Assembly: GCF_000186865.1 (NCBI RefSeq)
Contig: NW_008705561.1
Location: forward strand, 1,607,703 to 1,671,702
Direction: 5' to 3'
DNA: 64,000 nt
Source: Aureococcus anophagefferens
Taxonomy: Eukaryota; Sar; Pelagophyceae; Pelagomonadales; Pelagomonadaceae
Shown here piece after piece: positions 1 through 64,000 of the stretch. The notes under the pieces were generated by a model. That model was not told the DNA's origin and did not search any database. It saw only the letters and a list, made by a program, of their open reading frames with translations. The position numbers and the translations under genes were made by a program. The stretch's first letter is position 1; every line of letters starts with the position of its first letter.

Positions 1-1527
1 CAGGCAGCCCGGCGCGTCCGCGCGCGGCGGCGGCACGCACTGGTCCGGTCCGCCGCGTCCCGCACCTTTCGCGCCGCGGAGGCGCCCCCCGACGCCGCGC
101 GCGCCTCCAGGTTCTCCATCGACGACACGCTCGTCTACTGGAACTTCTTCCTCGACTTTGGCCCCCTGAACCTGGGGCAGCTCTACCGCTTCTGCACGAT
201 GCTCAACGCGAAGCTCCAGTCGCCGGAGCTGCGGGACAAGGTCATCTACTACTACTCGAGCAGCCACCCGCACGCGCGGGCGAACGCGGCCTTCCTCATG
301 GGCGCCTGGCAGGTGCTCTACCTCGGCCGGAGCCCCGAGGACGCGTGGAAGCCGCTCGGCGACTACGGGCCGGACTACCCGCCCTTCCACGACGCGTCGC
401 CCTGCGCCTGCACCTACGACGTCACGGTGCTCCACTGCCTCAAGGGCCTGCACAAGGCGCGCCGCTTCAACTTCTTCAACTTCGACGCGTTCGACCTCGC
501 CGAGTACGAGCACTTCGAGGCCGTCGAGAACGGCGACCTGAACTGGATCGTCGAGGGCAAGTTCTTCGCCTTCGCCGGCCCCCACGACCGGAACCGGAGC
601 TCGAACCTCGACGGCTACCAGACGCTCGCGCCCGAGGACTACGGGGCGTACTTCCAGCGGAAGAACGTCGGGCTCATCGTGCGCCTCAACAAGCCCTACT
701 ACAACAAGAGCAAGTTCATCCAGATGGGCGCGGACCACATCGACCTCTACTACCTCGACGGCTCGAACCCGCCCATGCGCATCCTGAAGAAGTTCCTCGC
801 CGTCGCCGAGCAGGCGACGGGCGCGATCGGCGTCCACTGCAAGGCGGGCCTGGGCCGCACGGGCACGTGCATCGGCTGCTACTGCATGAAGCACTACAAG
901 TTCACGGCGGCGGAGATCATCGGCTGGATGCGCGTCTGCCGCCCGGGCTCCGTCATCGGCCCGCAGCAGCACTTCATGCAGGAGATGGAGCAGACGCTCT
1001 GGCAGGAGGGGGACCTCTACCGCATGCACAAGGGCGCGCCGAACACGGGCCCGCGCCCGCCGAGCCGCGACGTCCACGAGAAGCAGGCCGCGGACGCGGA
1101 CGGTGGCCGGCCGTCGTTCGCCGAGGGCCGCCAGCTGCCGACGGACTGCCTCTCGTCGACCATGGGCTCCCTCGCCCTCGCGGGGTCGCGGTCCCTCGAC
1201 TCGTCCAACGGCCGGACCTCCGCCAAAAGCGACAGCGCGACGCAGGGCGACCTCCTCCGGCGAGCGCGCCAGCAGCAGAACGCGTCCGGCGGCTCGAGGC
1301 GCGGAGCGCCGGCGTCGTCGTCCGGCGCGCGTCCGTCGGACCGTGTCGCCCCCCCGTCGCAGGTTCCACTGAGGCCGCGGGCGCCTTTATTCCTCCTCTC
1401 TTTCCTTTATTTTCTATCCAGGCCCGGCCGACTTCCCCCGACCATGTCCGCCTTTCCGGCCTCTCTCTCGCCTCCTCTTTTGCTAGAGGAACCGAGCCTT
1501 CCGCGACGCCCCGTCTTTCGTGTCTAA
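1..1527 (+). CDS. CDC14: CDC14-type dual-specificity protein phosphatase (5' partial)
   Basis: The product is a cell-cycle dual-specificity phosphatase that removes phosphate from CDK sites. The frame is open from base 1. Homology begins at about 111 with FSIDDTLVYWNFFLDFGPLN, just after a likely splice acceptor (CCTCCAG at 104-110), so earlier exons lie outside the window. The N-terminal CDC14 domain (NAAFLMGAW, YDVTVLHCLKGL, VENGDLNWIVEGKF) is followed by the catalytic domain with the full signature HCKAGLGRTG and the family motif RPGSVIGPQQHF. Catalytic Cys and Arg are present. The conserved part ends near 1030 (QEGDLYRMHKG) and is followed by a Ser/Arg-rich disordered tail. The last 50 or so codons (1370-1527) look like read-through into UTR or an unspliced intron (possible acceptor GTCGCAG near 1360), so the 3' end is uncertain. 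Confidence 0.9.
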   Translation, partial: QAARRVRARRRHALVRSAASRTFRAAEAPPDAARASRFSIDDTLVYWNFFLDFGPLNLGQLYRFCTMLNAKLQSPELRDKVIYYYSSSHPHARANAAFLMGAWQVLYLGRSPEDAWKPLGDYGPDYPPFHDASPCACTYDVTVLHCLKGLHKARRFNFFNFDAFDLAEYEHFEAVENGDLNWIVEGKFFAFAGPHDRNRSSNLDGYQTLAPEDYGAYFQRKNVGLIVRLNKPYYNKSKFIQMGADHIDLYYLDGSNPPMRILKKFLAVAEQATGAIGVHCKAGLGRTGTCIGCYCMKHYKFTAAEIIGWMRVCRPGSVIGPQQHFMQEMEQTLWQEGDLYRMHKGAPNTGPRPPSRDVHEKQAADADGGRPSFAEGRQLPTDCLSSTMGSLALAGSRSLDSSNGRTSAKSDSATQGDLLRRARQQQNASGGSRRGAPASSSGARPSDRVAPPSQVPLRPRAPLFLLSFLYFLSRPGRLPPTMSAFPASLSPPLLLEEPSLPRRPVFRV

Positions 1528-1604
1528 TCTACGCTCTACCGTCGTTAGGTTCGGTGATGGTACTCGCACGCGCGCGGTGCAAGTTTTGAAGTTACTGATC
1601 GAAG

Positions 1605-1665
1605 GCGCCGTGGGGCGGCGCCGAAGGCGCCGGGAGGCGGCGCCGGAGGCGCCGAGGGAGCGCCG
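1605..1665. repeat. GGCGCC-rich palindromic tract
   Basis: Several GGCGCC palindromes in short direct repeats (AAGGCGCCG, GGAGGCGCCG) lie between the CDC14 gene and the convergent Myb gene. It may fold in the 3' UTR. No other role is visible. Confidence 0.4.
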
Positions 1666-1712
1666 TCGTATCTCAAGCCCAAGCGCGCCTCGAGGAGAGA
1701 GAGGCATGGTCT

Positions 1713-2925
1713 TTACTGGCGTAGCAACTGCTTCTGCGCGTGGGACCGCACCTGCGGCTCATCCCGCGTCGGCATCGCGGCCGCGATCTTCGTCCAGGAG
1801 CGGCCGTGGATCTTCATGAGCGCGACGAACTGGTCGTGCCTGCGGAAGGGGCGCGGGTGTCGCGGCGGCGGCGGCGGCGGGGACGTCGCGACGAGGGCCC
1901 CCAAGGACGCCGCGTTCGACTCCTCCTTGGTCCACCGGCCGGTTTTCTTGCCCGGCTTCGACTCGAGCCGCGGCTTCTTCTTCGACCCGTAGGCGGCCCG
2001 CGGCTTCTTGGGCTTGAGATACGACGGCATCACCGCCGCCACCGCGTGCTCCAACAGGTCGCCGCTGATCTCGAACGTCGTCGTCGTCGGCACCTCGCGC
2101 CGCAGGCGCGCGACCTCCTTGCGGAGTTTGTTGATGTCGTACCAAATCAAATTCAACGCAGCGGAACGCAGCGCGCGCTCCGCGCCCTCGCGCGTCTCGC
2201 CCTGGTCCATCCTGAGCTGCAGCGCCTCCTCCTGCAGCGCCTCCTTGTCCATCTTCCAGGCGGACGGCTTCGCGGCGCGGCGCAGGCTCGGCGCCGCGTC
2301 GACCTCCGCGGCGATGAAGCGCTCGAGGCGGGGCCCCAAGCAACTTTTCCAGGCCACCTCGCACCAATTCGGGTGCCGGCCGGGCTCCAGGAAGCCCACG
2401 ATGGAGCGCCACTTGCCGGAGACGTCGCCGAGCGCCAACTGCTTCTGGATGATGGTGCGCACCTCGCTCTCCGTGAAGGGGCTTCGCAGGACGTCCGGGT
2501 CCTCATGCCGGAACCACTGCGTGCAGCACTGCTTCTTGTCGCGCCGCGTCGGCATGAGTTCGGCGATCAGGTCCCACTGGGAGGCCGCGGCCGGGGAGCT
2601 GCGATGGGGTCTCGCGTCGCCGCGCGCGTTCCCCGCGCGGATCGGACGCGCGGACGAACCCCGAGACGAGCTCCCGCAGCGCCTCGCGCTCCTCCTCGGT
2701 CCAGGCGCCCGTGGCCTTGGGCTGGAGCGCCTTCGCGGCCAGGCGCGCCGCCTCGTCCGCGAGCCGCTGGCGTACCGTGCGCGTGTCGCCAGACGCGAGT
2801 CGTTTGGCCTCCTGCTCCAACCGACCCTTCTTCAGGTCCGCGAGCACGTTCTCGAGCACGGCGAGCGGGCCCTCGTCGGCGCCGGGCGCCGCGTCGTCCT
2901 CGAGAGCGTCCAACGCGCGCTTCAT
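1713..2925 (-). CDS. Three-repeat Myb/SANT DNA-binding protein
   Basis: Probable nuclear transcription factor. The model complement(join(1713..1839,1921..2576,2656..2925)) gives 350 residues in one frame. The 79 nt intron 2577-2655 (GTCCGC...CCCAG) joins GAWTEEEREALRELVSGF to WDLIAELMPTRRDKKQC. The 81 nt intron 1840-1920 (GTCGAA...CGCAG) joins GRWTKEE to HDQFVALMKIHGRSWTKIA, and both junctions restore a Myb helix. Repeat 1 is around residues 75-115, repeat 2 (SPFTESEVRTIIQKQLALG) around 120-170, and repeat 3, close to the C terminus, ends MPTRDEPQVRSHAQK, like plant SHAQKYF-type single Myb repeats. The start at 2925 (MKRALDALEDD) is the first in-frame ATG that opens a plausible acidic leader. 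Target genes are unknown. Confidence 0.8.
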
Positions 2926-3417
2926 GACGGTCGAGGCGCTCGCAGAGCGTCCACCTCGGGTCTGAGAATCGTCGAGCTTGAAGCCTGTTTGAAGTCGAGC
3001 TTGCCGCTCCAAGGCGATCGACGCGCTGCGCGCCGCAACCACCCCTCTCCTTCCCGGTGCGCCCGACCCGTCCTGGCGCGGCGGAGGGCGGACGTCGAGC
3101 ATGCGCTTAGCCGGCGGGACGCGCGCTCGCGCGCGCTCGCCGGGCCGCGCCGCGGCGAGCGGCTGCGAGGCTGTCCGGCTAGGTGCGCTACCCGCAAGCC
3201 GTCGTGGACGTCGTGTTGCGGCCGGATTCGACGACGACGATTTCGCGCAGTCGCGCCAGATCGCGAGGCAGGAGGCGCGGAGGTGGCCCGCTGACGAGAG
3301 CCGGGCGCCGAGCCGGCCAGGCCTCGGTGCCTGCGGCTTGGATCTCGAGCGCCGCCATGGAGGCGTGGACACATGTGAAGGAAATTCGCAGACAAAAGTG
3401 CGGCCGATGGCGCGCCC

Positions 3418-3790
3418 GCGCGGCGTCCGCGACGCGCGTCCGAATCGTAACGTCGAGCGACGAGCCAGCAGCTCACGAAGGCCACGCCGCCGCCCGCCGC
3501 CGCCCGCCGCCGCCCGGTGCCGCCGACCTCGACGAAGAGGCCGAAGCGCTGCGCCGACGTCGCGCGGTCCGCGCGCGACGGCGCGGCGTCCGCGGCCCAA
3601 CGCGCGGCGTCCGCGACGCGCGTCCGAATCGAAACGTCGAGCGACGAGCCAGCAGCTCACGAAGGCCACGCCGCCGCCCGCCGCCGCCCGGTGCCGCCCG
3701 GCGCGCGGACCTCGACGAAGAGGCCGAAGCGCTGCGCCGACGTCGCGCGGTCCGCGCGCGACGGCGCGGCGTCCGCGGCCCAACGCGCGG
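3418..3790. repeat. Tandem direct duplication, period about 183-184 bp
   Basis: Two adjacent copies are seen: CGCGGCGTCCGCGACGCG recurs at about 3419 and 3603, and CGCGGCCCAACGCGCGG at about 3591 and 3774. They differ by small indels in a (GCC)n tract at 3480-3515. They lie upstream of the minus-strand Myb gene, and none of the open frames through them resembles a known protein. The rest of 2926-4235 shows no convincing gene. Confidence 0.75.
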
Positions 3791-4235
3791 CGGAAGGACC
3801 GCCTCGCGATCGCCGCCGGCGCCGCCGGCTCGGCTACCCGGAGCGTTACTGATCCGGGCCGACGTGCGTTGGCGCATCCTTGACGAGTGGCGCGCGCGCT
3901 TGCGCTCGCGGTCCCCGACGCGTCATCATCCGAAGGCAGCCCCGATGCCCAGCCGCTGGCCTCTCAATTGCCGCGACACGCTTGCTTCTCGCCGAGCTGG
4001 CCGCGGCGTCGACGGCCGACGGCTCCCGGAGCTGCACCGGGACCCCGGCGCCGACGGCCGTCTGCGGCGCGTCGCGCCGCATGCGCATCGTCATCACGGA
4101 GAGCGGAGCTCACGGCTTCACTCTCCGTCGCACCAATCACAACCTCAAGATCCTCGTTACCTGCCGTCCGCCCTCGTGTCGAGCCGAGTGTTCTAAGGAG
4201 AGGCACCACTTGCCTCGAGCCTCGTCTGCCGCACC
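3791..4235. other. Intergenic, no gene seen
   Basis: GC-rich spacer upstream of the gene at 4236. Open frames here have shadow composition (Arg/Ala-rich) and no family resemblance. It presumably holds the promoter of the downstream plus-strand gene. Confidence 0.4.
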
Positions 4236-5132
4236 ATGATGTGCCTCGGCCTCCTCTTCGGGACGCTCCTCAGCTGCTCCAGCGCGCTCACCCCGCCGCC
4301 GGCGGCCGCGATGCCGAACCGGTCGCCGGGCTGGGGCGAGACCGGGCAGCCCGTGCCGACGCCCGCGCCGCTGCACGCGGCGGCGGTCGTGCCGGCGCCC
4401 GTGGTGCCGCGGAAGGTCCGGTCGCTCGAGAGCTGCAAGAACGAGTTTGAAGGCGACTCGAGCGCCGGCGGCTTGCGGAAGCTCTTGGCGTGCCAGAAGC
4501 CCGCGCTCGACGAGCTAAACCGCGAAATGGATGAGGCCCACGAGATCAAGGCGCAGCTATCCGACAACTGGTCCACGACTTGCGACACCTCGTGCAAGAA
4601 CAAGGGGCTACCGATGTCGGAGGCCTTCACGACGTGCCACAAGGCGTGCATGGACTCCGACCCTCTCTACGTCCCGGACGTCGGCATTGGGAGCAAGCTC
4701 GCGGACGCCGACGGCCGGATCGTCGCTGCCAAGGAGAAGGCCGCGGTCGCCAAGGCAAACCTCGCGGCCCACAAGATCGAGGTCGAGACCGGCGAGGCCA
4801 CGCGCGCGGCCGAGGCGGCGCTGGAAGACGCGCAGCGGAAGGCGGACGCGGAACGCGCGAAGATGGAGAGCGACGCGGCGGCGAGCGAGGCGCGCGAGAC
4901 CAAGTACGCGGAGGGCCTCACGACCATGGAGAAGTTTGCCTTTTTCGCCTACTTCTGCATGATCGCGATGGGAAAACTCTGCGTCTTCCAGGCCAGCCTC
5001 ATGACGAACAACGCGACCAAGCGCCTTTTGCACAACACGGGTAGCTACACCATTCCCATCGGCTTCGGCTTGTTCATTCTTCATGTGGCCTTCATGCTCT
5101 TCTGGTCCGCCTACGAGCGCGTGTTCTCTTGA
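4236..5132 (+). CDS. Secretory coiled-coil membrane protein, function unknown
   Basis: A protein of 298 residues that I do not recognise. It starts with a signal peptide (MMCLGLLFGTLLSCSSA), then a Pro/Ala-rich linker, then a Cys-containing segment (CDTSCKNKG, FTTCHKACMD; spaced cysteines that could pair in the secretory lumen). From about residue 165 to 230 there is an Ala/Glu/Lys-rich heptad stretch (AEAALEDAQRKADAERAKME) predicted to form a coiled coil. Two hydrophobic segments at the C terminus (KFAFFAYFCMIAMGKLCVF and IPIGFGLFILHVAFMLFW) look like membrane spans. The ATG is the first after the upstream in-frame stops. Single exon; no sign of frameshift. Topology suggests a luminal coiled coil anchored at its C terminus. 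Confidence 0.7.
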   Translation: MMCLGLLFGTLLSCSSALTPPPAAAMPNRSPGWGETGQPVPTPAPLHAAAVVPAPVVPRKVRSLESCKNEFEGDSSAGGLRKLLACQKPALDELNREMDEAHEIKAQLSDNWSTTCDTSCKNKGLPMSEAFTTCHKACMDSDPLYVPDVGIGSKLADADGRIVAAKEKAAVAKANLAAHKIEVETGEATRAAEAALEDAQRKADAERAKMESDAAASEARETKYAEGLTTMEKFAFFAYFCMIAMGKLCVFQASLMTNNATKRLLHNTGSYTIPIGFGLFILHVAFMLFWSAYERVFS

Positions 5133-5450
5133 GCAGCACGTTCTCCCGGCCGGCGCCTCCATACCTCCCCACGTCCACTCCTCACGCGCGACCCGCCCCC
5201 CGCCCCCTCAATCCCCCCTCGCGATGCCACTTGTAATCTTAGCCCCTCTGGCGGTTCGCGCGGCCGGCGCCCGCCGGCGGCCGCGGTTCAAAGTTCGCGT
5301 GGCGCCGCGCGCGCGCGGTCGCGGCCAGACATGCTGCACCGTTGATCCCTCCGATCGTAGCATGATCCAGCACCGACCGTCGAGAGCAGCGATGCCCGCC
5401 CTTGCTCCCATCGTGTGCTCCCGCCGTTGGTTGCAGCTAAGTTGCATCAT

Positions 5451-7460
5451 ATGTTTGCCCATGGGCCCAGGCTGAGAGATGGCCATGCCTGTCCAGCGCT
5501 GCCGTGCGCTACGGCGCCGTCGACGCCGCGGCGGCCTGCGCGCGGGCCGTCGAGGCCGACGTCGTCGCCGACTGGCGCCGCGGCGTTTGACGCCGCGGAC
5601 GCGGACCGCGGCGCGCTCGAGGCCGCGCTCGAGGCCGCGCGCGACGCGCTCCGCGACGCGCGCGCGACGGCGGCGACGGAGGCCGCGGACCTGCAGCGCC
5701 AGTACCGCGAGACCGTCGCCGAGCGCGTCGAGGCCGCGGCGGAGGACGCGCGCGCGGCGCGCGACGCGCTCGCGGCGGACCTCGAGGAGCGCCACGCCGC
5801 GGACGCGAAGCGCCGGCTCCGCGCGCTCGAGCTCGACCTCGAGCGCGCCGAGGACCGGGCGCTCGAGGAGGCCGGCGCGGAGCGCGACGAGCGCCACGCC
5901 CAGGCGCTCGCGGCGCTCCGCGCGGAGCGCGACGCCGCGGCGGAGGGCGTCGCGGCCGCGCACTCGGCGACGCTCGAGGCCCAGGCGGCGCAGCTCGGCC
6001 TCGAGCGCGACCGCGCCGTCGCGGCCGCGGCCCAGGAGATGCGCGACGCCGACGCGCGCGCGGGCCTCGCAGCGGCCCTCGAGGCCGCGCTCGCGCGGCG
6101 CGACGAGGCCCACGCGGCCGCGCTCGCGGCCGTCGAGGGCGCGCGAGCGGCGAAGCGGAGCGCGGCCTCGAGGCCGCGGAGCGCGCGACGGGCGAGGNNN
6201 NNNNNNNNNNNNNNNNNNNNNNNNNNNNNNNNNNNNNNNNNNNNNNNAGGAGCGGGCCGGCGCGCTCCGGGGCGAGGTCGCGCGGCTCCAGGCCGAGCTC
6301 CCGGAGCAGCGCGCGGCCGGCGCCGTCGAGGTCGACGAGACGCTCGCGAAGCTGCGGGCGGAGCGCACGACCGCGGCGGCAGCGAGCGCCGAGGCCCTGC
6401 GCCAGCTCCGCGACGAGCTCACGGGCGACGCGAAGCGGAAGCTCGCGGACGCGGCGGCCGCGCGCGACGCCGCGGTCGCGCACACCGAGGCCGCGCACGC
6501 CGCGAACCTCCAGGCCGCGCTCGAGGCGCTCCGCGTCCAGGGCGACCGGAACCGCGAGGCGACCCCCGAGGCCGACGCCGCGCGGCGCGCGGCGCTCGAC
6601 GCGCTCGAGGCGCGGCTCCGCGGCGAGCACGCCGAAGAGCTCGAGGACCTCCGCGGCGAGCGGAGCGCACGCAGCGCCTCGACGCGTCGGCGCTCCAGTT
6701 CGCCGCGGAGCTGCGCCTCGCCGTCGAGGAGGCCGAGCTTCGCAAGGACCGCGAGCGCCGCGACGCCGTCGACGCCGCGGAGGCGCGGCTCCGCGACGAA
6801 TTCGCGCTCGCGGCGGGGGCCGAGCGGAGCCGCCTCGACGACGGCAAGAAGCAGGCCCTCGAGTCGCCCGCGTCGGCCCACGCGGGCGCCCTCGCGGCCG
6901 TCGCGTCGGACCGCGAGGCCGCGCTCGAGCAGGCCGTCGTGCGCGAGCGCCTCGCGGCGGCCGACGACGTCGCCAAGGCGCAGCGCGCGGGCGCGGAGAG
7001 CCTCGCGGCGCAGCTCGAGCGGCCTAGTTCGACGCCGAGCTCGCGGACCGCGAGGCCGACTGGCGCCGCGACGCGGACGCGCGCGTCGCCGCGCGCGGCC
7101 GACGCGTCGGCCGCGCGCGACCGCGACGCGCTCGAGCGCGACCTGGCGGAGCGGAGCGCCGAGGCCGCGCGGGGTGACGCGGCGGCGCTCGAGGTCGAGC
7201 GCCAGGCGGCGCTGCTCGAGGCGCGGTCCGCGTTCGAAGCCGCGCTCGAGGCCGCGCTCGAGGCCGCGTCGCCCGCGCCGTCCGGCGACGCGCCGGAGCC
7301 GGACCGCGCCCCGACGGCGCCCGCGGCGCGTCGCGCTCGCGGCGCGTCGCGCTCGCGGCGCGTCCCGCCGCAGCCCGCCGCTGCGCCGCTGAGGCATCTG
7401 CGGCCGCGACGCGCTCGCCCCCTCCGCGCTCCCGGAGCCTACGCGCTCAGGCGTGCATAG
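5451..7460 (+). CDS. Alanine-rich coiled-coil protein, frame-broken around an assembly gap
   Basis: Long heptad-rich sequence (ALEAARDALRDARATAATEA, RLRALELDLERAEDRALEEA) typical of rod proteins, but no single frame carries it. A leading piece (VRYGAVDAAAACARAVEADV) lies in a different frame from the next (FDAADADRGALEAALEAARD, from about 5590). After the gap the coil resumes, then shifts frame near 6665 (LRGER to TQRLDASALQ). Around 7025-7090 a third frame reads FDAELADREADWRRDADAR before the coil returns. The shifts could be sequencing indels in GC-rich repeats, unrecognised short introns, or decay. The opposite strand is also open throughout, but its Arg-rich product is a composition shadow. 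Start and end are provisional. Confidence 0.5.
   Translation: MFAHGPRLRDGHACPALPCATAPSTPRRPARGPSRPTSSPTGAAAFDAADADRGALEAALEAARDALRDARATAATEAADLQRQYRETVAERVEAAAEDARAARDALAADLEERHAADAKRRLRALELDLERAEDRALEEAGAERDERHAQALAALRAERDAAAEGVAAAHSATLEAQAAQLGLERDRAVAAAAQEMRDADARAGLAAALEAALARRDEAHAAALAAVEGARAAKRSAASRPRSARRARXXXXXXXXXXXXXXXXXGAGRRAPGRGRAAPGRAPGAARGRRRRGRRDAREAAGGAHDRGGSERRGPAPAPRRAHGRREAEARGRGGRARRRGRAHRGRARREPPGRARGAPRPGRPEPRGDPRGRRRAARGARRARGAAPRRARRRARGPPRRAERTQRLDASALQFAAELRLAVEEAELRKDRERRDAVDAAEARLRDEFALAAGAERSRLDDGKKQALESPASAHAGALAAVASDREAALEQAVVRERLAAADDVAKAQRAGAESLAAQLERPSSTPSSRTARPTGAATRTRASPRAADASAARDRDALERDLAERSAEAARGDAAALEVERQAALLEARSAFEAALEAALEAASPAPSGDAPEPDRAPTAPAARRARGASRSRRVPPQPAAAPLRHLRPRRARPLRAPGAYALRRA
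6198..6247. other. Assembly gap (50 N)
   Basis: A run of exactly 50 N inside the coiled-coil gene. The round number implies a gap of unknown true size, so the reading frame across it is not informative. Confidence 0.99.
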
Positions 7461-7518
7461 TCTAAGGGGCTCCGAATCTTAGGCCGCCTCGCGCGCGGCC
7501 TCCTTCGCGCCGCGGTGC

Positions 7519-8511
7519 TCACTTGCGCAGGCCGACGTTGAAGGCGATGCCGGGGAGCAGGCCGTACTTGAAGAAGGCGACGGTGCCCGGGCGGTAGTCC
7601 GCGGGCACCTGGTCGAGCATGTAGGCGCCGCTGTCGGAGATGTAGGTGCCGATCTGCTCGAAGATGCAGCGCTTCGCCGCGGGCTCCTCCTCGTCCTCCG
7701 TGAGGTCGACGGGCTCCTCGTCGTCGTCGTCCGCGACGCCGCGCTTGCGCTTGAGGTCCTTGGTCTTGGCGGGCTTGCCCTCGGCGGGCTTGGGCTTGGC
7801 GCCCTTCTTCGTGGCGGGCTTGGGCGCGGCGCCCTTGCCCGCGGCGGGCTTGGCCTTGTCGGCGTCCTCCTCCTCGGCGTCCGGCTCGTCGTCGTCGTCC
7901 TCGCCCGACTCCTCGCGCTCCTCGTCCTCGCCCGACTCCTCGCGCGCCTTGCGCGCCTTGCGCGCCTTGCGCTCCTCGCGCGCCTTGCGCTCGCGCTGCT
8001 CGGCCTCGCGGTCCTCCTTGCGCTGCAGGAGCTTGCGCTCGCGCTTCGCGGCCTTGACCTCCTTGTCATCGTCGCTCTCCACGAGGGTGGCCCAGGTGGT
8101 GTGCCGATCGCGGATGATCTTGTTGAACTCGGCGAACTCGTCGTCGTAGAAGGCGCGGAGGAGCGCCCGGTCCTCGTCGCTCAGGTCCTTGGAGCTCCCC
8201 ATGTCCAGGAACGTCTGCGCGCTGACGTAGCACGCTGGCCAGAGCTCGGACAGCCGCGACATCGCCATGCCGGCGTCCATCGACAGGGACGAGAGCCGCG
8301 GGATGGTCACGCCCTCCTTGCGCAGGTGCGCCACGAAGGCCTTGATCGACCGGCAGTGCCGGTTGGCGCGCTTGTCCTCGAGGAAAAGCGAGTTCAGCTC
8401 CAGCGACAGCGCGACGGTGAGCTTGCCCTCCTCGGCTTGAGACTCGGCCGACTTCTTGGTGGCGGACAGCAGGGCGTGGACGAGCTCGTTGAGGCGGTGG
8501 CTGGAGGCCAT
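7519..8511 (-). CDS. Charged, probably nuclear protein of unknown function
   Basis: A protein of 330 residues that I do not recognise. The first 150 residues are mixed helical (LNELVHALLSATKK, HCRSIKAFVAHLRKEGVTIP). They are followed by a Lys/Arg/Glu helix (KRERKLLQRKEDREAEQRER), an acidic tract (ESGEDEEREESGEDDDDEPD), a Lys/Pro/Ala-rich linker resembling histone-H1-like tails (KPAAGKGAAPKPATKKG) and a basic cluster KDLKRKRG that could be a nuclear signal. The C-terminal 55 residues are more ordered (CIFEQIGTYISDSGAYMLDQ, FFKYGLLPGIAFNVGL). The start at 8511 is supported by the intergenic space upstream and the divergent neighbour at 8665. Single exon. Confidence 0.65.
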   Translation of the reverse strand: MASSHRLNELVHALLSATKKSAESQAEEGKLTVALSLELNSLFLEDKRANRHCRSIKAFVAHLRKEGVTIPRLSSLSMDAGMAMSRLSELWPACYVSAQTFLDMGSSKDLSDEDRALLRAFYDDEFAEFNKIIRDRHTTWATLVESDDDKEVKAAKRERKLLQRKEDREAEQRERKAREERKARKARKAREESGEDEEREESGEDDDDEPDAEEEDADKAKPAAGKGAAPKPATKKGAKPKPAEGKPAKTKDLKRKRGVADDDDEEPVDLTEDEEEPAAKRCIFEQIGTYISDSGAYMLDQVPADYRPGTVAFFKYGLLPGIAFNVGLRK

Positions 8512-8664
8512 GGCGTGCTGTCGGGTGGGTTATCGAGGCTGGTTGGGCTGCGGGTCTTAGAGAGCGTTCGAGGATCGTGTCGAGGTTGGCGTTAATTACG
8601 ACTGCAAGATCATCCCACGGAGCTGCACAGCCCGTAAAGTTGGCGCGTTTATTTTCGCTTCGCG
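8512..8664. promoter_or_regulatory. Bidirectional promoter interval
   Basis: A 153 bp spacer between two head-to-head genes (minus start 8511, plus start 8665). It is less GC-rich than the flanking coding sequence. No precise element could be assigned. Confidence 0.45.
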
Positions 8665-9453
8665 ATGGACGGGAGGATCCAGCCCGGCGACCGGGTGCTG
8701 GGTCGCTACCGGACGGACGAGTACCGCGCGACGGTGCTCGCCGCGGACGGCGACGACGACGACGTCGTCGTCGAGTGGGCGCCGCCGCACAACAAGTGGG
8801 GGCCGGCGACCCTGAAACGGCGGGACGTGCGCTTCGTGTCGCGGCCCAAGCCCGAGCACCCGCTGTCGACGCTGCTGCCCGGGCGGCTCGAGGACGGGTC
8901 CGGCGACCTCGTCGAGCTCGACGCGGCCTACGACGCCTGCGACGCCGTGGGCATCTTCTTCGCGTCCGGAGACACGCCGCCGCGCGCGACGGAGGCCGTC
9001 GTCGCCGCGCGCGACGCGCTCCGGCGGCAACGGAAACGCCTGGGCCTGGCCCTCGTCGAGTTCGACCCGGCGGAGACGGCCATCTGCCGGCACCGCGCCA
9101 AGGTCCCGGGCGACTGCTATTCCGTGCCGGCCGCGAACGTCGGCCTCGTCGTCGCGCATTTCAACCTGATGGAGGCCTGCCGCGTGCGCGAGCTCCCGAG
9201 CCTCTGCGTCGTCGACCCGGCGTCGGGCCGCATCCTGACCTACGACGGCATGGACGCGCTCGACGAGCTGCCCGAGGGCTTCCCCTGGGACGGGTTCCGG
9301 TCGGCGCGGACGGTGAAAATCGAGCGCAAGGCGCGGGCCATGACGGTCTTCGCCTACTTCGCCGGCGCGCTGCTCGCCGGCGTCGGCGCCTACCGGGTCG
9401 GCGGGTGGCTGAGCTCCCTGCTCCCCGGCGCGCCGGCCGAGGAGGCCCTGTGA
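8665..9453 (+). CDS. Nucleoredoxin-like fold protein lacking CxxC, with C-terminal anchor
   Basis: 262 residues. Residues 1-60 (GDRVLGRYRTDEYRATVLAA, WAPPHNKWGPATLKRRDVRF) resemble a Tudor/chromo-barrel-like module. Residues 85-215 follow the tryparedoxin/nucleoredoxin pattern: VGIFFAS at the first strand, LPSLCVVDPASGRILTYDGM at the cis-Pro region, then FPWDGF near the end. Where redoxin enzymes have WCPPC this protein has DTPPR, so both active-site cysteines are gone. A hydrophobic segment near the C terminus (AYFAGALLAGVGAYRVGG) could anchor it in a membrane. A redox enzyme is therefore unlikely; a binding or scaffold role is an inference. It ends 29 bp from the convergent gene at 9483. 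Confidence 0.6.
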   Translation: MDGRIQPGDRVLGRYRTDEYRATVLAADGDDDDVVVEWAPPHNKWGPATLKRRDVRFVSRPKPEHPLSTLLPGRLEDGSGDLVELDAAYDACDAVGIFFASGDTPPRATEAVVAARDALRRQRKRLGLALVEFDPAETAICRHRAKVPGDCYSVPAANVGLVVAHFNLMEACRVRELPSLCVVDPASGRILTYDGMDALDELPEGFPWDGFRSARTVKIERKARAMTVFAYFAGALLAGVGAYRVGGWLSSLLPGAPAEEAL

Positions 9454-9482
9454 GCCGCGCGCGCGCGAAACGCGCGCGCGCC

Positions 9483-10502
9483 TTACGGGGGTTCGAGTCC
9501 GGCGACGAAGGCCGCGAGGGCGTCGGCGGCCCGCGTCGCGTCCGTCGCGTTGCCGCCGAAGAGCTCCTCGAAGGTGAGGGCGAGCCAGGGCACGCGCGGG
9601 AGCCGCGGCCGCGCGACGCGGTCGAGCCAGTCGTGGAAGCCGTGGCGCGCGGGCGCGGCGTCGCATTTGGCGCAGGGGCACTCGGCGTAGTAGGGGGACC
9701 CGCGGAGGGCCGCGCGGTACCCGGCGAGCGTCCGCGGCTGCGCGTCCGCGACGATTTGGACCGCCTCCGGCGGGAACCCGAGGCTCGCGACGCACTTGGG
9801 GAACTCGAAGCGCCGGAAGTTCGAGTAGCGCCGCGCGGCCTCGTCGACGCGCTCGAGCTGGACGACGGCGACGGAGCTCTGGCGCAGGTACTCGAAGACC
9901 TGGGGCGACGTCGTCCCGTCGACGGTTCGTCTCCTTCGGGCGCGGGCGGACGCGCGGGCGTCACGTTGAAGCTCGTGTAGACGGGGAAGACCTTGTGGGC
10001 GAAGAGGCAGCGCCCGCCGCAGGCCGCGGCGCCGCGCGCGGCCTCGTCGCAGGCGATGCGCCGCACGCGACGCACGAAGCCGTAGGCGGCGCCGAGCGTC
10101 TTGCCGTCGGCGTGGAGCGCGCGGAGGCGCTCCGCGGTGCCGGCGCGCACGGCGCCGCGCTTCCTGAGCGTCGTGACGACGGACGACACGTACTTGGGCG
10201 GCTCCTCGCACGGGGTCACGAGCGGCTCGAGCGTCCGGGCGTCGAACCTGAGCGACGCGTGACCGAACGTTTGCGTAAAAGCCGCGCCGGCGTCCGCGCA
10301 GCGCCGTTTTGCAGCCGCTCGTCCCGTTGCGCGCGACGCCGAGGAGCCGCTCGCCGGGGTCGAAGAGCTCGCCGGCGGCGACGATGCACGGATCGAGCTT
10401 GCCGAGCATCTTGTTGAGCTCCGACGACCCGCTGCCGTGGTCCGAGAGGACCGCGAGCAGGTCGACGGCCGCGGCGACCCGCAGCAGGACGAGCCAGCGC
10501 AT
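9483..10502 (-). CDS. Sulfotransferase-like secretory protein (three exons)
   Basis: The model complement(join(9483..9899,9965..10247,10300..10502)) gives 300 residues. The 65 nt intron 9900-9964 is GT-AG (GTGACG...CCCCAG) and the 52 nt intron 10248-10299 must be GC-AG (GCGCGG...GCTCAG). Without them the gene looks frameshifted. After a signal peptide (MRWLVLLRVAAAVDLLAV), LSDHGSGSSELNKML fits the 5'-phosphosulfate (PAPS) loop, and VVQLERVDEAARRYSNFRRF fits the 3'-phosphate-binding region of sulfotransferases. A Cys pair (CPCAKC) near the C terminus is unusual. The product probably transfers sulfate in the Golgi; the acceptor is unknown. It is divergent from 10624, and its first 35 codons are duplicated at 11863-11970. 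Confidence 0.7.
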   Translation of the reverse strand: MRWLVLLRVAAAVDLLAVLSDHGSGSSELNKMLGKLDPCIVAAGELFDPGERLLGVARNGTSGCKTALRGRRRGFYANVRSRVAQVRRPDARAARDPVRGAAQVRVVRRHDAQEARRRARRHRGAPPRAPRRRQDARRRLRLRASRAAHRLRRGRARRRGLRRALPLRPQGLPRLHELQRDARASARARRRRTVDGTTSPQVFEYLRQSSVAVVQLERVDEAARRYSNFRRFEFPKCVASLGFPPEAVQIVADAQPRTLAGYRAALRGSPYYAECPCAKCDAAPARHGFHDWLDRVARPRLPRVPWLALTFEELFGGNATDATRAADALAAFVAGLEPP

Positions 10503-10609
10503 GAGATCTATCGATCTGCCCATCCCCTTCGATGCGGGCAGCCCATGCCCTTTTAGCAAGAACGGCACCGTTGCCAAAATTGAACTTATTTATAAATAAT
10601 TACAGCACT
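10399..10609. repeat. Direct repeat, copy A: exon 1 start plus promoter
   Basis: A 211 bp segment nearly identical to 11863-12068, in the same orientation 1.46 kb away. It runs from codon 35 of the minus-strand sulfotransferase (NKMLGK), through its ATG at 10502, into the shared promoter as far as TACAGCACT at 10601-10609. The following gene (10624) begins just beyond it. Confidence 0.9.
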
Positions 10610-10623
10610 ATGGGCAGCCAAGG

Positions 10624-11718
10624 ATGATGCGTCGCCTCGTCCGGGCGGCGCTGGCGGCGTGCGCTACGCGCGGCGCCTCGGGCGTCGACCCGCGGCGCGC
10701 CGTGTTCCTCCACGTGAATCAATGCGGCGGCGGGAGCTTCATGGCTTGGATGACGCGCTACAGCAAGTGGTGCCATGAGGCCGACGGGCGTTTCTGCGGC
10801 GTGCTCGAGCATGTCTGCACGCTCCAGAGCTTCGAGGACGGCGAGCGCGAGGATGGTCCGAAGCACGGTGTGGATCCGACGGCGTGCGGCGACCGGATCC
10901 GCGATCTCGCCGCGAGGAACTGCTCGTTCGTCGAACTGCACCACTACGACGCGCGCGTCGCGGCGGCCTTCGAGCGGCTCGGGTACGCGGCGCTCACCGT
11001 GGTGCGCGAGCCCGTGGCCCTCGCCGAGTCCCGCACGAATAAGCTCGCGACGCGCGGCAAGGCCTTGGCGGCGGGCGACGGCGCGCCGTTCGCGTGCTCG
11101 GGCCCGGACTGCGCGGCGCCCGCCGCGGGCGGCGCCACCTGGGACGACGTCGCGTGGACCCACGGGACGCCCCTGCTCCCGGCGCGCTTCCTGAGCCTCT
11201 GCGACGGCGACGTGCTCGCGCGGTGCGCCTTCGCGGGCGACGCGGATTTCGGCGCGCTCGCGAACGCGTCGCAATTCTGGCCCGCCGAGACGCCCCGCGC
11301 GGGGGGGCGCGACGACGCCGCCTGCCGCCGGCCCGAGGTCCGGTCCGCCGCCCTGGAGCGCCTGCGGGATTTCGCCGTCGTCGGCACGACGGAGCGCCTC
11401 GCGGACACCGCGCTCGCGTTCGCGCTCCGCTTCGGCCTCGACGTCGACGGCCTCGCCCGCGCCGTCGAGGGCGCCTCGCGCCGCAACCCCTCGGTCCACT
11501 ACTTCCGCCTCTCCGAGGCCACGCGCCGCGCGTTCGCGAACACCGCGCGCGTCGACGCCGCGCTCCACGACGCGGCCGCGGCGAAGCTCGACGCGTTGCT
11601 CGAGCGGCGCCGCGCGCGCGGGGCGGAGGCCTTCGACGACCGGCGCCGCCGCTTCTTCGCCGACGCGGCGCTCCCGCCGCCGCCGCCGCTCGCGCCGCCG
11701 CGCGCGCGGCGCCGGTGA
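10624..11718 (+). CDS. Golgi-type sulfotransferase-like protein
   Basis: 364 residues. A short hydrophobic N terminus (MMRRLVRAALAACATRGASG) precedes AVFLHVNQCGGGSFMAWM, which matches the PAPS phosphosulfate-binding loop of the heparan-2-O/uronyl-type sulfotransferases (hPKtGGtS). LTVVREPVALAESRTNKL matches the 3'-phosphate motif (VVREPVER..S). WDDVAWTHGTPLLP and paired cysteines (FACSGPDCAAP) follow. The C-terminal helix region (HYFRLSEATRRAFANTARVD) agrees with this family. Predicted to sulfate a glycan in the secretory pathway; acceptor unknown. The very C terminus is low-complexity Pro/Arg. The start sits 13 bp after GGGCAGCCA. It is bracketed by the 0.2 kb direct repeats. Confidence 0.75.
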   Translation: MMRRLVRAALAACATRGASGVDPRRAVFLHVNQCGGGSFMAWMTRYSKWCHEADGRFCGVLEHVCTLQSFEDGEREDGPKHGVDPTACGDRIRDLAARNCSFVELHHYDARVAAAFERLGYAALTVVREPVALAESRTNKLATRGKALAAGDGAPFACSGPDCAAPAAGGATWDDVAWTHGTPLLPARFLSLCDGDVLARCAFAGDADFGALANASQFWPAETPRAGGRDDAACRRPEVRSAALERLRDFAVVGTTERLADTALAFALRFGLDVDGLARAVEGASRRNPSVHYFRLSEATRRAFANTARVDAALHDAAAAKLDALLERRRARGAEAFDDRRRRFFADAALPPPPPLAPPRARRR

Positions 11719-11862
11719 CTCGCCGCGGCGCCGGTCGACGCGCGCGCGTCTTCTCCATCGACCATCGACCCCGTGGCAGCCCGCTCGCGCGCGAGGGCCT
11801 CGAGCCGCGCCATGGAGCAGGATCTCACCCTCGAGGAGGACTTCGAGGCGAGCATTCGACAT

Positions 11863-12068
11863 TTGCCGAGCATCTTGTTGAGCTCCGACGACCCGCTGCC
11901 GTGGTCCGAGAGGACCGCGAGCAGGTCGACGGCCGCGGCGACCCGCAGCAGGACGAGCCAGCGCATGTCGATGCGGACTGCCCATGCCGTCGATGCGGGC
12001 AGCCCATGCCCTTTTAGCAAGAACGGCACCGTCGCCTAAATGAAGTTTATTAGGGTCCCTACAGCACT
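11863..12068 (-). pseudogene. Direct repeat, copy B: truncated sulfotransferase exon with promoter
   Basis: Second copy of 10399-10609. On the minus strand it still reads from MRWLVLLRVAAAVDLL to NKMLGK and is then cut off at 11863, so it is an exon fragment. Its promoter half now lies 34 bp in front of the methyltransferase gene at 12102. The copies differ by a few substitutions and a 5 bp length difference in the AT-rich part. Confidence 0.85.
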
Positions 12069-12101
12069 CGCTTAAGGTGTGCTGGACATTTGCGGGCAGC
12101 C

Positions 12102-13271
12102 ATGGGCCGGCCGGAGCGGCGGAAGGTGGGCTCCATCTTCGTGGAGATCGGGGACGAGCACAGCGAGACGGCGATGGCCGAGGTGCTGAGCGTCGACTAC
12201 GACGAGGCCGGCCTCTACGGCCGCGAGTTCGACGACGTCAGCGACGAGGAGGCGCCCGCGGCCGTCGCCGCGCGGGCCTGCAAGGAGCACGTGTCCGTCG
12301 CGACGCGCGTCTTCTTCCGCGAGCTCGGCCCCCCGCCGACGCCGTCGGCGCCCACGCCGCCCGGCGCCGTCGAGGAGCGGCTCGTCGAAGCGGAGCGCGA
12401 CGTCGACGGCGAGCGGAAGCGCGTCGTCGACTACGGCGTCTGGCTCGAGTCCCAGGAGTACGAGGACGACCTCAAGTTCATCAACGCGGACTTTGTCGAG
12501 TTCGAGGTCGGCGCGACGAAGCTGCTCATGGAGCAGGAGCGCGGGCTCGGCAAGGGCGGCCACGTCTGGGACGGCGCGTACGTGCTCACGGAGGCGCTCC
12601 TCGTCATGCCGCCCAAGAACCTACAGAAGGAGGGCGCGACGGTGTTGGAGCTCGGCGCGGGCGCGGGGCTCACGGGCATCGCCGTCGCGCTCCACAACCC
12701 GTCCGCGCGCGTGACGATCACGGACGGCGACGGCGGCGTCGTGGACCTCCTCGAGCGCAACCTGCGCCGCAACCGCTGCGCCGCGTCGACGAAGCGCCTG
12801 ACCTGGACGCAGGACGACGGCGAACCCCGGAACGGCCAGAGCGAGGAGAGCTGGCGGCCCGCGGCGCCCGGCGGCGACGAGCAACCGACGCCGCCGGTCA
12901 AGTTCGACGTCATCCTCGCCGCGGAGGCCGTCGCGCCCATCTACGACGCCGCGGCCCTCGTCGCGACGCTCAAGAGGCACGCCCACGCGACGACGCAGAT
13001 CCGCATGGTCTGCAAGGACGGCAAGTGGCCCGACCACGCGAAGTTCTTCTACGAGCTGCTGGCCGCGGACTTCGCCTACACCGCCGAGAAGCCGACGTCG
13101 AAGCTCAAGGCCTCCTACTTCTCCCTCGTCTCCGCCGCGCTCAAGAAGAAGCCGCCGCCGGACCCGTTCTCCGACGAGGCCTGCACGTCCGTCGCCGCCG
13201 CGACCGCGGAGCCGCCCGCGGACGCGCCCGCGCCCGCGGCGGACCCCGAGACGTCGACCCCGGCGCCGTGA
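12102..13271 (+). CDS. METTL21/FAM86-type class I protein methyltransferase
   Basis: 389 residues counting from the ATG at 12102 (another in-frame ATG lies 12 bp upstream). The N-terminal 140 residues are acidic and variable. The SAM-binding core follows: HVWDGAYVLTEALL, then motif I VLELGAGAGLTGIAVAL, then the acidic loop VTITDGDGG, then LLERNLRRN, and after a Gly/Pro-rich insertion FDVILAAEAVAPIYD, the equivalent of the DxxY post-motif. This is the layout of the METTL21-type lysine methyltransferases that modify chaperones, elongation factors and similar substrates. The substrate cannot be named from sequence. The C terminus is a Pro/Ala tail. The start context is GGGCAGCCATGG. Its promoter region derives from the duplicated segment 11863-12068. 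Confidence 0.75.
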   Translation: MGRPERRKVGSIFVEIGDEHSETAMAEVLSVDYDEAGLYGREFDDVSDEEAPAAVAARACKEHVSVATRVFFRELGPPPTPSAPTPPGAVEERLVEAERDVDGERKRVVDYGVWLESQEYEDDLKFINADFVEFEVGATKLLMEQERGLGKGGHVWDGAYVLTEALLVMPPKNLQKEGATVLELGAGAGLTGIAVALHNPSARVTITDGDGGVVDLLERNLRRNRCAASTKRLTWTQDDGEPRNGQSEESWRPAAPGGDEQPTPPVKFDVILAAEAVAPIYDAAALVATLKRHAHATTQIRMVCKDGKWPDHAKFFYELLAADFAYTAEKPTSKLKASYFSLVSAALKKKPPPDPFSDEACTSVAAATAEPPADAPAPAADPETSTPAP

Positions 13272-13462
13272 CCGCGCCCCGTGCGGCCGCGCGCAACGTA
13301 ACCGAAGTCGCGTCGACGAGGCAGAGCGCGTCGAGGACGAGCGCCGCGCCGCGGCGTCCCTCGCCCCGCGGTCGTCGCCGTCCTCTCCCACAAGCACAGT
13401 TACGCGGCCGCCGCAGGCGCGCCCCGAGTCCGGGCCGCGCGACGGGGGCGCGCGGGCGCGCT

Positions 13463-13666
13463 CTAGAAGACGTAGAGGTACAGTGATCGGCCGAGCAGCG
13501 AGACGAGCAGTAAGACGAGCGCGTTGATCGCGCGCGCCTCGTTCTTGTCCATCATGTAGATGCCGGACCAGAGCGCGTAGTGGTAGTACTTGAGCCGCAC
13601 GTAGTCGCCGACGCCGCGCAGCTTCGACGGCGACGGCGCCGTCACCCAGACGCCGTCCGAGGCCAT
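13463..13666 (-). CDS. Small subunit of serine palmitoyltransferase (ssSPT-like)
   Basis: 67 residues. The core YYHYALWSGIYMMDKNEARA followed by NALVLLLVSLLGRSLYLYVF lines up with the animal ssSPT proteins (YYQYLLVTALYMLEPWERTV, then an N..LV..VGM.LYTGYVF pattern). Spacing of the aromatic patch, the E/W-ER-like turn and the single membrane helix are all conserved. In the ER these subunits bind the LCB1/LCB2 dimer, raise its activity and influence acyl-CoA choice in the first step of sphingoid-base synthesis. The start at 13666 is the only ATG giving this protein, in context GAGCCATGG. It is divergent from the gene at 13906. Confidence 0.8.
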   Translation of the reverse strand: MASDGVWVTAPSPSKLRGVGDYVRLKYYHYALWSGIYMMDKNEARAINALVLLLVSLLGRSLYLYVF

Positions 13667-13905
13667 GGCTCGTTTGTGTTGTGCCGTGGACCGACGCGCT
13701 CAGCGACGCGCGCGTTTTTTATCTGTCGTTGCGCGTGCGCGCGCGGCCTCGCAGGCGCGAGCTCACACAGACGTTCTCAGCGCGTTTCGAGCGCACGTTG
13801 GTAGCGTTGGCAGCGTGTCGACGCAGCGTGAGCGCGATACGGCGGCGAGGCAAAGTTATCCTTCAACATCGCTTTATTCGTGTAAAAGTGTAAAGGCGGG
13901 CAGCC
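13667..13905. promoter_or_regulatory. Bidirectional promoter interval
   Basis: A 239 bp spacer between head-to-head genes. A TTTATTCGTGTAAAAG stretch at about 13872-13888 is AT-rich against the local background and sits 20 bp upstream of the plus-strand ATG, which is preceded by GCGGGCAGCC. Confidence 0.4.
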
Positions 13906-14775
13906 ATGACCAAGCTCGTCTTCCTGAACCGCGCGGACCGCAAGGAGCGCCGGCGGATCAAGAAGAAGAACGCCGCGATTCGCGCGAGAAAAAAGATCCT
14001 CGCGGAGCTGCCGTCGGCGCGGCCCGTGAAGCCGAGCGCGCCGCAGCTGCCCGTCCCACGGTCCGACGAGATCCAGGCGGCCGCCGACGCCTTCACCTGG
14101 TTCCGCGACCGCGGCGAGGCCGACGCGAAGCCCGGGCCCGGCTGGTCGTTCCTCGCGTCCGCCGGCTGGTCGCCCTTCGACGCCGCGCAGGCCGAGAAGC
14201 TCGAGGACGCCCTCGTGGTCGGGGCCAAGCGGCTCGTCAAGGTCCCCGCGGGCGCGTCGCTGCTGGAGCGCGCGGCCGTCGATTTGGACCGCATGCTGCT
14301 CCTCGATCCCGTGCTCGCGGACGTCCTGTGCGCCGGCGGCGCGCTGCCGCCGGCGCTGCCCGTGCGGCGCACCGGGAGCCCTCGTCGCGTCAAACTCTGG
14401 AGATACTCGCTCGACGACTCGGAAGCCCCGGAGCTTCCCCTCGACGAGGACGACAGCGAGTTGCTGAGTTTGGCGTCGCAGAACGGCCGGCCCTGCGTCG
14501 TCCTGTACGACAGCGCGCGCGCGGTCGTCGTCGACCTCGGCGCGAACCGCTGGTCCGACGGGCTCTGGGCCCTGGGCTTGGACGACGAAGCCGGCGACCA
14601 GGGCGGCTGCGTGGCGCGCGACGACGAGGTGCTCGAAAGGAAGGATGGCGCCGCCGACGAGGCGCTCGTCGCCCAGCTCACGGCCATGGGCTTCGGCCGG
14701 ACCATGGCCGCGGACGCGCTCGCGCAGACGCGCGGCGACGTCGAGGACGCCGCGCTCCTCCTCATCGGGACGTAA
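13906..14775 (+). CDS. WWE and UBA domain protein
   Basis: 289 residues. A basic start (RKERRRIKKKNAAIRARKK) could be a nuclear or nucleolar signal. Residues 60-140 fit a WWE domain: FTWFRDRG, then GWSFLASAGWSPFDAAQAEK, then VDLDRMLLLD, with the typical Trp/Trp/Glu-like spacing and the final VDL..M pattern. WWE domains bind ADP-ribose/poly-ADP-ribose chains or mediate contacts in ubiquitin ligases. The C terminus (residues 250-289, LVAQLTAMGFGRTMAADALA then GDVEDAALLLI) is a clear UBA ubiquitin-binding domain with its MGF loop. Together these suggest an adaptor linking ADP-ribosylation to ubiquitin; no catalytic domain is seen. Start context GGGCAGCCATG. Confidence 0.65.
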   Translation: MTKLVFLNRADRKERRRIKKKNAAIRARKKILAELPSARPVKPSAPQLPVPRSDEIQAAADAFTWFRDRGEADAKPGPGWSFLASAGWSPFDAAQAEKLEDALVVGAKRLVKVPAGASLLERAAVDLDRMLLLDPVLADVLCAGGALPPALPVRRTGSPRRVKLWRYSLDDSEAPELPLDEDDSELLSLASQNGRPCVVLYDSARAVVVDLGANRWSDGLWALGLDDEAGDQGGCVARDDEVLERKDGAADEALVAQLTAMGFGRTMAADALAQTRGDVEDAALLLIGT

Positions 14776-14841
14776 ATCAATCGGGGAGTGTGTAAAATGT
14801 CGGGGAGCCCGCGCGGTCGCGCGGCCAAACGGGGGCGTGTC

Positions 14842-17800
14842 TCACGCCTTGACGAGCTTGAGCATGTAGATGTTGGCGATGACGGAGAAGAGGAGCGCGC
14901 CGCCGAGCATCCAGGCGGCCTCGCGGTAGAAGAAGGACTTCGGCTTCCGCGGGCCGTCGGCGTCGGCGTCGCGGCCGCCCCGCGCGCCGCGGCCGCCGCG
15001 GCCGCGGCCGCCCCCGCGGCCGCCGCGGCCCCGGCCGCCGCCGCGGCCGCCGCGGCCGCCGCCGCGGCCGCCCTTGCCCTTGCCCCAGGCGCCGCCCTTG
15101 CCCTCGAGGAAGAGGGCCCGGCCGCCCTGGCGGTAGGCCGCGACCTTGGCCGTCGCGTCGTCGTCGCCGCCGCGCGCGGCCGCGAAGACCGCCTCCGCGC
15201 CCGCCGGGTCGTCGAGGCCCGCGTGCTGCGCGTAGAGCGCGAACTTGGCCCGCTTCACGGCCTCCGTCGCGACGTCGTCGTCGTCGCGCCAGGCGCGGAT
15301 GACCTGCTTCGCGTCGTCGACCGTGATCTCGAGGGCCACGGCCAGCGTGCCCGGCCGGAGGTGCGGCGGCCGGCGGCCCGGCGGCGGCAGCGTCTTCTTC
15401 ACGAAGCCCGCGGCCGCGGAGTCCCGGAGCCGGCCCAGCGTGTGGAAGAGCCGCAGCGCGTGCTTGTCGCCGCGGTCCCGCGCGGCGAAGAGGTCCGCCG
15501 ACGCCGCGAGCGACAGGCCCAGGGCCTTGGCGACCGCGTCGACGTCGAAGGGCGCCGCCGCCGTCGCCCGCAGGCTCGCCTGCTTCTTCCGCAGCTCGAG
15601 GCCCGAGTTCTTCTTCTTCGGCGACGGCGGCGACGACCCGGGCTGCGACGCCGGGATCACGAGCGCCCCCTGGCCCGCCGCCGTCGCCTGCTTGAAGCAC
15701 TTGCGGTAGAACGCGTCGCGGTCGTCGTCGGCCGCGCAGACGAACGCCGCGGGCAGGCCGCTCCAGACCTCGCCCCCCGGCACCGTCTCGCCCTTGAGGA
15801 CCTGGGACCCCTGGACGAGCACGCCGCAGGGCTCCATGGTCGCGCCGGGCATGCACACGGACTCCGCGCGCATGGAACAGCCCGCGCCGATGGACACGGG
15901 CGCGAATTTCACGACCATGTTCTCCACCGTGTGGCACGTGATGTCGCAGCCCTCGCCCGTGGACCCGTAGTCGCCGATGGACAGCAGGTCGAATTCTAAA
16001 ACCGCGCCGTAGAAGAGGCAGCAGTCCTCGCCGATCGTCGCGCCGAGCGCGTTGAGCACCATGGGCGCTAGGCACGTGCCCTGGATCGCGTCCAGGCACG
16101 CGTCCGCGCAGGACCCTAAAGTCATCATGAGCACCCACTTGTGGTGCAGGTCCCCGTAGTACTCCGTGTCGAGCTCGTCGTAGGTGCCGATGACCAGATT
16201 CTTCGCCAGCGCCAGGAACCCCAGATTCCCGAGCTGCGCGCCGACGAAGGCCAGAAACGCCGCGAGGAAGTTGCCCGCGAGGCCGGACCGCGCGTACCAA
16301 AACGCGCCGACGGGCGCGAGCTCGAGCAGCGACTGCACGGGCTCCAGCAGCATGGCCGACCCGGCGCAGAAGAGGTTGAAGGCGTAGAACGTCGCGAAGT
16401 CGCGGTGCGCGGCCAGCGCCGCGAGCACGCGCGCGCGGTCCTTCTCCGGGAGCTTCGACGTGCCCGCCTCGACGTCGCCCTGGTACTTGAGCAGGACCGG
16501 CGCGCCCCGCACCTTGCCCGTGGAGATGGACGTCGCCGGGAAGACGTGGTGCTTGGGCCCGAACGTGCACCTGGGCGGGGAAACGGGTCAAGAGCTCCTC
16601 TCTCGGCCGTTTCCCGCTCGGTTCGGCTGATTTTTGGACGAGCGATCATAGCCCTTTCGAAGCGTGGACCCTTTCTCTGGAACGATCGCGCGCGGAACAC
16701 AGCGAACTTGAATCACCCTTTCCCTGCCCTGAAGGCGCACGTGCCCGTGACCGCGCGCTTCTCGACGACGACGCCGCCGAGCAGCGTGCTGTGGTCCAGC
16801 ACGTTCGCGCCCTCCTCGACGACGATCATCGCGTCCTCCTCCTCGTCGCTCGGGTGGAGCACGACGCAGGACCCGAAGACGACCTCGTCGCCCACGGAGA
16901 TGAGGTCGAACTCGACGCAGTCGAAGAAGTCGATGTTCACGCGCGACCCGATTTTCGCGCCGAGCATGCGGAACTTGGCGCTGAGCAGCTCCGTGTTCAC
17001 GTAGGGCTCCGTCGCGCCGCAGAAGAAGGGGTGGTGCACGAGGCGGTCCAGGAGCCAGCGGCGGAAGCAGTCCGCCGTGTCCGCCGGGTCGCGCGGCCCG
17101 GGCTCGAAGGACCCCACGAAGACCTTCTTCGCGAGCACCGTGAGCACGAAGAAGGTCTCGCACTGGGCGACGCGCGCGACCCAGACGACGGCAACGGCGA
17201 CGACGGCGATCTGGCTGTAGGTCCGCGTCGCCGGGTCGACCAAGGCGACGAGGCCCTCGCACGCCTTGAGCGCCGCGAACGTCGCGCAGCCCTCGAGCAA
17301 AAGCAGGAGCGGCACGCCGACGAGATACTGCGAGACGCGCAGCGCGGTCCGCCGCGCCCGCGGCGTCTTCGCCTTGAGCGGCAGGACGTCGTCCACGGGC
17401 GACTCGAGCGCGGCGCCGCCGACGGACGACAGCCCGTCCAACTTGTGGTCGTCGGGCACGACGCCGCCGGCGCCGAGGCTCGACCGCGGCTCGAGGCGCG
17501 CGCCGGCGCCTAAACCCACGGGCGCGAGCACGAGCTCGCCGCAGTCGACGAAGTGGGGCGCGACGCGCGCGCACGCCCTCGCGCGCGAGTGCGCGCCCAA
17601 CGTCACGAACTTGGGGTCCTCGACCTCGACGCCGCTGTCGAGGACGGCGTCGTCGCCGACGGTGGCGCCGCACAGGCCGTAGAACGTGCCTAACGCCGGC
17701 GTGCCCGCGAGGTAGGTCGCGAGGCATTTCGCCGCGAAACGCGTCGCGTGTTTGGCCGAGAGCCACGACAGGTACTTGGCGCTCCAGAGGGGGATCTTCA

Positions 17801-20800
17801 GCACGAAGGTCGCGGGCACGTCGGGCGCGAGGAGCTGGTTCGCGATGATGGCGATGGCGCAGAGGTAGACCATGGTCATGAGCGTCGCGAAGGGCAGCCC
17901 TAGGAACGCGGCCGCGAGCGCGCCGCCGCGCTGGTAGACGGCCCAGACGACGACGTGCGTCGGCAGGCCGCCGAGCTGGTTCAGCGACAGGGCCCAGAGC
18001 GCGACGCCGGCCTGGCCCGCGATCACCGTCGCGTTCGCCGTCGACGAGTAGCCCTTGAAGGCCCGCCGCGCGTCGTCGGCCGTCGGCGCCTTGCCCGACG
18101 CCTTCTTCGACAGCTTCGGCATCGAGTCCGCGAAGACGGCCAGCGCCTGGATCGTCGGGTGCATGTACATGGCCGTGCCCGGCAGCGACTTGAGGCCGAG
18201 CTCGAGGCGGAGCCGCGTCGTCGCGCGGCCCGCCAGGAGCGAGTTGCCCCCCAAAGCGACGAAGTCGCCGAGCGCGGAGATGGGCGTGTCGTCGTAGCCC
18301 AGGAGCTCCTGCCAGACGGCCTCGATGACCTTCTCCGTGCGGCTCTCGCAGGGCACGAAGTCGCCCTCGCCCATGCCCAGATCCGCGGGCGGCGGCGGCA
18401 GCCGCTTCCGGTCGAGCTTGCCCCGCGACGTCACGGGCATCGCGTCCAACTGGACGACGACGGACGGCGCCGCGTAGGCCGGCAGCAGCTCCTTGGCGCT
18501 GTCCAGGGCCTACGACGCGTGACGGTGACGTTTGTTCCCACCCCAAATCTCTCGAACATCGCCACGTGACGCCGTCCGGGGCCTCCTCGCTCAGCTCCTT
18601 GCTCTCGAGGATCGCGCAGTCGCCCTCCGTCGTCGCGTTCCCGAGGACGACCTGTGGGGCGATAGGTTTCCCGAGCCGAGGGGGGCGATGGTTTCCCGAG
18701 GGGTGGGGTGTTTCCTCTCCCGATCCGCGGCGCGCGTCGTTCAAGTATCGAGTTCCGCGCGGGGCGGCGACGTAGCCGACGAGCTTCGCGCGCGGCGTGC
18801 CCGCGTCGAGGAGCGCCGCGGCCGACGAGCCGACGTCGTGGTGCGCCCGCAGCGCCGCGGCGACGTCGTCGAGCTCGATGCGGAACCTACGTTGCTTTGC
18901 GTTTCCAGGAGGCATGTCCTCTCCGAGGCTCGTTCGGGGGGGGTCGCCCCGGCCGGAGCGACGGAGGCATGTGCTCTCCGAGGCTCGTTCGGGGGGTCGC
19001 CCCGGCCGGAGCGACAGAGGCATGTCCTCTCCGAGGCTCGTTCGGGGGGTCGCCCGGCCGGAGCGACGGATGCATGTCCCCTCCGAGGCTCGTTCAAACT
19101 TTGCATTCTCATGAGGCGTGATACAGACTGGTGTTGCGCACATAGCTAGCGGCTAGCGGGAACTGTCCATCTGATCATGACTCCGATATTTTGAAATCTC
19201 ATTCCATCANNNNNNNNNNNNNNNNNNNNNNNNNNNNNNNNNNNNNNNNNNNNNNNNNNCGAACGAGCCGAGGCGCCCCCCCTCGGCCGAACCCCCGCCT
19301 TCGCGCTGGGACTTCGCGACGTCGGACCCCCCAGATCGAGCCGAGGCGGGCGAATCGGAAAAAAAGAAACGGTCGCTCGACGCCGCGCGGGACCCGCGGA
19401 GCTTGATCTGGCCCACGGCGACGCGGCCGCAGAAGGCGAGGTCGCCCGAGGGCAGCCAGCGCGCGAGGTCGCCCGTCGCGTAGAGCTTGTCGCCGACGGG
19501 CGTCTTCGACGAGACGTAGGGCGACCCCTTGAAGGGGTTCTTGACCCAGGCCTTGGCGTTCGCGTCGGGCAGGTTCACGTAGCCGCGGCACGCGTGGGGC
19601 GCGCCGAAGTGGAGGTGGCCCGGCGCGCCCGCCGGGACGGGGCGCAGCCGCTCGTCGAGGAGGTAGGCCGTGACGTTGTCCATGGGCCGGCCGATGGGCG
19701 GCGGCCGCGCCATGGCCAGCGCCGTGGCCCTGTCCATCTCGTAGTACGTCATGTCCGCCTCCGTCGGGCCGTAGACGTTGTTGAGCTTCGCGCCCCCGTC
19801 GAAGGCCTGGAAGAAGAGCTTCGCCGTCGCCGCGGGCAGCGCCTCGCCGCAGGAGATGGCCACGCGGACCTTGGCCTTGACGCCCGGGTGGTCGCCGATG
19901 AGCGTCTCGCACAGCGCGGCGAGCGCCGACGGCACGAAGCAGCACGCCGTGACGTCGCCCGCGAGCATGATGTCGGCGACGTAGGACGCGAAGCGGTGGC
20001 CCTCGTTGTTCGCGACGACGGTCGTCGCGCCCGTCGTCGGCGCCCAGAACAGCTCCCACTCGGAGATGCCGAAGGTGTACGTCGTCTTCAGGAGCATCGC
20101 GTCCCTGCCCGCCTTCAGGGGGTAGAGGCGGTCGAACCACGCGATGCGCCGCACGAGGCCCCGGTGCTCGACGGCGACGCCCTTGGGCTTGCCCGTCGTC
20201 CCCGACGTGTAGAAGATGTAGACGAGGTGGCCCGGCGTCGTCGTCGGCGCGCGCGCGCCGGCGCCGCAGTCGTCGCGGTCGCCGCCGCCGAAGACGTCGA
20301 GGCCGCCCGCGTCGTCGGCGCCGAACTTGAGGGGCACGACGGCCTGCACGACGGCGGGCAGCTCCACGGACCCCTCGCCGAGGAGCGCCTTGAGCGGGCC
20401 GTCGACGAGGCGCTGCTGGGTCACGACGACGGAGCAGCCCGCGTCCTCGACGACGGTCTTGATGCGCTCGAGCGGGTAGTCGGGCTCGAGGGGCACGTAG
20501 CAGCCGCCCGCGGCGAGCGCGCCGTAGACGCCGACGACGAGCGACGGGTCCCGCTCCAGCAGGAGCGCGACGGGCGCGTCCGGCCCCAGGCAGCCGAGCG
20601 CCGCGAGCCGCGCCGCGAGGACGGCGATCGCGGACCCGAGCGCGCGGTACGTCGTCTTCGCGAGCGCGAGGTCGTACTTGAGCGCCGCGGCCGTCGGGTG
20701 CTTGCGCGCCGCCGCGAAGAGCAGGTCGTGGATGCAGCTCTTCTCCGGCCAGGGCCGCTTCGTCTCGTTCGCGGCCAGCAGCGTCGCGCGCCGCTCCGCC

Positions 20801-22096
20801 TCCGAGTCGAGCGCGACGTCGCCGACGCGCGTCTTCGCGAGCTTGGACGCGTCGCGCGCCGCGAAGGCGCAGAGCATGCGCCGCGTCTGCGCGAGGAGCC
20901 GCCGCGCCGTGTCGCGCGAGAACAGGTCCGCGCGGAACGTCAGAAGCAGGCACGGTTTGCCGTCGACGGCCTGGAGGCCGAGCTCGAGGTCCAGGGGCGC
21001 CGCCGCCTTGCCGCGCCGCTTCTCCGGCGGCGCGCCCGCGGACGCGAGGCCCGCCTGGTAGAGCGGGTGGAACGACTTGTCGACGACGGTCTTCGTCGCC
21101 TTGACGATGGCGTCGACGGACTCGAAGACGGACGCGCGCGCGACCGTGAGCGCCTCGCGCGTGCCGTCGAGGCGCGCCAGCAGGTCGTCGCCGGGCGCGC
21201 AGACGACGGCGACGGCGATGCCGTCGACGCCGAGCACGACGGTCTCCTGGCGCGCGTGGAGGCTCAGGACCTGGGCAGCGAAAGGGTGAAAAATTCCCAA
21301 CTTCAAAGGCTCCTCTCTCGGCCGTTTTCCACTCGTTTCGGCTGATTCTTGGACGAGCGATCATCTCTCGGAGCGCTCTCGAAGCGTCGGTGCTGTTTCC
21401 GAAACGCGCGCGCGCGGAACAATCACGTTGAAGCGACGTGAATCACCCTTTTGCTGCCCTGCTCAGGACGGACGCGAACGCCGCGAGGAGCGTGCCGAAG
21501 GAGAGCGCCGACGCGTCGACGTCGGGGCCGTCACCTAGGGGTAAAGTGGAGTATGGCGGGCGAACGGGGCGCGCGTCGGATTTTGACGGCCTCGCTCTCG
21601 AGCCGCGCCAGCGCCATTACTCTCGAGCCGCGGCAGCGCCGGCACTCTCGCCGACGAGAGCACCGGGGGCGGACTCTCGCCGCGAGCGGGGCGCGCGTCG
21701 GATTTTGACGGCCTCACTCTCGAGCCGCGCCAGCGCCGGTACTCTCGAGCCGCGCCAGCGCCGGTACTCGAGCCGGCGAGCACCGACTCTCGCCGCGAAC
21801 GGGGCGCGCGTCGGAAGCGTCGTCGTCGAAACACCCCGGCGATCAAAGGCCGCGCCGCCGTCGACGGGCGCGTCGTCCTCGCAGGTCTCGACCTTGAAGT
21901 TCGTCGACCGCGCGAACTCGAGCGGCAGCTCGAGAAGCCGCGGCGCCTCGACGAGGTTCGCGTCGAGCGAGTCGAGGCCGTCGTCGCCGCCGCTCTTCGA
22001 CTCGCCCTGGCCGCCGCCGAAGGACTTCTTCTTCGCGTTCTTCTTGGCATTCTTGCTCTTGCCGTTGTTGTTGGCGGGCTCCAGGGCGTCGAACAT
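14842..22096 (-). CDS. Membrane NRPS resembling poly-amino-acid synthetase (partial C, A, T, three TM/beta-helix units)
   Basis: The model complement(join(14842..16570,16741..18509,18571..18651,18772..18886,19394..21270,21470..21534,21835..22096)) totals 5898 nt, 1965 residues, all phases matching. Order: a short condensation-like N terminus (LLELPLEFARSTNFKVE, LSFGTLLAAFASVLSLHARQ) without an HHxxxDG motif; a complete adenylation domain at about 290-837 (YIFYTSGTTGKPKG, NNVYGPTEADMTYYE, YATGDLARW, GQIKLRGFRIE, SRGKLDRKRL); a carrier domain with LGGNSLLAGR (Ser for phosphopantetheine); then three membrane-helix groups alternating with three hexapeptide beta-helix domains (LCGATVGDDAVLDSG, MLGAKIGSRVNIDFFDC, ALGATIGEDCCLFYG). 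This is the architecture of bacterial epsilon-poly-lysine synthetase. The tail is Gly/Arg-rich and ends in a further hydrophobic helix. In the A domain the usual Asp of FDxS is Gly (FGISEWELFW), so the substrate is open. Two introns are introner elements. Confidence 0.85.
16571..16740 (-). mobile_element. Introner element 1 (intron of the NRPS gene)
   Basis: A 170 bp intron. In gene sense it begins GTGCGCCTTCAGGGCAGGG and ends CGCCCAG; the exon resumes GTGCACGTTC, so the flanking direct repeat (GTGCGCCTTC / GTGCACGTTC) supplies the donor GT. Removing it joins VTGTC to TFGPKHHVFPATSISTGK in frame. The interior shares GGACGAGCGATCAT and CGCGCGCGGAACA with the other copies. It is the shortest and most diverged of the five. 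Confidence 0.85.
18905..19105. repeat. Minisatellite, about 55 bp unit, four copies, inside an NRPS intron
   Basis: CATGTCCTCTCCGAGGCTCG and then TTCGGGGGGTCGCCCCGGCC recur at about 18914, 18969, 19021 and 19074 with small changes. The array lies within intron 18887-19393 and adjoins an assembly gap, so its real copy number is unknown. Unit-to-unit divergence and lack of spacers exclude CRISPR. Confidence 0.85.
19210..19259. other. Assembly gap (50 N)
   Basis: Exactly 50 N within the NRPS intron 18887-19393. Exonic sequence resumes on each side with matching phase, so the gap need not hide coding sequence. Confidence 0.99.
21271..21469 (-). mobile_element. Introner element 2 (intron of the NRPS gene)
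   Basis: 199 bp. In gene sense it starts GTCCTGAGCAGGGCAGC and ends GCTGCCCAG, and the exon resumes GTCCTGAGC: a perfect 9 bp direct repeat that provides the donor GT. Terminal inverted repeats AGGGCAGCAAAAGGGTGA / TCACCCTTTCGCTGCCC. Removal joins LAAFAS to VLSLHARQE without changing frame. Inserted in reverse orientation relative to elements 3 and 5 when judged against transcription. Confidence 0.92.
21585..21800. repeat. Short repeat cluster in NRPS intron
   Basis: CTCTCGAGCCGCGCCAGCGC and variants recur about five times, mixed with GGGGCGCGCGTCGGATTTTG copies, all inside the 300 nt intron 21535-21834 (GTGTTTCG...CCCTAG). Simple local amplification. Confidence 0.7.
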
Positions 22097-22847
22097 GGTC
22101 GGGTGCGTCGCAACGGCGGTCTGCGGTCGGCGGGACGCGGGCGTCGGCGTGGCCGCGGGCTTGGGAGCACGACGCGCTCCGCGCCGCGCGCGGCGCGGTG
22201 GGCGGCGCGGCGGTCTGTGCAGCTAGCGGGTGGTGGTGTGGGCGTGCTGCGCCGGCGCCGGGGAGCTCGCGGCGCGGCGGGCCGGACCCGCTGAGCCGCC
22301 GCGAGCGCGACGGCGTCGAGTCGCTCCGGAGCCGCGTCGAGGACGACGACGCGCTGGCGGAGCCGCGTCGAGGACGACGACGACGGCTGGCTCCCGGACG
22401 ACGACGCGAGTGGCTGTGGCTGCTCTCTATTCCGGTTTTGTGGCAAAATGCGAGCTCGCGCTCGCCAGAGCCGGCCGTGACGCAGCGCGCCGACGACGTC
22501 GTCCGCCGACGACGACGTCGGCCTCGCGCCACGCGCGACGGGTCTCCGTCGACTCTACGTTGTTGCTTCCGTGGTGTTCGTGACAATTCGAGTCGTGCGC
22601 GCGCGGGCGTCGACGGCGCGGGCGACCGCGACGGCGTCCTCGTCCGTCGCGGCGGCCCCGAGCAGCGGATCGCGCGTATCGGCGTCGCTGGCGGCGTCGG
22701 CGGCGTCGTCGTCGGCGAGGACCTGGACCCGTGGCGCCCGGCTTGTGCGTTGCGACGGGCCGAAGGAGCCCTGCAACATCGGAGTGCTTCTGGTAACTTG
22801 CTTCGGTGACACCTTCGGAGCATCGCATCCGGCGCCGTCTCGCAGCC
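22097..22847. other. Intergenic between divergent genes
   Basis: Spacer between the NRPS start (22096, minus) and the gene at 22848 (plus). It contains a direct repeat GAGCCGCGTCGAGGACGACG at about 22330 and 22362. I see no convincing coding region here; the open frames are Arg-rich composition shadows. Confidence 0.4.
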
Positions 22848-23513
22848 ATGGGTGTGCGCCGACCCTATTGCCCTTGCCGGGATACAACGCAGCGATGCGT
22901 CTACGACGTGCTAGAGGTGTTCAAGAAGGCTCGTTCGCAAGGGCGCGACGTCCACAGCTTCGCCGTTGAGGTGTCGGATGCAGTGCTGCGTCGCCTGAGC
23001 CAGTCGAAGCAGTTTAGCATAGTTGACGACGGTATCCTCGCGATGGTCGCGATCAACGACGCGACCGGCCGCTGCGCGGACGCGTGGTCTGCGGGCGGCA
23101 CCGTGTTCGAGATGGTGCATCGCTTCCGCGCCGCGGAGATGGCTCTAGCTATTGCGTTGGCGTATGGTCTGCGTTTCGCGCTGGCCTGCGGCGCCCTTCC
23201 GATCATCACGCTCCAAGATTTCACGGCCCGCGTCGAGAAGGGCCTCTGTCAGCCAGGTTCACGCCCCACAGCCGATGCCTACCGTGCGGAGTTACGAGGT
23301 GGTCGTCTCTTCTTGCGCTTTCTTCGACTGCAATCTCGACGTACGCTCCCTTTGTCCCGCTTGTCTCGCCCATCTACAGCGCTGCCTCAGCCAGGTGCGT
23401 GCCGCACAGCCGGTGTCAAAGCCATTCCCCGCTTCGCGCGCGGCCGCGCGAGCTTCGTCCGCCGGCGCGGCTCAGGACTCGAGGCGTGGGGACAAGTAGC
23501 TTTCTTATCGTGA
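22848..23513 (+). CDS. Hypothetical protein
   Basis: About 221 residues if single-exon; not recognised. The start at 22848 (MGVRRPYCPCRDTTQRCVYD) is preferred over an upstream ATG because it lies in CGCAGCCATGG, a context shared with other starts in this window. The first 140 residues have ordinary protein composition and predicted helices (VYDVLEVFKKARSQGRDVHS, MALAIALAYGLRFALACGAL). After TARVEKGLCQPGS the composition turns Arg/Ser-rich, and an imperfect duplication (CAGCCAGGT...CACAGCC at about 23250 and 23391) appears, so the real gene may splice or end near 23260. Less GC-rich than its neighbours. Confidence 0.45.
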   Translation: MGVRRPYCPCRDTTQRCVYDVLEVFKKARSQGRDVHSFAVEVSDAVLRRLSQSKQFSIVDDGILAMVAINDATGRCADAWSAGGTVFEMVHRFRAAEMALAIALAYGLRFALACGALPIITLQDFTARVEKGLCQPGSRPTADAYRAELRGGRLFLRFLRLQSRRTLPLSRLSRPSTALPQPGACRTAGVKAIPRFARGRASFVRRRGSGLEAWGQVAFLS

Positions 23514-23565
23514 ACAGGCAGGGGGGGGCGGGGGAGGGCGGAGGCGCCGGTGGCTTGCCGGGGCT

Positions 23566-26500
23566 TCAGCCCTTGCGCTTGTTGGAGCACATGTCGTGGT
23601 CGCCCGGGCAGAGGCCGTCGCCGCCGTTGGGCGGGCGGCACACGCCGTTGGACTTCTTGACGCAGAGGAACTCGTCCTCGGCGTCGGCGCCGTTGTAGAA
23701 CGCGGAGCAGGCGCAGGTGGTGCCCGTCCAGTCGTCGTCGCCGCCGCCGTAGACGTACGAGTAGGAGAAGGAGAACGCGTCGTCCGTCGACGACCAGTCG
23801 ATCGTCGGCGCGAGCGTCGGCTTGTCGGACGGGCGCGAGGAGGGCTTGGCCGACGGCTCGGGCGTGGGCGCGGGCGTCGGCGAGGACGTCGGCGCGGGCA
23901 TCGGCGAGGACGTCGGCGCGAGCGTCGGCTTGGCCACGGGCTTGGCCGTGGGCTTGCCCCACGTGTCGTCGTCGTCCTCCCAGACGTAGCTGAAGGAGTA
24001 CGAGCCCATGCCGAAGTGGTCGTCGTCGCCGAAGTCGAGCGCCGACGGCGCGGGCGTCGGCGCGGGCGACGGCGCGGGCGAAGGCTTGGCGGACGGGCGC
24101 GAGGAGGGCTTGGACGTCGGCGCGGGCGTCGGCGAGGACGTCGGCGCGGGCATCGGCGAGGACGTCGGCGCGAGCGTCGGCTTGGCCATGGGCTTGGCCG
24201 TGGGCTTGCCCCACGTGTCGTCGTCGTCCTCCCAGACGTAGCTGAAGGAGTACGAGCCCATGCCGAAGTGGTCGTCGTCGCCGAAGTCGAAGCTAGGGCG
24301 GGCCGACGGCTTGCCACTCGGCGCGTCGGTGGCCGTGCCCGTCGGCGCGTCGGTGGCCGCGGCCGTCGGCGCGTCGGTGGCCGCGGCCGACGGCGCGGCC
24401 GACGGCGCGTCGGTGACGACGATGGCCGTGGGGCGCGCCGACGGCGTGCTCGTCGCGATGCCCGTCGGCGCGGCCGACGGCGCGGGCGTGAGCTTGGCGA
24501 CGGGTGCGGCCGTCGGGACGAGCCAGTCGTCGTCGAAGTCGTAGCTGTACGACGCGCCGAAGGAGTCGTCGTCGTCATCCGACTCCCAGTACGAGCTGGG
24601 CGCCGGGGTCGGCAGCGCGTCGCGCGGAGGATCGTCGCGCGGCGGATCGTCGCGCGGAGGATCGTCGCGCGGCGGGTCGTCGCGCGGCGGGTCCGTCGCG
24701 ACGGCCGTCGGCGCCGCCGTCGGGTTCGCCGAGGGCGAGCCCGTCGCCGCGGCCGACGGCGAGCCCGTGGGGGCGGACGTGTCCGCGCCCGTGGGCGCGT
24801 CGGTGGCCGCGGCCGACGGCGCGGCCGACGGCGGGTCCGTGACGAGCGCCGTCGGCGCGGCCGAAGGCGTCTCCGTGGACGACGAAGTCGGCGCGGGCGA
24901 CGGCGCGCCCGAGGGCGCGCCCGTGGGCGCGGCCGACGGCGCGCCCGTGGGGGCGGCCGTCGGGGCCGCGGACGGCGCCGGGGACGGCGCCTCCGTGGGC
25001 GCGCCCGTGGGGGCGGCCGTCGGGGCCGCGGACGGCTTGGCCGACGGCTCCTCGGTCGGCCCAGCGGTTGGCTTCTCCGTGGGCGACGCCGTCGGCGACG
25101 CCGTCGGCGCGCAGGCGTCGTCGCATGTCTGCGGGCACGCGTCGCGGGCCGACACCCCGGCCTTGGACTCGCGATCGCAGCGGCTGTTGGGCTTCTCGGC
25201 CACCCACGCGCAGGTGCGGGCCTTCCTGGTGCCCTCGTACCACGTCGTCCAGTCCTCGCAGACGCCGGAGGGCGCGGGCGTCGGCACGGCCGACGGCTCC
25301 TCGGTCGGCGAAGGCGTGGTGGGCGCGGCCGAAGGCCGCGGCGTGGGCGCCTCGGAGGGCTTCTCCGTAGGCGCGGCCGACGGCTTGGCCGTCGGCTTCT
25401 CCGTAGGCGCGGCCGTCGGCTTCTCCGTGGGCATCTCCGTCGGCTTGGCCGTGGGCTTGGCCGTCGGCGCCTCGGAAGGCTTGGCCGTCGGCGCCTCGGA
25501 AGGCTTGGCCGAGGGCTTGGGCGTCGGCGCGTTCGACGGCGCGGGCGTCGGCGAAGCGCTGGGCTTGGACGTGGGCGCGGGCGTGGGCGCGGCCGACGGC
25601 TTGGCCGTCGGCGCGGCCGACGGCTTGGGCGTCGGCCGCGGCGTGGGCCGCGGTGTAGGACGCTGGGTAGGACGCTCCGTCGGCGCGGGCGACGGCGCGG
25701 GCGACGGCGCGGGCGTCGGCGCCTCGGAGGGCTTGGGCGTCGGCGCCTCGGAGGGCTTGGCCGTCGGGCGCGGCGTAGGCTTGGGCGTCGGGTTCCGCGT
25801 AGGGCGATCCGTGGGCCGATTGGTGGGAGCCGGCGTGGGATTGCGCGTCGGCGCGGGCGTCGGCTGACGCGTAGGACGAGGCGTCGGATTCCGCGTCGGG
25901 CGAGGCGTCGGGGGCTCGGCCGCCCCGCCGTTCATGACGCACTGGACGAACTTGTCCGCGTCGGTCATGCCGATGCCTACGAAGAGTGACGATAAACAAG
26001 TTTCTCCACCCCCCAAAAAAATCTCAACACACCGCTTCTCACCGAGCTTCTCCTCGTAGTCGGGGTTGAGGTCGTCGATCGGCATCGCCGTGTCGTACGC
26101 GCAGGACAGCAGGCCGTCGCGCGGGAACGTGATGTCGACGGCCATGCCGAGCGCGAGCATGCCCGCGACGTGCGGCGCGGCCATGGACGTGCCCGACGCG
26201 TAGCCGTAGGTCGACCCCGTCAGAGTCGAGTAGACGCTGACGCCCGGCGCGGCGATCTCGATCCAGTCGCCGTAGTTGGAGAAGTCCGCGCGGACGCCCG
26301 AGTTCTTGACGGCCGCGACGGCCACGGCGCCCTCGTAGTAGCCCGGGTAGTACGCGCTCTCCGAGTTGCTGTTGCCCGCGGCGAAGACGACGATGCCGCT
26401 CTTCGCGTTGTAGTAGTCGATGGCGTTGAGCACGGACTGCGAGTAGGCGCCCGGGTTCGTGTAGCCCCAGGAGTTGGACGAGATCTGCGCGCCGTTGTCC

Positions 26501-28503
26501 GCGCCGTAGAGGAGCGCCTCGGCGAAGCCGCCGTTGCGCGTCTTGCCGAAGCCGACGGAGACCATGAGCTTGGCGCCCGAGTTGGCGGAGCCGTCGCCGC
26601 CGGCGACGCCCGCGACGCCGACGCCGTTGTTGCTGTCGGCGGCGATGGTGCCGCCGCAGTGCGTGCCGTGCCAGTGGTCGCCGATGAGGTCCGTGCCCGT
26701 GTCGTCGGCGTGGTTGTAGCCGTGGCAGTCGTCGACGTAGCCGTTGAAGTCGTCGTCGACGCCGTTGCCGCAGATCTCGCCCGGGTTCGTCCAGATGTTC
26801 AGCTGGAGGTCCGGGTGGTCGAGCTCGATGCCCGTGTCGAGGACCTGGACGACGACGTTGGGGTCGCCCGTCGTGAGGTCCCAGGCTTCGCGGAGGTTGA
26901 TGGCGTCGTAGTGCGACTGCGTGTTGAGGCCCGGGTCGTCGGGCGTGAAGGACGTCGCGTAGTCGAGCTCGGGCTCTACGATGACGACGCCGTCGTGCGC
27001 GTCGCTGTCGAGGAAGCGGCGGAGGGCGTCGTAGACGCTCTGCGAGTCCGCCACGGCCTTGTACTGGCGCGCCGCCGCGAGGCGGCGGCCGGGCCGGCCC
27101 GGGCAGCTGTCGCACGCGACCGGGCACGCGGCGCTCGCGGGGACCTTGGCGCGGGACTCGAAGGCGCAGTACTTCTCGGGCTTCTTGGCCACCCACGCGC
27201 AGGTGCGGGTCGTCTTCTTGCCCTGGTACCACGTCGGCGAGTCCTCGCACGGCGCCGCGTCGCCGACGTCCGCCGGGCAGGCGTCGCAGGCCTCGGGGCA
27301 GGCGACGCTGGCCGTGACGCCGTCCCTGGACTTGATGGTGTCCTTGCAGCGGCTCTTGGGTTTCTCGGCGACCCAGGCGCAGGTCTTCGACTTCTTCGTG
27401 CCCTGGTACCACGACGGCGAGTCCGCGCACGACGGCTCGTCCTCCGGCGCCGGCGTGGGCTTCGGCGTGGGCTTCGGCGCGGGCTTCGGCGTGGGCTTCG
27501 GCGTGGGCTTCGGCGCGTCGCCGACGTCCGCCGGGCAGGCGTCGCAGGCCTCGGGGCAGGCATCGCTGGCCGTGACGCCGTCGCTGGACTTGATGGTGTC
27601 CTTGCAGCGGCTCGCGGGTTTCTCGGCGACCCAGGCGCAGGTCTTCGACTTCTTCGTGCCCTGGTACCACGACGGCGAGTCCGCGCACGACGGCTCGTCC
27701 GCCGGCGCCGGCGTGGGCTTCGGCGTGGGCTTCGGCGCGGGCTTCGGCGCGTCGCCGACGTCCGCCGGGCAGGCGTCGCAGGCCTCGGGGCAGGCGACGC
27801 TGGCCGTGACGCCGTCGCTGGACTTGACGGTGTCCTTGCAGCGCTTCGCGGGCGACTTGCCGACCCAGGCGCAGGTCTTCGAGTTCTTCGTGCCCTGGTA
27901 CCACGACGGCGAGTCCGCGCACTTGTTCACCGGCCCGTCCACCGGCTGGGACCGCGACTCGTCGGCGGCGGAGTCGTCGCCGTCCGCCGGGCAGGCGTCG
28001 CACGCCACGGGGCAGGCGACGCCGGCCGCGACGCCGTCCTTGGACTGGACGGTGTCCTTGCAGCGGCTCGCGGGTTTCTCGGCGACCCAGGCGCAGGTCT
28101 TCGACTTCTTCGTGCCCTGGTACCACGACGGCGAGTCCTCGCATTGCTCGGACGGGTCGCCCTCGACGGGGCCCTCGGCCTCGCACGCGACCTCGTACCA
28201 GAGGTCGAGGCCGAAGGCGGCGTGGGCCGCCTCGTGCTTGCCCGCGTGGCGGAAGACGCGCGTGGCCTCGCCGTCGCAGCCGAGCGCGTCGACGACCTTG
28301 GCCGTGACCGCCGCGGCGTCGCCGCGCTTCACGAGCGCGTCGTCGCCGTCGAGCTTGAAGAGCACGTGCGACCCGAGCGCGCCGACGGCGGCGTCCTCGG
28401 AGAGCTTCTCCATGTCGAGCGAGTCCTCGAGGCGCCGCCGCGGCGGCGCGCCGAGGCGCGCGGCCGCGACGGCCGCGACGAGCGCGTACGCGACGGCGCG
28501 CAT
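23566..28503 (-). CDS. Secreted subtilase with Cys modules and Pro/Thr repeats
   Basis: The model complement(join(23566..25976,26043..28503)) gives 1623 residues; the 66 nt intron is GTGAGAAG...CTTCGTAG. Signal peptide, then an I9-like prodomain (SHVLFKLDGDDALVK, VFRHAGKHEAAH) interrupted by five tandem Cys modules at about 119-464 (CEDSPSWYQGTKKSKTCAWV, SRCKD, ACPVACDACPAD). The prodomain then resumes (HDGVVIVEPELDYATSFTPD). The peptidase S8 domain has the full triad: Asp in VLDTGIELDHPD, His in HWHGTHCGG, Ser in ASGTSMAAPHVAG, plus oxyanion Asn in AAGNSNSE. Then come several hundred residues of (P/A)PT(x)KP repeats with a sixth Cys module (CEDWTTWYEGTRKARTCAWV), PPRDD repeats and two copies of an acidic/aromatic block (DFGDDDHFGMGSYSFSYVWE). 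It is probably a cell-wall or matrix-associated endopeptidase, self-activated by prodomain cleavage. Its closest relative here is the gene at 31536. Confidence 0.9.
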   Translation of the reverse strand: MRAVAYALVAAVAAARLGAPPRRRLEDSLDMEKLSEDAAVGALGSHVLFKLDGDDALVKRGDAAAVTAKVVDALGCDGEATRVFRHAGKHEAAHAAFGLDLWYEVACEAEGPVEGDPSEQCEDSPSWYQGTKKSKTCAWVAEKPASRCKDTVQSKDGVAAGVACPVACDACPADGDDSAADESRSQPVDGPVNKCADSPSWYQGTKNSKTCAWVGKSPAKRCKDTVKSSDGVTASVACPEACDACPADVGDAPKPAPKPTPKPTPAPADEPSCADSPSWYQGTKKSKTCAWVAEKPASRCKDTIKSSDGVTASDACPEACDACPADVGDAPKPTPKPTPKPAPKPTPKPTPAPEDEPSCADSPSWYQGTKKSKTCAWVAEKPKSRCKDTIKSRDGVTASVACPEACDACPADVGDAAPCEDSPTWYQGKKTTRTCAWVAKKPEKYCAFESRAKVPASAACPVACDSCPGRPGRRLAAARQYKAVADSQSVYDALRRFLDSDAHDGVVIVEPELDYATSFTPDDPGLNTQSHYDAINLREAWDLTTGDPNVVVQVLDTGIELDHPDLQLNIWTNPGEICGNGVDDDFNGYVDDCHGYNHADDTGTDLIGDHWHGTHCGGTIAADSNNGVGVAGVAGGDGSANSGAKLMVSVGFGKTRNGGFAEALLYGADNGAQISSNSWGYTNPGAYSQSVLNAIDYYNAKSGIVVFAAGNSNSESAYYPGYYEGAVAVAAVKNSGVRADFSNYGDWIEIAAPGVSVYSTLTGSTYGYASGTSMAAPHVAGMLALGMAVDITFPRDGLLSCAYDTAMPIDDLNPDYEEKLGEKRCVEIFLGGGETCLSSLFVGIGMTDADKFVQCVMNGGAAEPPTPRPTRNPTPRPTRQPTPAPTRNPTPAPTNRPTDRPTRNPTPKPTPRPTAKPSEAPTPKPSEAPTPAPSPAPSPAPTERPTQRPTPRPTPRPTPKPSAAPTAKPSAAPTPAPTSKPSASPTPAPSNAPTPKPSAKPSEAPTAKPSEAPTAKPTAKPTEMPTEKPTAAPTEKPTAKPSAAPTEKPSEAPTPRPSAAPTTPSPTEEPSAVPTPAPSGVCEDWTTWYEGTRKARTCAWVAEKPNSRCDRESKAGVSARDACPQTCDDACAPTASPTASPTEKPTAGPTEEPSAKPSAAPTAAPTGAPTEAPSPAPSAAPTAAPTGAPSAAPTGAPSGAPSPAPTSSSTETPSAAPTALVTDPPSAAPSAAATDAPTGADTSAPTGSPSAAATGSPSANPTAAPTAVATDPPRDDPPRDDPPRDDPPRDDPPRDALPTPAPSSYWESDDDDDSFGASYSYDFDDDWLVPTAAPVAKLTPAPSAAPTGIATSTPSARPTAIVVTDAPSAAPSAAATDAPTAAATDAPTGTATDAPSGKPSARPSFDFGDDDHFGMGSYSFSYVWEDDDDTWGKPTAKPMAKPTLAPTSSPMPAPTSSPTPAPTSKPSSRPSAKPSPAPSPAPTPAPSALDFGDDDHFGMGSYSFSYVWEDDDDTWGKPTAKPVAKPTLAPTSSPMPAPTSSPTPAPTPEPSAKPSSRPSDKPTLAPTIDWSSTDDAFSFSYSYVYGGGDDDWTGTTCACSAFYNGADAEDEFLCVKKSNGVCRPPNGGDGLCPGDHDMCSNKRKG
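23872..24289. repeat. Intragenic direct repeat, offset about 248 bp
   Basis: Positions 23872-24041 and 24120-24289 are nearly identical and encode the duplicated acidic/aromatic block and surrounding Pro/Thr repeats of the subtilase C terminus. A recent in-frame duplication. Confidence 0.85.
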
Positions 28504-29157
28504 CTGGTTGTTGTTGCTTTTGGGAACCTCCCGGTATCACAGCACCGCGTGGAAGCGGGCTCTTGCTGAAGACCCGCGGAGCGGGTCGGTTGCTTTGATG
28601 CCGGGAAGCCCCGGCTTGTGGGCGTCGAGGTAGAGCTCGACCTGTGAAGGTTGGGGGGTGATTCGGGTCGTCCGGTTCGGGCGAGTCGATTCCGGGGGCG
28701 CCCGGGGGGACCGGGGCATCGAGCGCCCGGTGTTCTTTCTCAGGCTTCAAGTCGGGCCGATTTCGGTCGAGGAAGTTCGGCCCGGTCCTCGCGCGCCCGG
28801 AGCGGCCCGTTCCTCGAGCAGCCCGTGACCGAGCCCCCCGCGCGCCCGGGGCGGCGCGGGGGGGACCGGGAAGAGGCGCCCGCGGGAGTTTCGGGCCCTC
28901 GAACGTGCCGAGGGTTCTTCGGGGCGAGGTCGGGCGGTTCTCGGCGGTTCCGGGCTCAGTTCTCGCGGTTTTTTTCTCCGATGTTAGTGGTGGCTCTCGT
29001 CGAGCGTATGCGACGGGCGAGAACCGGCATCATCCCCGAGGCGGGCGAGGGCGACCGCGTGATTATGACGCTGCATGCCCACAAGGACTCCCGTGCTCAG
29101 GAGACTGCCTGGAACAGGGCTCCTCGCCGGGATGGGGGGGTTGGCAGCCAGTGCCCC
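28504..29157. other. Upstream region of subtilase gene, no gene seen
   Basis: GC-rich spacer containing repeated GGCCCG(T/G)TCCTCG motifs at about 28774-28815. Frames that are open here lack family resemblance. Confidence 0.4.
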
Positions 29158-29341
29158 GATCAACGTACATCTAGGTGCACCCATAGGAAATTAATTAATA
29201 AAGATCAATCATCGAATTCCGGCCGGCGGAGCCAGAGTCATTAGTCGTCCATAGAGGCTGTACGTCGACCGCGCGCGCGGGCGCGGTGTCGCGGCGGTCC
29301 GCGGGCTGAAATCACGGCCAAAATTGGGTTATGGTCGTATC
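29158..29341. mobile_element. Short (internally deleted) copy of the 47.9 kb mobile element
   Basis: Begins GATCAACGTACATCTAGG as at 47925 and ends TTATGGTCGTATC as at 49441. Between these it keeps only CCCATAGGAA-TTAATTAAT, a CGGCGGAGCCAGAG segment and CATTAGTCGTCCATAGAGGC, all in the same order as in the long copy. At 184 bp against 1.5 kb it looks like a non-autonomous derivative. Confidence 0.75.
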
Positions 29342-31535
29342 AAAGCAAGTTTGATGATATTCGCGCGTTAATTGCACGTTTGCGATGGCTTTTTGCGCGC
29401 GGTCGCTGGTTCGGGTCGCGAAATCGCAAGATTTAACTTCAACAAAAGTGCTGAAGTTCAACAAAAATGTTGACTTTTAAATCCAGGCTATCAGAATCTG
29501 AGTTTTGATCGGTGCACTGTTGGCAGCATCGGCCGGGGGCGCCCCTCGGCGCTGGCCGCGGTCCTGAAGTGCGAAATCAGCTCAGAGGAAGTCCCCCGCG
29601 CTGGGAAACGATACAAACAACCGCTGTACAAATCGGCGTCGTTCTAGGGACGAACTCGCGATTTTAAGGCTCGTGAGTACCCGCGCCCGCGCCGAGACGC
29701 GTCCAAGCTGCTGCAATAATCCGAGCCTGAGCGGCGTTTCGTCGTCCCACGGGACTCCGAGGTACTATCGTCGACTCTCGGCCGAGGCGCGCCCGCTAGA
29801 AGTGCGAATTACGAGGTGGGTGGTCCGCCCAAGAGGGGGCAGTACGCGTGCGCGCACCCGATTCGCGAACGGGTCGAAAATGTCGAATTCGCTGGAGATT
29901 CGCCGCTGGAGACCTAGTGGATCCCGTACGACGAAGATGGCGTCCTCGGACTCGACGCCGTGGACGTTGGTGACGAGAACCATAGCAGCAGTGATCGTTT
30001 GAAAAGACATCGAATCTGTGGTCCGCGATCCACGACTCCAACACGCTTTCCGAGGTCGTGCGACGCTTCCAGACCGACTGCATGACCGACCGGAGGGATA
30101 CGACCGGCGGCTCGATGGTCTACCGCTCCAGATGCCCGCGGTGAAGTGCGTCGGAAATGCTGTCGGTGCCGAACTTCGGCCGCTCGCACAGTCACGTTTT
30201 TGGCCCGCACGCATCGAACCAAGCACGCGGAACGTCTTACACCGTCAATAAGACCGCGCGCAAGGCCCAAACGAGCCAGGAGCAGCGTTTCTGAAATGCC
30301 CCGATTTCGTGTGCTCGGATAGCAGCTCATGGAGGCCCCAGCTCATGAGCGTGCGGCGCGACGATGGCGTCGTTTTGAGCGGTCTCAACGGGTGTGCGAC
30401 TCCGCCGGGTCTATGCGCCGCGGGCGGGACCGGCGCGGGGGCCTGTAGGGCCGCGCACGCACGCCCGCGCGGCGCTGAGGACGCCCCAAAGGCCCGTTGA
30501 GTACTGCAACATACCTTCAACATGGACTCGCAGTCGAGGATCGGCGTGAACGTACGTACTCTCTCTGGGGCGTTTTTCGCCCGGGGCTGGGGCTGGGCGC
30601 CTGGGGGGTAGTTGGAGTCATCCGCGACGCTGCGGGGACGATATCAGCCGTAGACGGCTGGAAAGCAGGTGGAGGGCCTCTAGGCGTGCGCTAAAAGGAC
30701 GACCGCGCGGCGCCATCGTGCTCCGCGGACCCAACTACCCCCCAATCCCGGCCCTAGCATCGCCGGCCGGCCCCGCGTACCGTCAGCGCGGCGTCTGGGG
30801 CCGAACCCCGACTGTGAGGACCTACCCGCGCGCGCTTCCGGCCCCGAGGGCACCGAGGCGCCGCCACGGCGTGCCCAGCCGCGCTGGCGCGGTTGTTGCT
30901 CGCCCACGGCGCCTCGGGCCGCCCGTAGGGTCCGTGCGGTCGGCTCGGGCCGGCCAGCGCGGCGAGCGACGGCCACCGCCGCGCGCGGCGCACGCCGCCC
31001 AGAACCGCGCGTAGTGGCAAAATCGCCAAAAGGGCGTCCCAGCCGCGCGCAGCCGGATCGAGGAGCCCCGGTACGAGACTTTGGGTTTGGAGTGTCCGTG
31101 GGGTGCCCTCGGGCTGCTGCGATTTCGCACCTACAGTTCGTCGCCGCTGTCGAGCACCGACGACCCCCCCATGCTGCCAACCCCCCTCTCGCCGGGGCTC
31201 TTTGAGTGGAAATCGTCGAAACACACCGGAACAGCCGCGTCGAGGCGGGCTAGCTCGTGTTCACGTCAGGGCCCTCACACCACTTCGCCGAGCGGAAACA
31301 TTCGATAGCGCGCTGGCGAGTGTAGGCAGTATACCAGCGCGGCTCATGCTCGCGCCGTCGCGAGCGGGGGCACCACCGTGACACGAGGCAAAGCCTCGGC
31401 AAGAGAGGTGAGGGACGTGGCCTCTCAGGAGAGCACCCCCCAAACTCTCAGGGGAGCACCCCCCAAAACAAAAAGGGGATCATCATCGTTCTTATCACAA
31501 GAAACAGGGGGGGAAGACAGAACACCCCGCCCACA
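29342..31535. other. Gene-poor intergenic region
   Basis: Lower GC than the flanks and no recognisable gene. A minus-strand frame at 29765-30226 contains a stretch of ordinary composition (SFQTITAAMVLVTNVHGVES, then DPLGLQRRISSEFDIFDPFA) that might be an exon or gene remnant, but its N-terminal half is low quality. Small tandem copies of CTCTCAGG(A/G)GAGCACCCCC occur at 31422-31465, near the 3' end of the subtilase at 31536. Confidence 0.4.
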
Positions 31536-32561
31536 TCAGTTGAACTCGGAGCACACGCAGCCGCACGCTGCGGACGCGCGGACGCCGTCGATGTCCTTGG
31601 ACTTGCAGCGGCTCTTCGACGCGCCCTTGTTCGCGATCCATTCACAGCCCCTGTTCTTCTTCGTCTTGCCCTTCTTCGCCAAGCGCCAGTCGTCGTCGTC
31701 GGCGCAGAAGCCGAGCGGCGTCGGCGCGGGCGTCGGCGCGGGCGCGTAGTACTGGTCGCAGGCGCAGCACGCGTCGCGCGCGCGGACGCCGGCCCCGTCC
31801 TTGTAGCGGTCGCAGCGGCTCTTCGAGTCGCGGCCGTCGAGCCACGCGCAGTCGCGGTTGTCGCGCTCGCGGCCGCGCGAGTAGTGGCGCCACGACGCGT
31901 CGTCGACGCACGTGCCCTCGTCGGCCGTGGGCGCGGCGACGGGCGCGAGGGACGGCTTCGGCGTCGTGGGCAGCGCCGTGGGCTTGGCCGTCGGCGCGGG
32001 GTGCGGCGCGCGCGTCGGCTCCTTGGACGGCGCGGGCGTGGGCTCGGGCGACGGCGCGGGCGTCGGCCGGGGCGTGGGCTGGGGCGTCGGCTGGGGCGTC
32101 GGCTGGGGCGTCGGCTGGGGCGTCGGCTCCGGCGTAGGGCGGGGCGTCGGCCGGGGCGTGGGGCGGGGCGTCGGGCGCGGCGTCGGCGCGTTCGACGGCG
32201 CGGGCACGGGCGCTAGCGACGGCGCGGGCACCGTCGGCCGCGGCGTGGGCGCGGGCGCGGGCCGGGTCGTCGGCGCTTGCGACGGCGCGGGCACCGTTGG
32301 CCGCGGCGTGGGCGCGGGCGCGGGCCGGGTCGTCGGCGCGTAGGGGTCGTCCGCCGTGGGCGCCGCGACGGGTAGCGCCGTCGGCGACGGCGCGGGCGCG
32401 GCCGTCGGCGACGGCGCGGGCAGGGACGACGGCGCGGGCGTCGGCAGGGACGACGGCGCGGCCGTCGTCGGCTCCGGGGACGGGTGGGACGTGGGCGGCG
32501 ACGACGGCGCGGCCGTCGGCGCCGGGGCCGGCGCGGACGTCGGCGCGGCCGACGGCGCGGC

Positions 32562-32600
<39 letters not shown>

Positions 32601-34460
32601 CGCCTCGGGCGCGACGAAGTCGAGGGAGAAGGACGCGCCGAAGTCGCCGCCGGACGCGAGGACGACGCCGTCGAGGCTCAGCGAGAACGACCCCGCGCCG
32701 TAGCCGCAGCAGATGCCGTCCCCGAAGGAGTCGGCGAGCTCGAAGGTGTAGGCCTGGCCCGGGCAGATCTGCGTCGCGATGACGACGGCCCCGTAGTCGA
32801 AGTTCGCGTCCGCGTAGCCGCCCGACGTCGCGGACGCGTCTTCGCAGTTGTCCGGCGCGGACGCGTCGAGCGCCAGGCTCCAGGACGTCTCCGCGGGGTA
32901 CGAGTCCGTGACGAGGGCGAGCTCGAGGACGCCGTCGCAGGGCCCGCAGCCGGCCGTCGGCCGAGCGGTGGCCGTCGGCGCGGGCGACGGCGCGGCCGTC
33001 GGCGCGGCCGTCGGCGCGCGCGTGGCCGTCGGCGGCTTCGTGTTGGCGAGGTCCGCCGCGCAGTCGACGAAGGCCTTGGCGTCGATCATGCCGGAGCCGA
33101 GCTGGCCCGGGTAGCCCGTGTTCGAGTCCGCGATGTCGATCGACGTGTCGTACGCGCAGGAGAGCAAGGCGTCGCGGGGGATGGCCGCGTCGATGGACCA
33201 GCCGAGCGCCAGGACGCCGGCGACGTGGGGGCAGGCCATGGACGTGCCGCTCGCGTAGCCGTAGTCCATGCCGTGCGTGTACGTCGAGTAGACGCTCACG
33301 CCCGGCGCGGAGATCTCGATCCAGTCGCCGTAGTTGGAGAACGACGCGCGGACGCCGGAGTCGTCGACGGCGGCGACGGCGACGGCGCCCTCGTAGAAGC
33401 CGGGATAGTAGTCCTCGGCCGAGTTGCTGTTGCCCGCGGCGAAGACGACGATGCCGTTTTGCGCGTTGTAGTAGTCGATGGCGTCGAGCTCGGCCTGGCT
33501 CCAGAAGCCCGGCGCCGTGTAGCCCCAGGAGTTGGAGCTAATCTGGGCGCCCATGTCCGCGCCGTAGGTCAGCGCCTCGGCGAAGCCGCCGATGTTGCCG
33601 TTGTTGCCGAAGCCCACGGAGATCATGAGCTTGACGCCCGAGTCCGCGGCGCCGTCGCCGCCGGCGACGCCCGCGACGCCGACGCCGTTGTTGCTGTCGG
33701 CGGCGATGGTGCCGCCGCAGTGCGTGCCGTGCCAGTGGTCGCCGAGGAGGTTCGCGCCCTCGTCGTCGGCGTGGTTGTAGCCGTGGCAGTCGTCGACGTA
33801 GCCGTTGCCGTCGTCGTCGACGCCGTTGCCGCAGATCTCGCCCTCGTTGCGCCAGATGTTCAGCTGGAGGTCCGGGTGGGCCATGTCGATGCCCGTGTCG
33901 AGGACCTGGACGACGATGGACGCGTCGCCCCGGACGACGTCCCAGGCCTCGGGCATGCGAATCGCGTCGTAATGCGGCTGCGTGCCGAGGAGGGGGTCGT
34001 CGGGCGTCCAGGAGAGGGCGTGCTCGAGCTCGGGCTCGACGACGACGACGCCGTCGTGGTCCGCCTCGTCGAGGAACTTGGTCAGCGCGTCGAAGGTCTT
34101 CTTCGCGGCCGCGGCCTTTTCCGGCGCGCGGCTGCAGCGCACCGCGTACCAGTCGTGGAGGCCGGCGGCGACGTGCTTCGCCTCGTGCTTGCCCGCGGGG
34201 CGGAAGACGCGCACGGGCTCGTGCTCGTCGCAGTCGAGGTCCGCGGCGACGCGCTTGGCCAGCGCCTCGCGGTCGCCGGACTTGGCGAGCGCGTGCTCGC
34301 CGTCGACCTTGAAGAGGACCCGGGAGCCGAGCTCGCCGTCGCCCGCGGCCTTGGCGAGCTTGACGAGGTCGAGGTCCGCGCCGAGGCGGCGGCGCTCGGT
34401 CGGGCGCGCGGCGGTGGCGCAGAGCAGCGCGGCGAAGAGGATCTGCTGGAGGCGGGTCAT
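31536..34460 (-). CDS. Secreted subtilase with Pro/Thr-repeat linker and C-terminal Cys modules
   Basis: 974 residues, single exon. The start at 34460 is chosen because MTRLQQILFAALLCATAARP is a signal peptide; the open frame further upstream looks like 5' UTR (His/Pro-rich). Prodomain 40-175 (SRVLFKVDGEHALAK, VFRPAGKHEAKH, HDGVVVVEPELEHALSWTPD) is uninterrupted. Peptidase S8 triad: VLDTGIDMAHPD (about 188), HWHGTHCGG (about 242), ASGTSMACPHVAG (about 406), oxyanion Asn in AAGNSNSAE. A beta-rich domain with C..C...DSFGDGICCGYG follows, then a run of 12 Asp (GTC microsatellite on the plus strand), long PAPTP repeats and two C-terminal Cys modules (CVDDASWRHYSRGRERDNRD, CADDDDWRLAKKGKTKKNRG). 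Extracellular endopeptidase, paralogue of the gene at 23566. Confidence 0.92.
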
Positions 34461-35042
34461 GGTCTGGTGCGTGCGGTGGTGGTGGTGTTGTGGTGGTGGT
34501 GGGTGGGGTGCTCGTGCGAGGCGAGCTTGCGGGGTGGTCCGAGTGTCGAACCTTGCGGTGGAATGGCGGTGTGGTTGCGTTTGCTTTGGGCAATGCACGA
34601 GGCAATTGCCGGGTAGGAGGCCATCGTGGGACAAGTTCCCGGCGGACGGCCGTTTGGAACTTCAATGAAAAGATGTTCGATTTTCATACATATTCCCTCC
34701 GCTCGCATTTTTTCCCGGGGCCAGCGTGTCGCGGAGCAGCGAGCCCCTCCCTCGAAGCTCCCGCCCGCCGCCGGCCCCGCGCGTCCCCGACGCGCCGGGC
34801 GACCGAAACACGAAGCGATCGCGAGCACGGAGCTCGGAGCTCGTCACGGAAGGCAACCCCGCGGCGGGGCTCCTTCACGACCCAACGACACCAGAAGGGT
34901 GATGTGAATGGGATGTTTTACATTCGAGCGTCGCGTCGCCACGCGGCGCTCCTCGCGGGGAACGAAGCGGAGACTCCCGCCGCGGCGCCGGGGGCGCCGC
35001 GTCGGTCGTCGGGTAAGGTGGGGCGCGTCCGCGGCGGGACGC
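34461..35042. other. Intergenic between subtilase and eS28
   Basis: Upstream side of the subtilase carries a GT-rich tract (GGTGGTGGTGTTGTGGTGGT at about 34480-34500) corresponding to a CA-rich 5' UTR. No gene seen in the remainder. Confidence 0.4.
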
Positions 35043-35243
35043 TTACCGGAGTCGCCGGGCCTCGCGCTCCCACTCGAGCAGGCAGAGGATGTCGCCCTCG
35101 CGCACGGGGCCCTTGACGTTGCGGATGATGGAGCGGTTCGGGTCGTCGATGAACTCGACGCGCACCTGGGTCACGTTACCCGTGTTGCCCGTGCGGCCCA
35201 ACACGCGGTTGATCTTCGCGAGCTTGATGGGAGCGGTATCCAT
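35043..35243 (-). CDS. RPS28: Ribosomal protein eS28 (40S subunit)
   Basis: 66 residues, full length and highly conserved: [20 protein letters not shown], then [20 protein letters not shown], then [20 protein letters not shown]. eS28 sits on the head of the small subunit near the mRNA exit and contacts mRNA. Single exon; start at 35243 in context CCACGATGG. Confidence 0.98.
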
Positions 35244-35900
35244 CGTGGCAAGCGCGAGTGAGTCTGCGGCGGGGGGGGGGAGCGGGTGAGCGCGCCGCGC
35301 GACGGCGGCGCGGAGCGGGCGCGAACGGCGAGAGCGCGCGGCGGCGGGGGAGGGGGCCGCCCCGCTTGACCGTCGAGCCGCCAGCGGCGCCGCGGAGACG
35401 AGCCGCGGACGTGTGATGCGTGCGCGCCGCCCCGCGACGGCGTCCCGGGCTCCCGGCGCGCCTCCCGGAGGAGCGCGCGGCCGAGCTGGGCCGGCGTCGC
35501 GGCTCGTCGCGCGGCGCAAATTTCGTCGCTGCTCGTCGGCGCGGCGTCGTCGGCGACTACTCGGGTGTGCGCTGGGCTGACATCGATCGGAGGGCGGCGG
35601 CGGCGCGGCGCAGCGTATCACCTTAATGAGCGAGATGGGCGAAGGTCTCGCTGTCGGAGCGAGCCAGCCCGATGTAAGCCCCCTGGCCAGATAAATGGCC
35701 GGGGGTCGAGAAGCAAAGTCCCCCGGACTCCGGAGGCCCGCCCACAGCCCCCGCCGCCGACCCGCCACCGCCTACCCCCCACCGAAGACAAAAACCCAAC
35801 CACAAAAACCAAGGAGACGCGTCGTAGCCTTAGGGGGCCCTCGGGACTTGTGGAGGGCGCGCGGGCGGCTCGCGCGGGCGGCTCGGATCCGGCCGCCGTT
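35244..35900. other. Intergenic upstream of eS28
   Basis: Promoter side of eS28 and 3' side of the CXC gene. A G9 homopolymer lies at 35271-35279. No additional gene is supported; open plus-strand frames continue as shadows of the CXC gene. Confidence 0.4.
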
Positions 35901-38170
35901 CTAGGCGGCCTCGACGAAGAGCTGCTGCGGGTTCGGCGCGCCGTCGACGGGCGTCACGAGGACGACCTTGTCGCGGGGCGACTCGAGGGCCGCGTCGTCG
36001 TCGGCGCGCGGCCGCTTGAGCGCCGGGAGCGCGGCGGCGTCGTCGTCCTTGGACGCCTCCGTCGCCGCGGAGCGGAGGAGGTCGAGGAAGGCGGCGGACG
36101 CCGTCGAGTCGTCGGGGCCGTCGGCCTCGTCGCCGCTGGGGAGCGTCGCGCAGGAGCCGCTCGACGCCGCGGACGAGCCGCGCGTCGTCATCGCGCCCGG
36201 GCTCTTGGGCCGGGGCCCGCCGGCCTTGGGCTTGGCCGCGGCGCCCGCGGCCGATGGCAGGCGGCTCGCGGAGCGCGTCGCGGCGGACCGGAGCTTGTCG
36301 CGGCGCGCCGCGAGCTGGAGCGAGCCCGGGTAGTTCTCGCAGTCCGCGCACTTGCACTTGGCGCCGCACGTGATGCCCGCCTCGAAGCACTCGCAGTACT
36401 TCTTGAGGCACTTGGACTTCTTGCAGTGGCAGCCGTTCTGGTGCGTCTTCGCCTTGGCGTTGACCTTGGCGCGGAAGGCCTTGGGGTTCTTCTCGAGCGT
36501 CGCCTTGATCGCGTCGTCGCGGTCGCGCGCGTGCGCCTGGTCGTTGTGGCAGTCGACGCACTTGCACGACTCCTCGCAGAAGCGGCCCGCGGCGAAGCAG
36601 TCGCAGTAGAGCTTGAGGCACCGCGAGTTGCGGCAGTTGCAGGGCTTGAAGCGCTTCGTCGCCGACGCCTTGGCCGCCGTCGGCCGGTCGCCGCCGTCGT
36701 CGTCGTCGACCTCCGTCGTCGGCGTCGCCGCGCCGCCGCGGCGGCCGCCGCGCGCGGGCGGCGCGGCCGCGCCGCGCAGGCCCTGGGACGTCTTGCTCGT
36801 GCGGCTCCGCTTCGCCGGCGGCTCGCCGGAGAGCGACGACGCGGACGACCGGTCGTCGTCCGCGGGCGGCGCGGACGCCGCCGGCTCGTCGGCCTTGGAC
36901 CGCTTCGTCGGCTTGCGGCTCCGCGGCGCGGCGCCGTCCTTCTTGGGCTTGCTCCGGGACTTTGGCGCCGGGGGCTTGCGGGCGGCCGCCGGCGGGCGCC
37001 GCGGCGCCGCGGACCCGTCGGAGAAGGGCGGGCGCCGGCGGCTCGTGACCTTGAACTGGACGTTCGTCGGCGCGGGCTCCGAGCCCGGGTGGTCGAGGAG
37101 GAGCAGGAGGTCGTCCTGGGCGCCCCGCGGCGAGTCGAGGAGCGCGAGGGGCGAGCTCGCGCTCAGGAGGCGCCGCGGGGACCCGAGGCGGCCGAGGAGC
37201 GAGATGCCGACGTCGTCCGTGCCGAGCGGCGGCGACGCCGGGTAGTCGTGGACCGCCGCGGCGTCCTGGAGGCTCAGGAGCTTCGAGTCGTCGAGGGGCC
37301 GCCGCTCGGGCGTGCCGCAGCGCGGCGCCGCCGCGCGGCCGCCGCGCGCGAGGCCCCGGGGCGGCGCGTCGCCGTCGCCGTCGCTGTCGGGCCCGCCGCC
37401 GCGGCCGCCGCCCATCGCGCGGTTCACGCGCGCGATGGCGCGGCGGAGCTCGACGGAGCTCGGCGTGATCTTGACGGAGATCCAGCGCCGCGGCGCGGGC
37501 TCGCCGGGGCTCGAGTCGGCGCTGCCGCAGGACTCGGCGTAGCCCCGCGCGACGTCGGGCGACCGGCGGCCGAGCGCGTCGATGCCGCTGTCGGGCGCGA
37601 CGCGCGACGCCGCGGCGCCGTCGCCGGGCCGCGGCGACGGCCGCCGCTCGGGCGTGCGCGGCGCCGCCGACGCGCCCTTGCGCGGCGGGCCGCCCTCGTC
37701 CGCGTCGCCGACGCCGGGCATGCGCGGCAGCAGCGGCGCGCCGCGGCCCGCCTCGGCGTCGATGCGGTCCGCGCGGCGCAGGGCGCTCAGGCTGCCGAGG
37801 CGGCTCGCGTCGCCCTCGTGGAAGCCCGTCAGGGGCGAGAAGGCGCCGTCGAAGAAGGGCGAGCGGGGCCTGAGGCGCGGGCGCGTCGGATACGCGGCGG
37901 AAAGTCCCCTTGGGCGCGCGCGGGCCGTTTCGCGCGCGCGCGGGGCGAAAATGGTGGGACGCTGGAGGCGCACGCCGACGGGTTGGCCCGGTGCACGCGC
38001 GCGGCCATCGACGAGAAGGGCGAGTCGTGCGCGCGAGACGAGCCGGGCGTCCGGCGCGGGGACGCTTGGCCGAGCTTGCCCGCCTTCAACGCCTTGGCCG
38101 GCGACGCCGGGGGGCTCTGCGGCAACTCCATGAGCGCGGCGATCACTTCGCGGTCAAAGGGGTCCGTCAT
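35901..38170 (-). CDS. Tesmin/TSO1 (LIN54-like) CXC domain transcriptional regulator
   Basis: The model complement(join(35901..37869,37981..38170)) corresponds to 719 residues; the intron ends at a GCCTCAG acceptor and starts at GTCGGCG near 37980, joining RANP to RSPFFDGAFSPL (donor position good to one base). Start MTDPFDREVIAALMELPQSP. Two CXC motifs at about 473-575: CNCRNSRCLKLYCDCFAAG.. and CHCKKSKCLKKYCECFEAG.. joined by a conserved linker (KNPKAFRAKV). CXC pairs bind zinc and, in LIN54, recognise CHR promoter elements in cell-cycle genes (DREAM/MuvB). The remainder is Ser/Pro/Arg-rich and disordered. Divergent from the F-box methyltransferase at 38494. Confidence 0.88.
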
Positions 38171-38493
38171 CGTGCTCCTCGCTTCGGTCCGAAGCGGGGC
38201 TTCGGCGGCCGAAGCGGGCTCCTTGAAGAAGCTGGCTTTTTCGTCGCCGGGGCCGAAAAACCGTGCGACGGGTTTCGAGGCGGTCGGGGACGGCGGGCGA
38301 GGCAAGCCCGGGCGTCAGAGGGGCTCGGGGTCGCTCGGGGGCGCGCGTGGCGCGCGTGAAGTTTGACGATAACACGGAGAGCGTCTGTGTGGGCGCGAGA
38401 TTTTGAGCCGGGCTCTGCGGATTGGCCGGGGTATCCGTCGCTGAGAGAGATATTGAGGCCACACGAGCCTTTTACTTGCCGCCCGCGCGCGAC
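38171..38493. promoter_or_regulatory. Bidirectional promoter interval
   Basis: A 323 bp spacer between the CXC gene (minus) and 38494 (plus). A short TTTGACGATAACA stretch near 38362 is AT-rich for this genome. No defined element assigned. Confidence 0.35.
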
Positions 38494-39325
38494 GATGGCG
38501 ACGGCAGCCCCCGGCGCCGAGGCCCTCGACGCCACTTGGCAGCACGTCGCCGCCTACCTGGGCACGCCGGGCGTCCTCCGCGCCGCGCAGGCCTGCCGGG
38601 CCTGGCGCGACCGCGTCGAGGCCCATGCTCTCTGGTCCGCCGGGGCCGTCGCCGGCGCCCTCGCCGCGCTCGACGCCTGCGAGGCCGCCGCCGCGGCCGG
38701 CGCGGCGCTGGAGGCGGACGCGCGGGGCCGCACGGCGCGGCCGGCGCGGCGCGGCAAGCTCTTCGCCATGCCGGCGGACCGGCGGCCGAAGTACGCGAAC
38801 TTCGTCTACGGGGAGTTGCGCGCGGCGTCGCTCGCGCGGCTCCTCGGCGCCTGCGAGCTGCGGCGCGGCGAGACCTTCGCGGACCTCGGCTGCGGCGCCG
38901 GGCGGCTCCTCGTGACGGCGGCGGCGCTCGTGCGCCTCGGCCGCGTCGTCGGCGTCGAGCTCCTCGACGGCTACGCGGAGACCGCGCGGCGCACGCTCGC
39001 GCGCCTGGGGCCGGTGCTCGGCGCGGCGGCGCCGGCCGTGGACCTGCGCCACGGCAGCTTCACGGACGAGCCCGACGCGAGCGCCTGGGTCGGCGCCGAC
39101 GTCGTCGTCGCGACGAGCACGTGCTTCGAGGCCGCGCAGATGCGGCGCATCGCGGACCACGCGGCGCGGCTCCGGCCGGGGGCCCGCGTCGTCACCCTCG
39201 ACAAGCCCCTCCCGGCCTCCGACGCCCGCTTCGACCTCCTCTACAAGGTCGCCTGCCGCGGCGACTGGGGCGCCGCCGTCGGCTACGTCCAGCGGCGGCG
39301 CGCCGGCGCGCCGCCCGCCCGATAA
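38494..39325 (+). CDS. F-box plus DOT1-like SAM methyltransferase
   Basis: About 276 residues. Residues 10-50 (ATWQHVAAYLGTPGVLRAAQ then ACRAWRDRVEAHALW) fit an F-box, which docks SKP1 in SCF ubiquitin ligases. Residues 95-265 follow the DOT1-type methyltransferase fold: NFVYGELRAASLARLLGACE, then motif I FADLGCGAGRLLVTAAALV, then VVGVELLDGYAETARRTLAR, then HGSFTDEPDASAWVGADVVV and CFEAAQMRRIADHA. The combination of an F-box and a DOT1-like fold is unusual. Histone H3 methylation is only a family-based guess since residues beyond the SAM site are poorly conserved. Start at 38494 in ACGATGG; the reading frame is open further upstream but falls in the promoter. Confidence 0.65.
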
Positions 39326-39429
39326 AAAAGTTTGCGCTGCATTTCGGGGCAGCTATCCAGCCACCTGGCCGTCGGCCTTCCCGCCGATTCTAGAATCCGA
39401 CCACCGCCGTCGTCGCCGCCACCTCCGCC

Positions 39430-40350
39430 ATGTCGTTCTTCGGATTCATGAAGTCGGACATCAAGCTCCACTACTTCGACGCGCGCGGCGCGGCGTCCCG
39501 CGGCCGTGACGAGTTTCGTGAGATTTCGACCGGGAAACACGACGAAACGTCGTCATCTTTGGTAGGCGCGGCGTCGCCGAGGACATCCGCTACATGCTCG
39601 CCATGGCCAAGGTGCCCTACGAGGACAAGCGCTTCTCCTTTTCCTTCGGCGTGCCCGGCGACTTTAGCACGATCAAGCGCCCGGAGCGCGTCGGCCGCGT
39701 CCCATCTCTCCGCGGGGGCAGCGCGTCCGTCGTGCCGTGGCTGGAACTGTGCGTTTGGGGCATGCTCGCCGGAACGCCTCGAACCGCCTTGGGCAGGGGC
39801 AGCGAGTCCCGGAGCTCGGGGCGCCTCGCCGGAACGCCACCCGCGCCGCAGGTTCGACGCGGCCAAGGAGGCCGGCGAGCTCGACGCGGGCATCGGCAAG
39901 GTGCCCATCCTCGAGGTGGACGGCGTGAAGGTCGGCCAGTCCAAGGCCATAGCGCGCTACGTCGCCTCCAAGTACGGCTTCGCGGGCGCGAGCGCCATCG
40001 AGGCCTTCAAGATCGACTGCCTCTGCGAGCACGTCGTCGACATCAAGGCCACGTACCAGAAGGTCAAGGGCGACGGCGACGAGGCCAAGGCCAAGTACTT
40101 TGGGGAGACGCTCCCCGGGGAGCTCGCCAAAGTCGAGAAGAGCCTCGGCGACGCGAAGGGCCCCTGGCTCGTCGGCTGCAAGCCGAGCCGCGCGGACGTC
40201 GTCTTCATGGTCTTCCTGACGGAGTTCTTCGACAACGTCGAGGGCGCCAAGGCCGCGACGCCGCCGAAGATCCAGGCCGCGATCGACGCGGTCTCCGCGC
40301 TCGACGCGGTCAAGGGCTGGAAGGAGTCCCGCCCGCAGACGCCCTTCTGA
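39430..40350 (+). CDS. Sigma-like glutathione S-transferase
   Basis: The proposed join(39430..39482,39566..39685,39852..40350) gives 223 residues, the usual GST length. Thioredoxin-fold N domain: IKLHYFDARGVAEDIRYMLA (the catalytic Tyr is in HYFDARG), VPYEDKRFSF, GKVPILEVDGVKVGQSKAIA with the glutathione-binding QSKAI. The alpha-helical C domain includes GPWLVGCKPSRADVVFMVFL. Both introns then use GC donors (GCGCGG and GCGCGT) with TAG/CAG acceptors. A GT donor at 39513 is possible for the first but would insert ten extra residues in the conserved loop. Conjugates glutathione to electrophiles or acts as an isomerase. Start in CCGCCATGTC. Confidence 0.82.
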   Translation: MSFFGFMKSDIKLHYFDARGAASRGRDEFREISTGKHDETSSSLVGAASPRTSATCSPWPRCPTRTSASPFPSACPATLARSSARSASAASHLSAGAARPSCRGWNCAFGACSPERLEPPWAGAASPGARGASPERHPRRRFDAAKEAGELDAGIGKVPILEVDGVKVGQSKAIARYVASKYGFAGASAIEAFKIDCLCEHVVDIKATYQKVKGDGDEAKAKYFGETLPGELAKVEKSLGDAKGPWLVGCKPSRADVVFMVFLTEFFDNVEGAKAATPPKIQAAIDAVSALDAVKGWKESRPQTPF

Positions 40351-40400
40351 AGCGAAGTTGCGCGACTCGTAACGGCGCGCGCGCCGGGGAGGAACGCTCG

Positions 40401-41831
40401 CTAGGCGGACGCGAGCTTCGCCTTCTTGTCGCGCATGTAGGCGTTGGCGAGGCGGTCGATGTGGTTGACGCACTCCTTGTGGAAGCGGTCCCACTGGTGG
40501 ACGACGGCGGACTTCTGGCCGTCGTAGTCCAGGATGTAGCCGTCCTTGTCCTTGATCTTCCAGTGCGTGTCCAGGGGCCCCTTCATGTGCGCGGGCACGC
40601 GGAAGCCGTTCATCGCGCCGATCGTGTTCACGATGCCGTGGCCCTGCTCGTGGTGCGTCACCTTGACGCCCGGCAGCCGCGCGAGCTCGCCGCTGTCGTA
40701 GAGGTAGTTGTGGTAGCCCTGGTCCGACTCCGTGCGCGCGGGCGTCGCGTGGCACTTCATCTTGTCCATCTCCGCGACCATGCGCTCCGTGTACTGGCGG
40801 AGCGCCGGCGCGGAGCCCATGGTGGACCCGGAGCAGACGACGCTGTTGTTCGAGTACTTCTTGGGCGTCTCCTTGCCCCAGCAGCGGAGCCAGCCGGAGT
40901 TGAAGATGCAGTTGCCGACGGTCTTCACCTGCCGGTTCTCCGCGAAGAGGTGCAGGTTCGGCGCCGACGGCGACTTGTCGACGATGGTGAAGGGGTCCCG
41001 CTGGAAGAAGGTGTCCCGGAAGTCGAAGATGATGCCCCAGGACGTGTCCTCGTAGAAGCTCAGCCACGTCCGGTACATCTCGTAGCGGCTGACCGCGAGC
41101 GGCCGCGGGCCGCGCTGGTCGCCCTTGGCGTACCAGTTCGTCAGCGTGCAGCCCGCGGGCGTCATGAGCAGCCGTCGACGCTTCTTCTTGACGCACTCGT
41201 AGGTGAACTGGTACGCGAGGACGCCCTCGCCGCGCAGGTAGTCCTCGACGCCCCGCTGGAACTTCTCCGGCGGGCCCGCGGCGAGCACGATGTCGCCGGC
41301 GTAGTCCGTCGCGCGGAGCGTCGACACGAAGCGCGCGAACTCCTTCTGCGAGTAGCCGAAGCCCAGGGCCATGACGACGTCCGCGCTCGGGTTGTGCTCG
41401 AGGCCCCACATGGGCTTGAGCGCCGACGCCCACGGGTCGTCGGACGGCTTGAGCTTCTTCACCTTGACGGGCGGCAGCTTCGGCGCCGGCTTCGGCTTGT
41501 CCTCCTTGGGCGCGCTCTTCTCGAGGGCCTTGGCCATCTTCGCCTGCTGCGCCTTCTCCTGGTCGAGGATCTTTCGCTTCCGATCGCTGACGACGGGCTT
41601 CGGGAGCGACGCCGCGTCCTTCTCCGCGGCCTTCTCCGCGTCGAGCTTCGCCCGCAGCTTCTCGAGGGCCTTGGGGCTCTCCATGGTCACGGGCGGCTTC
41701 TCGTAGACCGTCACCGCCTGCGCCGGGCCGGGCGCCGACGTCGGCATGAGGAAGAGGCAGGCGCCGCCGAGGGCGACGGCGAGCACGAGCCACACGGGCA
41801 CCGTCGCCGCCTTCTTGCCGTCGTTGGCCAT
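40401..41831 (-). CDS. Type II membrane glycosyltransferase-like protein
   Basis: 476 residues. The short cytosolic N terminus is followed by an anchor (VPVWLVLAVALGGACLFLM), a Lys/Ala/Pro-rich stem (60-140) and a catalytic-type domain: VVMALGFGYSQKEFARFVST, DYAGDIVLAAGPPEKFQRGV, SRYEMYRTWLSFYEDTSWGI, then IIFDFRDTFFQRDPF and, C-terminally, ESDQGYHNYLYDSG. The DFRDTFFQRDPF and DQGYHN elements occur in a broad algal/plant family of putative Golgi glycosyltransferases, where an acidic DxR/DxD pair binds the sugar nucleotide. Donor and acceptor cannot be assigned. The start at 41831 gives the signal anchor directly. Single exon. Confidence 0.7.
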   Translation of the reverse strand: MANDGKKAATVPVWLVLAVALGGACLFLMPTSAPGPAQAVTVYEKPPVTMESPKALEKLRAKLDAEKAAEKDAASLPKPVVSDRKRKILDQEKAQQAKMAKALEKSAPKEDKPKPAPKLPPVKVKKLKPSDDPWASALKPMWGLEHNPSADVVMALGFGYSQKEFARFVSTLRATDYAGDIVLAAGPPEKFQRGVEDYLRGEGVLAYQFTYECVKKKRRRLLMTPAGCTLTNWYAKGDQRGPRPLAVSRYEMYRTWLSFYEDTSWGIIFDFRDTFFQRDPFTIVDKSPSAPNLHLFAENRQVKTVGNCIFNSGWLRCWGKETPKKYSNNSVVCSGSTMGSAPALRQYTERMVAEMDKMKCHATPARTESDQGYHNYLYDSGELARLPGVKVTHHEQGHGIVNTIGAMNGFRVPAHMKGPLDTHWKIKDKDGYILDYDGQKSAVVHQWDRFHKECVNHIDRLANAYMRDKKAKLASA

Positions 41832-42124
41832 GGGAGCGCGCGCGTCTCCGCGGTCCGGCTCTCGGTCGCGGCCGGCGCTGCGGCGCCGGCCGACGTGCGC
41901 GACGCGGCGACGACGCTGGGCTGCCGCCTCGAGAGGGCAGCATGGGCTGCTTGACGGGCGATTGCAGACAAATCGCCAGAGCTGAGGCAATAGAGGCGCT
42001 CGATCTGTTGGCGCGCGCGCCGCGAGCTGTCGTCGACGCCGCCCGCACAGCCGCCCCGCGCGAAGCACGCCAGTGCCAAACCCAGACCGCCGCGCAGCGC
42101 CTCCGCAACCACTACCGCGCCGCC

Positions 42125-43305
42125 ATGTCTCTCGCGGCGAACCCGAGCGAGTCCGCGAGCACCATGCAGTACGAGGGCTCCATCTCGTCCGACGGGAAGT
42201 TCCACGGCCGCGGGTCCATCGTCTACAGCAACGGGGAACGATACGCGGGCGAGTGGCAGTACGGCCAGCGCCACGGCCGGGGCACGTACACGTACGCCGA
42301 CGGCGGCACCTACAGCGGCGACTGGGAGCGCGACAAGATCCAGGGCGAGGGCACGGCCAAGTACAGCGACGACAACGTCTACACGGGCTCCTGGACGAAC
42401 GGCAAGATCCACGGGCGGGGGAAGCTGGAGACGGCGAAATTCACTTATGAAGGTCAGCTGCCGGCGAACTTTTCTTACGGAGACGGCGAAGTTTTCATAC
42501 GACCTTCATAGGCGAGTGGCGCGACGGCAAGAAGCACGGCCGCGGCCTCTGCTCGTACCACGACAACGGCGACGAGTACGAGGGCGACTGGGTCGACGAC
42601 AAGTGGCACGGCGAGGGCGAGTGGACGCTCCGGGGCGCCGGCGGCAACGTCCACGAGAGGTACGTCGGCGCGATGGAGCAGGGCCGCATGCACGGCACGG
42701 GCAAGTACGTCTACAGCGACGGCTCCGAGTACTCCGGCGACTGGCACGACAACCGCATGCACGGCAAGGGCATCTTCACCTTCGCGAACGGCAACAAGTA
42801 CGTCGGCGACTTCGTCGACGACGCCAAGGACGGCGTCGGCTTCCTCCAGTACGTCGACGGGGAACGCTACGACGGCTGCTGGCGCGGCGACAAGGCCCAC
42901 GGCCAGGGGACGCTGACCTACGCGTCGGGCGACGAGTACGTCGGCTCGTGGATGGACGGCATGAAGGACGGCGAGGGCGAGCTCCGGTACGCGAACGGCG
43001 ACTGCTACCGCGGGAGCTGGGAGCGCGACGCGGCGCACGGCCAGGGCACGCTCGCCTACGCGTCGGGCGACGAGTACGTCGGCGCCTGGCGCAACAACCT
43101 GCGCCACGGCGAGGGCAAGTTCTCGTGCGCGGCGGACGGGAAGCTCTACGTCGGCGAGTTCGCCGACGGCCTCAAGCACGGCTCGGGCACGCTCACGCTG
43201 CCGAGCGGCGACTCCATCTCCGGGACCTGGGACCGCGGCGAGCTCAAGGGCCCCGTGGACTTCAAGCACCACCCGGACTCGCCCTGGACGAACCCGAAGC
43301 TCTGA
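42125..43305 (+). CDS. MORN-repeat protein
   Basis: join(42125..42452,42512..43305), 373 residues. A 59 nt GT-AG intron (GTCAGC...CATAG) joins KFTYEG to EWRDGKKHGRG, making an unbroken MORN repeat. About 12 repeats of the form YxGxWxxGxxHGxGxxxxxxG run the whole length (GRGSIVYSNGERYAGEWQYG, HGTGKYVYSDGSEYSGDWHD, HGQGTLTYASGDEYVGSWMD). MORN arrays form extended beta structures that bind membranes or proteins, for example in junctions, basal bodies and flagella. No catalytic domain is present, so it is a scaffold. Start MSLAANPSESA in GCCGCCATGTC. Confidence 0.88.
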
Positions 43306-43571
43306 GGATCGGTCCTCGCGCGCGGGAGGGGGGATTTTGTCTAACTGCCCTCGAGAAACACCGAACGGTCCTCACCTCAGCCACAGCGCCGAGTGCCTTG
43401 GCGAAGTGGTCGGCGGTCGGTCGGCGGCGGCCGCGGCGGGGCGGCGCCGCTCAAGGCCTCGCTCAAAACAGTCGATTCGCCTTGACGCGTCTCTAAACGT
43501 AGGGGGCCCGGGAGGAACCGCGGGAGTCGGAGGTGGGGACAGTCGATTCGCCACAGCGAAGCGGAGGAGCA

Positions 43572-44367
43572 ATGAGCGGGTCGCGCGCACAGGCACGGGC
43601 GACAGCTCTCGGAGGCGCGGACGTTGTAACGAAGGTGCTGAGCTGCTTTGGGATGCCCTGGGGCTCCGAGGTGTGCTCCGAGGTGTGCGATAAATTTGAT
43701 GATAATTCCTACCGCTATACCAAAAAACACCTCGCCAATGTGTTCGCATTCGCGGCCTGCTCGCGTGCCACGAAGGAACTCGTCCAAAACGACGTTTTCT
43801 GGGTCGCGCACCGCGATGCGATGGAGACGCAGTTCCCTGCATCGGGGCAGATTGTCGACCCGCGTCCGGCGCCGGCGAAGTACGTCGACCCGCGCCTGCT
43901 CGATAGCTACGCGTCGCGATCGCCGTTCGACCAGTACGTGGCCGTCCGCCGTTTCTACGAACGCACGCGCAACGAACTGATGGGCTTCGTCGACGAGTCC
44001 AAGTGGACCGAGGCGGATAGCGCTCACTTGAATGATCTCGCGCGCTCCGCGAGAATTCTCGTCAAATTTGCCTACGGCGATGACGATGACGAGGACGATG
44101 AGGATGATGAGGATGAGCATTACGATGATGATGATAATTATGACAAGGAGGAGGACCTCGCGTGTTGCACTCCGAGGATGTGCGCGCATACAGTCATCGA
44201 CAATTTTTGTCCTCGCGGACTTCCACGAGGACGGCGTTAGCGGCCACGCGGCTGATCTCCTCCTCCGCCGTTGGCCTGGAGTAGAGCCGAAGTACAAGTC
44301 GAGCCTTGCCAAGTTCATGCACCACCTCACGGACTGCACGGACACCTATACCTTCCGCAGCTACTGA
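43572..44367 (+). CDS. F-box-like protein with acidic segment; splice pattern unresolved
   Basis: From 43572 the frame reads MSGSRAQARATALGG, then a helical section LANVFAFAACSRATKELVQN, DVFWVAHRDAM that resembles the F-box proteins common in this genome, then FDQYVAVRRFYERTRNELMG. A Glu/Asp tract (about 44090-44150) follows. This frame stops at 44240. Another frame carries a sensible C terminus (FVLADFHEDGVSGHAADLLL, then KSSLAKFMHHLTDCTDTYTF) ending at 44367. An intron with acceptor near CATACAG (44191) would join them; one phase-matched donor is GTCAAATTTG at about 44071, which would remove the acidic tract. No function beyond possible SCF adaptor. Lower GC than neighbours. Confidence 0.5.
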
Positions 44368-44429
44368 AGGGGGGGAGAGTAAGTATACACGTAGTAGCGC
44401 GCGAGACGGCGCGTTCGGGGAGGGGGAGC

Positions 44430-47400
44430 TCAGACGCCGCCCGGCGCGACGTACGCGTTGTCGTCGTCGTCGCGGCCGAGGGGCGCGAAGGCGACGCCGT
44501 AGGCGTTGCCGTCGCGGCCTGGCCTCGCGTCGCTCTGCTTGTAGATGTATTTGTAGAAGACGAAGGCGATGGCCGCGAGGACCGCGGCGACGCCGATGAC
44601 GGAGAAGGCGACGACGACGGGGTTCGCGCGCGGCGCGGCGCCGTCGTCGTCGGAGCGGTGGGACGAGGCGTGGGCGTCGTCGTCCGTGAGCTTGTGGTCC
44701 GGCGGCACGTAGTCGTCGGTCCGCGTGGGCGACGCGCCGTCGTCGGTGTCGCCGTCGACGCAGTACGTGACGACGTCGAGGACGAACGTCTTCTGCGCGG
44801 CCGTGAGCTCGTAGTTGTCGTCGAAGAGGCAGTCCCACTTGCGCACGGCGGGGATGGCCATGCCGCCGCAGCCGTCGTCGTCGACGTAGGCGCACTGGTC
44901 GGGAGACGCGAGGTCGAGGACGCCGAACTTGTTCACGAGGCCCGTCTCGCACTCGGCCGCGTAGGCGCCGAGGTAGGCGCAGTCGATGGCGTCGAGGGCG
45001 TCGCAGGCCTCGTGGGCCTCGCGGACGACGGCGCGGAAGTCGGCGAAGTCGTTGCAGGCCGGGATGGCCTCCTCGTTCGTGGCGCAGTCGCAGAAGCCGA
45101 CGTCGCCCGCGTAGTAGACCATCGTCGCCAGGCGCTTCACGAGCTCGTCGTCGGACTCCAGGTCCTCGGACCCGTCGGGCGCCGCGGACACGAGGAGCGC
45201 CATGCAGGCCTTGGCCTTGGCGTGCTGCGCGTCGACGTCGCCGACCCCCTCTTCGAGCTCCTTGGCGCACGCCTCGAACGCGTCGAGCTCGCCAAAGTCG
45301 TAGGTGCCCTCGCAGAGCTCGGGCCGGTCGGCCCAGAGCTCGGGCACGAAGGGGTCGTCGCCCGCGCGGTCCGGCACGGTCTGGTCGAGGCAGTCGACGA
45401 TCGCCGACGCAGCGGCCCAGCCCGCAAAGTTGTCGAAGACGCCGCAGTCGTCGCCGTTCTCGCAGTTGGGCGCGTAGCCGTCGCCGTAGTCGTAGGCGTA
45501 GCCCGACGCCGCGTCGTCCCAGCCCGGGTTCCAGAAGTCGTCGTCGCCGATGCCCTTCCAGTCGTCGGACGCCGCGCGCTGCGTCGCGCAGGCCGTGTCG
45601 CAGTGGACGATCGACGCCTCGCCGTTGCCCGCGGCCAGCGCGAAGCCGCACTGCTCCGGCGCCGCGCCGTGGGCGCGCACGAGGGACGTGCCGTCGGGCA
45701 GCAGCTCCACGAGCTGCCACGACACCTCCTCGCGCCACTCGCCCGACGACACGGCCGCGTTGTAGCAGCCGCCGTCGACGCAGTAGGGGAACTCGGCGTA
45801 GGCGCCGTCGCGCAGCGTGTCCGAGCCGACGATGGCGCCCTCGGCGTCCGTGATCGTGAAGTCCGCGCCGTTCCAGCCGTCGCCCCAGGAATCGACGACG
45901 CGCATGACCGCCAGAGCCTGCGACGCGTCGCACTCGAAGACGGACGTCGGCGGCGGCGTCTCGACGCCGTCGAAGCCGCAGGCCTCCTTCGTGTGGGGCC
46001 CGCTGGGGCACTCGCCGCCGCCGACGGCGAAGACGCACGACGCGGACGACGACCCGGAGAAGACGACGCCGCCCTCCGTGACGTCGCCGAGGGCCCAGCC
46101 CGCGGCGCGGCTCTGGGACGACCGCGGCGGGAAGGAGAAGTCGTAGCAGCCCGGCGCCAGACATAAATCGTCCTGGCCCTGGAAGCCGAAGTTGAGCGAC
46201 CCGGACGTCTCCGCGCCGGCCTCGTCCGTGATCGTGTAGCGGACGCCGCCCCAGCCGTCGCCGTCGGCGTCGTACATCTCCAGCGCGTAGGGCAGCTTCG
46301 ACGCGTCGTCGGGGTCGCAGCCGCCCGTGATGAGGTGGTCGTCCGTCGTCGCGTCGTCGGCCGGCGCGCACGTCGACGGGCAGAACGGCTGCCCCGCGTC
46401 CGTGACCCCGACGGAGAAGTCGCACTGCGCGGGCGCGCCGCCGGCGGCGACGGCGCCGGCGCCGCGCTTGCCGAGCTCCCAGGACACCTCCTCGGACCAC
46501 CAGCCCCACTCGAGCGTCACCGTGTAGCACCCGGGGTCCGGGATGCACATGGGCTCGACGCCGAAATGGCCCATCGCGAGCGTGCCCGCGCGGATCTCCT
46601 CGCCGGCCTCGCCCGCGGCGTCGTGCTTGTGGACGCGGTACCCGACGAAGCCCCAGCCGTTCCAGCCCGCGTCCGTCATCGCCATGACGTACTGGTCCGC
46701 GTCGTTGCAGTTGGCCGCCGTCTCGTCGACGCAGCCCGCGGGGCAGTACTCCTCGACGCCGCCGCCGACGGGGAAGGTGCAGACCGCCGGCCCGCCGCCC
46801 GACGCCGCGATGACGAGGGCGCCGCTCTGCGGGTCCTTCTTCTTGACGGCCCACCGCGGGTCCGAGCTGTAGGTGTCGTCGGCCTTGACCTCCATGACGT
46901 AGCAGCCGTCGGCGAGGCAGGCCGGCGTCGTCGACGTTTCGCCGGCGTAGGAGCCGGAGCTCACGGCGGCGAAGCCGTCGAGGATGACGCTGTAGAGCGC
47001 GTAGTCGTACGCGCCCGCGCCGCCCTCGAGCTCGATCTCCGCGGCCGCGCGGCTCCCGCAGCCCTGCGCGTCCGGGTCCTTGCAGACGTAGGGCGCCGCC
47101 GTGCCGCAGGTCCGCGTCGCCGTGTCCCGGCACGTGGCCTCGCAGCAGTCGCCGCCGTCCCAGCCGCACGCGGCCGTGTTGTAGCACTGCGAGATATCGG
47201 CGTCGCAGGCTCCGTCGCCGAGCCACGCGGCGTGCGGGACCTCGCAGGCCGTCGCCGAGCAGTTGGCGGGGACGGGCGCCGGCGCCGGCGCGGCCGTCGC
47301 CGCGTCGTCGTCGAGGACCTCCGTCGCGCACGCGGCCCAGACGCCGCAGACCTTTTGCGCGGCGTCGTCGCGCGCCTCGAGGTCCTCGCAGACGTGGATC

Positions 47401-47819
47401 GTGTGGAGGAAGGACACGACGCCGTCGCAGTCCCAGTCCGTGAAGTCCGCGGGCACCTCGACGTCGCCCTCCTCGTGCTCCATGATCTCCAGCACGCACG
47501 CGAGGCACCCGGCCGCGTCCTGTTCGCACGCGACGAACTCCTCGAGGCACGCCTCGTCGTCGACGTCCTGGAGCGACCGCCCGTCGCGCACGTCCCGCAG
47601 GAACCCGAGCCTCCGGCCCAGCGTGTAGGACGCGTCGGCTGCGTCCGCGAGCGCGGAAGTTTTGTAGTCTTCCGTCGGCGCGTTCGGCCGCGTCGTCTCC
47701 GGCGCCCCAAAGTCCGGCGCCGCGCGGGGACCCGCGCGCGCCTTCCGGGCGCGCTTGACCCACGACGACCGGGGGACCGCCGCGGCGGGGACCGCCGCGA
47801 GGGCGAGTAAGACGCGCAT
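44430..47819 (-). CDS. Large type I membrane protein with LNR repeat and repeated extracellular domains
   Basis: 1129 residues, single exon. The signal peptide MRVLLALAAVPAAAV supports the start at 47819. N-terminal Cys-rich helical region (CLEEFVACEQDAAGCLACVL), then a Lin-12/Notch-like repeat (HAAWLGDGACDADISQCYNT followed by CGWDGGDCC), then four or five related beta domains of about 110 residues, each with a GWxGxxxxI/V core and ending GCY..........EVSWxL (MTDAGWNGWGFVGYRVHKHD, DADGDGWGGVRYTITDEAGA, VVDSWGDGWNGADFTITDAE). A Cys-rich helical half follows (CEGTYDFGELDAFEACAKEL). A single membrane helix (VVVAFSVIGVAAVLAAIAFV) precedes a 40-residue cytosolic tail. Looks like a surface receptor or adhesion protein; ligand unknown. 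Pairs tail-to-tail with the gene at 43572. Confidence 0.75.
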   Translation of the reverse strand: MRVLLALAAVPAAAVPRSSWVKRARKARAGPRAAPDFGAPETTRPNAPTEDYKTSALADAADASYTLGRRLGFLRDVRDGRSLQDVDDEACLEEFVACEQDAAGCLACVLEIMEHEEGDVEVPADFTDWDCDGVVSFLHTIHVCEDLEARDDAAQKVCGVWAACATEVLDDDAATAAPAPAPVPANCSATACEVPHAAWLGDGACDADISQCYNTAACGWDGGDCCEATCRDTATRTCGTAAPYVCKDPDAQGCGSRAAAEIELEGGAGAYDYALYSVILDGFAAVSSGSYAGETSTTPACLADGCYVMEVKADDTYSSDPRWAVKKKDPQSGALVIAASGGGPAVCTFPVGGGVEEYCPAGCVDETAANCNDADQYVMAMTDAGWNGWGFVGYRVHKHDAAGEAGEEIRAGTLAMGHFGVEPMCIPDPGCYTVTLEWGWWSEEVSWELGKRGAGAVAAGGAPAQCDFSVGVTDAGQPFCPSTCAPADDATTDDHLITGGCDPDDASKLPYALEMYDADGDGWGGVRYTITDEAGAETSGSLNFGFQGQDDLCLAPGCYDFSFPPRSSQSRAAGWALGDVTEGGVVFSGSSSASCVFAVGGGECPSGPHTKEACGFDGVETPPPTSVFECDASQALAVMRVVDSWGDGWNGADFTITDAEGAIVGSDTLRDGAYAEFPYCVDGGCYNAAVSSGEWREEVSWQLVELLPDGTSLVRAHGAAPEQCGFALAAGNGEASIVHCDTACATQRAASDDWKGIGDDDFWNPGWDDAASGYAYDYGDGYAPNCENGDDCGVFDNFAGWAAASAIVDCLDQTVPDRAGDDPFVPELWADRPELCEGTYDFGELDAFEACAKELEEGVGDVDAQHAKAKACMALLVSAAPDGSEDLESDDELVKRLATMVYYAGDVGFCDCATNEEAIPACNDFADFRAVVREAHEACDALDAIDCAYLGAYAAECETGLVNKFGVLDLASPDQCAYVDDDGCGGMAIPAVRKWDCLFDDNYELTAAQKTFVLDVVTYCVDGDTDDGASPTRTDDYVPPDHKLTDDDAHASSHRSDDDGAAPRANPVVVAFSVIGVAAVLAAIAFVFYKYIYKQSDARPGRDGNAYGVAFAPLGRDDDDNAYVAPGGV

Positions 47820-47924
47820 GGAAGGAGCGCGCATCTCGGAGCCGGGCACAGGCGCGGATCACGCCGACGGCACCGAGACGAGATACCGAGACGTTGCCTT
47901 TGCAGGCCCAAGGTGCGGTGAAGC

Positions 47925-49441
47925 GATCAACGTACATCTAGGCCGGGGTCAACCGATTTTTTCTGACAAAGTTTACAACATTTTTAACCGAGAATTACAA
48001 AAATACCAGTTAAACTTCAGACAACACACCTAAAATTGACGCAAAATATGACAAAATTTCTCACCTAAAATTTACACATTTTTGATCTTAATACCCTCCC
48101 AGAATAGCCATATGTCTCTTTTGTAGGGACAAAATCGCCATATTACACACATTTTAGCCCAAAATACCATTTTTTTCCGGATTGCCATTTTACACCCCAA
48201 TCTATCATTCCCAAAAGTTACCATTTCTCTCACGTGTGTCCCAAAATCGCCAAATTTGGGCCTCTCTGTCATCCCAAAATCGCCATTTTGTTCGTGTCAA
48301 TGGATATTTTAAGGGATTTTTGTGTCTCCCTTGAAAATAGCACTCAAATGTCGTAGAAAACAAGGAGATAATTATTTAAAAAACCTACATATAGGACTAA
48401 AACAGGAAATGACACTTCAACATCTGTTTTTTGGAAAGCAGAGCAGTGTTCCTTGACAACATAACGTCTCCCACATTCGATTTAACTTTCCCATCAGAAT
48501 TACTATGATTTCATTCTGGGCAATGACTCCTCCATCCGGCAGGAATCAGCACGCACTCTGGCGCGACTTCTAGTTGTGAACTCACCCACTCAGGGCATCT
48601 TGCTCACGAAAACACAATTATGCGTTCAAGGGGTCAATTTTAACCATTTTTCTCCTAAATTAGCCAAAAAATACATAAATTCGCCTTAAATTAGCAAAAA
48701 ATAGCGAATATTACCAAAATGACCAAGATTTTGGTCAAAAATACAATTACGCAAAGTACAGTTTGTCAGTAAATTAACATACTTCAATAAGCCGATGTTT
48801 ACCTTACTAAGAAATTGACCAAAAAAACAAGCAATTTCGAGCAAATTTAGGCCATTTTCGTGAGAATAATGACCCCAAAACGTGAAATGCATTTTTTTCA
48901 TACATTTTTGTCATTAATTTTCCATCGAACTTCAACAAAATCGTTCTAGGGAACGCGAAAACACCCTTAGGATTATTATTATTATTATTTTGTATTTAGC
49001 GTCGGGGAAGCCGCATGCACAAGAGCACACGCGGCCTATAGGTCCCGGACGGAAGAAGTTGAAGTAGGCGGGGCAGCTGCCCCCCAGCAGGGGCCGGAGG
49101 CCCACGGATTTTACACTATAATCCTCCCTACCCTAGGCCGGCCCATAGGAATAATTAATAATTAATTAACAATACAGTTCGGCCCGGCGCAGCCAGAGAG
49201 GTTCCCCCAACGTTCCCCCAGCCGGGACGTTTCACCTGACTTGCAGTCAGGCATTTTCGCGCTACAGAGAGCGTTTAGCGCATAGGAGATGGTAACATTT
49301 CCCAACCACCTAGGAGGCGGTTCACTGGCAGCGAGATCCATTAGTCGTCCATAGAGGCTGTGCATCGACCGCGCGCGCGTCGACCGTGCGCGCGTCGATC
49401 GCGCGGTGAAATCGCGGCCAAAATTCGTTTATGGTCGTATC
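47925..49441. mobile_element. AT-rich mobile element, 1.5 kb, no intact gene
   Basis: Starts GATCAACGTACATCTAGG and ends TTATGGTCGTATC, both shared with 29158-29341. The interior 47945-48990 is strikingly AT-rich for this genome and built from degenerate copies of a CCCAAAATCGCCATTTT-like unit. An ATT microsatellite (48973-48990) and a GC-richer segment with a TAATAATTAATTAACAATAC stretch follow. Open frames are under 100 codons with no recognised transposase or polymerase, so it is probably non-autonomous. Its right edge coincides with the left edge of the duplicated cassette at 49440. Confidence 0.7.
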
Positions 49442-49619
49442 GACGCGAAGACCTTCATGTCCTTTGACGGCGCCGTGGGCACGCGCAGGCCGCGAGCCGC
49501 GCGGGGCAGGCGCAGCCGCCGAGGCACGTCGCGTTCGTCGGCCTGTGCACGTCCCAGGACGGATCGTCGACGGCGGCGACGGCGCGCGCGAGCAGCAGCG
49601 TCGCAAGGCCCGCCAGCAT
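49440..49619 (-). pseudogene. Truncated 5' fragment of the secreted glycosyltransferase-like gene
   Basis: Reads MLAGLATLLLARAVAAVDDP and TCLGGCACPARLAAC like the gene at 52529-53806, then shifts frame at a 2 bp insertion and is cut off by the mobile element at 49440. Not a functional gene. Confidence 0.85.
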
Positions 49620-49932
49620 GCCTACAGCTGTATAGGGGCCATCGCAAAATGCCACTGGAGTGTCCACTGGCCGCCATTATTCGCCATCGGCCGCCGGCGC
49701 GCCGCGCCGCCCCCCCCCGGCTGCCTCGAGACCCCGGCGAGCCACTCGATCCTCGTGGACGCGGCTAGACGGCAACGCCGGCTCGGCGCCTCCGAGTCGG
49801 CAACACCCGCCCGGCCGGCTGGATGATGCGATGGCTCATCGCAGCGATTGTGCTCGCCCGCTTCGCCGATAGCTCGTCGTGCTCCGTGCGGGACCCGCGG
49901 AAGAACGACTCGCCGGCGAAGCGCTCGAAGCA
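49440..49932. repeat. Duplicated bidirectional promoter cassette (copy of 53629-54119)
   Basis: 493 bp, near-identical and in the same orientation as 53629-54119, 4.19 kb away, with a 2 bp insertion near 49483. It contains the first codons of a minus-strand gene, the 0.2 kb bidirectional promoter, and the first 36 codons of a plus-strand sulfotransferase-like gene. Identity stops abruptly at GAAGCA (49932). Confidence 0.93.
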
Positions 49933-49975
49933 TGAGGTGCAGTGCGAGGGCGCTCGCCGCCAGAAGACGCGATGA
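49823..49975 (+). pseudogene. Truncated 5' fragment of a sulfotransferase-like gene (possible upstream ORF)
   Basis: 50 codons. It matches the start of the gene at 54010 (MMRWLIAAIVLARFADSSSC) for 36 codons and then continues into unrelated sequence. Its TGA stop (49973-49975) overlaps the ATG of the next gene (49972) as ATGA. Confidence 0.8.
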
Positions 49976-51340
49976 CGCGCGCCTGGGCCGTCGCCCTGGC
50001 CAGCGCCGTGCTGAGCCGCGTCGCGGCCGACGGCATGATCCGGAACGCCGAGGCCTACTGGGTAAGTAGGCGCGCGCCGCCCCGCGATCCCCCCCCCGCG
50101 CTCGCCGACCCGCAACCACCGTAGGTCATCGACCCGACGGACCAGACGTGCCTGACGGAGCTGGGCACCTTCGGCGCCTGCGACGACGACGCGCTCTTCA
50201 TGTACCTGAGCCGGCCCGTGGGGTTCTGGGACCGCCTCTTCCGCGGCGCGAAGTCGCGGCGGAGCCTGGCGATGGTCCTCGAGCCCGTGCCGTCGCGGAG
50301 CTGCCTCGCGACGAAGCGGGCCTTCGGCCGGACGATCCTCGGCGGCGGCGACTGCTCCTCCGTGTCCAAGGCCCAGCAGTGGGAGATGCTCCAGAGCAAC
50401 GCGCGGCGCTTCGCGGCGACGACGAACGAGGACGCCGTCGCGCACGTCGCGCTGACGACGAACGGCCAGAAGGACTGCGTCGTCCGCGACTCGTCCATCT
50501 GGTCCAAGGCCGCGCGCCTCCAGCGGGCCCTGAGCGAGGGCGGCTCCGCGGGCCGCGAGCGCACGCCCAAGGGCGCGCTCGCGAACACCGTCTCCGTGCT
50601 CCGGTGCGACGCGCGCGGCCACACGCCCCTCGAGCTCACGGCGTCCAACGTCGCCAACAGCGGCTTCCTCTTCCAGTCCGCCGACGGCGCCATGTGCTAC
50701 GACGGCGTCCGCTTCCGCGCGTGCTCCGACGAGGACCGGACGCTCCGCTGGGGCGTCGGTGTCCGCTTCTCGCGCGGCCGGCCCGAGACGTCGCTCTACA
50801 AGTTCTACAACGCGTCCGAGTCGTGCCTCGTCGAGGTCGGCGACCACGTGGCCCTGGGCTCCTGCGACGCCAAGGGCGCGCGCGGCTGGGGCGTCACCAA
50901 GGGCCGCCTCTGCCGCGGCGGCGACTGCGTCAAGTCCGGCAAGTGCCTCGCGCGGTCCGCCTTCGACGCCGCCGCGAAGCTGTTCCCCTGCAAGCAGAAC
51001 ATCTACGAGCACCTCACGCTCACCCTCGACTCCGACGGCTCCGACGCGCGCGTTCCGCCGCGTCCTCTTTTTTCGGTGTTCGCCCGTCGCGAGATGATGT
51101 TCCACTTGGTCCGTGTTACCGAATCGAGGATTAAGACCCCTCACACAAGCCATGTGATCAACAATCCAAGTACCTGATCGCTCCCCTCGTCCGCGCGCGC
51201 CCCGCGGCGCCCCGCGCGCCCCGCGCGACGTTCCCGCGCCCCGCAGGCTCGCGCAGGCGCTCAAGGAGGCCGCGGAGCGCGAGAAGGCCGCCGAGGCCGC
51301 GAAGCTCGGGCCCGGCCGCGCGTCGACCTACAAGGTCTAG
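49972..51340 (+). CDS. Secreted protein, beta-trefoil-lectin-like C-terminal half
   Basis: join(49972..50061,50125..51051,51257..51340), 366 residues. Signal peptide MTRAWAVALASAVLSRVAAD; the first intron is strongly canonical (GTAAGTAGG...ACCGTAG). The middle (TCLTELGTFGACDDDALFMY, RSCLATKRAFGRTILGGGDC) is Cys-containing and unrecognised. Residues 210-320 (NSGFLFQSADGAMCYDGVRF, SCLVEVGDHVALGSCDAKGA, RGWGVTKGRLCRGGDC, CLARS) have the short strand pattern with C/W spacing of beta-trefoil carbohydrate-binding domains; this is tentative. The last exon adds a helical tail (ALKEAAEREKAAEAAKLGPG). The second intron's exact ends are less certain. It lies immediately downstream of the captured promoter cassette. 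An alternative transcript could splice from the captured codons (donor GAG|GTGCAG at about 49937) into exon 2 in phase. Confidence 0.7.
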
Positions 51341-51381
51341 GGCCCAGACGACTAAGCAAGATCAAGCCGACGCGTGGAACT

Positions 51382-52437
51382 TCAGTAGTAGTTTAAGCCC
51401 CGCAGGCGGTGGGCGGGCGAGAGCAGGCACGCCAAAAGGGATCCGAGCGTGCGCGCGTCGCGGATGGTGTCAGAACCATCAATACGATAGCCGACGCTGG
51501 CGTCCATGAGCTCGTATGAAGGTTCGTTTGGGTCGTGGCGCCAAGGTTCGACGGGCGCAAACTGAAGACGGCAAACGAGGCTGATCCGATCGACGCGCTC
51601 CTTCTTTCTTCCGGGAGCCCGGACGTAAGCGTCGAAGTAATGGGGATGTGTTCCAAACTCTTCGAACCGGCGTTGAGAGATGAAATCTCCGCCAAAGCCG
51701 AAGATAGACACACGACCGTTATCTTCTGTGATGGAATTGCCGAATTCGTCTTCGTACACATCCTCGAAATGACACGAACCGTCCCGCCAGAGCTCGACAA
51801 TCTTCTCGTCACCGACGACGTAGCAGGAGGTCTTCGCAGTGGCCAGCTCTTCTTCGTAATAGGGTCCTCGCGGCTCTTTTAAGACCCACATCAGCTGGCG
51901 TCCCTTTTGGCGCTCGCCGTAGGCATCCTCGCCGCCCCACTTGAGCTTGCCGGCGACGCCGTCGACGACGAGAATGACGGTTGGATGACGGACGAGCGAG
52001 GGCAAGCCGTGCCAACAATTGACGCCAAGGAGAGCCTTGGGAAGGTTTTCCTCTACTAATCTTCCAACCGAGCCTTCGTCAAAATGAGTAGCCCGCCACC
52101 GCGATTCGAACAGCCGGCAGAGGTCACGGCCGGTGCCTTTTAGAACTGCGGACAGCGCGGGCGCGGCCATGTCGAAGCGCCGGCGCCAGATCGAGTCCGT
52201 GAAGTCCGCGCGCACGAGCTTTAGGAGATCCATCCCCGTGGTCTCGAGCGTCAGCAGCGTGTCGGTGGCGCAGAAGGTGGCGACGCCAAGCCAGACATCG
52301 GTGGGCAGGCGCGGCGCTCGCGTCGCGCACTCAATGAGGCCTTCGCGGTCGTTCGCCTCAACGCCCTCGACGCGCGCGCACTCATTTACGCCGGGCTCAT
52401 CCACGCACGGTGTGCCCTCGTGCGAGCACCGAGCCAT
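51382..52437 (-). CDS. F-box domain protein
   Basis: 351 residues. The F-box lies near residues 43-85: LPTDVWLGVATFCATDTLLT, then LETTGMDLLKLVRADFTDSI, then WRRRFDMAAP. The rest contains a mixed alpha/beta region with HPTVILVVDGVAGKLKWGGE, LWRDGSCHFEDVYEDEFGNS and a C-terminal DASVGYRIDGSDTIRDARTL that I cannot assign to a repeat family. Likely the substrate-recognition subunit of an SCF ubiquitin ligase. GC and codon use are noticeably more relaxed than in neighbouring genes. It ends 41 bp from the convergent gene at 51340. Confidence 0.72.
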   Translation of the reverse strand: MARCSHEGTPCVDEPGVNECARVEGVEANDREGLIECATRAPRLPTDVWLGVATFCATDTLLTLETTGMDLLKLVRADFTDSIWRRRFDMAAPALSAVLKGTGRDLCRLFESRWRATHFDEGSVGRLVEENLPKALLGVNCWHGLPSLVRHPTVILVVDGVAGKLKWGGEDAYGERQKGRQLMWVLKEPRGPYYEEELATAKTSCYVVGDEKIVELWRDGSCHFEDVYEDEFGNSITEDNGRVSIFGFGGDFISQRRFEEFGTHPHYFDAYVRAPGRKKERVDRISLVCRLQFAPVEPWRHDPNEPSYELMDASVGYRIDGSDTIRDARTLGSLLACLLSPAHRLRGLNYY

Positions 52438-52528
52438 ATCGAGAACGATCTGCCGTGTCTGCCGGCTTCACTTTAGCGGCAAGGACGGCCTGCGCTGCGG
52501 CAGCCTTGAGTCTTACTTTGAGTCTTAA

Positions 52529-53806
52529 TCACGCCGCCGCGCAGAGCCGCGGCGCCACCAAGCTCCGGTCCCGGGCCTTGTAGCGCGCGTCGTCGCGGCG
52601 CTTGAAGCAGGAGTACGTGCAGCCGCCGCCGAAGCACGCGCCGCCGTCGCGGCGGTCGTCCGCGGGCCCGTAGACGCAGGGCCGGCGCTTCGCGTAGGAG
52701 TGGTAGGCGACGTAGTCGTAGCCCGCCTTGAAGTCGATCGCGCGGATGTCGGCGTCGTCGCGCGCGCCGCGCTGCGCGCCCGCGGGCCAGCCGTCCGCGG
52801 CCTCGCACTCGACGATCGTCTTCGGGCCCGGCCCGTTGGCCCAGTAGAGCTGGCGGACGGCGACGCTCGCCGGGAAGGCGCGCCGGGCGTAGTGGAAGTA
52901 GAACTGGTACTCGGAGAAGGCGTTGCGGTGCGCCTCGGCGACGACGCCGACGGCCGGCCGGAGCAGCGCGTCGTACAGGGGCGCGCCGTGCAGCGCCGAG
53001 ACGCGCGCGTCGAGCGCCGCGAGGACGTCGGCGCGCATGGCCATGTGGTGGACGACCCCCGAGATGTCGCGGCCGGCGGCGTCGGGCAGGGGCTTGCCGT
53101 CGTCGTCGCCCAGGAGCTTTTTGTTCGTGTCGTAGTAGAGGCCGTGCGACTCCCGCGAGAACGCGTACGCGTACGTCGCGTCGCAGCGCCCGGCGCTGTT
53201 CGCCGTGCCGTGGACGAAGGCGACGTCCCGCAGGAGCACGACGTCGCTGTCGACGATCAGCGTGTCGCGGTCGGGCGCGCGCGCGACGTCCTCCGCGGTC
53301 CAGTTGCCCGGCCCGCCGCCGGCGTCGGCGCGCGCGATGCCCCGGCCGCAGTAGAGCTTCAGGAGCTGCTGGAGGTACCAGCCCACGGCGTACTGGTAGC
53401 TCCCGGCGTGGTGCGCGCCCGAGCGCGTCTCGAGGTGGCGCTTGATGGACGCGTAGTCGAAGGGGAAGTGGCCGCCGTCCTCGTCGAACCACTTGACGAA
53501 GTTCTCCGGCCGGCCCCGGTGGCGCCGCGCGTTCACGGCGGCGATAACCCGGTCGACCTCCGGCGACTTGCGCGACACGACGTGGATCGACTCGATGTCG
53601 ACGGCGTGCTCCGCGAGGGACGCGAGGCTCGACGCGAAGACCTTCATGTCCTTGGACGGCGCCGTGGGCACGCAGGCCGCGAGCCGCGCCGGGCAGGCGC
53701 AGCCGCCGAGGCACGTCGCGTTCGTCGGCGTGTGCACGTCCCAGGACGGGTCGTCGACGGCGGCGACGGCGCGCGCGAGCAGCAGCGTCGCAAGGCCCGC
53801 CAGCAT
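52529..53806 (-). CDS. Secreted/Golgi glycosyltransferase-like protein
   Basis: 425 residues. Of two in-frame ATGs (53854 and 53806) the inner one is chosen because it begins a signal peptide (MLAGLATLLLARAVAAVDDP). After a Cys-rich stretch (CLGGCACPARLAAC), the sequence resembles nucleotide-diphospho-sugar transferases: VDIESIHVVSRKSPEVDRVI, YQYAVGWYLQQLLKLYCGRG, then DTLIVDSDVVLLRDVAFVHG, where DSD fits a metal-binding DxD, and later FSEYQFYFHYARRAFPASVA. This pattern is like the DUF6492-type family. C terminus with GGCTYSC. Donor and acceptor unknown. Shares a bidirectional promoter with 54010; the first exon region is duplicated at 49440. Confidence 0.68.
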   Translation of the reverse strand: MLAGLATLLLARAVAAVDDPSWDVHTPTNATCLGGCACPARLAACVPTAPSKDMKVFASSLASLAEHAVDIESIHVVSRKSPEVDRVIAAVNARRHRGRPENFVKWFDEDGGHFPFDYASIKRHLETRSGAHHAGSYQYAVGWYLQQLLKLYCGRGIARADAGGGPGNWTAEDVARAPDRDTLIVDSDVVLLRDVAFVHGTANSAGRCDATYAYAFSRESHGLYYDTNKKLLGDDDGKPLPDAAGRDISGVVHHMAMRADVLAALDARVSALHGAPLYDALLRPAVGVVAEAHRNAFSEYQFYFHYARRAFPASVAVRQLYWANGPGPKTIVECEAADGWPAGAQRGARDDADIRAIDFKAGYDYVAYHSYAKRRPCVYGPADDRRDGGACFGGGCTYSCFKRRDDARYKARDRSLVAPRLCAAA

Positions 53807-54119
53807 GCCTACAGCTGTATAGGGGCCATCGCAAAATGCCACTGGAGTGTCCACTGGCCGCCATTATTCGCCATCGGCCGCCGGCGCGCCGCGCCGCCCC
53901 CCCCCGGCTGCCTCGAGACCCCGGCGAGCCACTCGATCCTCGTGGACGCGGCTAGACGGCAACGCCGGCTCGGCGCCTCCGAGTCGGCAACACCCGCCCG
54001 GCCGGCTGGATGATGCGATGGCTCATCGCAGCGATTGTGCTCGCCCGCTTCGCCGATAGCTCGTCGTGCTCCGTGCGGGACCCGCGGAAGAACGACTCGC
54101 CGGCGAAGCGCTCGAAGCA
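53629..54119. repeat. Parent copy of the duplicated promoter cassette
   Basis: Here both flanking genes are intact, so this is taken as the original. It spans codons 1-59 of the minus-strand gene, the promoter (53807-54009) and codons 1-36 of the plus-strand gene. Confidence 0.9.
53807..54009. promoter_or_regulatory. Bidirectional promoter interval (203 bp)
   Basis: Separates head-to-head starts at 53806 (minus) and 54010 (plus). Contains a CCACTGGAGTGTCCACTGG imperfect palindrome at about 53838-53856 and a C9 run at 53898-53906. Preserved almost base for base in the copy at 49620-49822. Confidence 0.6.
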
Positions 54120-55197
54120 GGTCGACATCTTCGTCGCCGGCGTCGAGGGCAGCGGCCACCACGGCGTCGTGCTCGGGCTGCTGCAGCCCCTGATCAAGCA
54201 CACCATGCAGATCGAGAGCGCCGAGGAGAAGGCCTGCATCAAGACGGGCGAAATGCCCTTCTACGAGATGGACCGGGGCGGCAAGGGCGCGCGCTGCGTC
54301 GCCCGGGGGAACGTCGGCTGGGAGTCGTTCCCGAGCAAGCGGCGCGTCTTCGAGAACGAGCGCTACGCGATGCTCTACGAGAGCCCGGACTGCCTCGCGG
54401 GCAACGTGCCCGCCGGCCGCTTCCCCGGCCGCTGGAACAAGCTCAAGGAGCCCGACTCCTGCTACCGCTGCGGCGGCTGGCGCGCGACGCTCGAGGATCT
54501 CTACGTCCGCCACGCGCGGTCGGACCGGCTCAGCGTCGCGGCGTTCCAGCGCGGCTTCCCGAGCCTCAAGGTCATTTTCCTCTGGCGCAACTTCATCCAC
54601 TCCGTCTTCAGCCACCCGCCCTGGGACGGCGGCATCCGGGGCCACGCGATGATGCTCGCCGCGCACGCGGCGGCGCTGGCCGACGACGCGCGGAACATGA
54701 CGAACGGCTCCTTCCGCGTGCTGCGCTACGAGGCGCTCCAGAACCCCCGCTCCTACAGCGAGGCCGCCGAGGCCATCGTCGACTTTCTCGGCTACGCGCC
54801 GTCCATGCCCGTCCGCGAGGCCGCGGCGCTCGCGCGGTCGCGCGCGTGGCGCCAGCCGTCGTCGGAGCACGCCGCGAGCGCGGAGAAGGCGTCCAAGGAC
54901 CACGAGCGGGCGGCGGAGGTCGACGAGGCCTTCCGCGACCGCTGGGCCATCTTCCTCCGCCCCGAGCACCAGCTCGTGCCCTTCGTGGAGAGGCGACGGT
55001 TGATCAGGCTGAAGAGCAAGAAGAAGAAGCGGGACGAGGCCGCGGCGCCCGCGAACTGGACGACGGCGACCTGCCTCGCGCCGAAGCTCGAGCCCTGCCG
55101 CCGCTGCACGCCCGTGCCCGTGACGACCACGGCCAAGGGCGGCGAGGGGCGCTGGTGCGTCCACACGAAGGAGCAGCTCACGAGGTGCTGTAATTAG
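54010..55197 (+). CDS. Sulfotransferase-like secretory protein (GVEGSGHHG family), paralogue 1
   Basis: 395 residues, single exon. Signal/anchor MMRWLIAAIVLARFADSSSC. The P-loop-like DIFVAGVEGSGHHGVVLGLL is in the position of the PAPS phosphosulfate loop; VIFLWRNFIHSVFSHPPWDG then GGIRGHAMMLA fits the 3'-phosphate-binding strand and helix; FRVLRYEALQNPRSYSEAAE followed by VDFLGY is a typical late sulfotransferase segment. Paired cysteines (CYRCGG, CRRC, RCCN) suggest lumenal disulfides. Probably sulfates a glycan or small secreted molecule; the family is not one with a known substrate to me. Paralogue at 56252; promoter and first 36 codons duplicated at 49440. Confidence 0.72.
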   Translation: MMRWLIAAIVLARFADSSSCSVRDPRKNDSPAKRSKQVDIFVAGVEGSGHHGVVLGLLQPLIKHTMQIESAEEKACIKTGEMPFYEMDRGGKGARCVARGNVGWESFPSKRRVFENERYAMLYESPDCLAGNVPAGRFPGRWNKLKEPDSCYRCGGWRATLEDLYVRHARSDRLSVAAFQRGFPSLKVIFLWRNFIHSVFSHPPWDGGIRGHAMMLAAHAAALADDARNMTNGSFRVLRYEALQNPRSYSEAAEAIVDFLGYAPSMPVREAAALARSRAWRQPSSEHAASAEKASKDHERAAEVDEAFRDRWAIFLRPEHQLVPFVERRRLIRLKSKKKKRDEAAAPANWTTATCLAPKLEPCRRCTPVPVTTTAKGGEGRWCVHTKEQLTRCCN

Positions 55198-56251
55198 GGT
55201 GCAACTTGAATAACGCTGCCACCTTATGGGGCGGCCTTTGGAAGGCGCGCGGGAGTGCTCCTGCGCGACACCCGATAGTGACGCTCGCTGCGTCGGGCCG
55301 GGCGGGCGCTCATGAAGGGGCAGCCCGCTGCGCGCACCGGTTGGGCTGCGGGGCGCCGCGCGCGGGGACTTCCAGTTCTTGGCCATCGGTGCGGACGTCA
55401 TCTGCGGGTTGGGCGACTGTCGCGCGCGCTCGCCTCGCTTGGAGGCCTTCGGCGCGAGCCTCGAGGGGAGCTGGGCGGGTTGGCGCCCCCGGCGGTTTCG
55501 GTTTGTGGGCTTGGATGTGCCAGCGTCCATTCGTTTCTCTACCTTTTTGCGCCTGTTCAGGGTGTGCTCCCACGTGCACCTCCTCAGGTTCCGCTTGCGT
55601 GCCGCCTTGGGCCGCGCCGCCGCTGCGCGATGATCTTGCTCGCGCCTTTGCGTCGACGTTCGGCGAGTTCTTCGTCGCCCACGCCGCGGTGTCCTCCTCT
55701 TCTGCATCGGCTCTTCCTCCATTGCTGCCGCCGCTTGCCTCTGCCTCTGCCGCCGGTGCCGCTGTCGTCTCGGCCCCTGCTGCCGCTGCCGCTGTTACCT
55801 CTGTTGCCGCCGCCTCTGCTGCCTCTGCTGCCCGCCTCTGCCTCTGCCGACGCCGCCGAGACCTGTTGCCTCTGCCTCTGCTTCTGCTTCTGCTGCCGCC
55901 TCTGCTCCCGCTCGCTGGCCGGCGGGCGACCTCTTCGGCGTGCGCCCTCGGCCTCCATTCGTGGTCCTCGAGGTGAATCGGGCTGGTCCACCCGGAGTTC
56001 CTGCTCGTTTGCGTGCGAGTGCCCTCGTTCTCAACCTCCCCCGGCCCACGGAGAGTCCGTTGAGTGTCGTCTGATGAGGCGACTCAGGAGCTGCCGCCCC
56101 GCGCCTGCTCGGTCTGGTTCCCTCCGCGGGCGTGCCTCCCCCCCCCCGGACGGACGCAGTCGGGCGCGCATCCCCTTCAATAACTTGGTCAACTGCGTTC
56201 AATGAAGCTCTGATCGCGCGATGATCGCGCGATGATGGAAAGAGGCAGCCC
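55198..56251. other. Intergenic with long Ser/Leu-coding pyrimidine tract
   Basis: 55640-55930 is a polypyrimidine-rich array of imperfect CCTCTGC units on the plus strand (TGCCTCTGCCTCTGC). No gene seen; long open frames here are artefacts of the repeat. The copies are irregular, so it is a degenerate microsatellite. Confidence 0.6.
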
Positions 56252-57511
56252 ATGACGAGGATGCGCGCCCTCGTCGCCGCGGCGACGCTGCTGCTCGGCG
56301 CGTCGCGGCCGCCGAAGAAGAAGCCGGCGGAAGAGTTGAAATTCATGCTGTCCACGATCGACACGGACCGGTCCGTCACCGACGGCAAGGCCTGCACGCC
56401 CATGCGGGACGTCGCGGCGCTGTCGCGGCGGCGGCACCCCGGCCGCCCGCGCTACGACGTCTTCGTCGCCGGCGTCGAGGGCGCGGGCCACCACGGCGTC
56501 GTCAGCGGCTTCCTGGCGCCGCTCATCGCCGAGACGACGGGCACGCCGCTCAAGCACTGCGTCCTCGTGACGGAGATGCCCTTCACGCAGGCGGACTACG
56601 ACCCCGGCCTCGAGTGCCCGGCGTCCGCGGCCGTCGGCTGGGAGTCCTTCCCGAGCAAGCGCCGCGTCACGGAGCCCGAGCGCCTCTCGCTGCTCTACGC
56701 GGGCCCGCACTGCTTCGACGACCGGCCCTCTGGCGCGCGCGGCCTCTTCCCGGGCCACTGGGCGCCCGCGGTCTCCGACGACTGCTACCGCTGCGGCGGC
56801 GACTGGCGCGCGACGCTCGAGGACGCCCTCGAGCGCCACCGGCGCTCGGACCGCCTCGACGTGCGCCTCTTCCATTTGTCCGTGCCGTCGCTCAAGGTCG
56901 TCTTCCTCTGGCGGGACTTCGCGCACGCGGTCTTCTCGCACCCGCCCTGGGACGGCGGCGGCCGCGGCCACGCGCTCATGATCGCCGTCCAGCTCGCGAC
57001 GCTCGCCGAGGACGCCGCGGCGCTCGACGCCCGCGTCTGGCGCGTGCTGCGCTACGAATCGCTCGCCGACGACTACGGCGCGGCCGCGGAGGCCGTCGCC
57101 GCCTTCCTCGGGCTCGCGCACGCCAACGGCACGGCCTTCGCGCCGGGCCACGTCGCGGCGGCGGCGGCGCGCGTGCGGGCGGAAAAGTGGCGACGGCCGT
57201 CGTCGAAGCACGAGGCCGCGGCGACCGCGGACACGGCCGACGCGCGCGCCGTGCGCGAGGTCGAGGCGCATTTCGGCCACCGCTTCGCGATCTTCCACCG
57301 CGCCGACGTCCAGCTGCTGCCATTCGCGCGGAACGCGAGCGACGTCCGCGTCGAACCGCGCGCGGCGTCCGCGGCGTGCCCGGAGCCCCGCTTCGAGCCC
57401 TGCCGGCGCTGCGCGGCGAAGCCGATCCTGCGCCGCAACGGGACCGCGGAGCGCTACTGCCGCGGCCCGCCCCCGGGCGGCGCGTTGCACTGCTGCCGGA
57501 GCGAGGACTAA
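56252..57511 (+). CDS. Sulfotransferase-like secretory protein (GVEGSGHHG family), paralogue 2
   Basis: 419 residues, clearly homologous along its length to the gene at 54010: DVFVAGVEGAGHHGVVSGFL, AVGWESFPSKRRVTEPERLS, CYRCGGDWRATLEDALERHR, VVFLWRDFAHAVFSHPPWDG, WRVLRYESLADDYGAAAEAV and C-terminal CRRC and CC. Compared with the paralogue it has a longer N-terminal stem (residues 20-70) and a shorter Lys-rich segment near the end. Signal peptide MTRMRALVAAATLLLGASRP. Same role inferred, secretory PAPS-dependent transfer. The start is preceded by GAGGCAGCCC. Tandem duplication with divergence, same strand, 1 kb apart. Confidence 0.72.
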   Translation: MTRMRALVAAATLLLGASRPPKKKPAEELKFMLSTIDTDRSVTDGKACTPMRDVAALSRRRHPGRPRYDVFVAGVEGAGHHGVVSGFLAPLIAETTGTPLKHCVLVTEMPFTQADYDPGLECPASAAVGWESFPSKRRVTEPERLSLLYAGPHCFDDRPSGARGLFPGHWAPAVSDDCYRCGGDWRATLEDALERHRRSDRLDVRLFHLSVPSLKVVFLWRDFAHAVFSHPPWDGGGRGHALMIAVQLATLAEDAAALDARVWRVLRYESLADDYGAAAEAVAAFLGLAHANGTAFAPGHVAAAAARVRAEKWRRPSSKHEAAATADTADARAVREVEAHFGHRFAIFHRADVQLLPFARNASDVRVEPRAASAACPEPRFEPCRRCAAKPILRRNGTAERYCRGPPPGGALHCCRSED

Positions 57512-57646
57512 ATTGACAGCATCGTGACGAGCGTCGGCCGATGGCGAGGCGTACGGCGTCGAGCGGCGCAGTTGGCGGACGACGTCACGAGTCGAGGGCC
57601 GCGAGCGCCGGCCCCCCGGCGACGAGCCAGCGACGAGCTTGCCACG

Positions 57647-58243
57647 ATGGCTGCACCGCGACGAGCTGCATCGCGATCGATGCGCGCCGTCGCGTTCCTC
57701 GCCTGCGCGACGCTCACGGCGTCGTTCCGCGCGCCGCCGACCGCGCGCGCGCCGCCGCCGGCGCGCCGCCGCACGCGCCTGCGCTCCGTGAGCGCGGCGG
57801 CGGCGGAGGCCGCGGCGCAGATCGCCCAGGGCCTCGACGCCTTCACGGCGTCGAAGAGCGCGACGGAGGCGGGCCTGGCCATGGCCCGGATCTACGACGC
57901 GCTCCCCCACGACGACGCGTCCATCGACCTCCTCGGCGGCGAGGCCTTCCTCTCGGCCGAGGACCGGTTGACCGCGTTCCGCTCGCTGGCGGCGCGGCGC
58001 GACGAGAGCGGCCTGTGGACGGGCGAGAACGTCGCGTCCTTCAAGGCGCTGCGCGCGGAGCTCGACCCGCTCCACGTCACGGACCTCAAGGGCTACCTGT
58101 CCTTCGCGGGGCTGCTGGGCGGCGCGCTGTACCTGGCGGCGATGGCCGTGCAGCAGAACCTGCCCGAGATCTTCCCCGCGGTCTACGCGTTCCTCGCGGC
58201 CTGCTTCGCGGCGCCCTTCGCCTACGCCTACTTCCTCGCCTAG
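57647..58243 (+). CDS. Plastid-targeted membrane protein of unknown function
   Basis: 198 residues. N terminus fits a heterokont bipartite plastid presequence: hydrophobic signal (AVAFLACATLTA) ending in an ASF motif (TASFRAPP), then a basic, Ser/Arg/Pro-rich transit-like stretch (ARAPPPARRRTRLRSVSA). An in-frame ATG at 57680 would put the signal right at the N terminus. The mature part is helical (AAQIAQGLDAFTASKSATEA, DPLHVTDLKGYLSFAGLLGG) with two membrane helices at the C terminus (LLGGALYLAAMAVQQNLPEI, AVYAFLAACFAAPFAYAYFL). I do not recognise a family. It ends 1 bp short of the convergent SET gene's stop. Confidence 0.65.
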   Translation: MAAPRRAASRSMRAVAFLACATLTASFRAPPTARAPPPARRRTRLRSVSAAAAEAAAQIAQGLDAFTASKSATEAGLAMARIYDALPHDDASIDLLGGEAFLSAEDRLTAFRSLAARRDESGLWTGENVASFKALRAELDPLHVTDLKGYLSFAGLLGGALYLAAMAVQQNLPEIFPAVYAFLAACFAAPFAYAYFLA

Positions 58244-58244
58244 G

Positions 58245-59816
58245 TTAGTAGAGCCGCCCCCGGCACTGCTCCGCGCCGCACTTGCACGCGAGCGACCGGC
58301 CGTGGACCTGGTTGACCTCGTAGCCGTAGTCGTAGGTGAGCTCCGTCTTCGGCGGGATGTCCCAGAGCGCGAAGAAGGCGATCTTCGGCGTGCGCACGTC
58401 CTGGGAGTCGACGAAGACCATCTGCTTGGCCATGTTCGGCTCGCAGGAGTGGTTGAAGTAGCGGCCCACGGACCCGTACCACTTCGCGTCGAGGCACACG
58501 GGCGCGTCGAGGCCGTCGGCCCGCGGCGGCCGCGGCGTCGCGCGCAGGGGCGTCGGCGACAGCGCCGCGGGCCGCTTCGACGCCGTCGGCGTCGCGGGCG
58601 TCCGGGAGGACGCCGGGTCCGTCGCCGCGGACGGCGGCGGCGACGGCTCCGGCGGCGTCGCCGCGGACGACGCCGACGACTGCTCCGGCGGCCCGTGGAG
58701 CTCGAAGAGGTCGTCGGACTTGGACGTCTGGGGCCGCGCGGCGTCGATCTGGTAGCAGTCCATGTTGAAGAGGTACTCGTCGCCGCGCGTCCGGCCCCGC
58801 GCGTCCGCCTCCTCGTCCGTCAGGAGCTCGCCGCAGTAGACGGCGACGAAGGAGCCCGCGGGGATCGTCCGCGTGCAGCGCACGCCCCAGCCCCGCTCGC
58901 GCGCGTCGCAGCGGAAGACCTCGAGCGGCAGCGTGAGCCCGGCGCCGACGACGCGGTTCTTGCAGCCGCCCGGCCCGTCGCGGCACGCGCAGGACGCGTT
59001 GCACTCGTAGATCGCGGGGAACTCGTTGGCCCAGTCGACGCAGCCGTCGTCGTCGTAGGCGCGGCGGTCGCCCGTGCGCCGCACGCACGCGCACCTCGTC
59101 GGGTCCGCGCAGCCGTCGGCGCAGTCGCAGCACGCGCGGAACGCCGGGTCGTCCGACGGCTGGAAGTCGCCGTGGGGGATGTTCTCGCGCACGTAGGAGA
59201 AGGGCTCGGGCAGGGGGCCGTGCGTCGCGCCGACGACGCGGATGGGCACGCGCTCGATGCCGTTGGACACGTCGCTGATGAGCACGCGCCACTCCTTCTC
59301 CTGCCGCCGGAGCTCGGCCTCGCGGCGCTTCTCCGCCTGGGCGCGCTTCCGCCGGAGCTCCTCGGCCTCGCGCGCGGCCCGGCGCTCCGACGCCGTCTTC
59401 TGCTGCTTCGCGGGCCGCAGCTGGCCCCGGCGCCACCTGTCCGTCGCCTCGAAGATGCCGCGCCACCGCTTCCGCCGCGCGGCCTCCGCGAGCTTCTTCT
59501 CGTCGCACTCGAAGCAGCGCCACTCGGCGTCGGACCGGCCCTCGCGGGCCGCGTAGCTCGGGCCCAGCGTGCGCCCGACGCAGTCCACGCACAGGCCCCG
59601 CGGGCACGCGTCGCACAGGAAGAGGTCGCCGCCGTTCCCGCAGAGCCGGCAGAAGATCTCGTGGCCGCCCCGCACCTCGAACTCGCCCAGGTTGTAGGTG
59701 GCGAGGCACGACCCGCAGACGGGCGCCTGCGGGTAGAGCGGGTGCGCGTGCGGCGGCGACCCGTCGCTTTGGTCCATGCCGCACCCCGCGCAGGTCCAGG
59801 GCGCGAGGCGGCTCAT
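58245..59816 (-). CDS. Histone-lysine methyltransferase: ADD/PHD-like zinc fingers, pre-SET, SET, post-SET
   Basis: 523 residues. Residues 8-105: cysteine clusters WTCAGCG, PVCGSCLATYNLGEF, HEIFCRLCGNGGDLFLCDAC and RGLCVDCV form an ADD-like pair of zinc fingers (GATA-like plus PHD). A charged coiled coil follows (100-175). Pre-SET cysteines: CCDCADGCADPTRCACVRR and CNASCACRDGPGGCKNRVV. SET core: ERGWGVRCTRTIPAGSFVAV, YCGELL, DEYLFNMDCYQID, an 80-residue Ser/Pro insertion, then VGRYFNHSCEPNMAKQMVFV and LTYDYGYE. Post-SET CKCGAEQCRGRLY closes the active site. The layout is that of SUV39-type H3K9 methyltransferases; the PHD/ADD module would read unmodified or methylated H3 tails. Single exon. 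Confidence 0.9.
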   Translation of the reverse strand: MSRLAPWTCAGCGMDQSDGSPPHAHPLYPQAPVCGSCLATYNLGEFEVRGGHEIFCRLCGNGGDLFLCDACPRGLCVDCVGRTLGPSYAAREGRSDAEWRCFECDEKKLAEAARRKRWRGIFEATDRWRRGQLRPAKQQKTASERRAAREAEELRRKRAQAEKRREAELRRQEKEWRVLISDVSNGIERVPIRVVGATHGPLPEPFSYVRENIPHGDFQPSDDPAFRACCDCADGCADPTRCACVRRTGDRRAYDDDGCVDWANEFPAIYECNASCACRDGPGGCKNRVVGAGLTLPLEVFRCDARERGWGVRCTRTIPAGSFVAVYCGELLTDEEADARGRTRGDEYLFNMDCYQIDAARPQTSKSDDLFELHGPPEQSSASSAATPPEPSPPPSAATDPASSRTPATPTASKRPAALSPTPLRATPRPPRADGLDAPVCLDAKWYGSVGRYFNHSCEPNMAKQMVFVDSQDVRTPKIAFFALWDIPPKTELTYDYGYEVNQVHGRSLACKCGAEQCRGRLY

Positions 59817-60132
59817 CGCGCCGGGCGACGCGGCGGTGGGAGCTCGTGCGCGCGCGCCGAGGCTCGGCGTCCGGGACGCGCGGGGTTTTAGGATGGTTCT
59901 CAGGGCCTGCGGTTTTTAAAAGCTCTTAAAACCGAGCGCCCATGTTTCACTCGGTCGGTTCATCAAAATCTCAAGGTCAGTGTTGCAGTGGACACTGACT
60001 CGATGCAGCCCCGAAGCTTCGGTGGTTGAAAGTCAACAAATTGGAATTGGATGCTTCGGAGCAGCGAGCAGGTCAGGGAGGCGTCGTCGACTTTTGGCGG
60101 CCGTGCTGTCCTCTGCCGCGAACCTGGCCGCG
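59817..60132. promoter_or_regulatory. Bidirectional promoter interval
   Basis: Between the SET gene (minus start 59816) and the gene at 60133. It includes relatively AT-rich tracts (TTTTTAAAAGCTCTTAAAAC at about 59911; ATTGGAATTGGATGC at 60039) and a short direct repeat GTTGCAGTGGACACTGACTC near 59983. Confidence 0.4.
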
Positions 60133-63100
60133 ATGTGGCGCCTCCTCGCGGCGCTCCTGCTGGCGCCCGCAGCAGCAACGACGCCGCTGCGCTTCGCCTA
60201 CGACCCCCAGGGTCACCCCTTTGACGTCGCCTGCGCGCGGGACCTCTTCGGCGCCGCGGGCGTCGACGTGCGCTGCTTCGAGCTCGCGGACCCGTACCTG
60301 GCGCTGGACAACGGCGAGGCGGACGTCGTCGTCGTGGACAGCACGACCTTCGGGTCCATGGTCGGCGCCGGTCCCCTCCCGCGGCGTCCCGCGCGCGCGC
60401 GCGGCCGCGACCGCGGCCCCGGCAGGCGTCGACGTCCTGGGCGTCTACATCGCGCACGGCACGGGCCAGTCCGAGGCCTTCGTCGTGCACCCGTCGATCC
60501 TCTCGCCGGCGGACATCGAGGGCAAGACCTTCGGCACCGCGCGTCGGCCGCGCCCCGGGGAACGAAAGACGCGGCGCGACGCGCGCTCCCGCAGGTCTAC
60601 GGCTGGAGCACGCACTTCCACCTCGACTTCGCCCAGTCCTACCTGCCCTCCTTCGACATCGCGGAGTCCGGCGGCGTGATGCGGCTCTACACGGTGACGC
60701 TCGGGGCAGGAAAAAGGGTGCGACATTCCCAACTTCAAAGGCTCCTAGCTCGGTCGTTTTCGGCTGATTCTTGGACGAGCGATCATCCCTCGGAGCGCTC
60801 TCGAAGCGTGGATGCTTTTTTTCTGGAACGCGCGCGCGCGGAACGCCCACGTTGAAGCGACGTCGCATCGCCAGGCGTGGAAGAGCGGCGCGATCGACGG
60901 CGCGTTCTGCCGGGCCGAGCTCTGCGAGGATTTGTACGCCGACGGCGCGCGGCTCCTCATGTCCGCGTCCCTCTTCGGCTCCTACTCGCAGCCGACGTGG
61001 ACCATGCTCGTGACGTCGCGCGCGTTCGCCGCGGCGCGCGGCGACGACCTCGCCGCGTTCCTCGGCGTCGCCGCGGCGGCCGACGCGCACTACATCGAGG
61101 AGGGCGCCGCGGGCAAGTCGTCCTACTGGCCCGTGCGCCGGGAGGACGAGTTCCTCGCGGCGATCGCCGACGCGCACGAGTACCTGGGCCCGGGCACGAG
61201 CCGCTACGACCCGGCGGACTCGGGCGACCGGTCGCACGTGCAGCAGACGCTCTTCGCCGTCGAGATCCTGTCCAAGGACGAGCAGCTGAGCTGCGCCTGG
61301 TTCGCGACGGCGGGCTGCACGGCGTCCATCGCGCTGAGCTCCATGATCGCCCAGGCGCAGTTCCTGGTCTCGCGGAAGATCGTCGCGCCGCTCGCGCCCG
61401 CCAGGGCAGGAAAGGGGTGATTCAACGTCGCTTCAACGTGAGCGTTCCGCGCGCGCGCGTTCCGGAAAAAGCATCCACGCGTCGAGAGCGCTCCGAGGGA
61501 TGATCGCTCGTCCAAAAATCAGCCGAAACGAGTGGAAAATGACCGAGATAGGAGCCTCCAAAGTTGGGAATTTCGCACCCTTTTCCTGCCCAGGCGCCCG
61601 CGGGCGCGGACCCGGCGCTCGCGCTCGCGGCCTTCTCGCGCATCTTCGACGGGTCCTACCTCAACGCGTCGGCGGACTACGACCTCGAGGCGTTGATGGA
61701 CGCGGCGTCGGGCCGCGCCTACGGGTCGCGGCCCGCGGACGCGTTCGAGATCGCGCCCGGCGCGAGCTCGTGCGCCTTCAGCGCGGGCATCTACGGCGAG
61801 CGCAACGCGACGCGCCTCCCGCCGGGGTCGGGCGCCTTCTCCGAGGGCTCGGGCCCGAACGCGACCTACGGCCGCAAGTGGGCCTGCGCGTGGCTCCTCG
61901 AGGGCGGCGCGCGCACGGAAATCGTCGTCGGCGACCACGCGATCTGGCACGGCGACGCGCTCAGATTCTACGGCGGCAACTCGTCCGACGGCGAGCCCCT
62001 CGGCAGCCTCACGGGCGCGGGCGCCGGCGTCGTCGTCCGCCACGACGGGCCCATCTTCGTCGAGTGGCTCACGGCGTCCTTCGAGGCGCTCGCGGGGACG
62101 GGCGACCCGGCCTACGTCGCCTCGATCCGCGAGCTCCGCGCGCCGCTCGGCGCCTACGCGGGCGCGCTCGACGCCGACGGCTGGGCCGCGACCTACGACT
62201 CCGACGCGGCCGCGTGCGGCGACTGCTCGGGCCGCGGCGCCTGCGACGCCGCCACGGGCCTCTGCCGCTGCGACGCGGGATTCGGCGGCGGCGACTGCGC
62301 GCGCGAGGCCTGCTTCGGCACGACGCGCGCGCCGGAGGGCGCGACGGCCGGGTCCTTCGCGTCGCAGCCCGGCGCGCCGCTCGCCGGCACCTACGACAAC
62401 GACCTCGCGTGCGCCTTCGCCGTGGCCGCGGCGCCGGGCCGCGTCGTCGTCTTCGAGATAACCTACGACCTCCAGGAGACGTTCGACTTCCTGAGCGTCG
62501 TCGCCGCGGGGTCCGCGCCGACGCGCCTCACGGGCGCGGGCGCCGCGACGCTCGCCGCGGCCGCGGGCGACGACGGCGAGGTGCGCCTCGAGCTGCTCAC
62601 GGACGCCATCGGCCGGGCCGGCGGCTTCGCCGCGGACTTTTACGTCGTCGACGCCTTCTGCGACCACGACGCCACCTGCGGCGGCCGCGGCGCCTGCGGC
62701 GACGACGGCGCGTGCGCGTGCGACGTCGGCTGGACGTCCCTGAGCTGCGGGTCGCCGCGCTGCGCCTTCGACGGCGACGTCGCGGGCGACGTCATCGACT
62801 TCGCGTCGCAGCCCGAGGGCCGCGCCGTGCCCGCGTTCGCCGCCTGCGCGAGCTCGCTGACCGTGGCGTCGGCCGGCGCCGTGCGCTTCGACGTCGAGAC
62901 CTTCGACCTCGAGCCGGACTCAGGCGACGCGATGACGATCTCGAGCAACGGCGCGTCGCTCTTCACGCTGCGGACCGCGACGTGCGAGTTCGACGAGAAC
63001 TGCGGCGAGGAGTGGATGACGGGCGTCTGCGCGGACGGCCTCTGCGGCGTCCGCGAGCTCCTCGAGGTCGACGTCGCGGCCGGCGACGTGCTCACGCTGT

Positions 63101-64000
63101 CCTTCGCAGGGCAGGACAAGAGAGCGAAATTCCCAACTTCAAAGGCTCATATCTCGGCCGTTTTCCACTCGTTTTGGCTGATTTTTGGACGAGAGATCAT
63201 CTCTCGGAACGGTCTCGAAGCGTGGATGCTTTTTCCGGAACGCGCGCGCGCGGAACACTCACGTTGAAGCGACGTTGAATCTCTCTTGTCCTGCCCAGGT
63301 CCTTCGCGACGGACCGGTCGGACGACGGCCACGTCTACGGCGGCGCGCGCGTCTACGGGGAGAAGGTCGTCGCCTGCGCCGAGGCCGGGGGCCGCTGCCC
63401 GGACAACGGCGGCGTCTGCGTCGGCGGGCACACGACGATGTGCTACGACAACGCGACGTCTTTTTCCAGCGTGTCGAACGTCGAACTGCGAGAGACTTTC
63501 GACCGGGATACACGCCACCGGCGCGCTCGGTAGGTTCCACCCCAACGACTGCTCCTGCGAGACGTCGTGCGACCGCGGGTGCGTCGCCCGAGTCCCCCAA
63601 ATTGAGCGTCGAGCGCGAGCGCGTCGCGTAGGTTCTTCCTCGACTACGGGACGATGTCGTGCCACGCGTGCCCGCCGGGCACGTCGCAGAACAACTCGCG
63701 GACGACCGACGGCCACAACTCGTGCATCAAGTAAAAGCGCCGGCGTCGTGCTTGCTCCTGTTCTTCAAAAGACCACCGTCCGCTCCTTAGGTGCCCCGAC
63801 GGCACCTACGCCCCCGACGCCGGGTCGCCGACGTGCACGTCCTGCCCCGCGAACGCGATGACGTCCGGCGTCGTCGGCTCGACGGACGTTTTGGCCTGCA
63901 ACTGCATGCCCGGCCACTACTCGCGGACCTGGCCCGTCGGCGACTGCAAGTCGTGCGACGGCGAGTACGCGACGTGCGACGGGGGCCTCGCGCAGCCCTT
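60133..64000 (+). CDS. Secreted solute-binding/EGF/CUB-like/Cys-rich multidomain protein (3' partial)
   Basis: Model join(60133..60370,60426..60538,60595..60693,60875..61393,61594..63098,63299..63457,63534..63578,63632..63730,63791..>64000); every phase agrees. Signal peptide MWRLLAALLLAPAAA. Residues 17-310 resemble periplasmic solute-binding proteins of the NMT1/TauA type (LRFAYDPQGHPFDVACARDL, YLALDNGEADVVVVDSTTFG, DIEGKTFGTVYGWSTHFHLD, AWKSGAIDGAFCRAELCEDL). Then come two CUB-like beta regions alternating with EGF-like repeats (CGDCSGRGACDAATGLCRCD, CDHDATCGGRGACGDDGACA) and a repeat of Cys-rich GCC2/ephrin-receptor-like motifs (CHACPPGTSQNNSRTTDGHN, CPDGTYAPDAGSPTCTSCPA) running off the window. 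Probably a cell-surface binding or receptor protein. Introns 3-5 are introner elements; intron 2 (60539-60594) appears GC-AG. Confidence 0.8.
60694..60874 (+). mobile_element. Introner element 3 (intron)
   Basis: 181 bp intron GTGACGCTCGGGGCAGG...CGCCAG joining RLYT to AWKSGAIDG in phase 0. Interior matches the family (ATTCCCAACTTCAAAGGCTC, GGACGAGCGATCAT, CGCGCGCGCGGAAC). The right terminal repeat CCCTTTTCCTGCCC has been lost and no clear target duplication remains, so this copy is partly degraded yet still has a usable AG. Confidence 0.85.
61394..61593 (+). mobile_element. Introner element 4 (intron, inverted insertion)
   Basis: 200 bp. Flanked by the direct repeat GCGCCCGC (61394-61401 and 61594-61601); terminal repeats AGGGCAGGAAAGGGGTG / CACCCTTTTCCTGCCC. 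The interior is the reverse complement of elements 3 and 5. The target repeat has no GT, so excision in frame (APL to APAGADPALAL) needs a GC-AG intron beginning GCGCCC. Confidence 0.88.
63099..63298 (+). mobile_element. Introner element 5 (intron)
   Basis: 200 bp with perfect 9 bp target repeat GTCCTTCGC (63099-63107, 63299-63307) and perfect 16 bp terminal inverted repeats GGGCAGGACAAGAGAG / CTCTCTTGTCCTGCCC. The donor GT is the first two bases of the left target copy; the acceptor AG is at the end of the element. Removal turns VLTLSFA|GQDK into VLTLSFATDRSDDGHVYGG. The cleanest copy in the window. Confidence 0.95.

Follow-up and report, generated by a model that had tools for sequence, protein, structure and literature searches.

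A gene on the minus strand of the window (the whole 64,000-nucleotide stretch of Aureococcus anophagefferens DNA that was analyzed), at 14842..22096, encodes an NRPS-like enzyme in which adenylation (A) and carrier (T) domains with intact motifs precede a membrane domain with the layout of the amino-acid homopolymer synthetase Pls. The A domain carries a pocket change, and the membrane domain a histidine, that are conserved among its relatives. We tentatively favor a membrane-embedded synthetase of Pls fold that joins a non-amino acid to a hydroxyl; a non-amino-acid substrate is proposed because the pocket is without the residues by which an amino acid is usually bound. The A domain would adenylate a small carboxylic acid lacking an alpha-amino group (a hydroxy acid is the likeliest candidate) and load it onto the carrier. 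From there, the three-fold membrane domain, through a single histidine center in its third beta-helix, would pass the acyl group to a hydroxyl on a presumed side of the membrane, yielding either an ester-linked oligomer or an acylated membrane-borne acceptor. For a family whose known products are amino-acid homopolymers, this names a clean, testable substrate switch, and it does so in an alga that forms harmful blooms.

Domain architecture and the terminal membrane domain

The protein consists of a half condensation domain, an A domain, a carrier domain, three pairs of membrane helices alternating with three left-handed beta-helices, a helical tail, and a seventh hydrophobic helix, and the domain order is identical in the three orthologues P0001, P0002, and P0003. 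All features are on the minus strand. The half condensation domain (residues ~50-262; 20812..21949, split by introns 1 and 2) was placed by alignment with LgrA: the stretch N-terminal to the A domain aligns with the LgrA region just preceding the second A domain of that protein and is read, on sequence grounds, as a condensation-domain C-lobe. In relatives P0004 and P0012, only positions 190-433 and 187-434, respectively, of the 456-position Condensation profile are matched. HHxxxDG was absent from 12 of the 13 family proteins scanned, the window protein among them, and the sole match, at position 1916 of P0009, lies within the esterase part of that protein. The preliminary description of a partial condensation domain without HHxxxDG therefore stands as regards the missing motif and the C-lobe-like alignment, but a Pfam search of the N-terminal 286 residues at E<=1 gave no match for this region on its own.

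The A and T domains described earlier were recovered by profile search. The A core spans residues 294-673 (19579..20718; AMP-binding, E 1e-65), with its C-terminal subdomain running on through exons 4-6, and it scored 325.2 bits against the amino acid adenylation model TIGR01733, above the cut-off of 317.4. The carrier domain (18138..18329; PP-binding, E 1.1e-8) contains the phosphopantetheine serine, S890, at 18240-18242. YTSGTTGKPKG, YGPTE, TGDLARW, RGKLDR, and LGGNSL, which we take to be the A and carrier motifs (S890 lies in the last), are all intact. A canonical NRPS elongation module is thus matched in its A motifs and carrier serine, but not in a condensation domain with HHxxxDG.

Membrane helix pairs 1 (residues ~955-1031; 17817..18047, placed from the orthologue) and 2 (~1190-1262; 17124..17342) were assigned from hydropathy and an orthologue model, and pair 3 (~1446-1512; 16204..16404) from the orthologue model and a model of exon 7. 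Beta-helices 1 (~1075-1160; 17430..17687) and 2 (~1312-1420; 16480..16976, split by intron 6) rest on a TIGR02353 match and the orthologue model, and beta-helix 3 (~1562-1665; 15745..16056) on TIGR02353 positions 520-695 and the exon 7 model. AlphaFold prediction for 723 residues of P0003 gave a three-part membrane domain (pLDDT 87.8, pTM 0.89), which bears out, in this orthologue, both the proposed alternation of membrane helices with beta-helices and the expectation of three Pls-like domains. Next come a helical tail (~1712-1880; 15100..15606; exon 7 model, with a similar tail in the P0001-P0003 sequences), a Gly/Arg-rich low-complexity stretch (~1885-1924; 14968..15087; spliced sequence), and the seventh hydrophobic helix (1942-1963; 14851..14916; hydropathy and exon 7 model). 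The last two had been noted previously and are both found in the spliced protein; a last helix resembling the seventh was seen by eye in P0001-P0003.

H1603 (CHTVENM; 15931..15933), in the third beta-helix, is a putative catalytic residue. When 33 terminal domains were aligned, 32 had a histidine at its position, and the remaining row was wrongly sliced. A looser regular expression, which miscalled at least one clade row, found it in 17 of 17 clade proteins and 43 of 54 others, with 11 giving no match; we therefore rely on the counts from alignment.

The terminal domain is homologous, as judged from sequence, to the Pls/PosA model TIGR02353, though well under its cut-off: the spliced protein scored 153.9 bits (E 5.4e-45) and relatives P0003 and P0005 scored 158.6 and 256.9 bits, all below 423.1, whereas a Streptomyces control, P0055, reached 824.5 bits. 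When genomes were probed with TIGR02353 at E<=0.001, matches also arose in 13 of 14 control genomes, above the cut-off in one; no match in the A. anophagefferens genome exceeded the cut-off. Two weak single matches, C11 and C26, may be ordinary hexapeptide proteins.

Three polyketide synthase (PKS) frames of this genome, C2, C8, and C17, also end in the terminal domain. One kind of membrane domain thus serves an NRPS-like enzyme and PKSs of a single genome, an observation relevant to the general mode of action of the Pls terminal domain. In these frames it resembles a general release or transfer domain, and it is possible that the enzyme is a single, non-iterative acyltransferase and makes no polymer: whether or not the loaded acid is an amino acid, it would be transferred one time to a membrane lipid, a sugar, or a protein, where it would serve as a cap or head group. 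Most single beta-helix proteins found in the structure lists are likewise single acyltransferases; the matches in the VIA-align list fall mainly on one of the model's beta-helices, so this list does not address whether the fold as a whole is novel. Set against a single transfer, PosA and Epls, which have the same layout and a reported product, polymerize (PMC10522769, PMC7179176).

Substrate pocket of the adenylation domain

The window pocket reads G-I-W-C-I-C-V at positions 235, 236, 239, 278, 299, 301, and 322, with G510 (position 235) to W514 (position 239) located by A-domain alignment in FGISEWE (20056..20070, minus strand). Among the 15 alignable clade rows, position 235 is Gly in 14 and Ala in one, and position 239 is Trp in 13 and Phe in two. 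Neither Asp235 nor Glu239 occurs in any of these 15 rows, whereas both are present in 31 of 34 other aligned rows (8 of the 57 sequences, including clade members P0011 and P0013, had no anchor motif and were left unaligned). Across 408 A domains, GrsA included, Asp235 is present in 388, and every one of the 14 domains with Gly at this position, like the single one with Ala, belongs to this clade. The A5 loop, GPTEADMT (19747..19770, minus strand; A-domain comparison), is two residues shorter, in a gapped reading, than the serine-type GPTEAAVDVT. All 19 listed A domains from outside the clade that were nearest to the window in the sample read DVWH(F/I/V/M)SL(V/I)D, presumably the serine code. 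Two A domains of the sample read VDWV(I/A)SLAD, which we assume to be the beta-alanine code; this code was rejected for the window enzyme because its position 236 is Ile, not Asp.

Two alpha-hydroxy-acid A domains have been described with a small aliphatic residue at 235, which is Gly in EnSynA1 (PMC11253843); the window enzyme agrees with this rule for hydroxy-acid A domains, its residue being Gly510. An alpha-keto acid is less likely: the one crystallized alpha-keto-acid A domain has the conserved proline replaced (PMC11253843), and the GPTE proline, taken by residue count as the diagnostic one, is retained in the window.

That the enzyme is a Pls-like synthetase of an amino-acid homopolymer (a polyamide) whose pocket is unusual is unlikely. 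In PosA, Asp217 and Glu221 bind the alpha-amine and the side-chain amine, and mutation of either is reported to leave no activity (PMC10522769); their counterparts in the window are Gly and Trp, and both residues are missing from 15 of 15 alignable clade rows. The amino-acid homopolymer or amide product first suggested is weakened by this loss, while the layout shared with Pls and the homologous terminal domain still speak for it, as do an Asp in the A5 loop, the TIGR01733 score above cut-off, and the reported exceptions to the Asp235 rule (PMC11253843). Activation of a zwitterion that has no free amine (glycine betaine or DMSP, for example), recognized through the aromatic residue at 239, is very improbable: Trp or Phe is found there in 15 of 15 clade rows and ATRR enzymes have glycine betaine A domains (PMC11050029), but Trp239 belongs to the serine-type code as well and needs no such explanation.

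Returning to the hydroxy-acid reading, we regard a fuller version of it as doubtful: a serine-type A domain would have been re-tooled for a hydroxy acid, by loss of Asp235 and shortening of the loop, in a mainly eukaryotic clade of Pls fold, so that these algae would make an ester-linked polymer in or through a membrane by means of the machinery that serves poly-lysine synthesis in bacteria, with PKSs of the same alga ending in that membrane domain as well.

Gene structure and distribution of the clade

The spliced model, from 22096 to 14842 on the minus strand, has 7 exons (exons 1-4, 22096-21835, 21534-21470, 21270-19394, and 18886-18772; exons 5-7, 18651-18571, 18509-16741, and 16570-14842) and reproduces exactly the single 1965-residue frame proposed at the outset. 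Splicing was correctly recognized, but the seven junctions once counted are 6 introns in the model. An N gap of 50 bases (19210-19259) falls within intron 3. Introns 2 (21271..21469) and 6 (16571..16740), both on the minus strand, are introner-type elements with 83-89% and 74-80% identity, respectively, to the same three further copies in the window and 76% to each other. The gene is known here through the splice model only, but that two separate genes for the A-T and beta-helix parts were wrongly fused is scarcely credible, given that the T domain and most of beta-helices 1 and 2 lie within one open exon, that every part of P0003 is encoded within a contig of 5.9 kb, and that P0001 and P0002 have the parts in the same order. 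The 1873-aa P0003 protein nearly fills its 5893-base contig (genomic or RNA-derived; ~270 bases to spare), so that hardly any splicing need be assumed to read both halves as a single polypeptide in P0003.

In a tree of 34 terminal domains, the 14 rows of the clade group together (SH-aLRT 99), adjoining three fungal proteins (98). Seven of the 17 clade members (window, P0001, P0007, P0008, P0010, P0015, and P0016) come from a named alga or eukaryote transcriptome set, and the clade appears mainly eukaryotic, as assessed from part of its members. P0005 is labeled as a Rhodospirillales MAG (4.8-kb contig) and may be truly bacterial or mis-binned. Genome contigs were scanned with the patterns CHTVENM and GPTE[AG]D[MV]T[YF]; of the 22 pattern-matching stretches, one encodes a relative (partial, 34% identity, Desulfobulbaceae MAG), and bacterial gene neighborhoods were rejected as a substrate clue for this reason. 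No gene cluster was found around the window gene: neighbors with a Pfam match were subtilases, a dual-specificity phosphatase, SET, CXC, MORN, UBA, a methyltransferase, and two marginal cases, and 7 of the 18 neighboring frames scanned had no Pfam match. Relatives P0004 and P0006-P0010 carry a fused carboxylesterase whose serine motif is GQGSG, GQGSS, GQASG, or GQGTA. The motif expected of carboxylesterases is GESAG, and because of this deviation the nucleophile has probably been lost; the fusion was rejected as support for ester bonds.

Comparison with known systems

The likeness to Pls was rightly drawn for layout, fold, and homology, as the P0003 model and the TIGR02353 match indicate. With Pls and PosA the window enzyme has in common the A-T unit, six membrane helices in three pairs, three beta-helices, and the histidine in the third of these, which sits in THLFEDR or similar in bacterial-type rows and in CHTVENM in the window. 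It differs in its score (154 bits against a cut-off of 423), in the change of Asp235/Glu239 to Gly/Trp, and in carrying extra parts at both ends, a half condensation domain N-terminally and a helical tail with a seventh helix C-terminally. Serine-type NRPS A domains are the nearest outside A domains sampled (38-42% identical to the A core of the window protein) and share Trp239; relative to them, the window has Asp235 replaced by Gly, His278 by Cys, and Ser301 by Cys, and the loop is two residues shorter. Any novelty of the pocket switch is relative to the literature searched.

A eukaryotic enzyme of Pls layout, as first claimed, is indeed present here, but is not new by itself: the fungus Epichloe has Epls, an epsilon-poly-lysine synthetase with the same layout, reported to conserve the lysine pocket of bacterial Pls (PMC7179176), whereas the window enzyme has lost that pocket. 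An A-T-C-like transmembrane enzyme of Aureobasidium is said to make polymalate (PMC9210645, PMC11905612). This PMA synthetase is also eukaryotic, with six spans, no thioesterase, and a polyester product, which speaks for a polyester reading of the window enzyme; it is likened here by its published description, and a review places its spans N-terminally, which makes that reading less likely. In algae, Coccomyxa FAS-I proteins end in the NRPS terminal domain (PMC3446292) and Chrysophaeum has LbH-bearing PKSs (PMC10366177); we infer that these LbH domains belong to the same family, joined to a polyketide or fatty-acid front end instead. Nine NRPS genes were counted in Chrysophaeum (PMC10366177), of which P0001 may be one. 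Both a Pls enzyme from a fungus and fusions of the terminal domain in algae were thus known already, and the window enzyme is a variant of this kind.

Gene model and predicted fold

The synthetase gene lies on the minus strand at 22096-14842 and comprises seven exons encoding 1965 residues; our model, built from consistent splice sites, arrives at exactly the frame length claimed in the preliminary description. All introns in the model are GT...AG. Retention of four of the six produces a stop codon, intron 5 (61 bases) would shift the frame, and intron 4 (120 bases) would leave it open; the spliced junction at intron 4 reads VGYVV, identical in the Chrysophaeum taylorii orthologue P0001. Introns 2 (21271-21469) and 6 (16571-16740) are 76% identical, and we take them to be introner elements. 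Further copies were recognized in the window by sequence similarity at 60713-60863, 61402-61593, and 63109-63296, with 74-89% identity among all copies. By eye, the insertions in the synthetase gene seem to obtain their 5' GT from exon sequence that is repeated at the insertion site. The minus strand also carries subtilase-family (Peptidase_S8) frames at 23569-28536, with a PT-type disordered repeat, and at 31539-34661. GC content is 50.7% at 48001-50000 versus 65-78% in all other 2-kb steps.

Profile scans matched AMP-binding (E 1e-65), PP-binding (E 1.1e-8), and TIGR02353, the Pls/PosA terminal-domain model (E 5.4e-45), but the last, at 153.9 bits, falls below its cut-off of 423.1; the Streptomyces control P0055 scores 824.5 bits. 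TIGR01733 (amino acid adenylation) scores 325.2 bits on the spliced protein, above its cut-off of 317.4. The N terminus is probably only half a condensation domain. This piece had no match in the Pfam scan, and the relatives P0004 and P0012 cover positions 190-433 and 187-434, respectively, of the 456-position condensation profile. AlphaFold modelling of the orthologue P0003 (723 residues, 25 sequences; pLDDT 87.8, pTM 0.89) shows three long pairs of helices along with three left-handed beta-helices, bearing out the proposed three-part Pls-like membrane domain and agreeing with what the PosA authors describe for their own model (PMC10522769). Folding window exon 7 by itself yields membrane pair 3 and beta-helix 3, together with a helical tail and a last helix (pLDDT 71.8, pTM 0.47; local confidence is good for the tail helices at 401-480 of the piece but not for where they are placed). 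The tail (15100-15606) has an apparent internal repeat and a similar counterpart in P0001-P0003, and profile scans of exon 7 gave no family match for it. We regard structure and kinship as firm, with hardly any doubt.

Relatives and the conserved histidine

The terminal-region search, which scored the 7983 candidates with the most shared words, found 56 proteins. Three are whole-length orthologues (47-48% identity), P0001 and two contig proteins. Of another 13 (P0004-P0016, 29-37% identity), four come from a transcriptome set of eukaryotes, one is from Aureococcus, and one is from a MAG labelled Rhodospirillales; three of the other seven lie on contigs of 0.66-1.95 Mb. Remaining relatives are much weaker: Pls-type proteins start at 2.6e-36, and the best named fungal and bacterial relatives are from Schizophyllum (6.3e-29) and Streptomyces (4.7e-20). 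In a quick tree of 34 terminal domains, made without bootstrap and with the polyketide group on long branches, the 14 clade rows form one group (SH-aLRT 99), which three fungal proteins adjoin (98). In P0004 and P0006-P0010, a carboxylesterase-like domain is fused after the Pls-type domain; it looks catalytically dead because its serine motif is GQGSG or similar. Neuroligins likewise contain a catalytically dead esterase-like domain.

H1603, in the third beta-helix of the window protein, marks the sole histidine column present in at least half of 33 terminal domains, and 32 of these, of algal, bacterial, fungal, and polyketide types, have it. The lone exception, P0016, had its terminal domain wrongly sliced, and its full sequence contains CHTVENM. 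The surroundings vary by group (CHTVENM, THLFEDR, AHINSRG, GHDFSNM); our guess is that the change from Asp-Arg to Asn-Met after the histidine would fit an altered acceptor.

The substrate pocket

Aligned to the GrsA core (49 rows; 8 of 57 sequences, having no anchor motif, were left out), the window A domain carries Gly and Trp at positions 235 and 239, respectively. Within the clade, position 235 is Gly in 14 of 15 rows and Ala in one, and position 239 is Trp in 13 and Phe in two. Asp235 and Glu239 occur together in 31 of the 34 non-clade rows; the three that deviate are acyl-ligase-like, and two of them retain Asp without Glu. In PosA, by contrast with the Gly/Trp of the window protein, this Asp/Glu pair is described as binding the alpha- and delta-amine, and mutating either residue abolished activity (PMC10522769). 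Among 408 A domains, including those from 117 further matches to the P0004 A region, 388 have Asp235, four have Val or Ser, and one has a gap, with Gly or Ala confined to the clade. The nearest sampled non-clade A domains have a serine-type code in all 19 listed for the window protein, all 22 listed for P0004, and 19 of 22 for P0005, the other three differing by at least one code letter. The GPTEA-to-TY stretch is two residues shorter in the clade than in serine-type A domains, the short form being present in all 12 clade rows listed. According to a review, shortening of this loop by one residue accompanies beta-amino acids, which still use Asp235 (PMC11253843).

The same review describes two alpha-hydroxy-acid A domains: at position 235, engineered TycA carries Ala and EnSynA1 carries Gly, the latter as in the window protein. 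These domains and the pocket residues lead us to propose a hydroxy acid as the putative substrate. That the substrate lacks the usual amino-acid handle is fairly probable, and ester linkage with an oligomeric product is our best current guess. The whole mechanism, in which a non-amino acid would be loaded and then ester-joined at the membrane by a Pls-fold synthetase, is tentative and somewhat doubtful.

Terminal domains elsewhere in Aureococcus and in known systems

Searching the Aureococcus genome (49 Mb, 86 contigs) with TIGR02353 gave nine places at E<=0.001, none above the cut-off; weak matches mean little, because the control search at this threshold matched in 13 of 14 genomes. The paralogue on contig C5 is 89-99% identical to A. 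anophagefferens JL722_2429 across four main segments. Beyond it and the window, the stronger matches score 142, 112, 94, and 81 bits (contigs listed as C17, C8, C2, and C1). On C17 (L009), the match ends a KR-ACP-ACP-ACP open frame at the contig end; on C8 (L012), a KR-ACP frame, adjacent to one that holds AT and the C-terminal part of KS; on C2 (L013), a KS-AT-KR-ACP frame, this polyketide synthase being nearly identical to A. anophagefferens P0058 (branch lengths 0.0019 and 0.023); and on C1 (L010), a carrier-domain frame that is N-masked upstream. C3 (L014) has weak pieces beside FAAL-type frames, with exons unjoined. A Pls-type membrane domain thus closes polyketide synthase frames and one carrier-domain frame in Aureococcus.

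Fusions of this kind are already known from two papers: Coccomyxa FAS-I carries an NRPS terminal domain (PMC3446292), and Chrysophaeum PKSs bear LbH domains (PMC10366177). A eukaryotic enzyme of Pls layout has also been published, the Epichloe Epls (PMC7179176).
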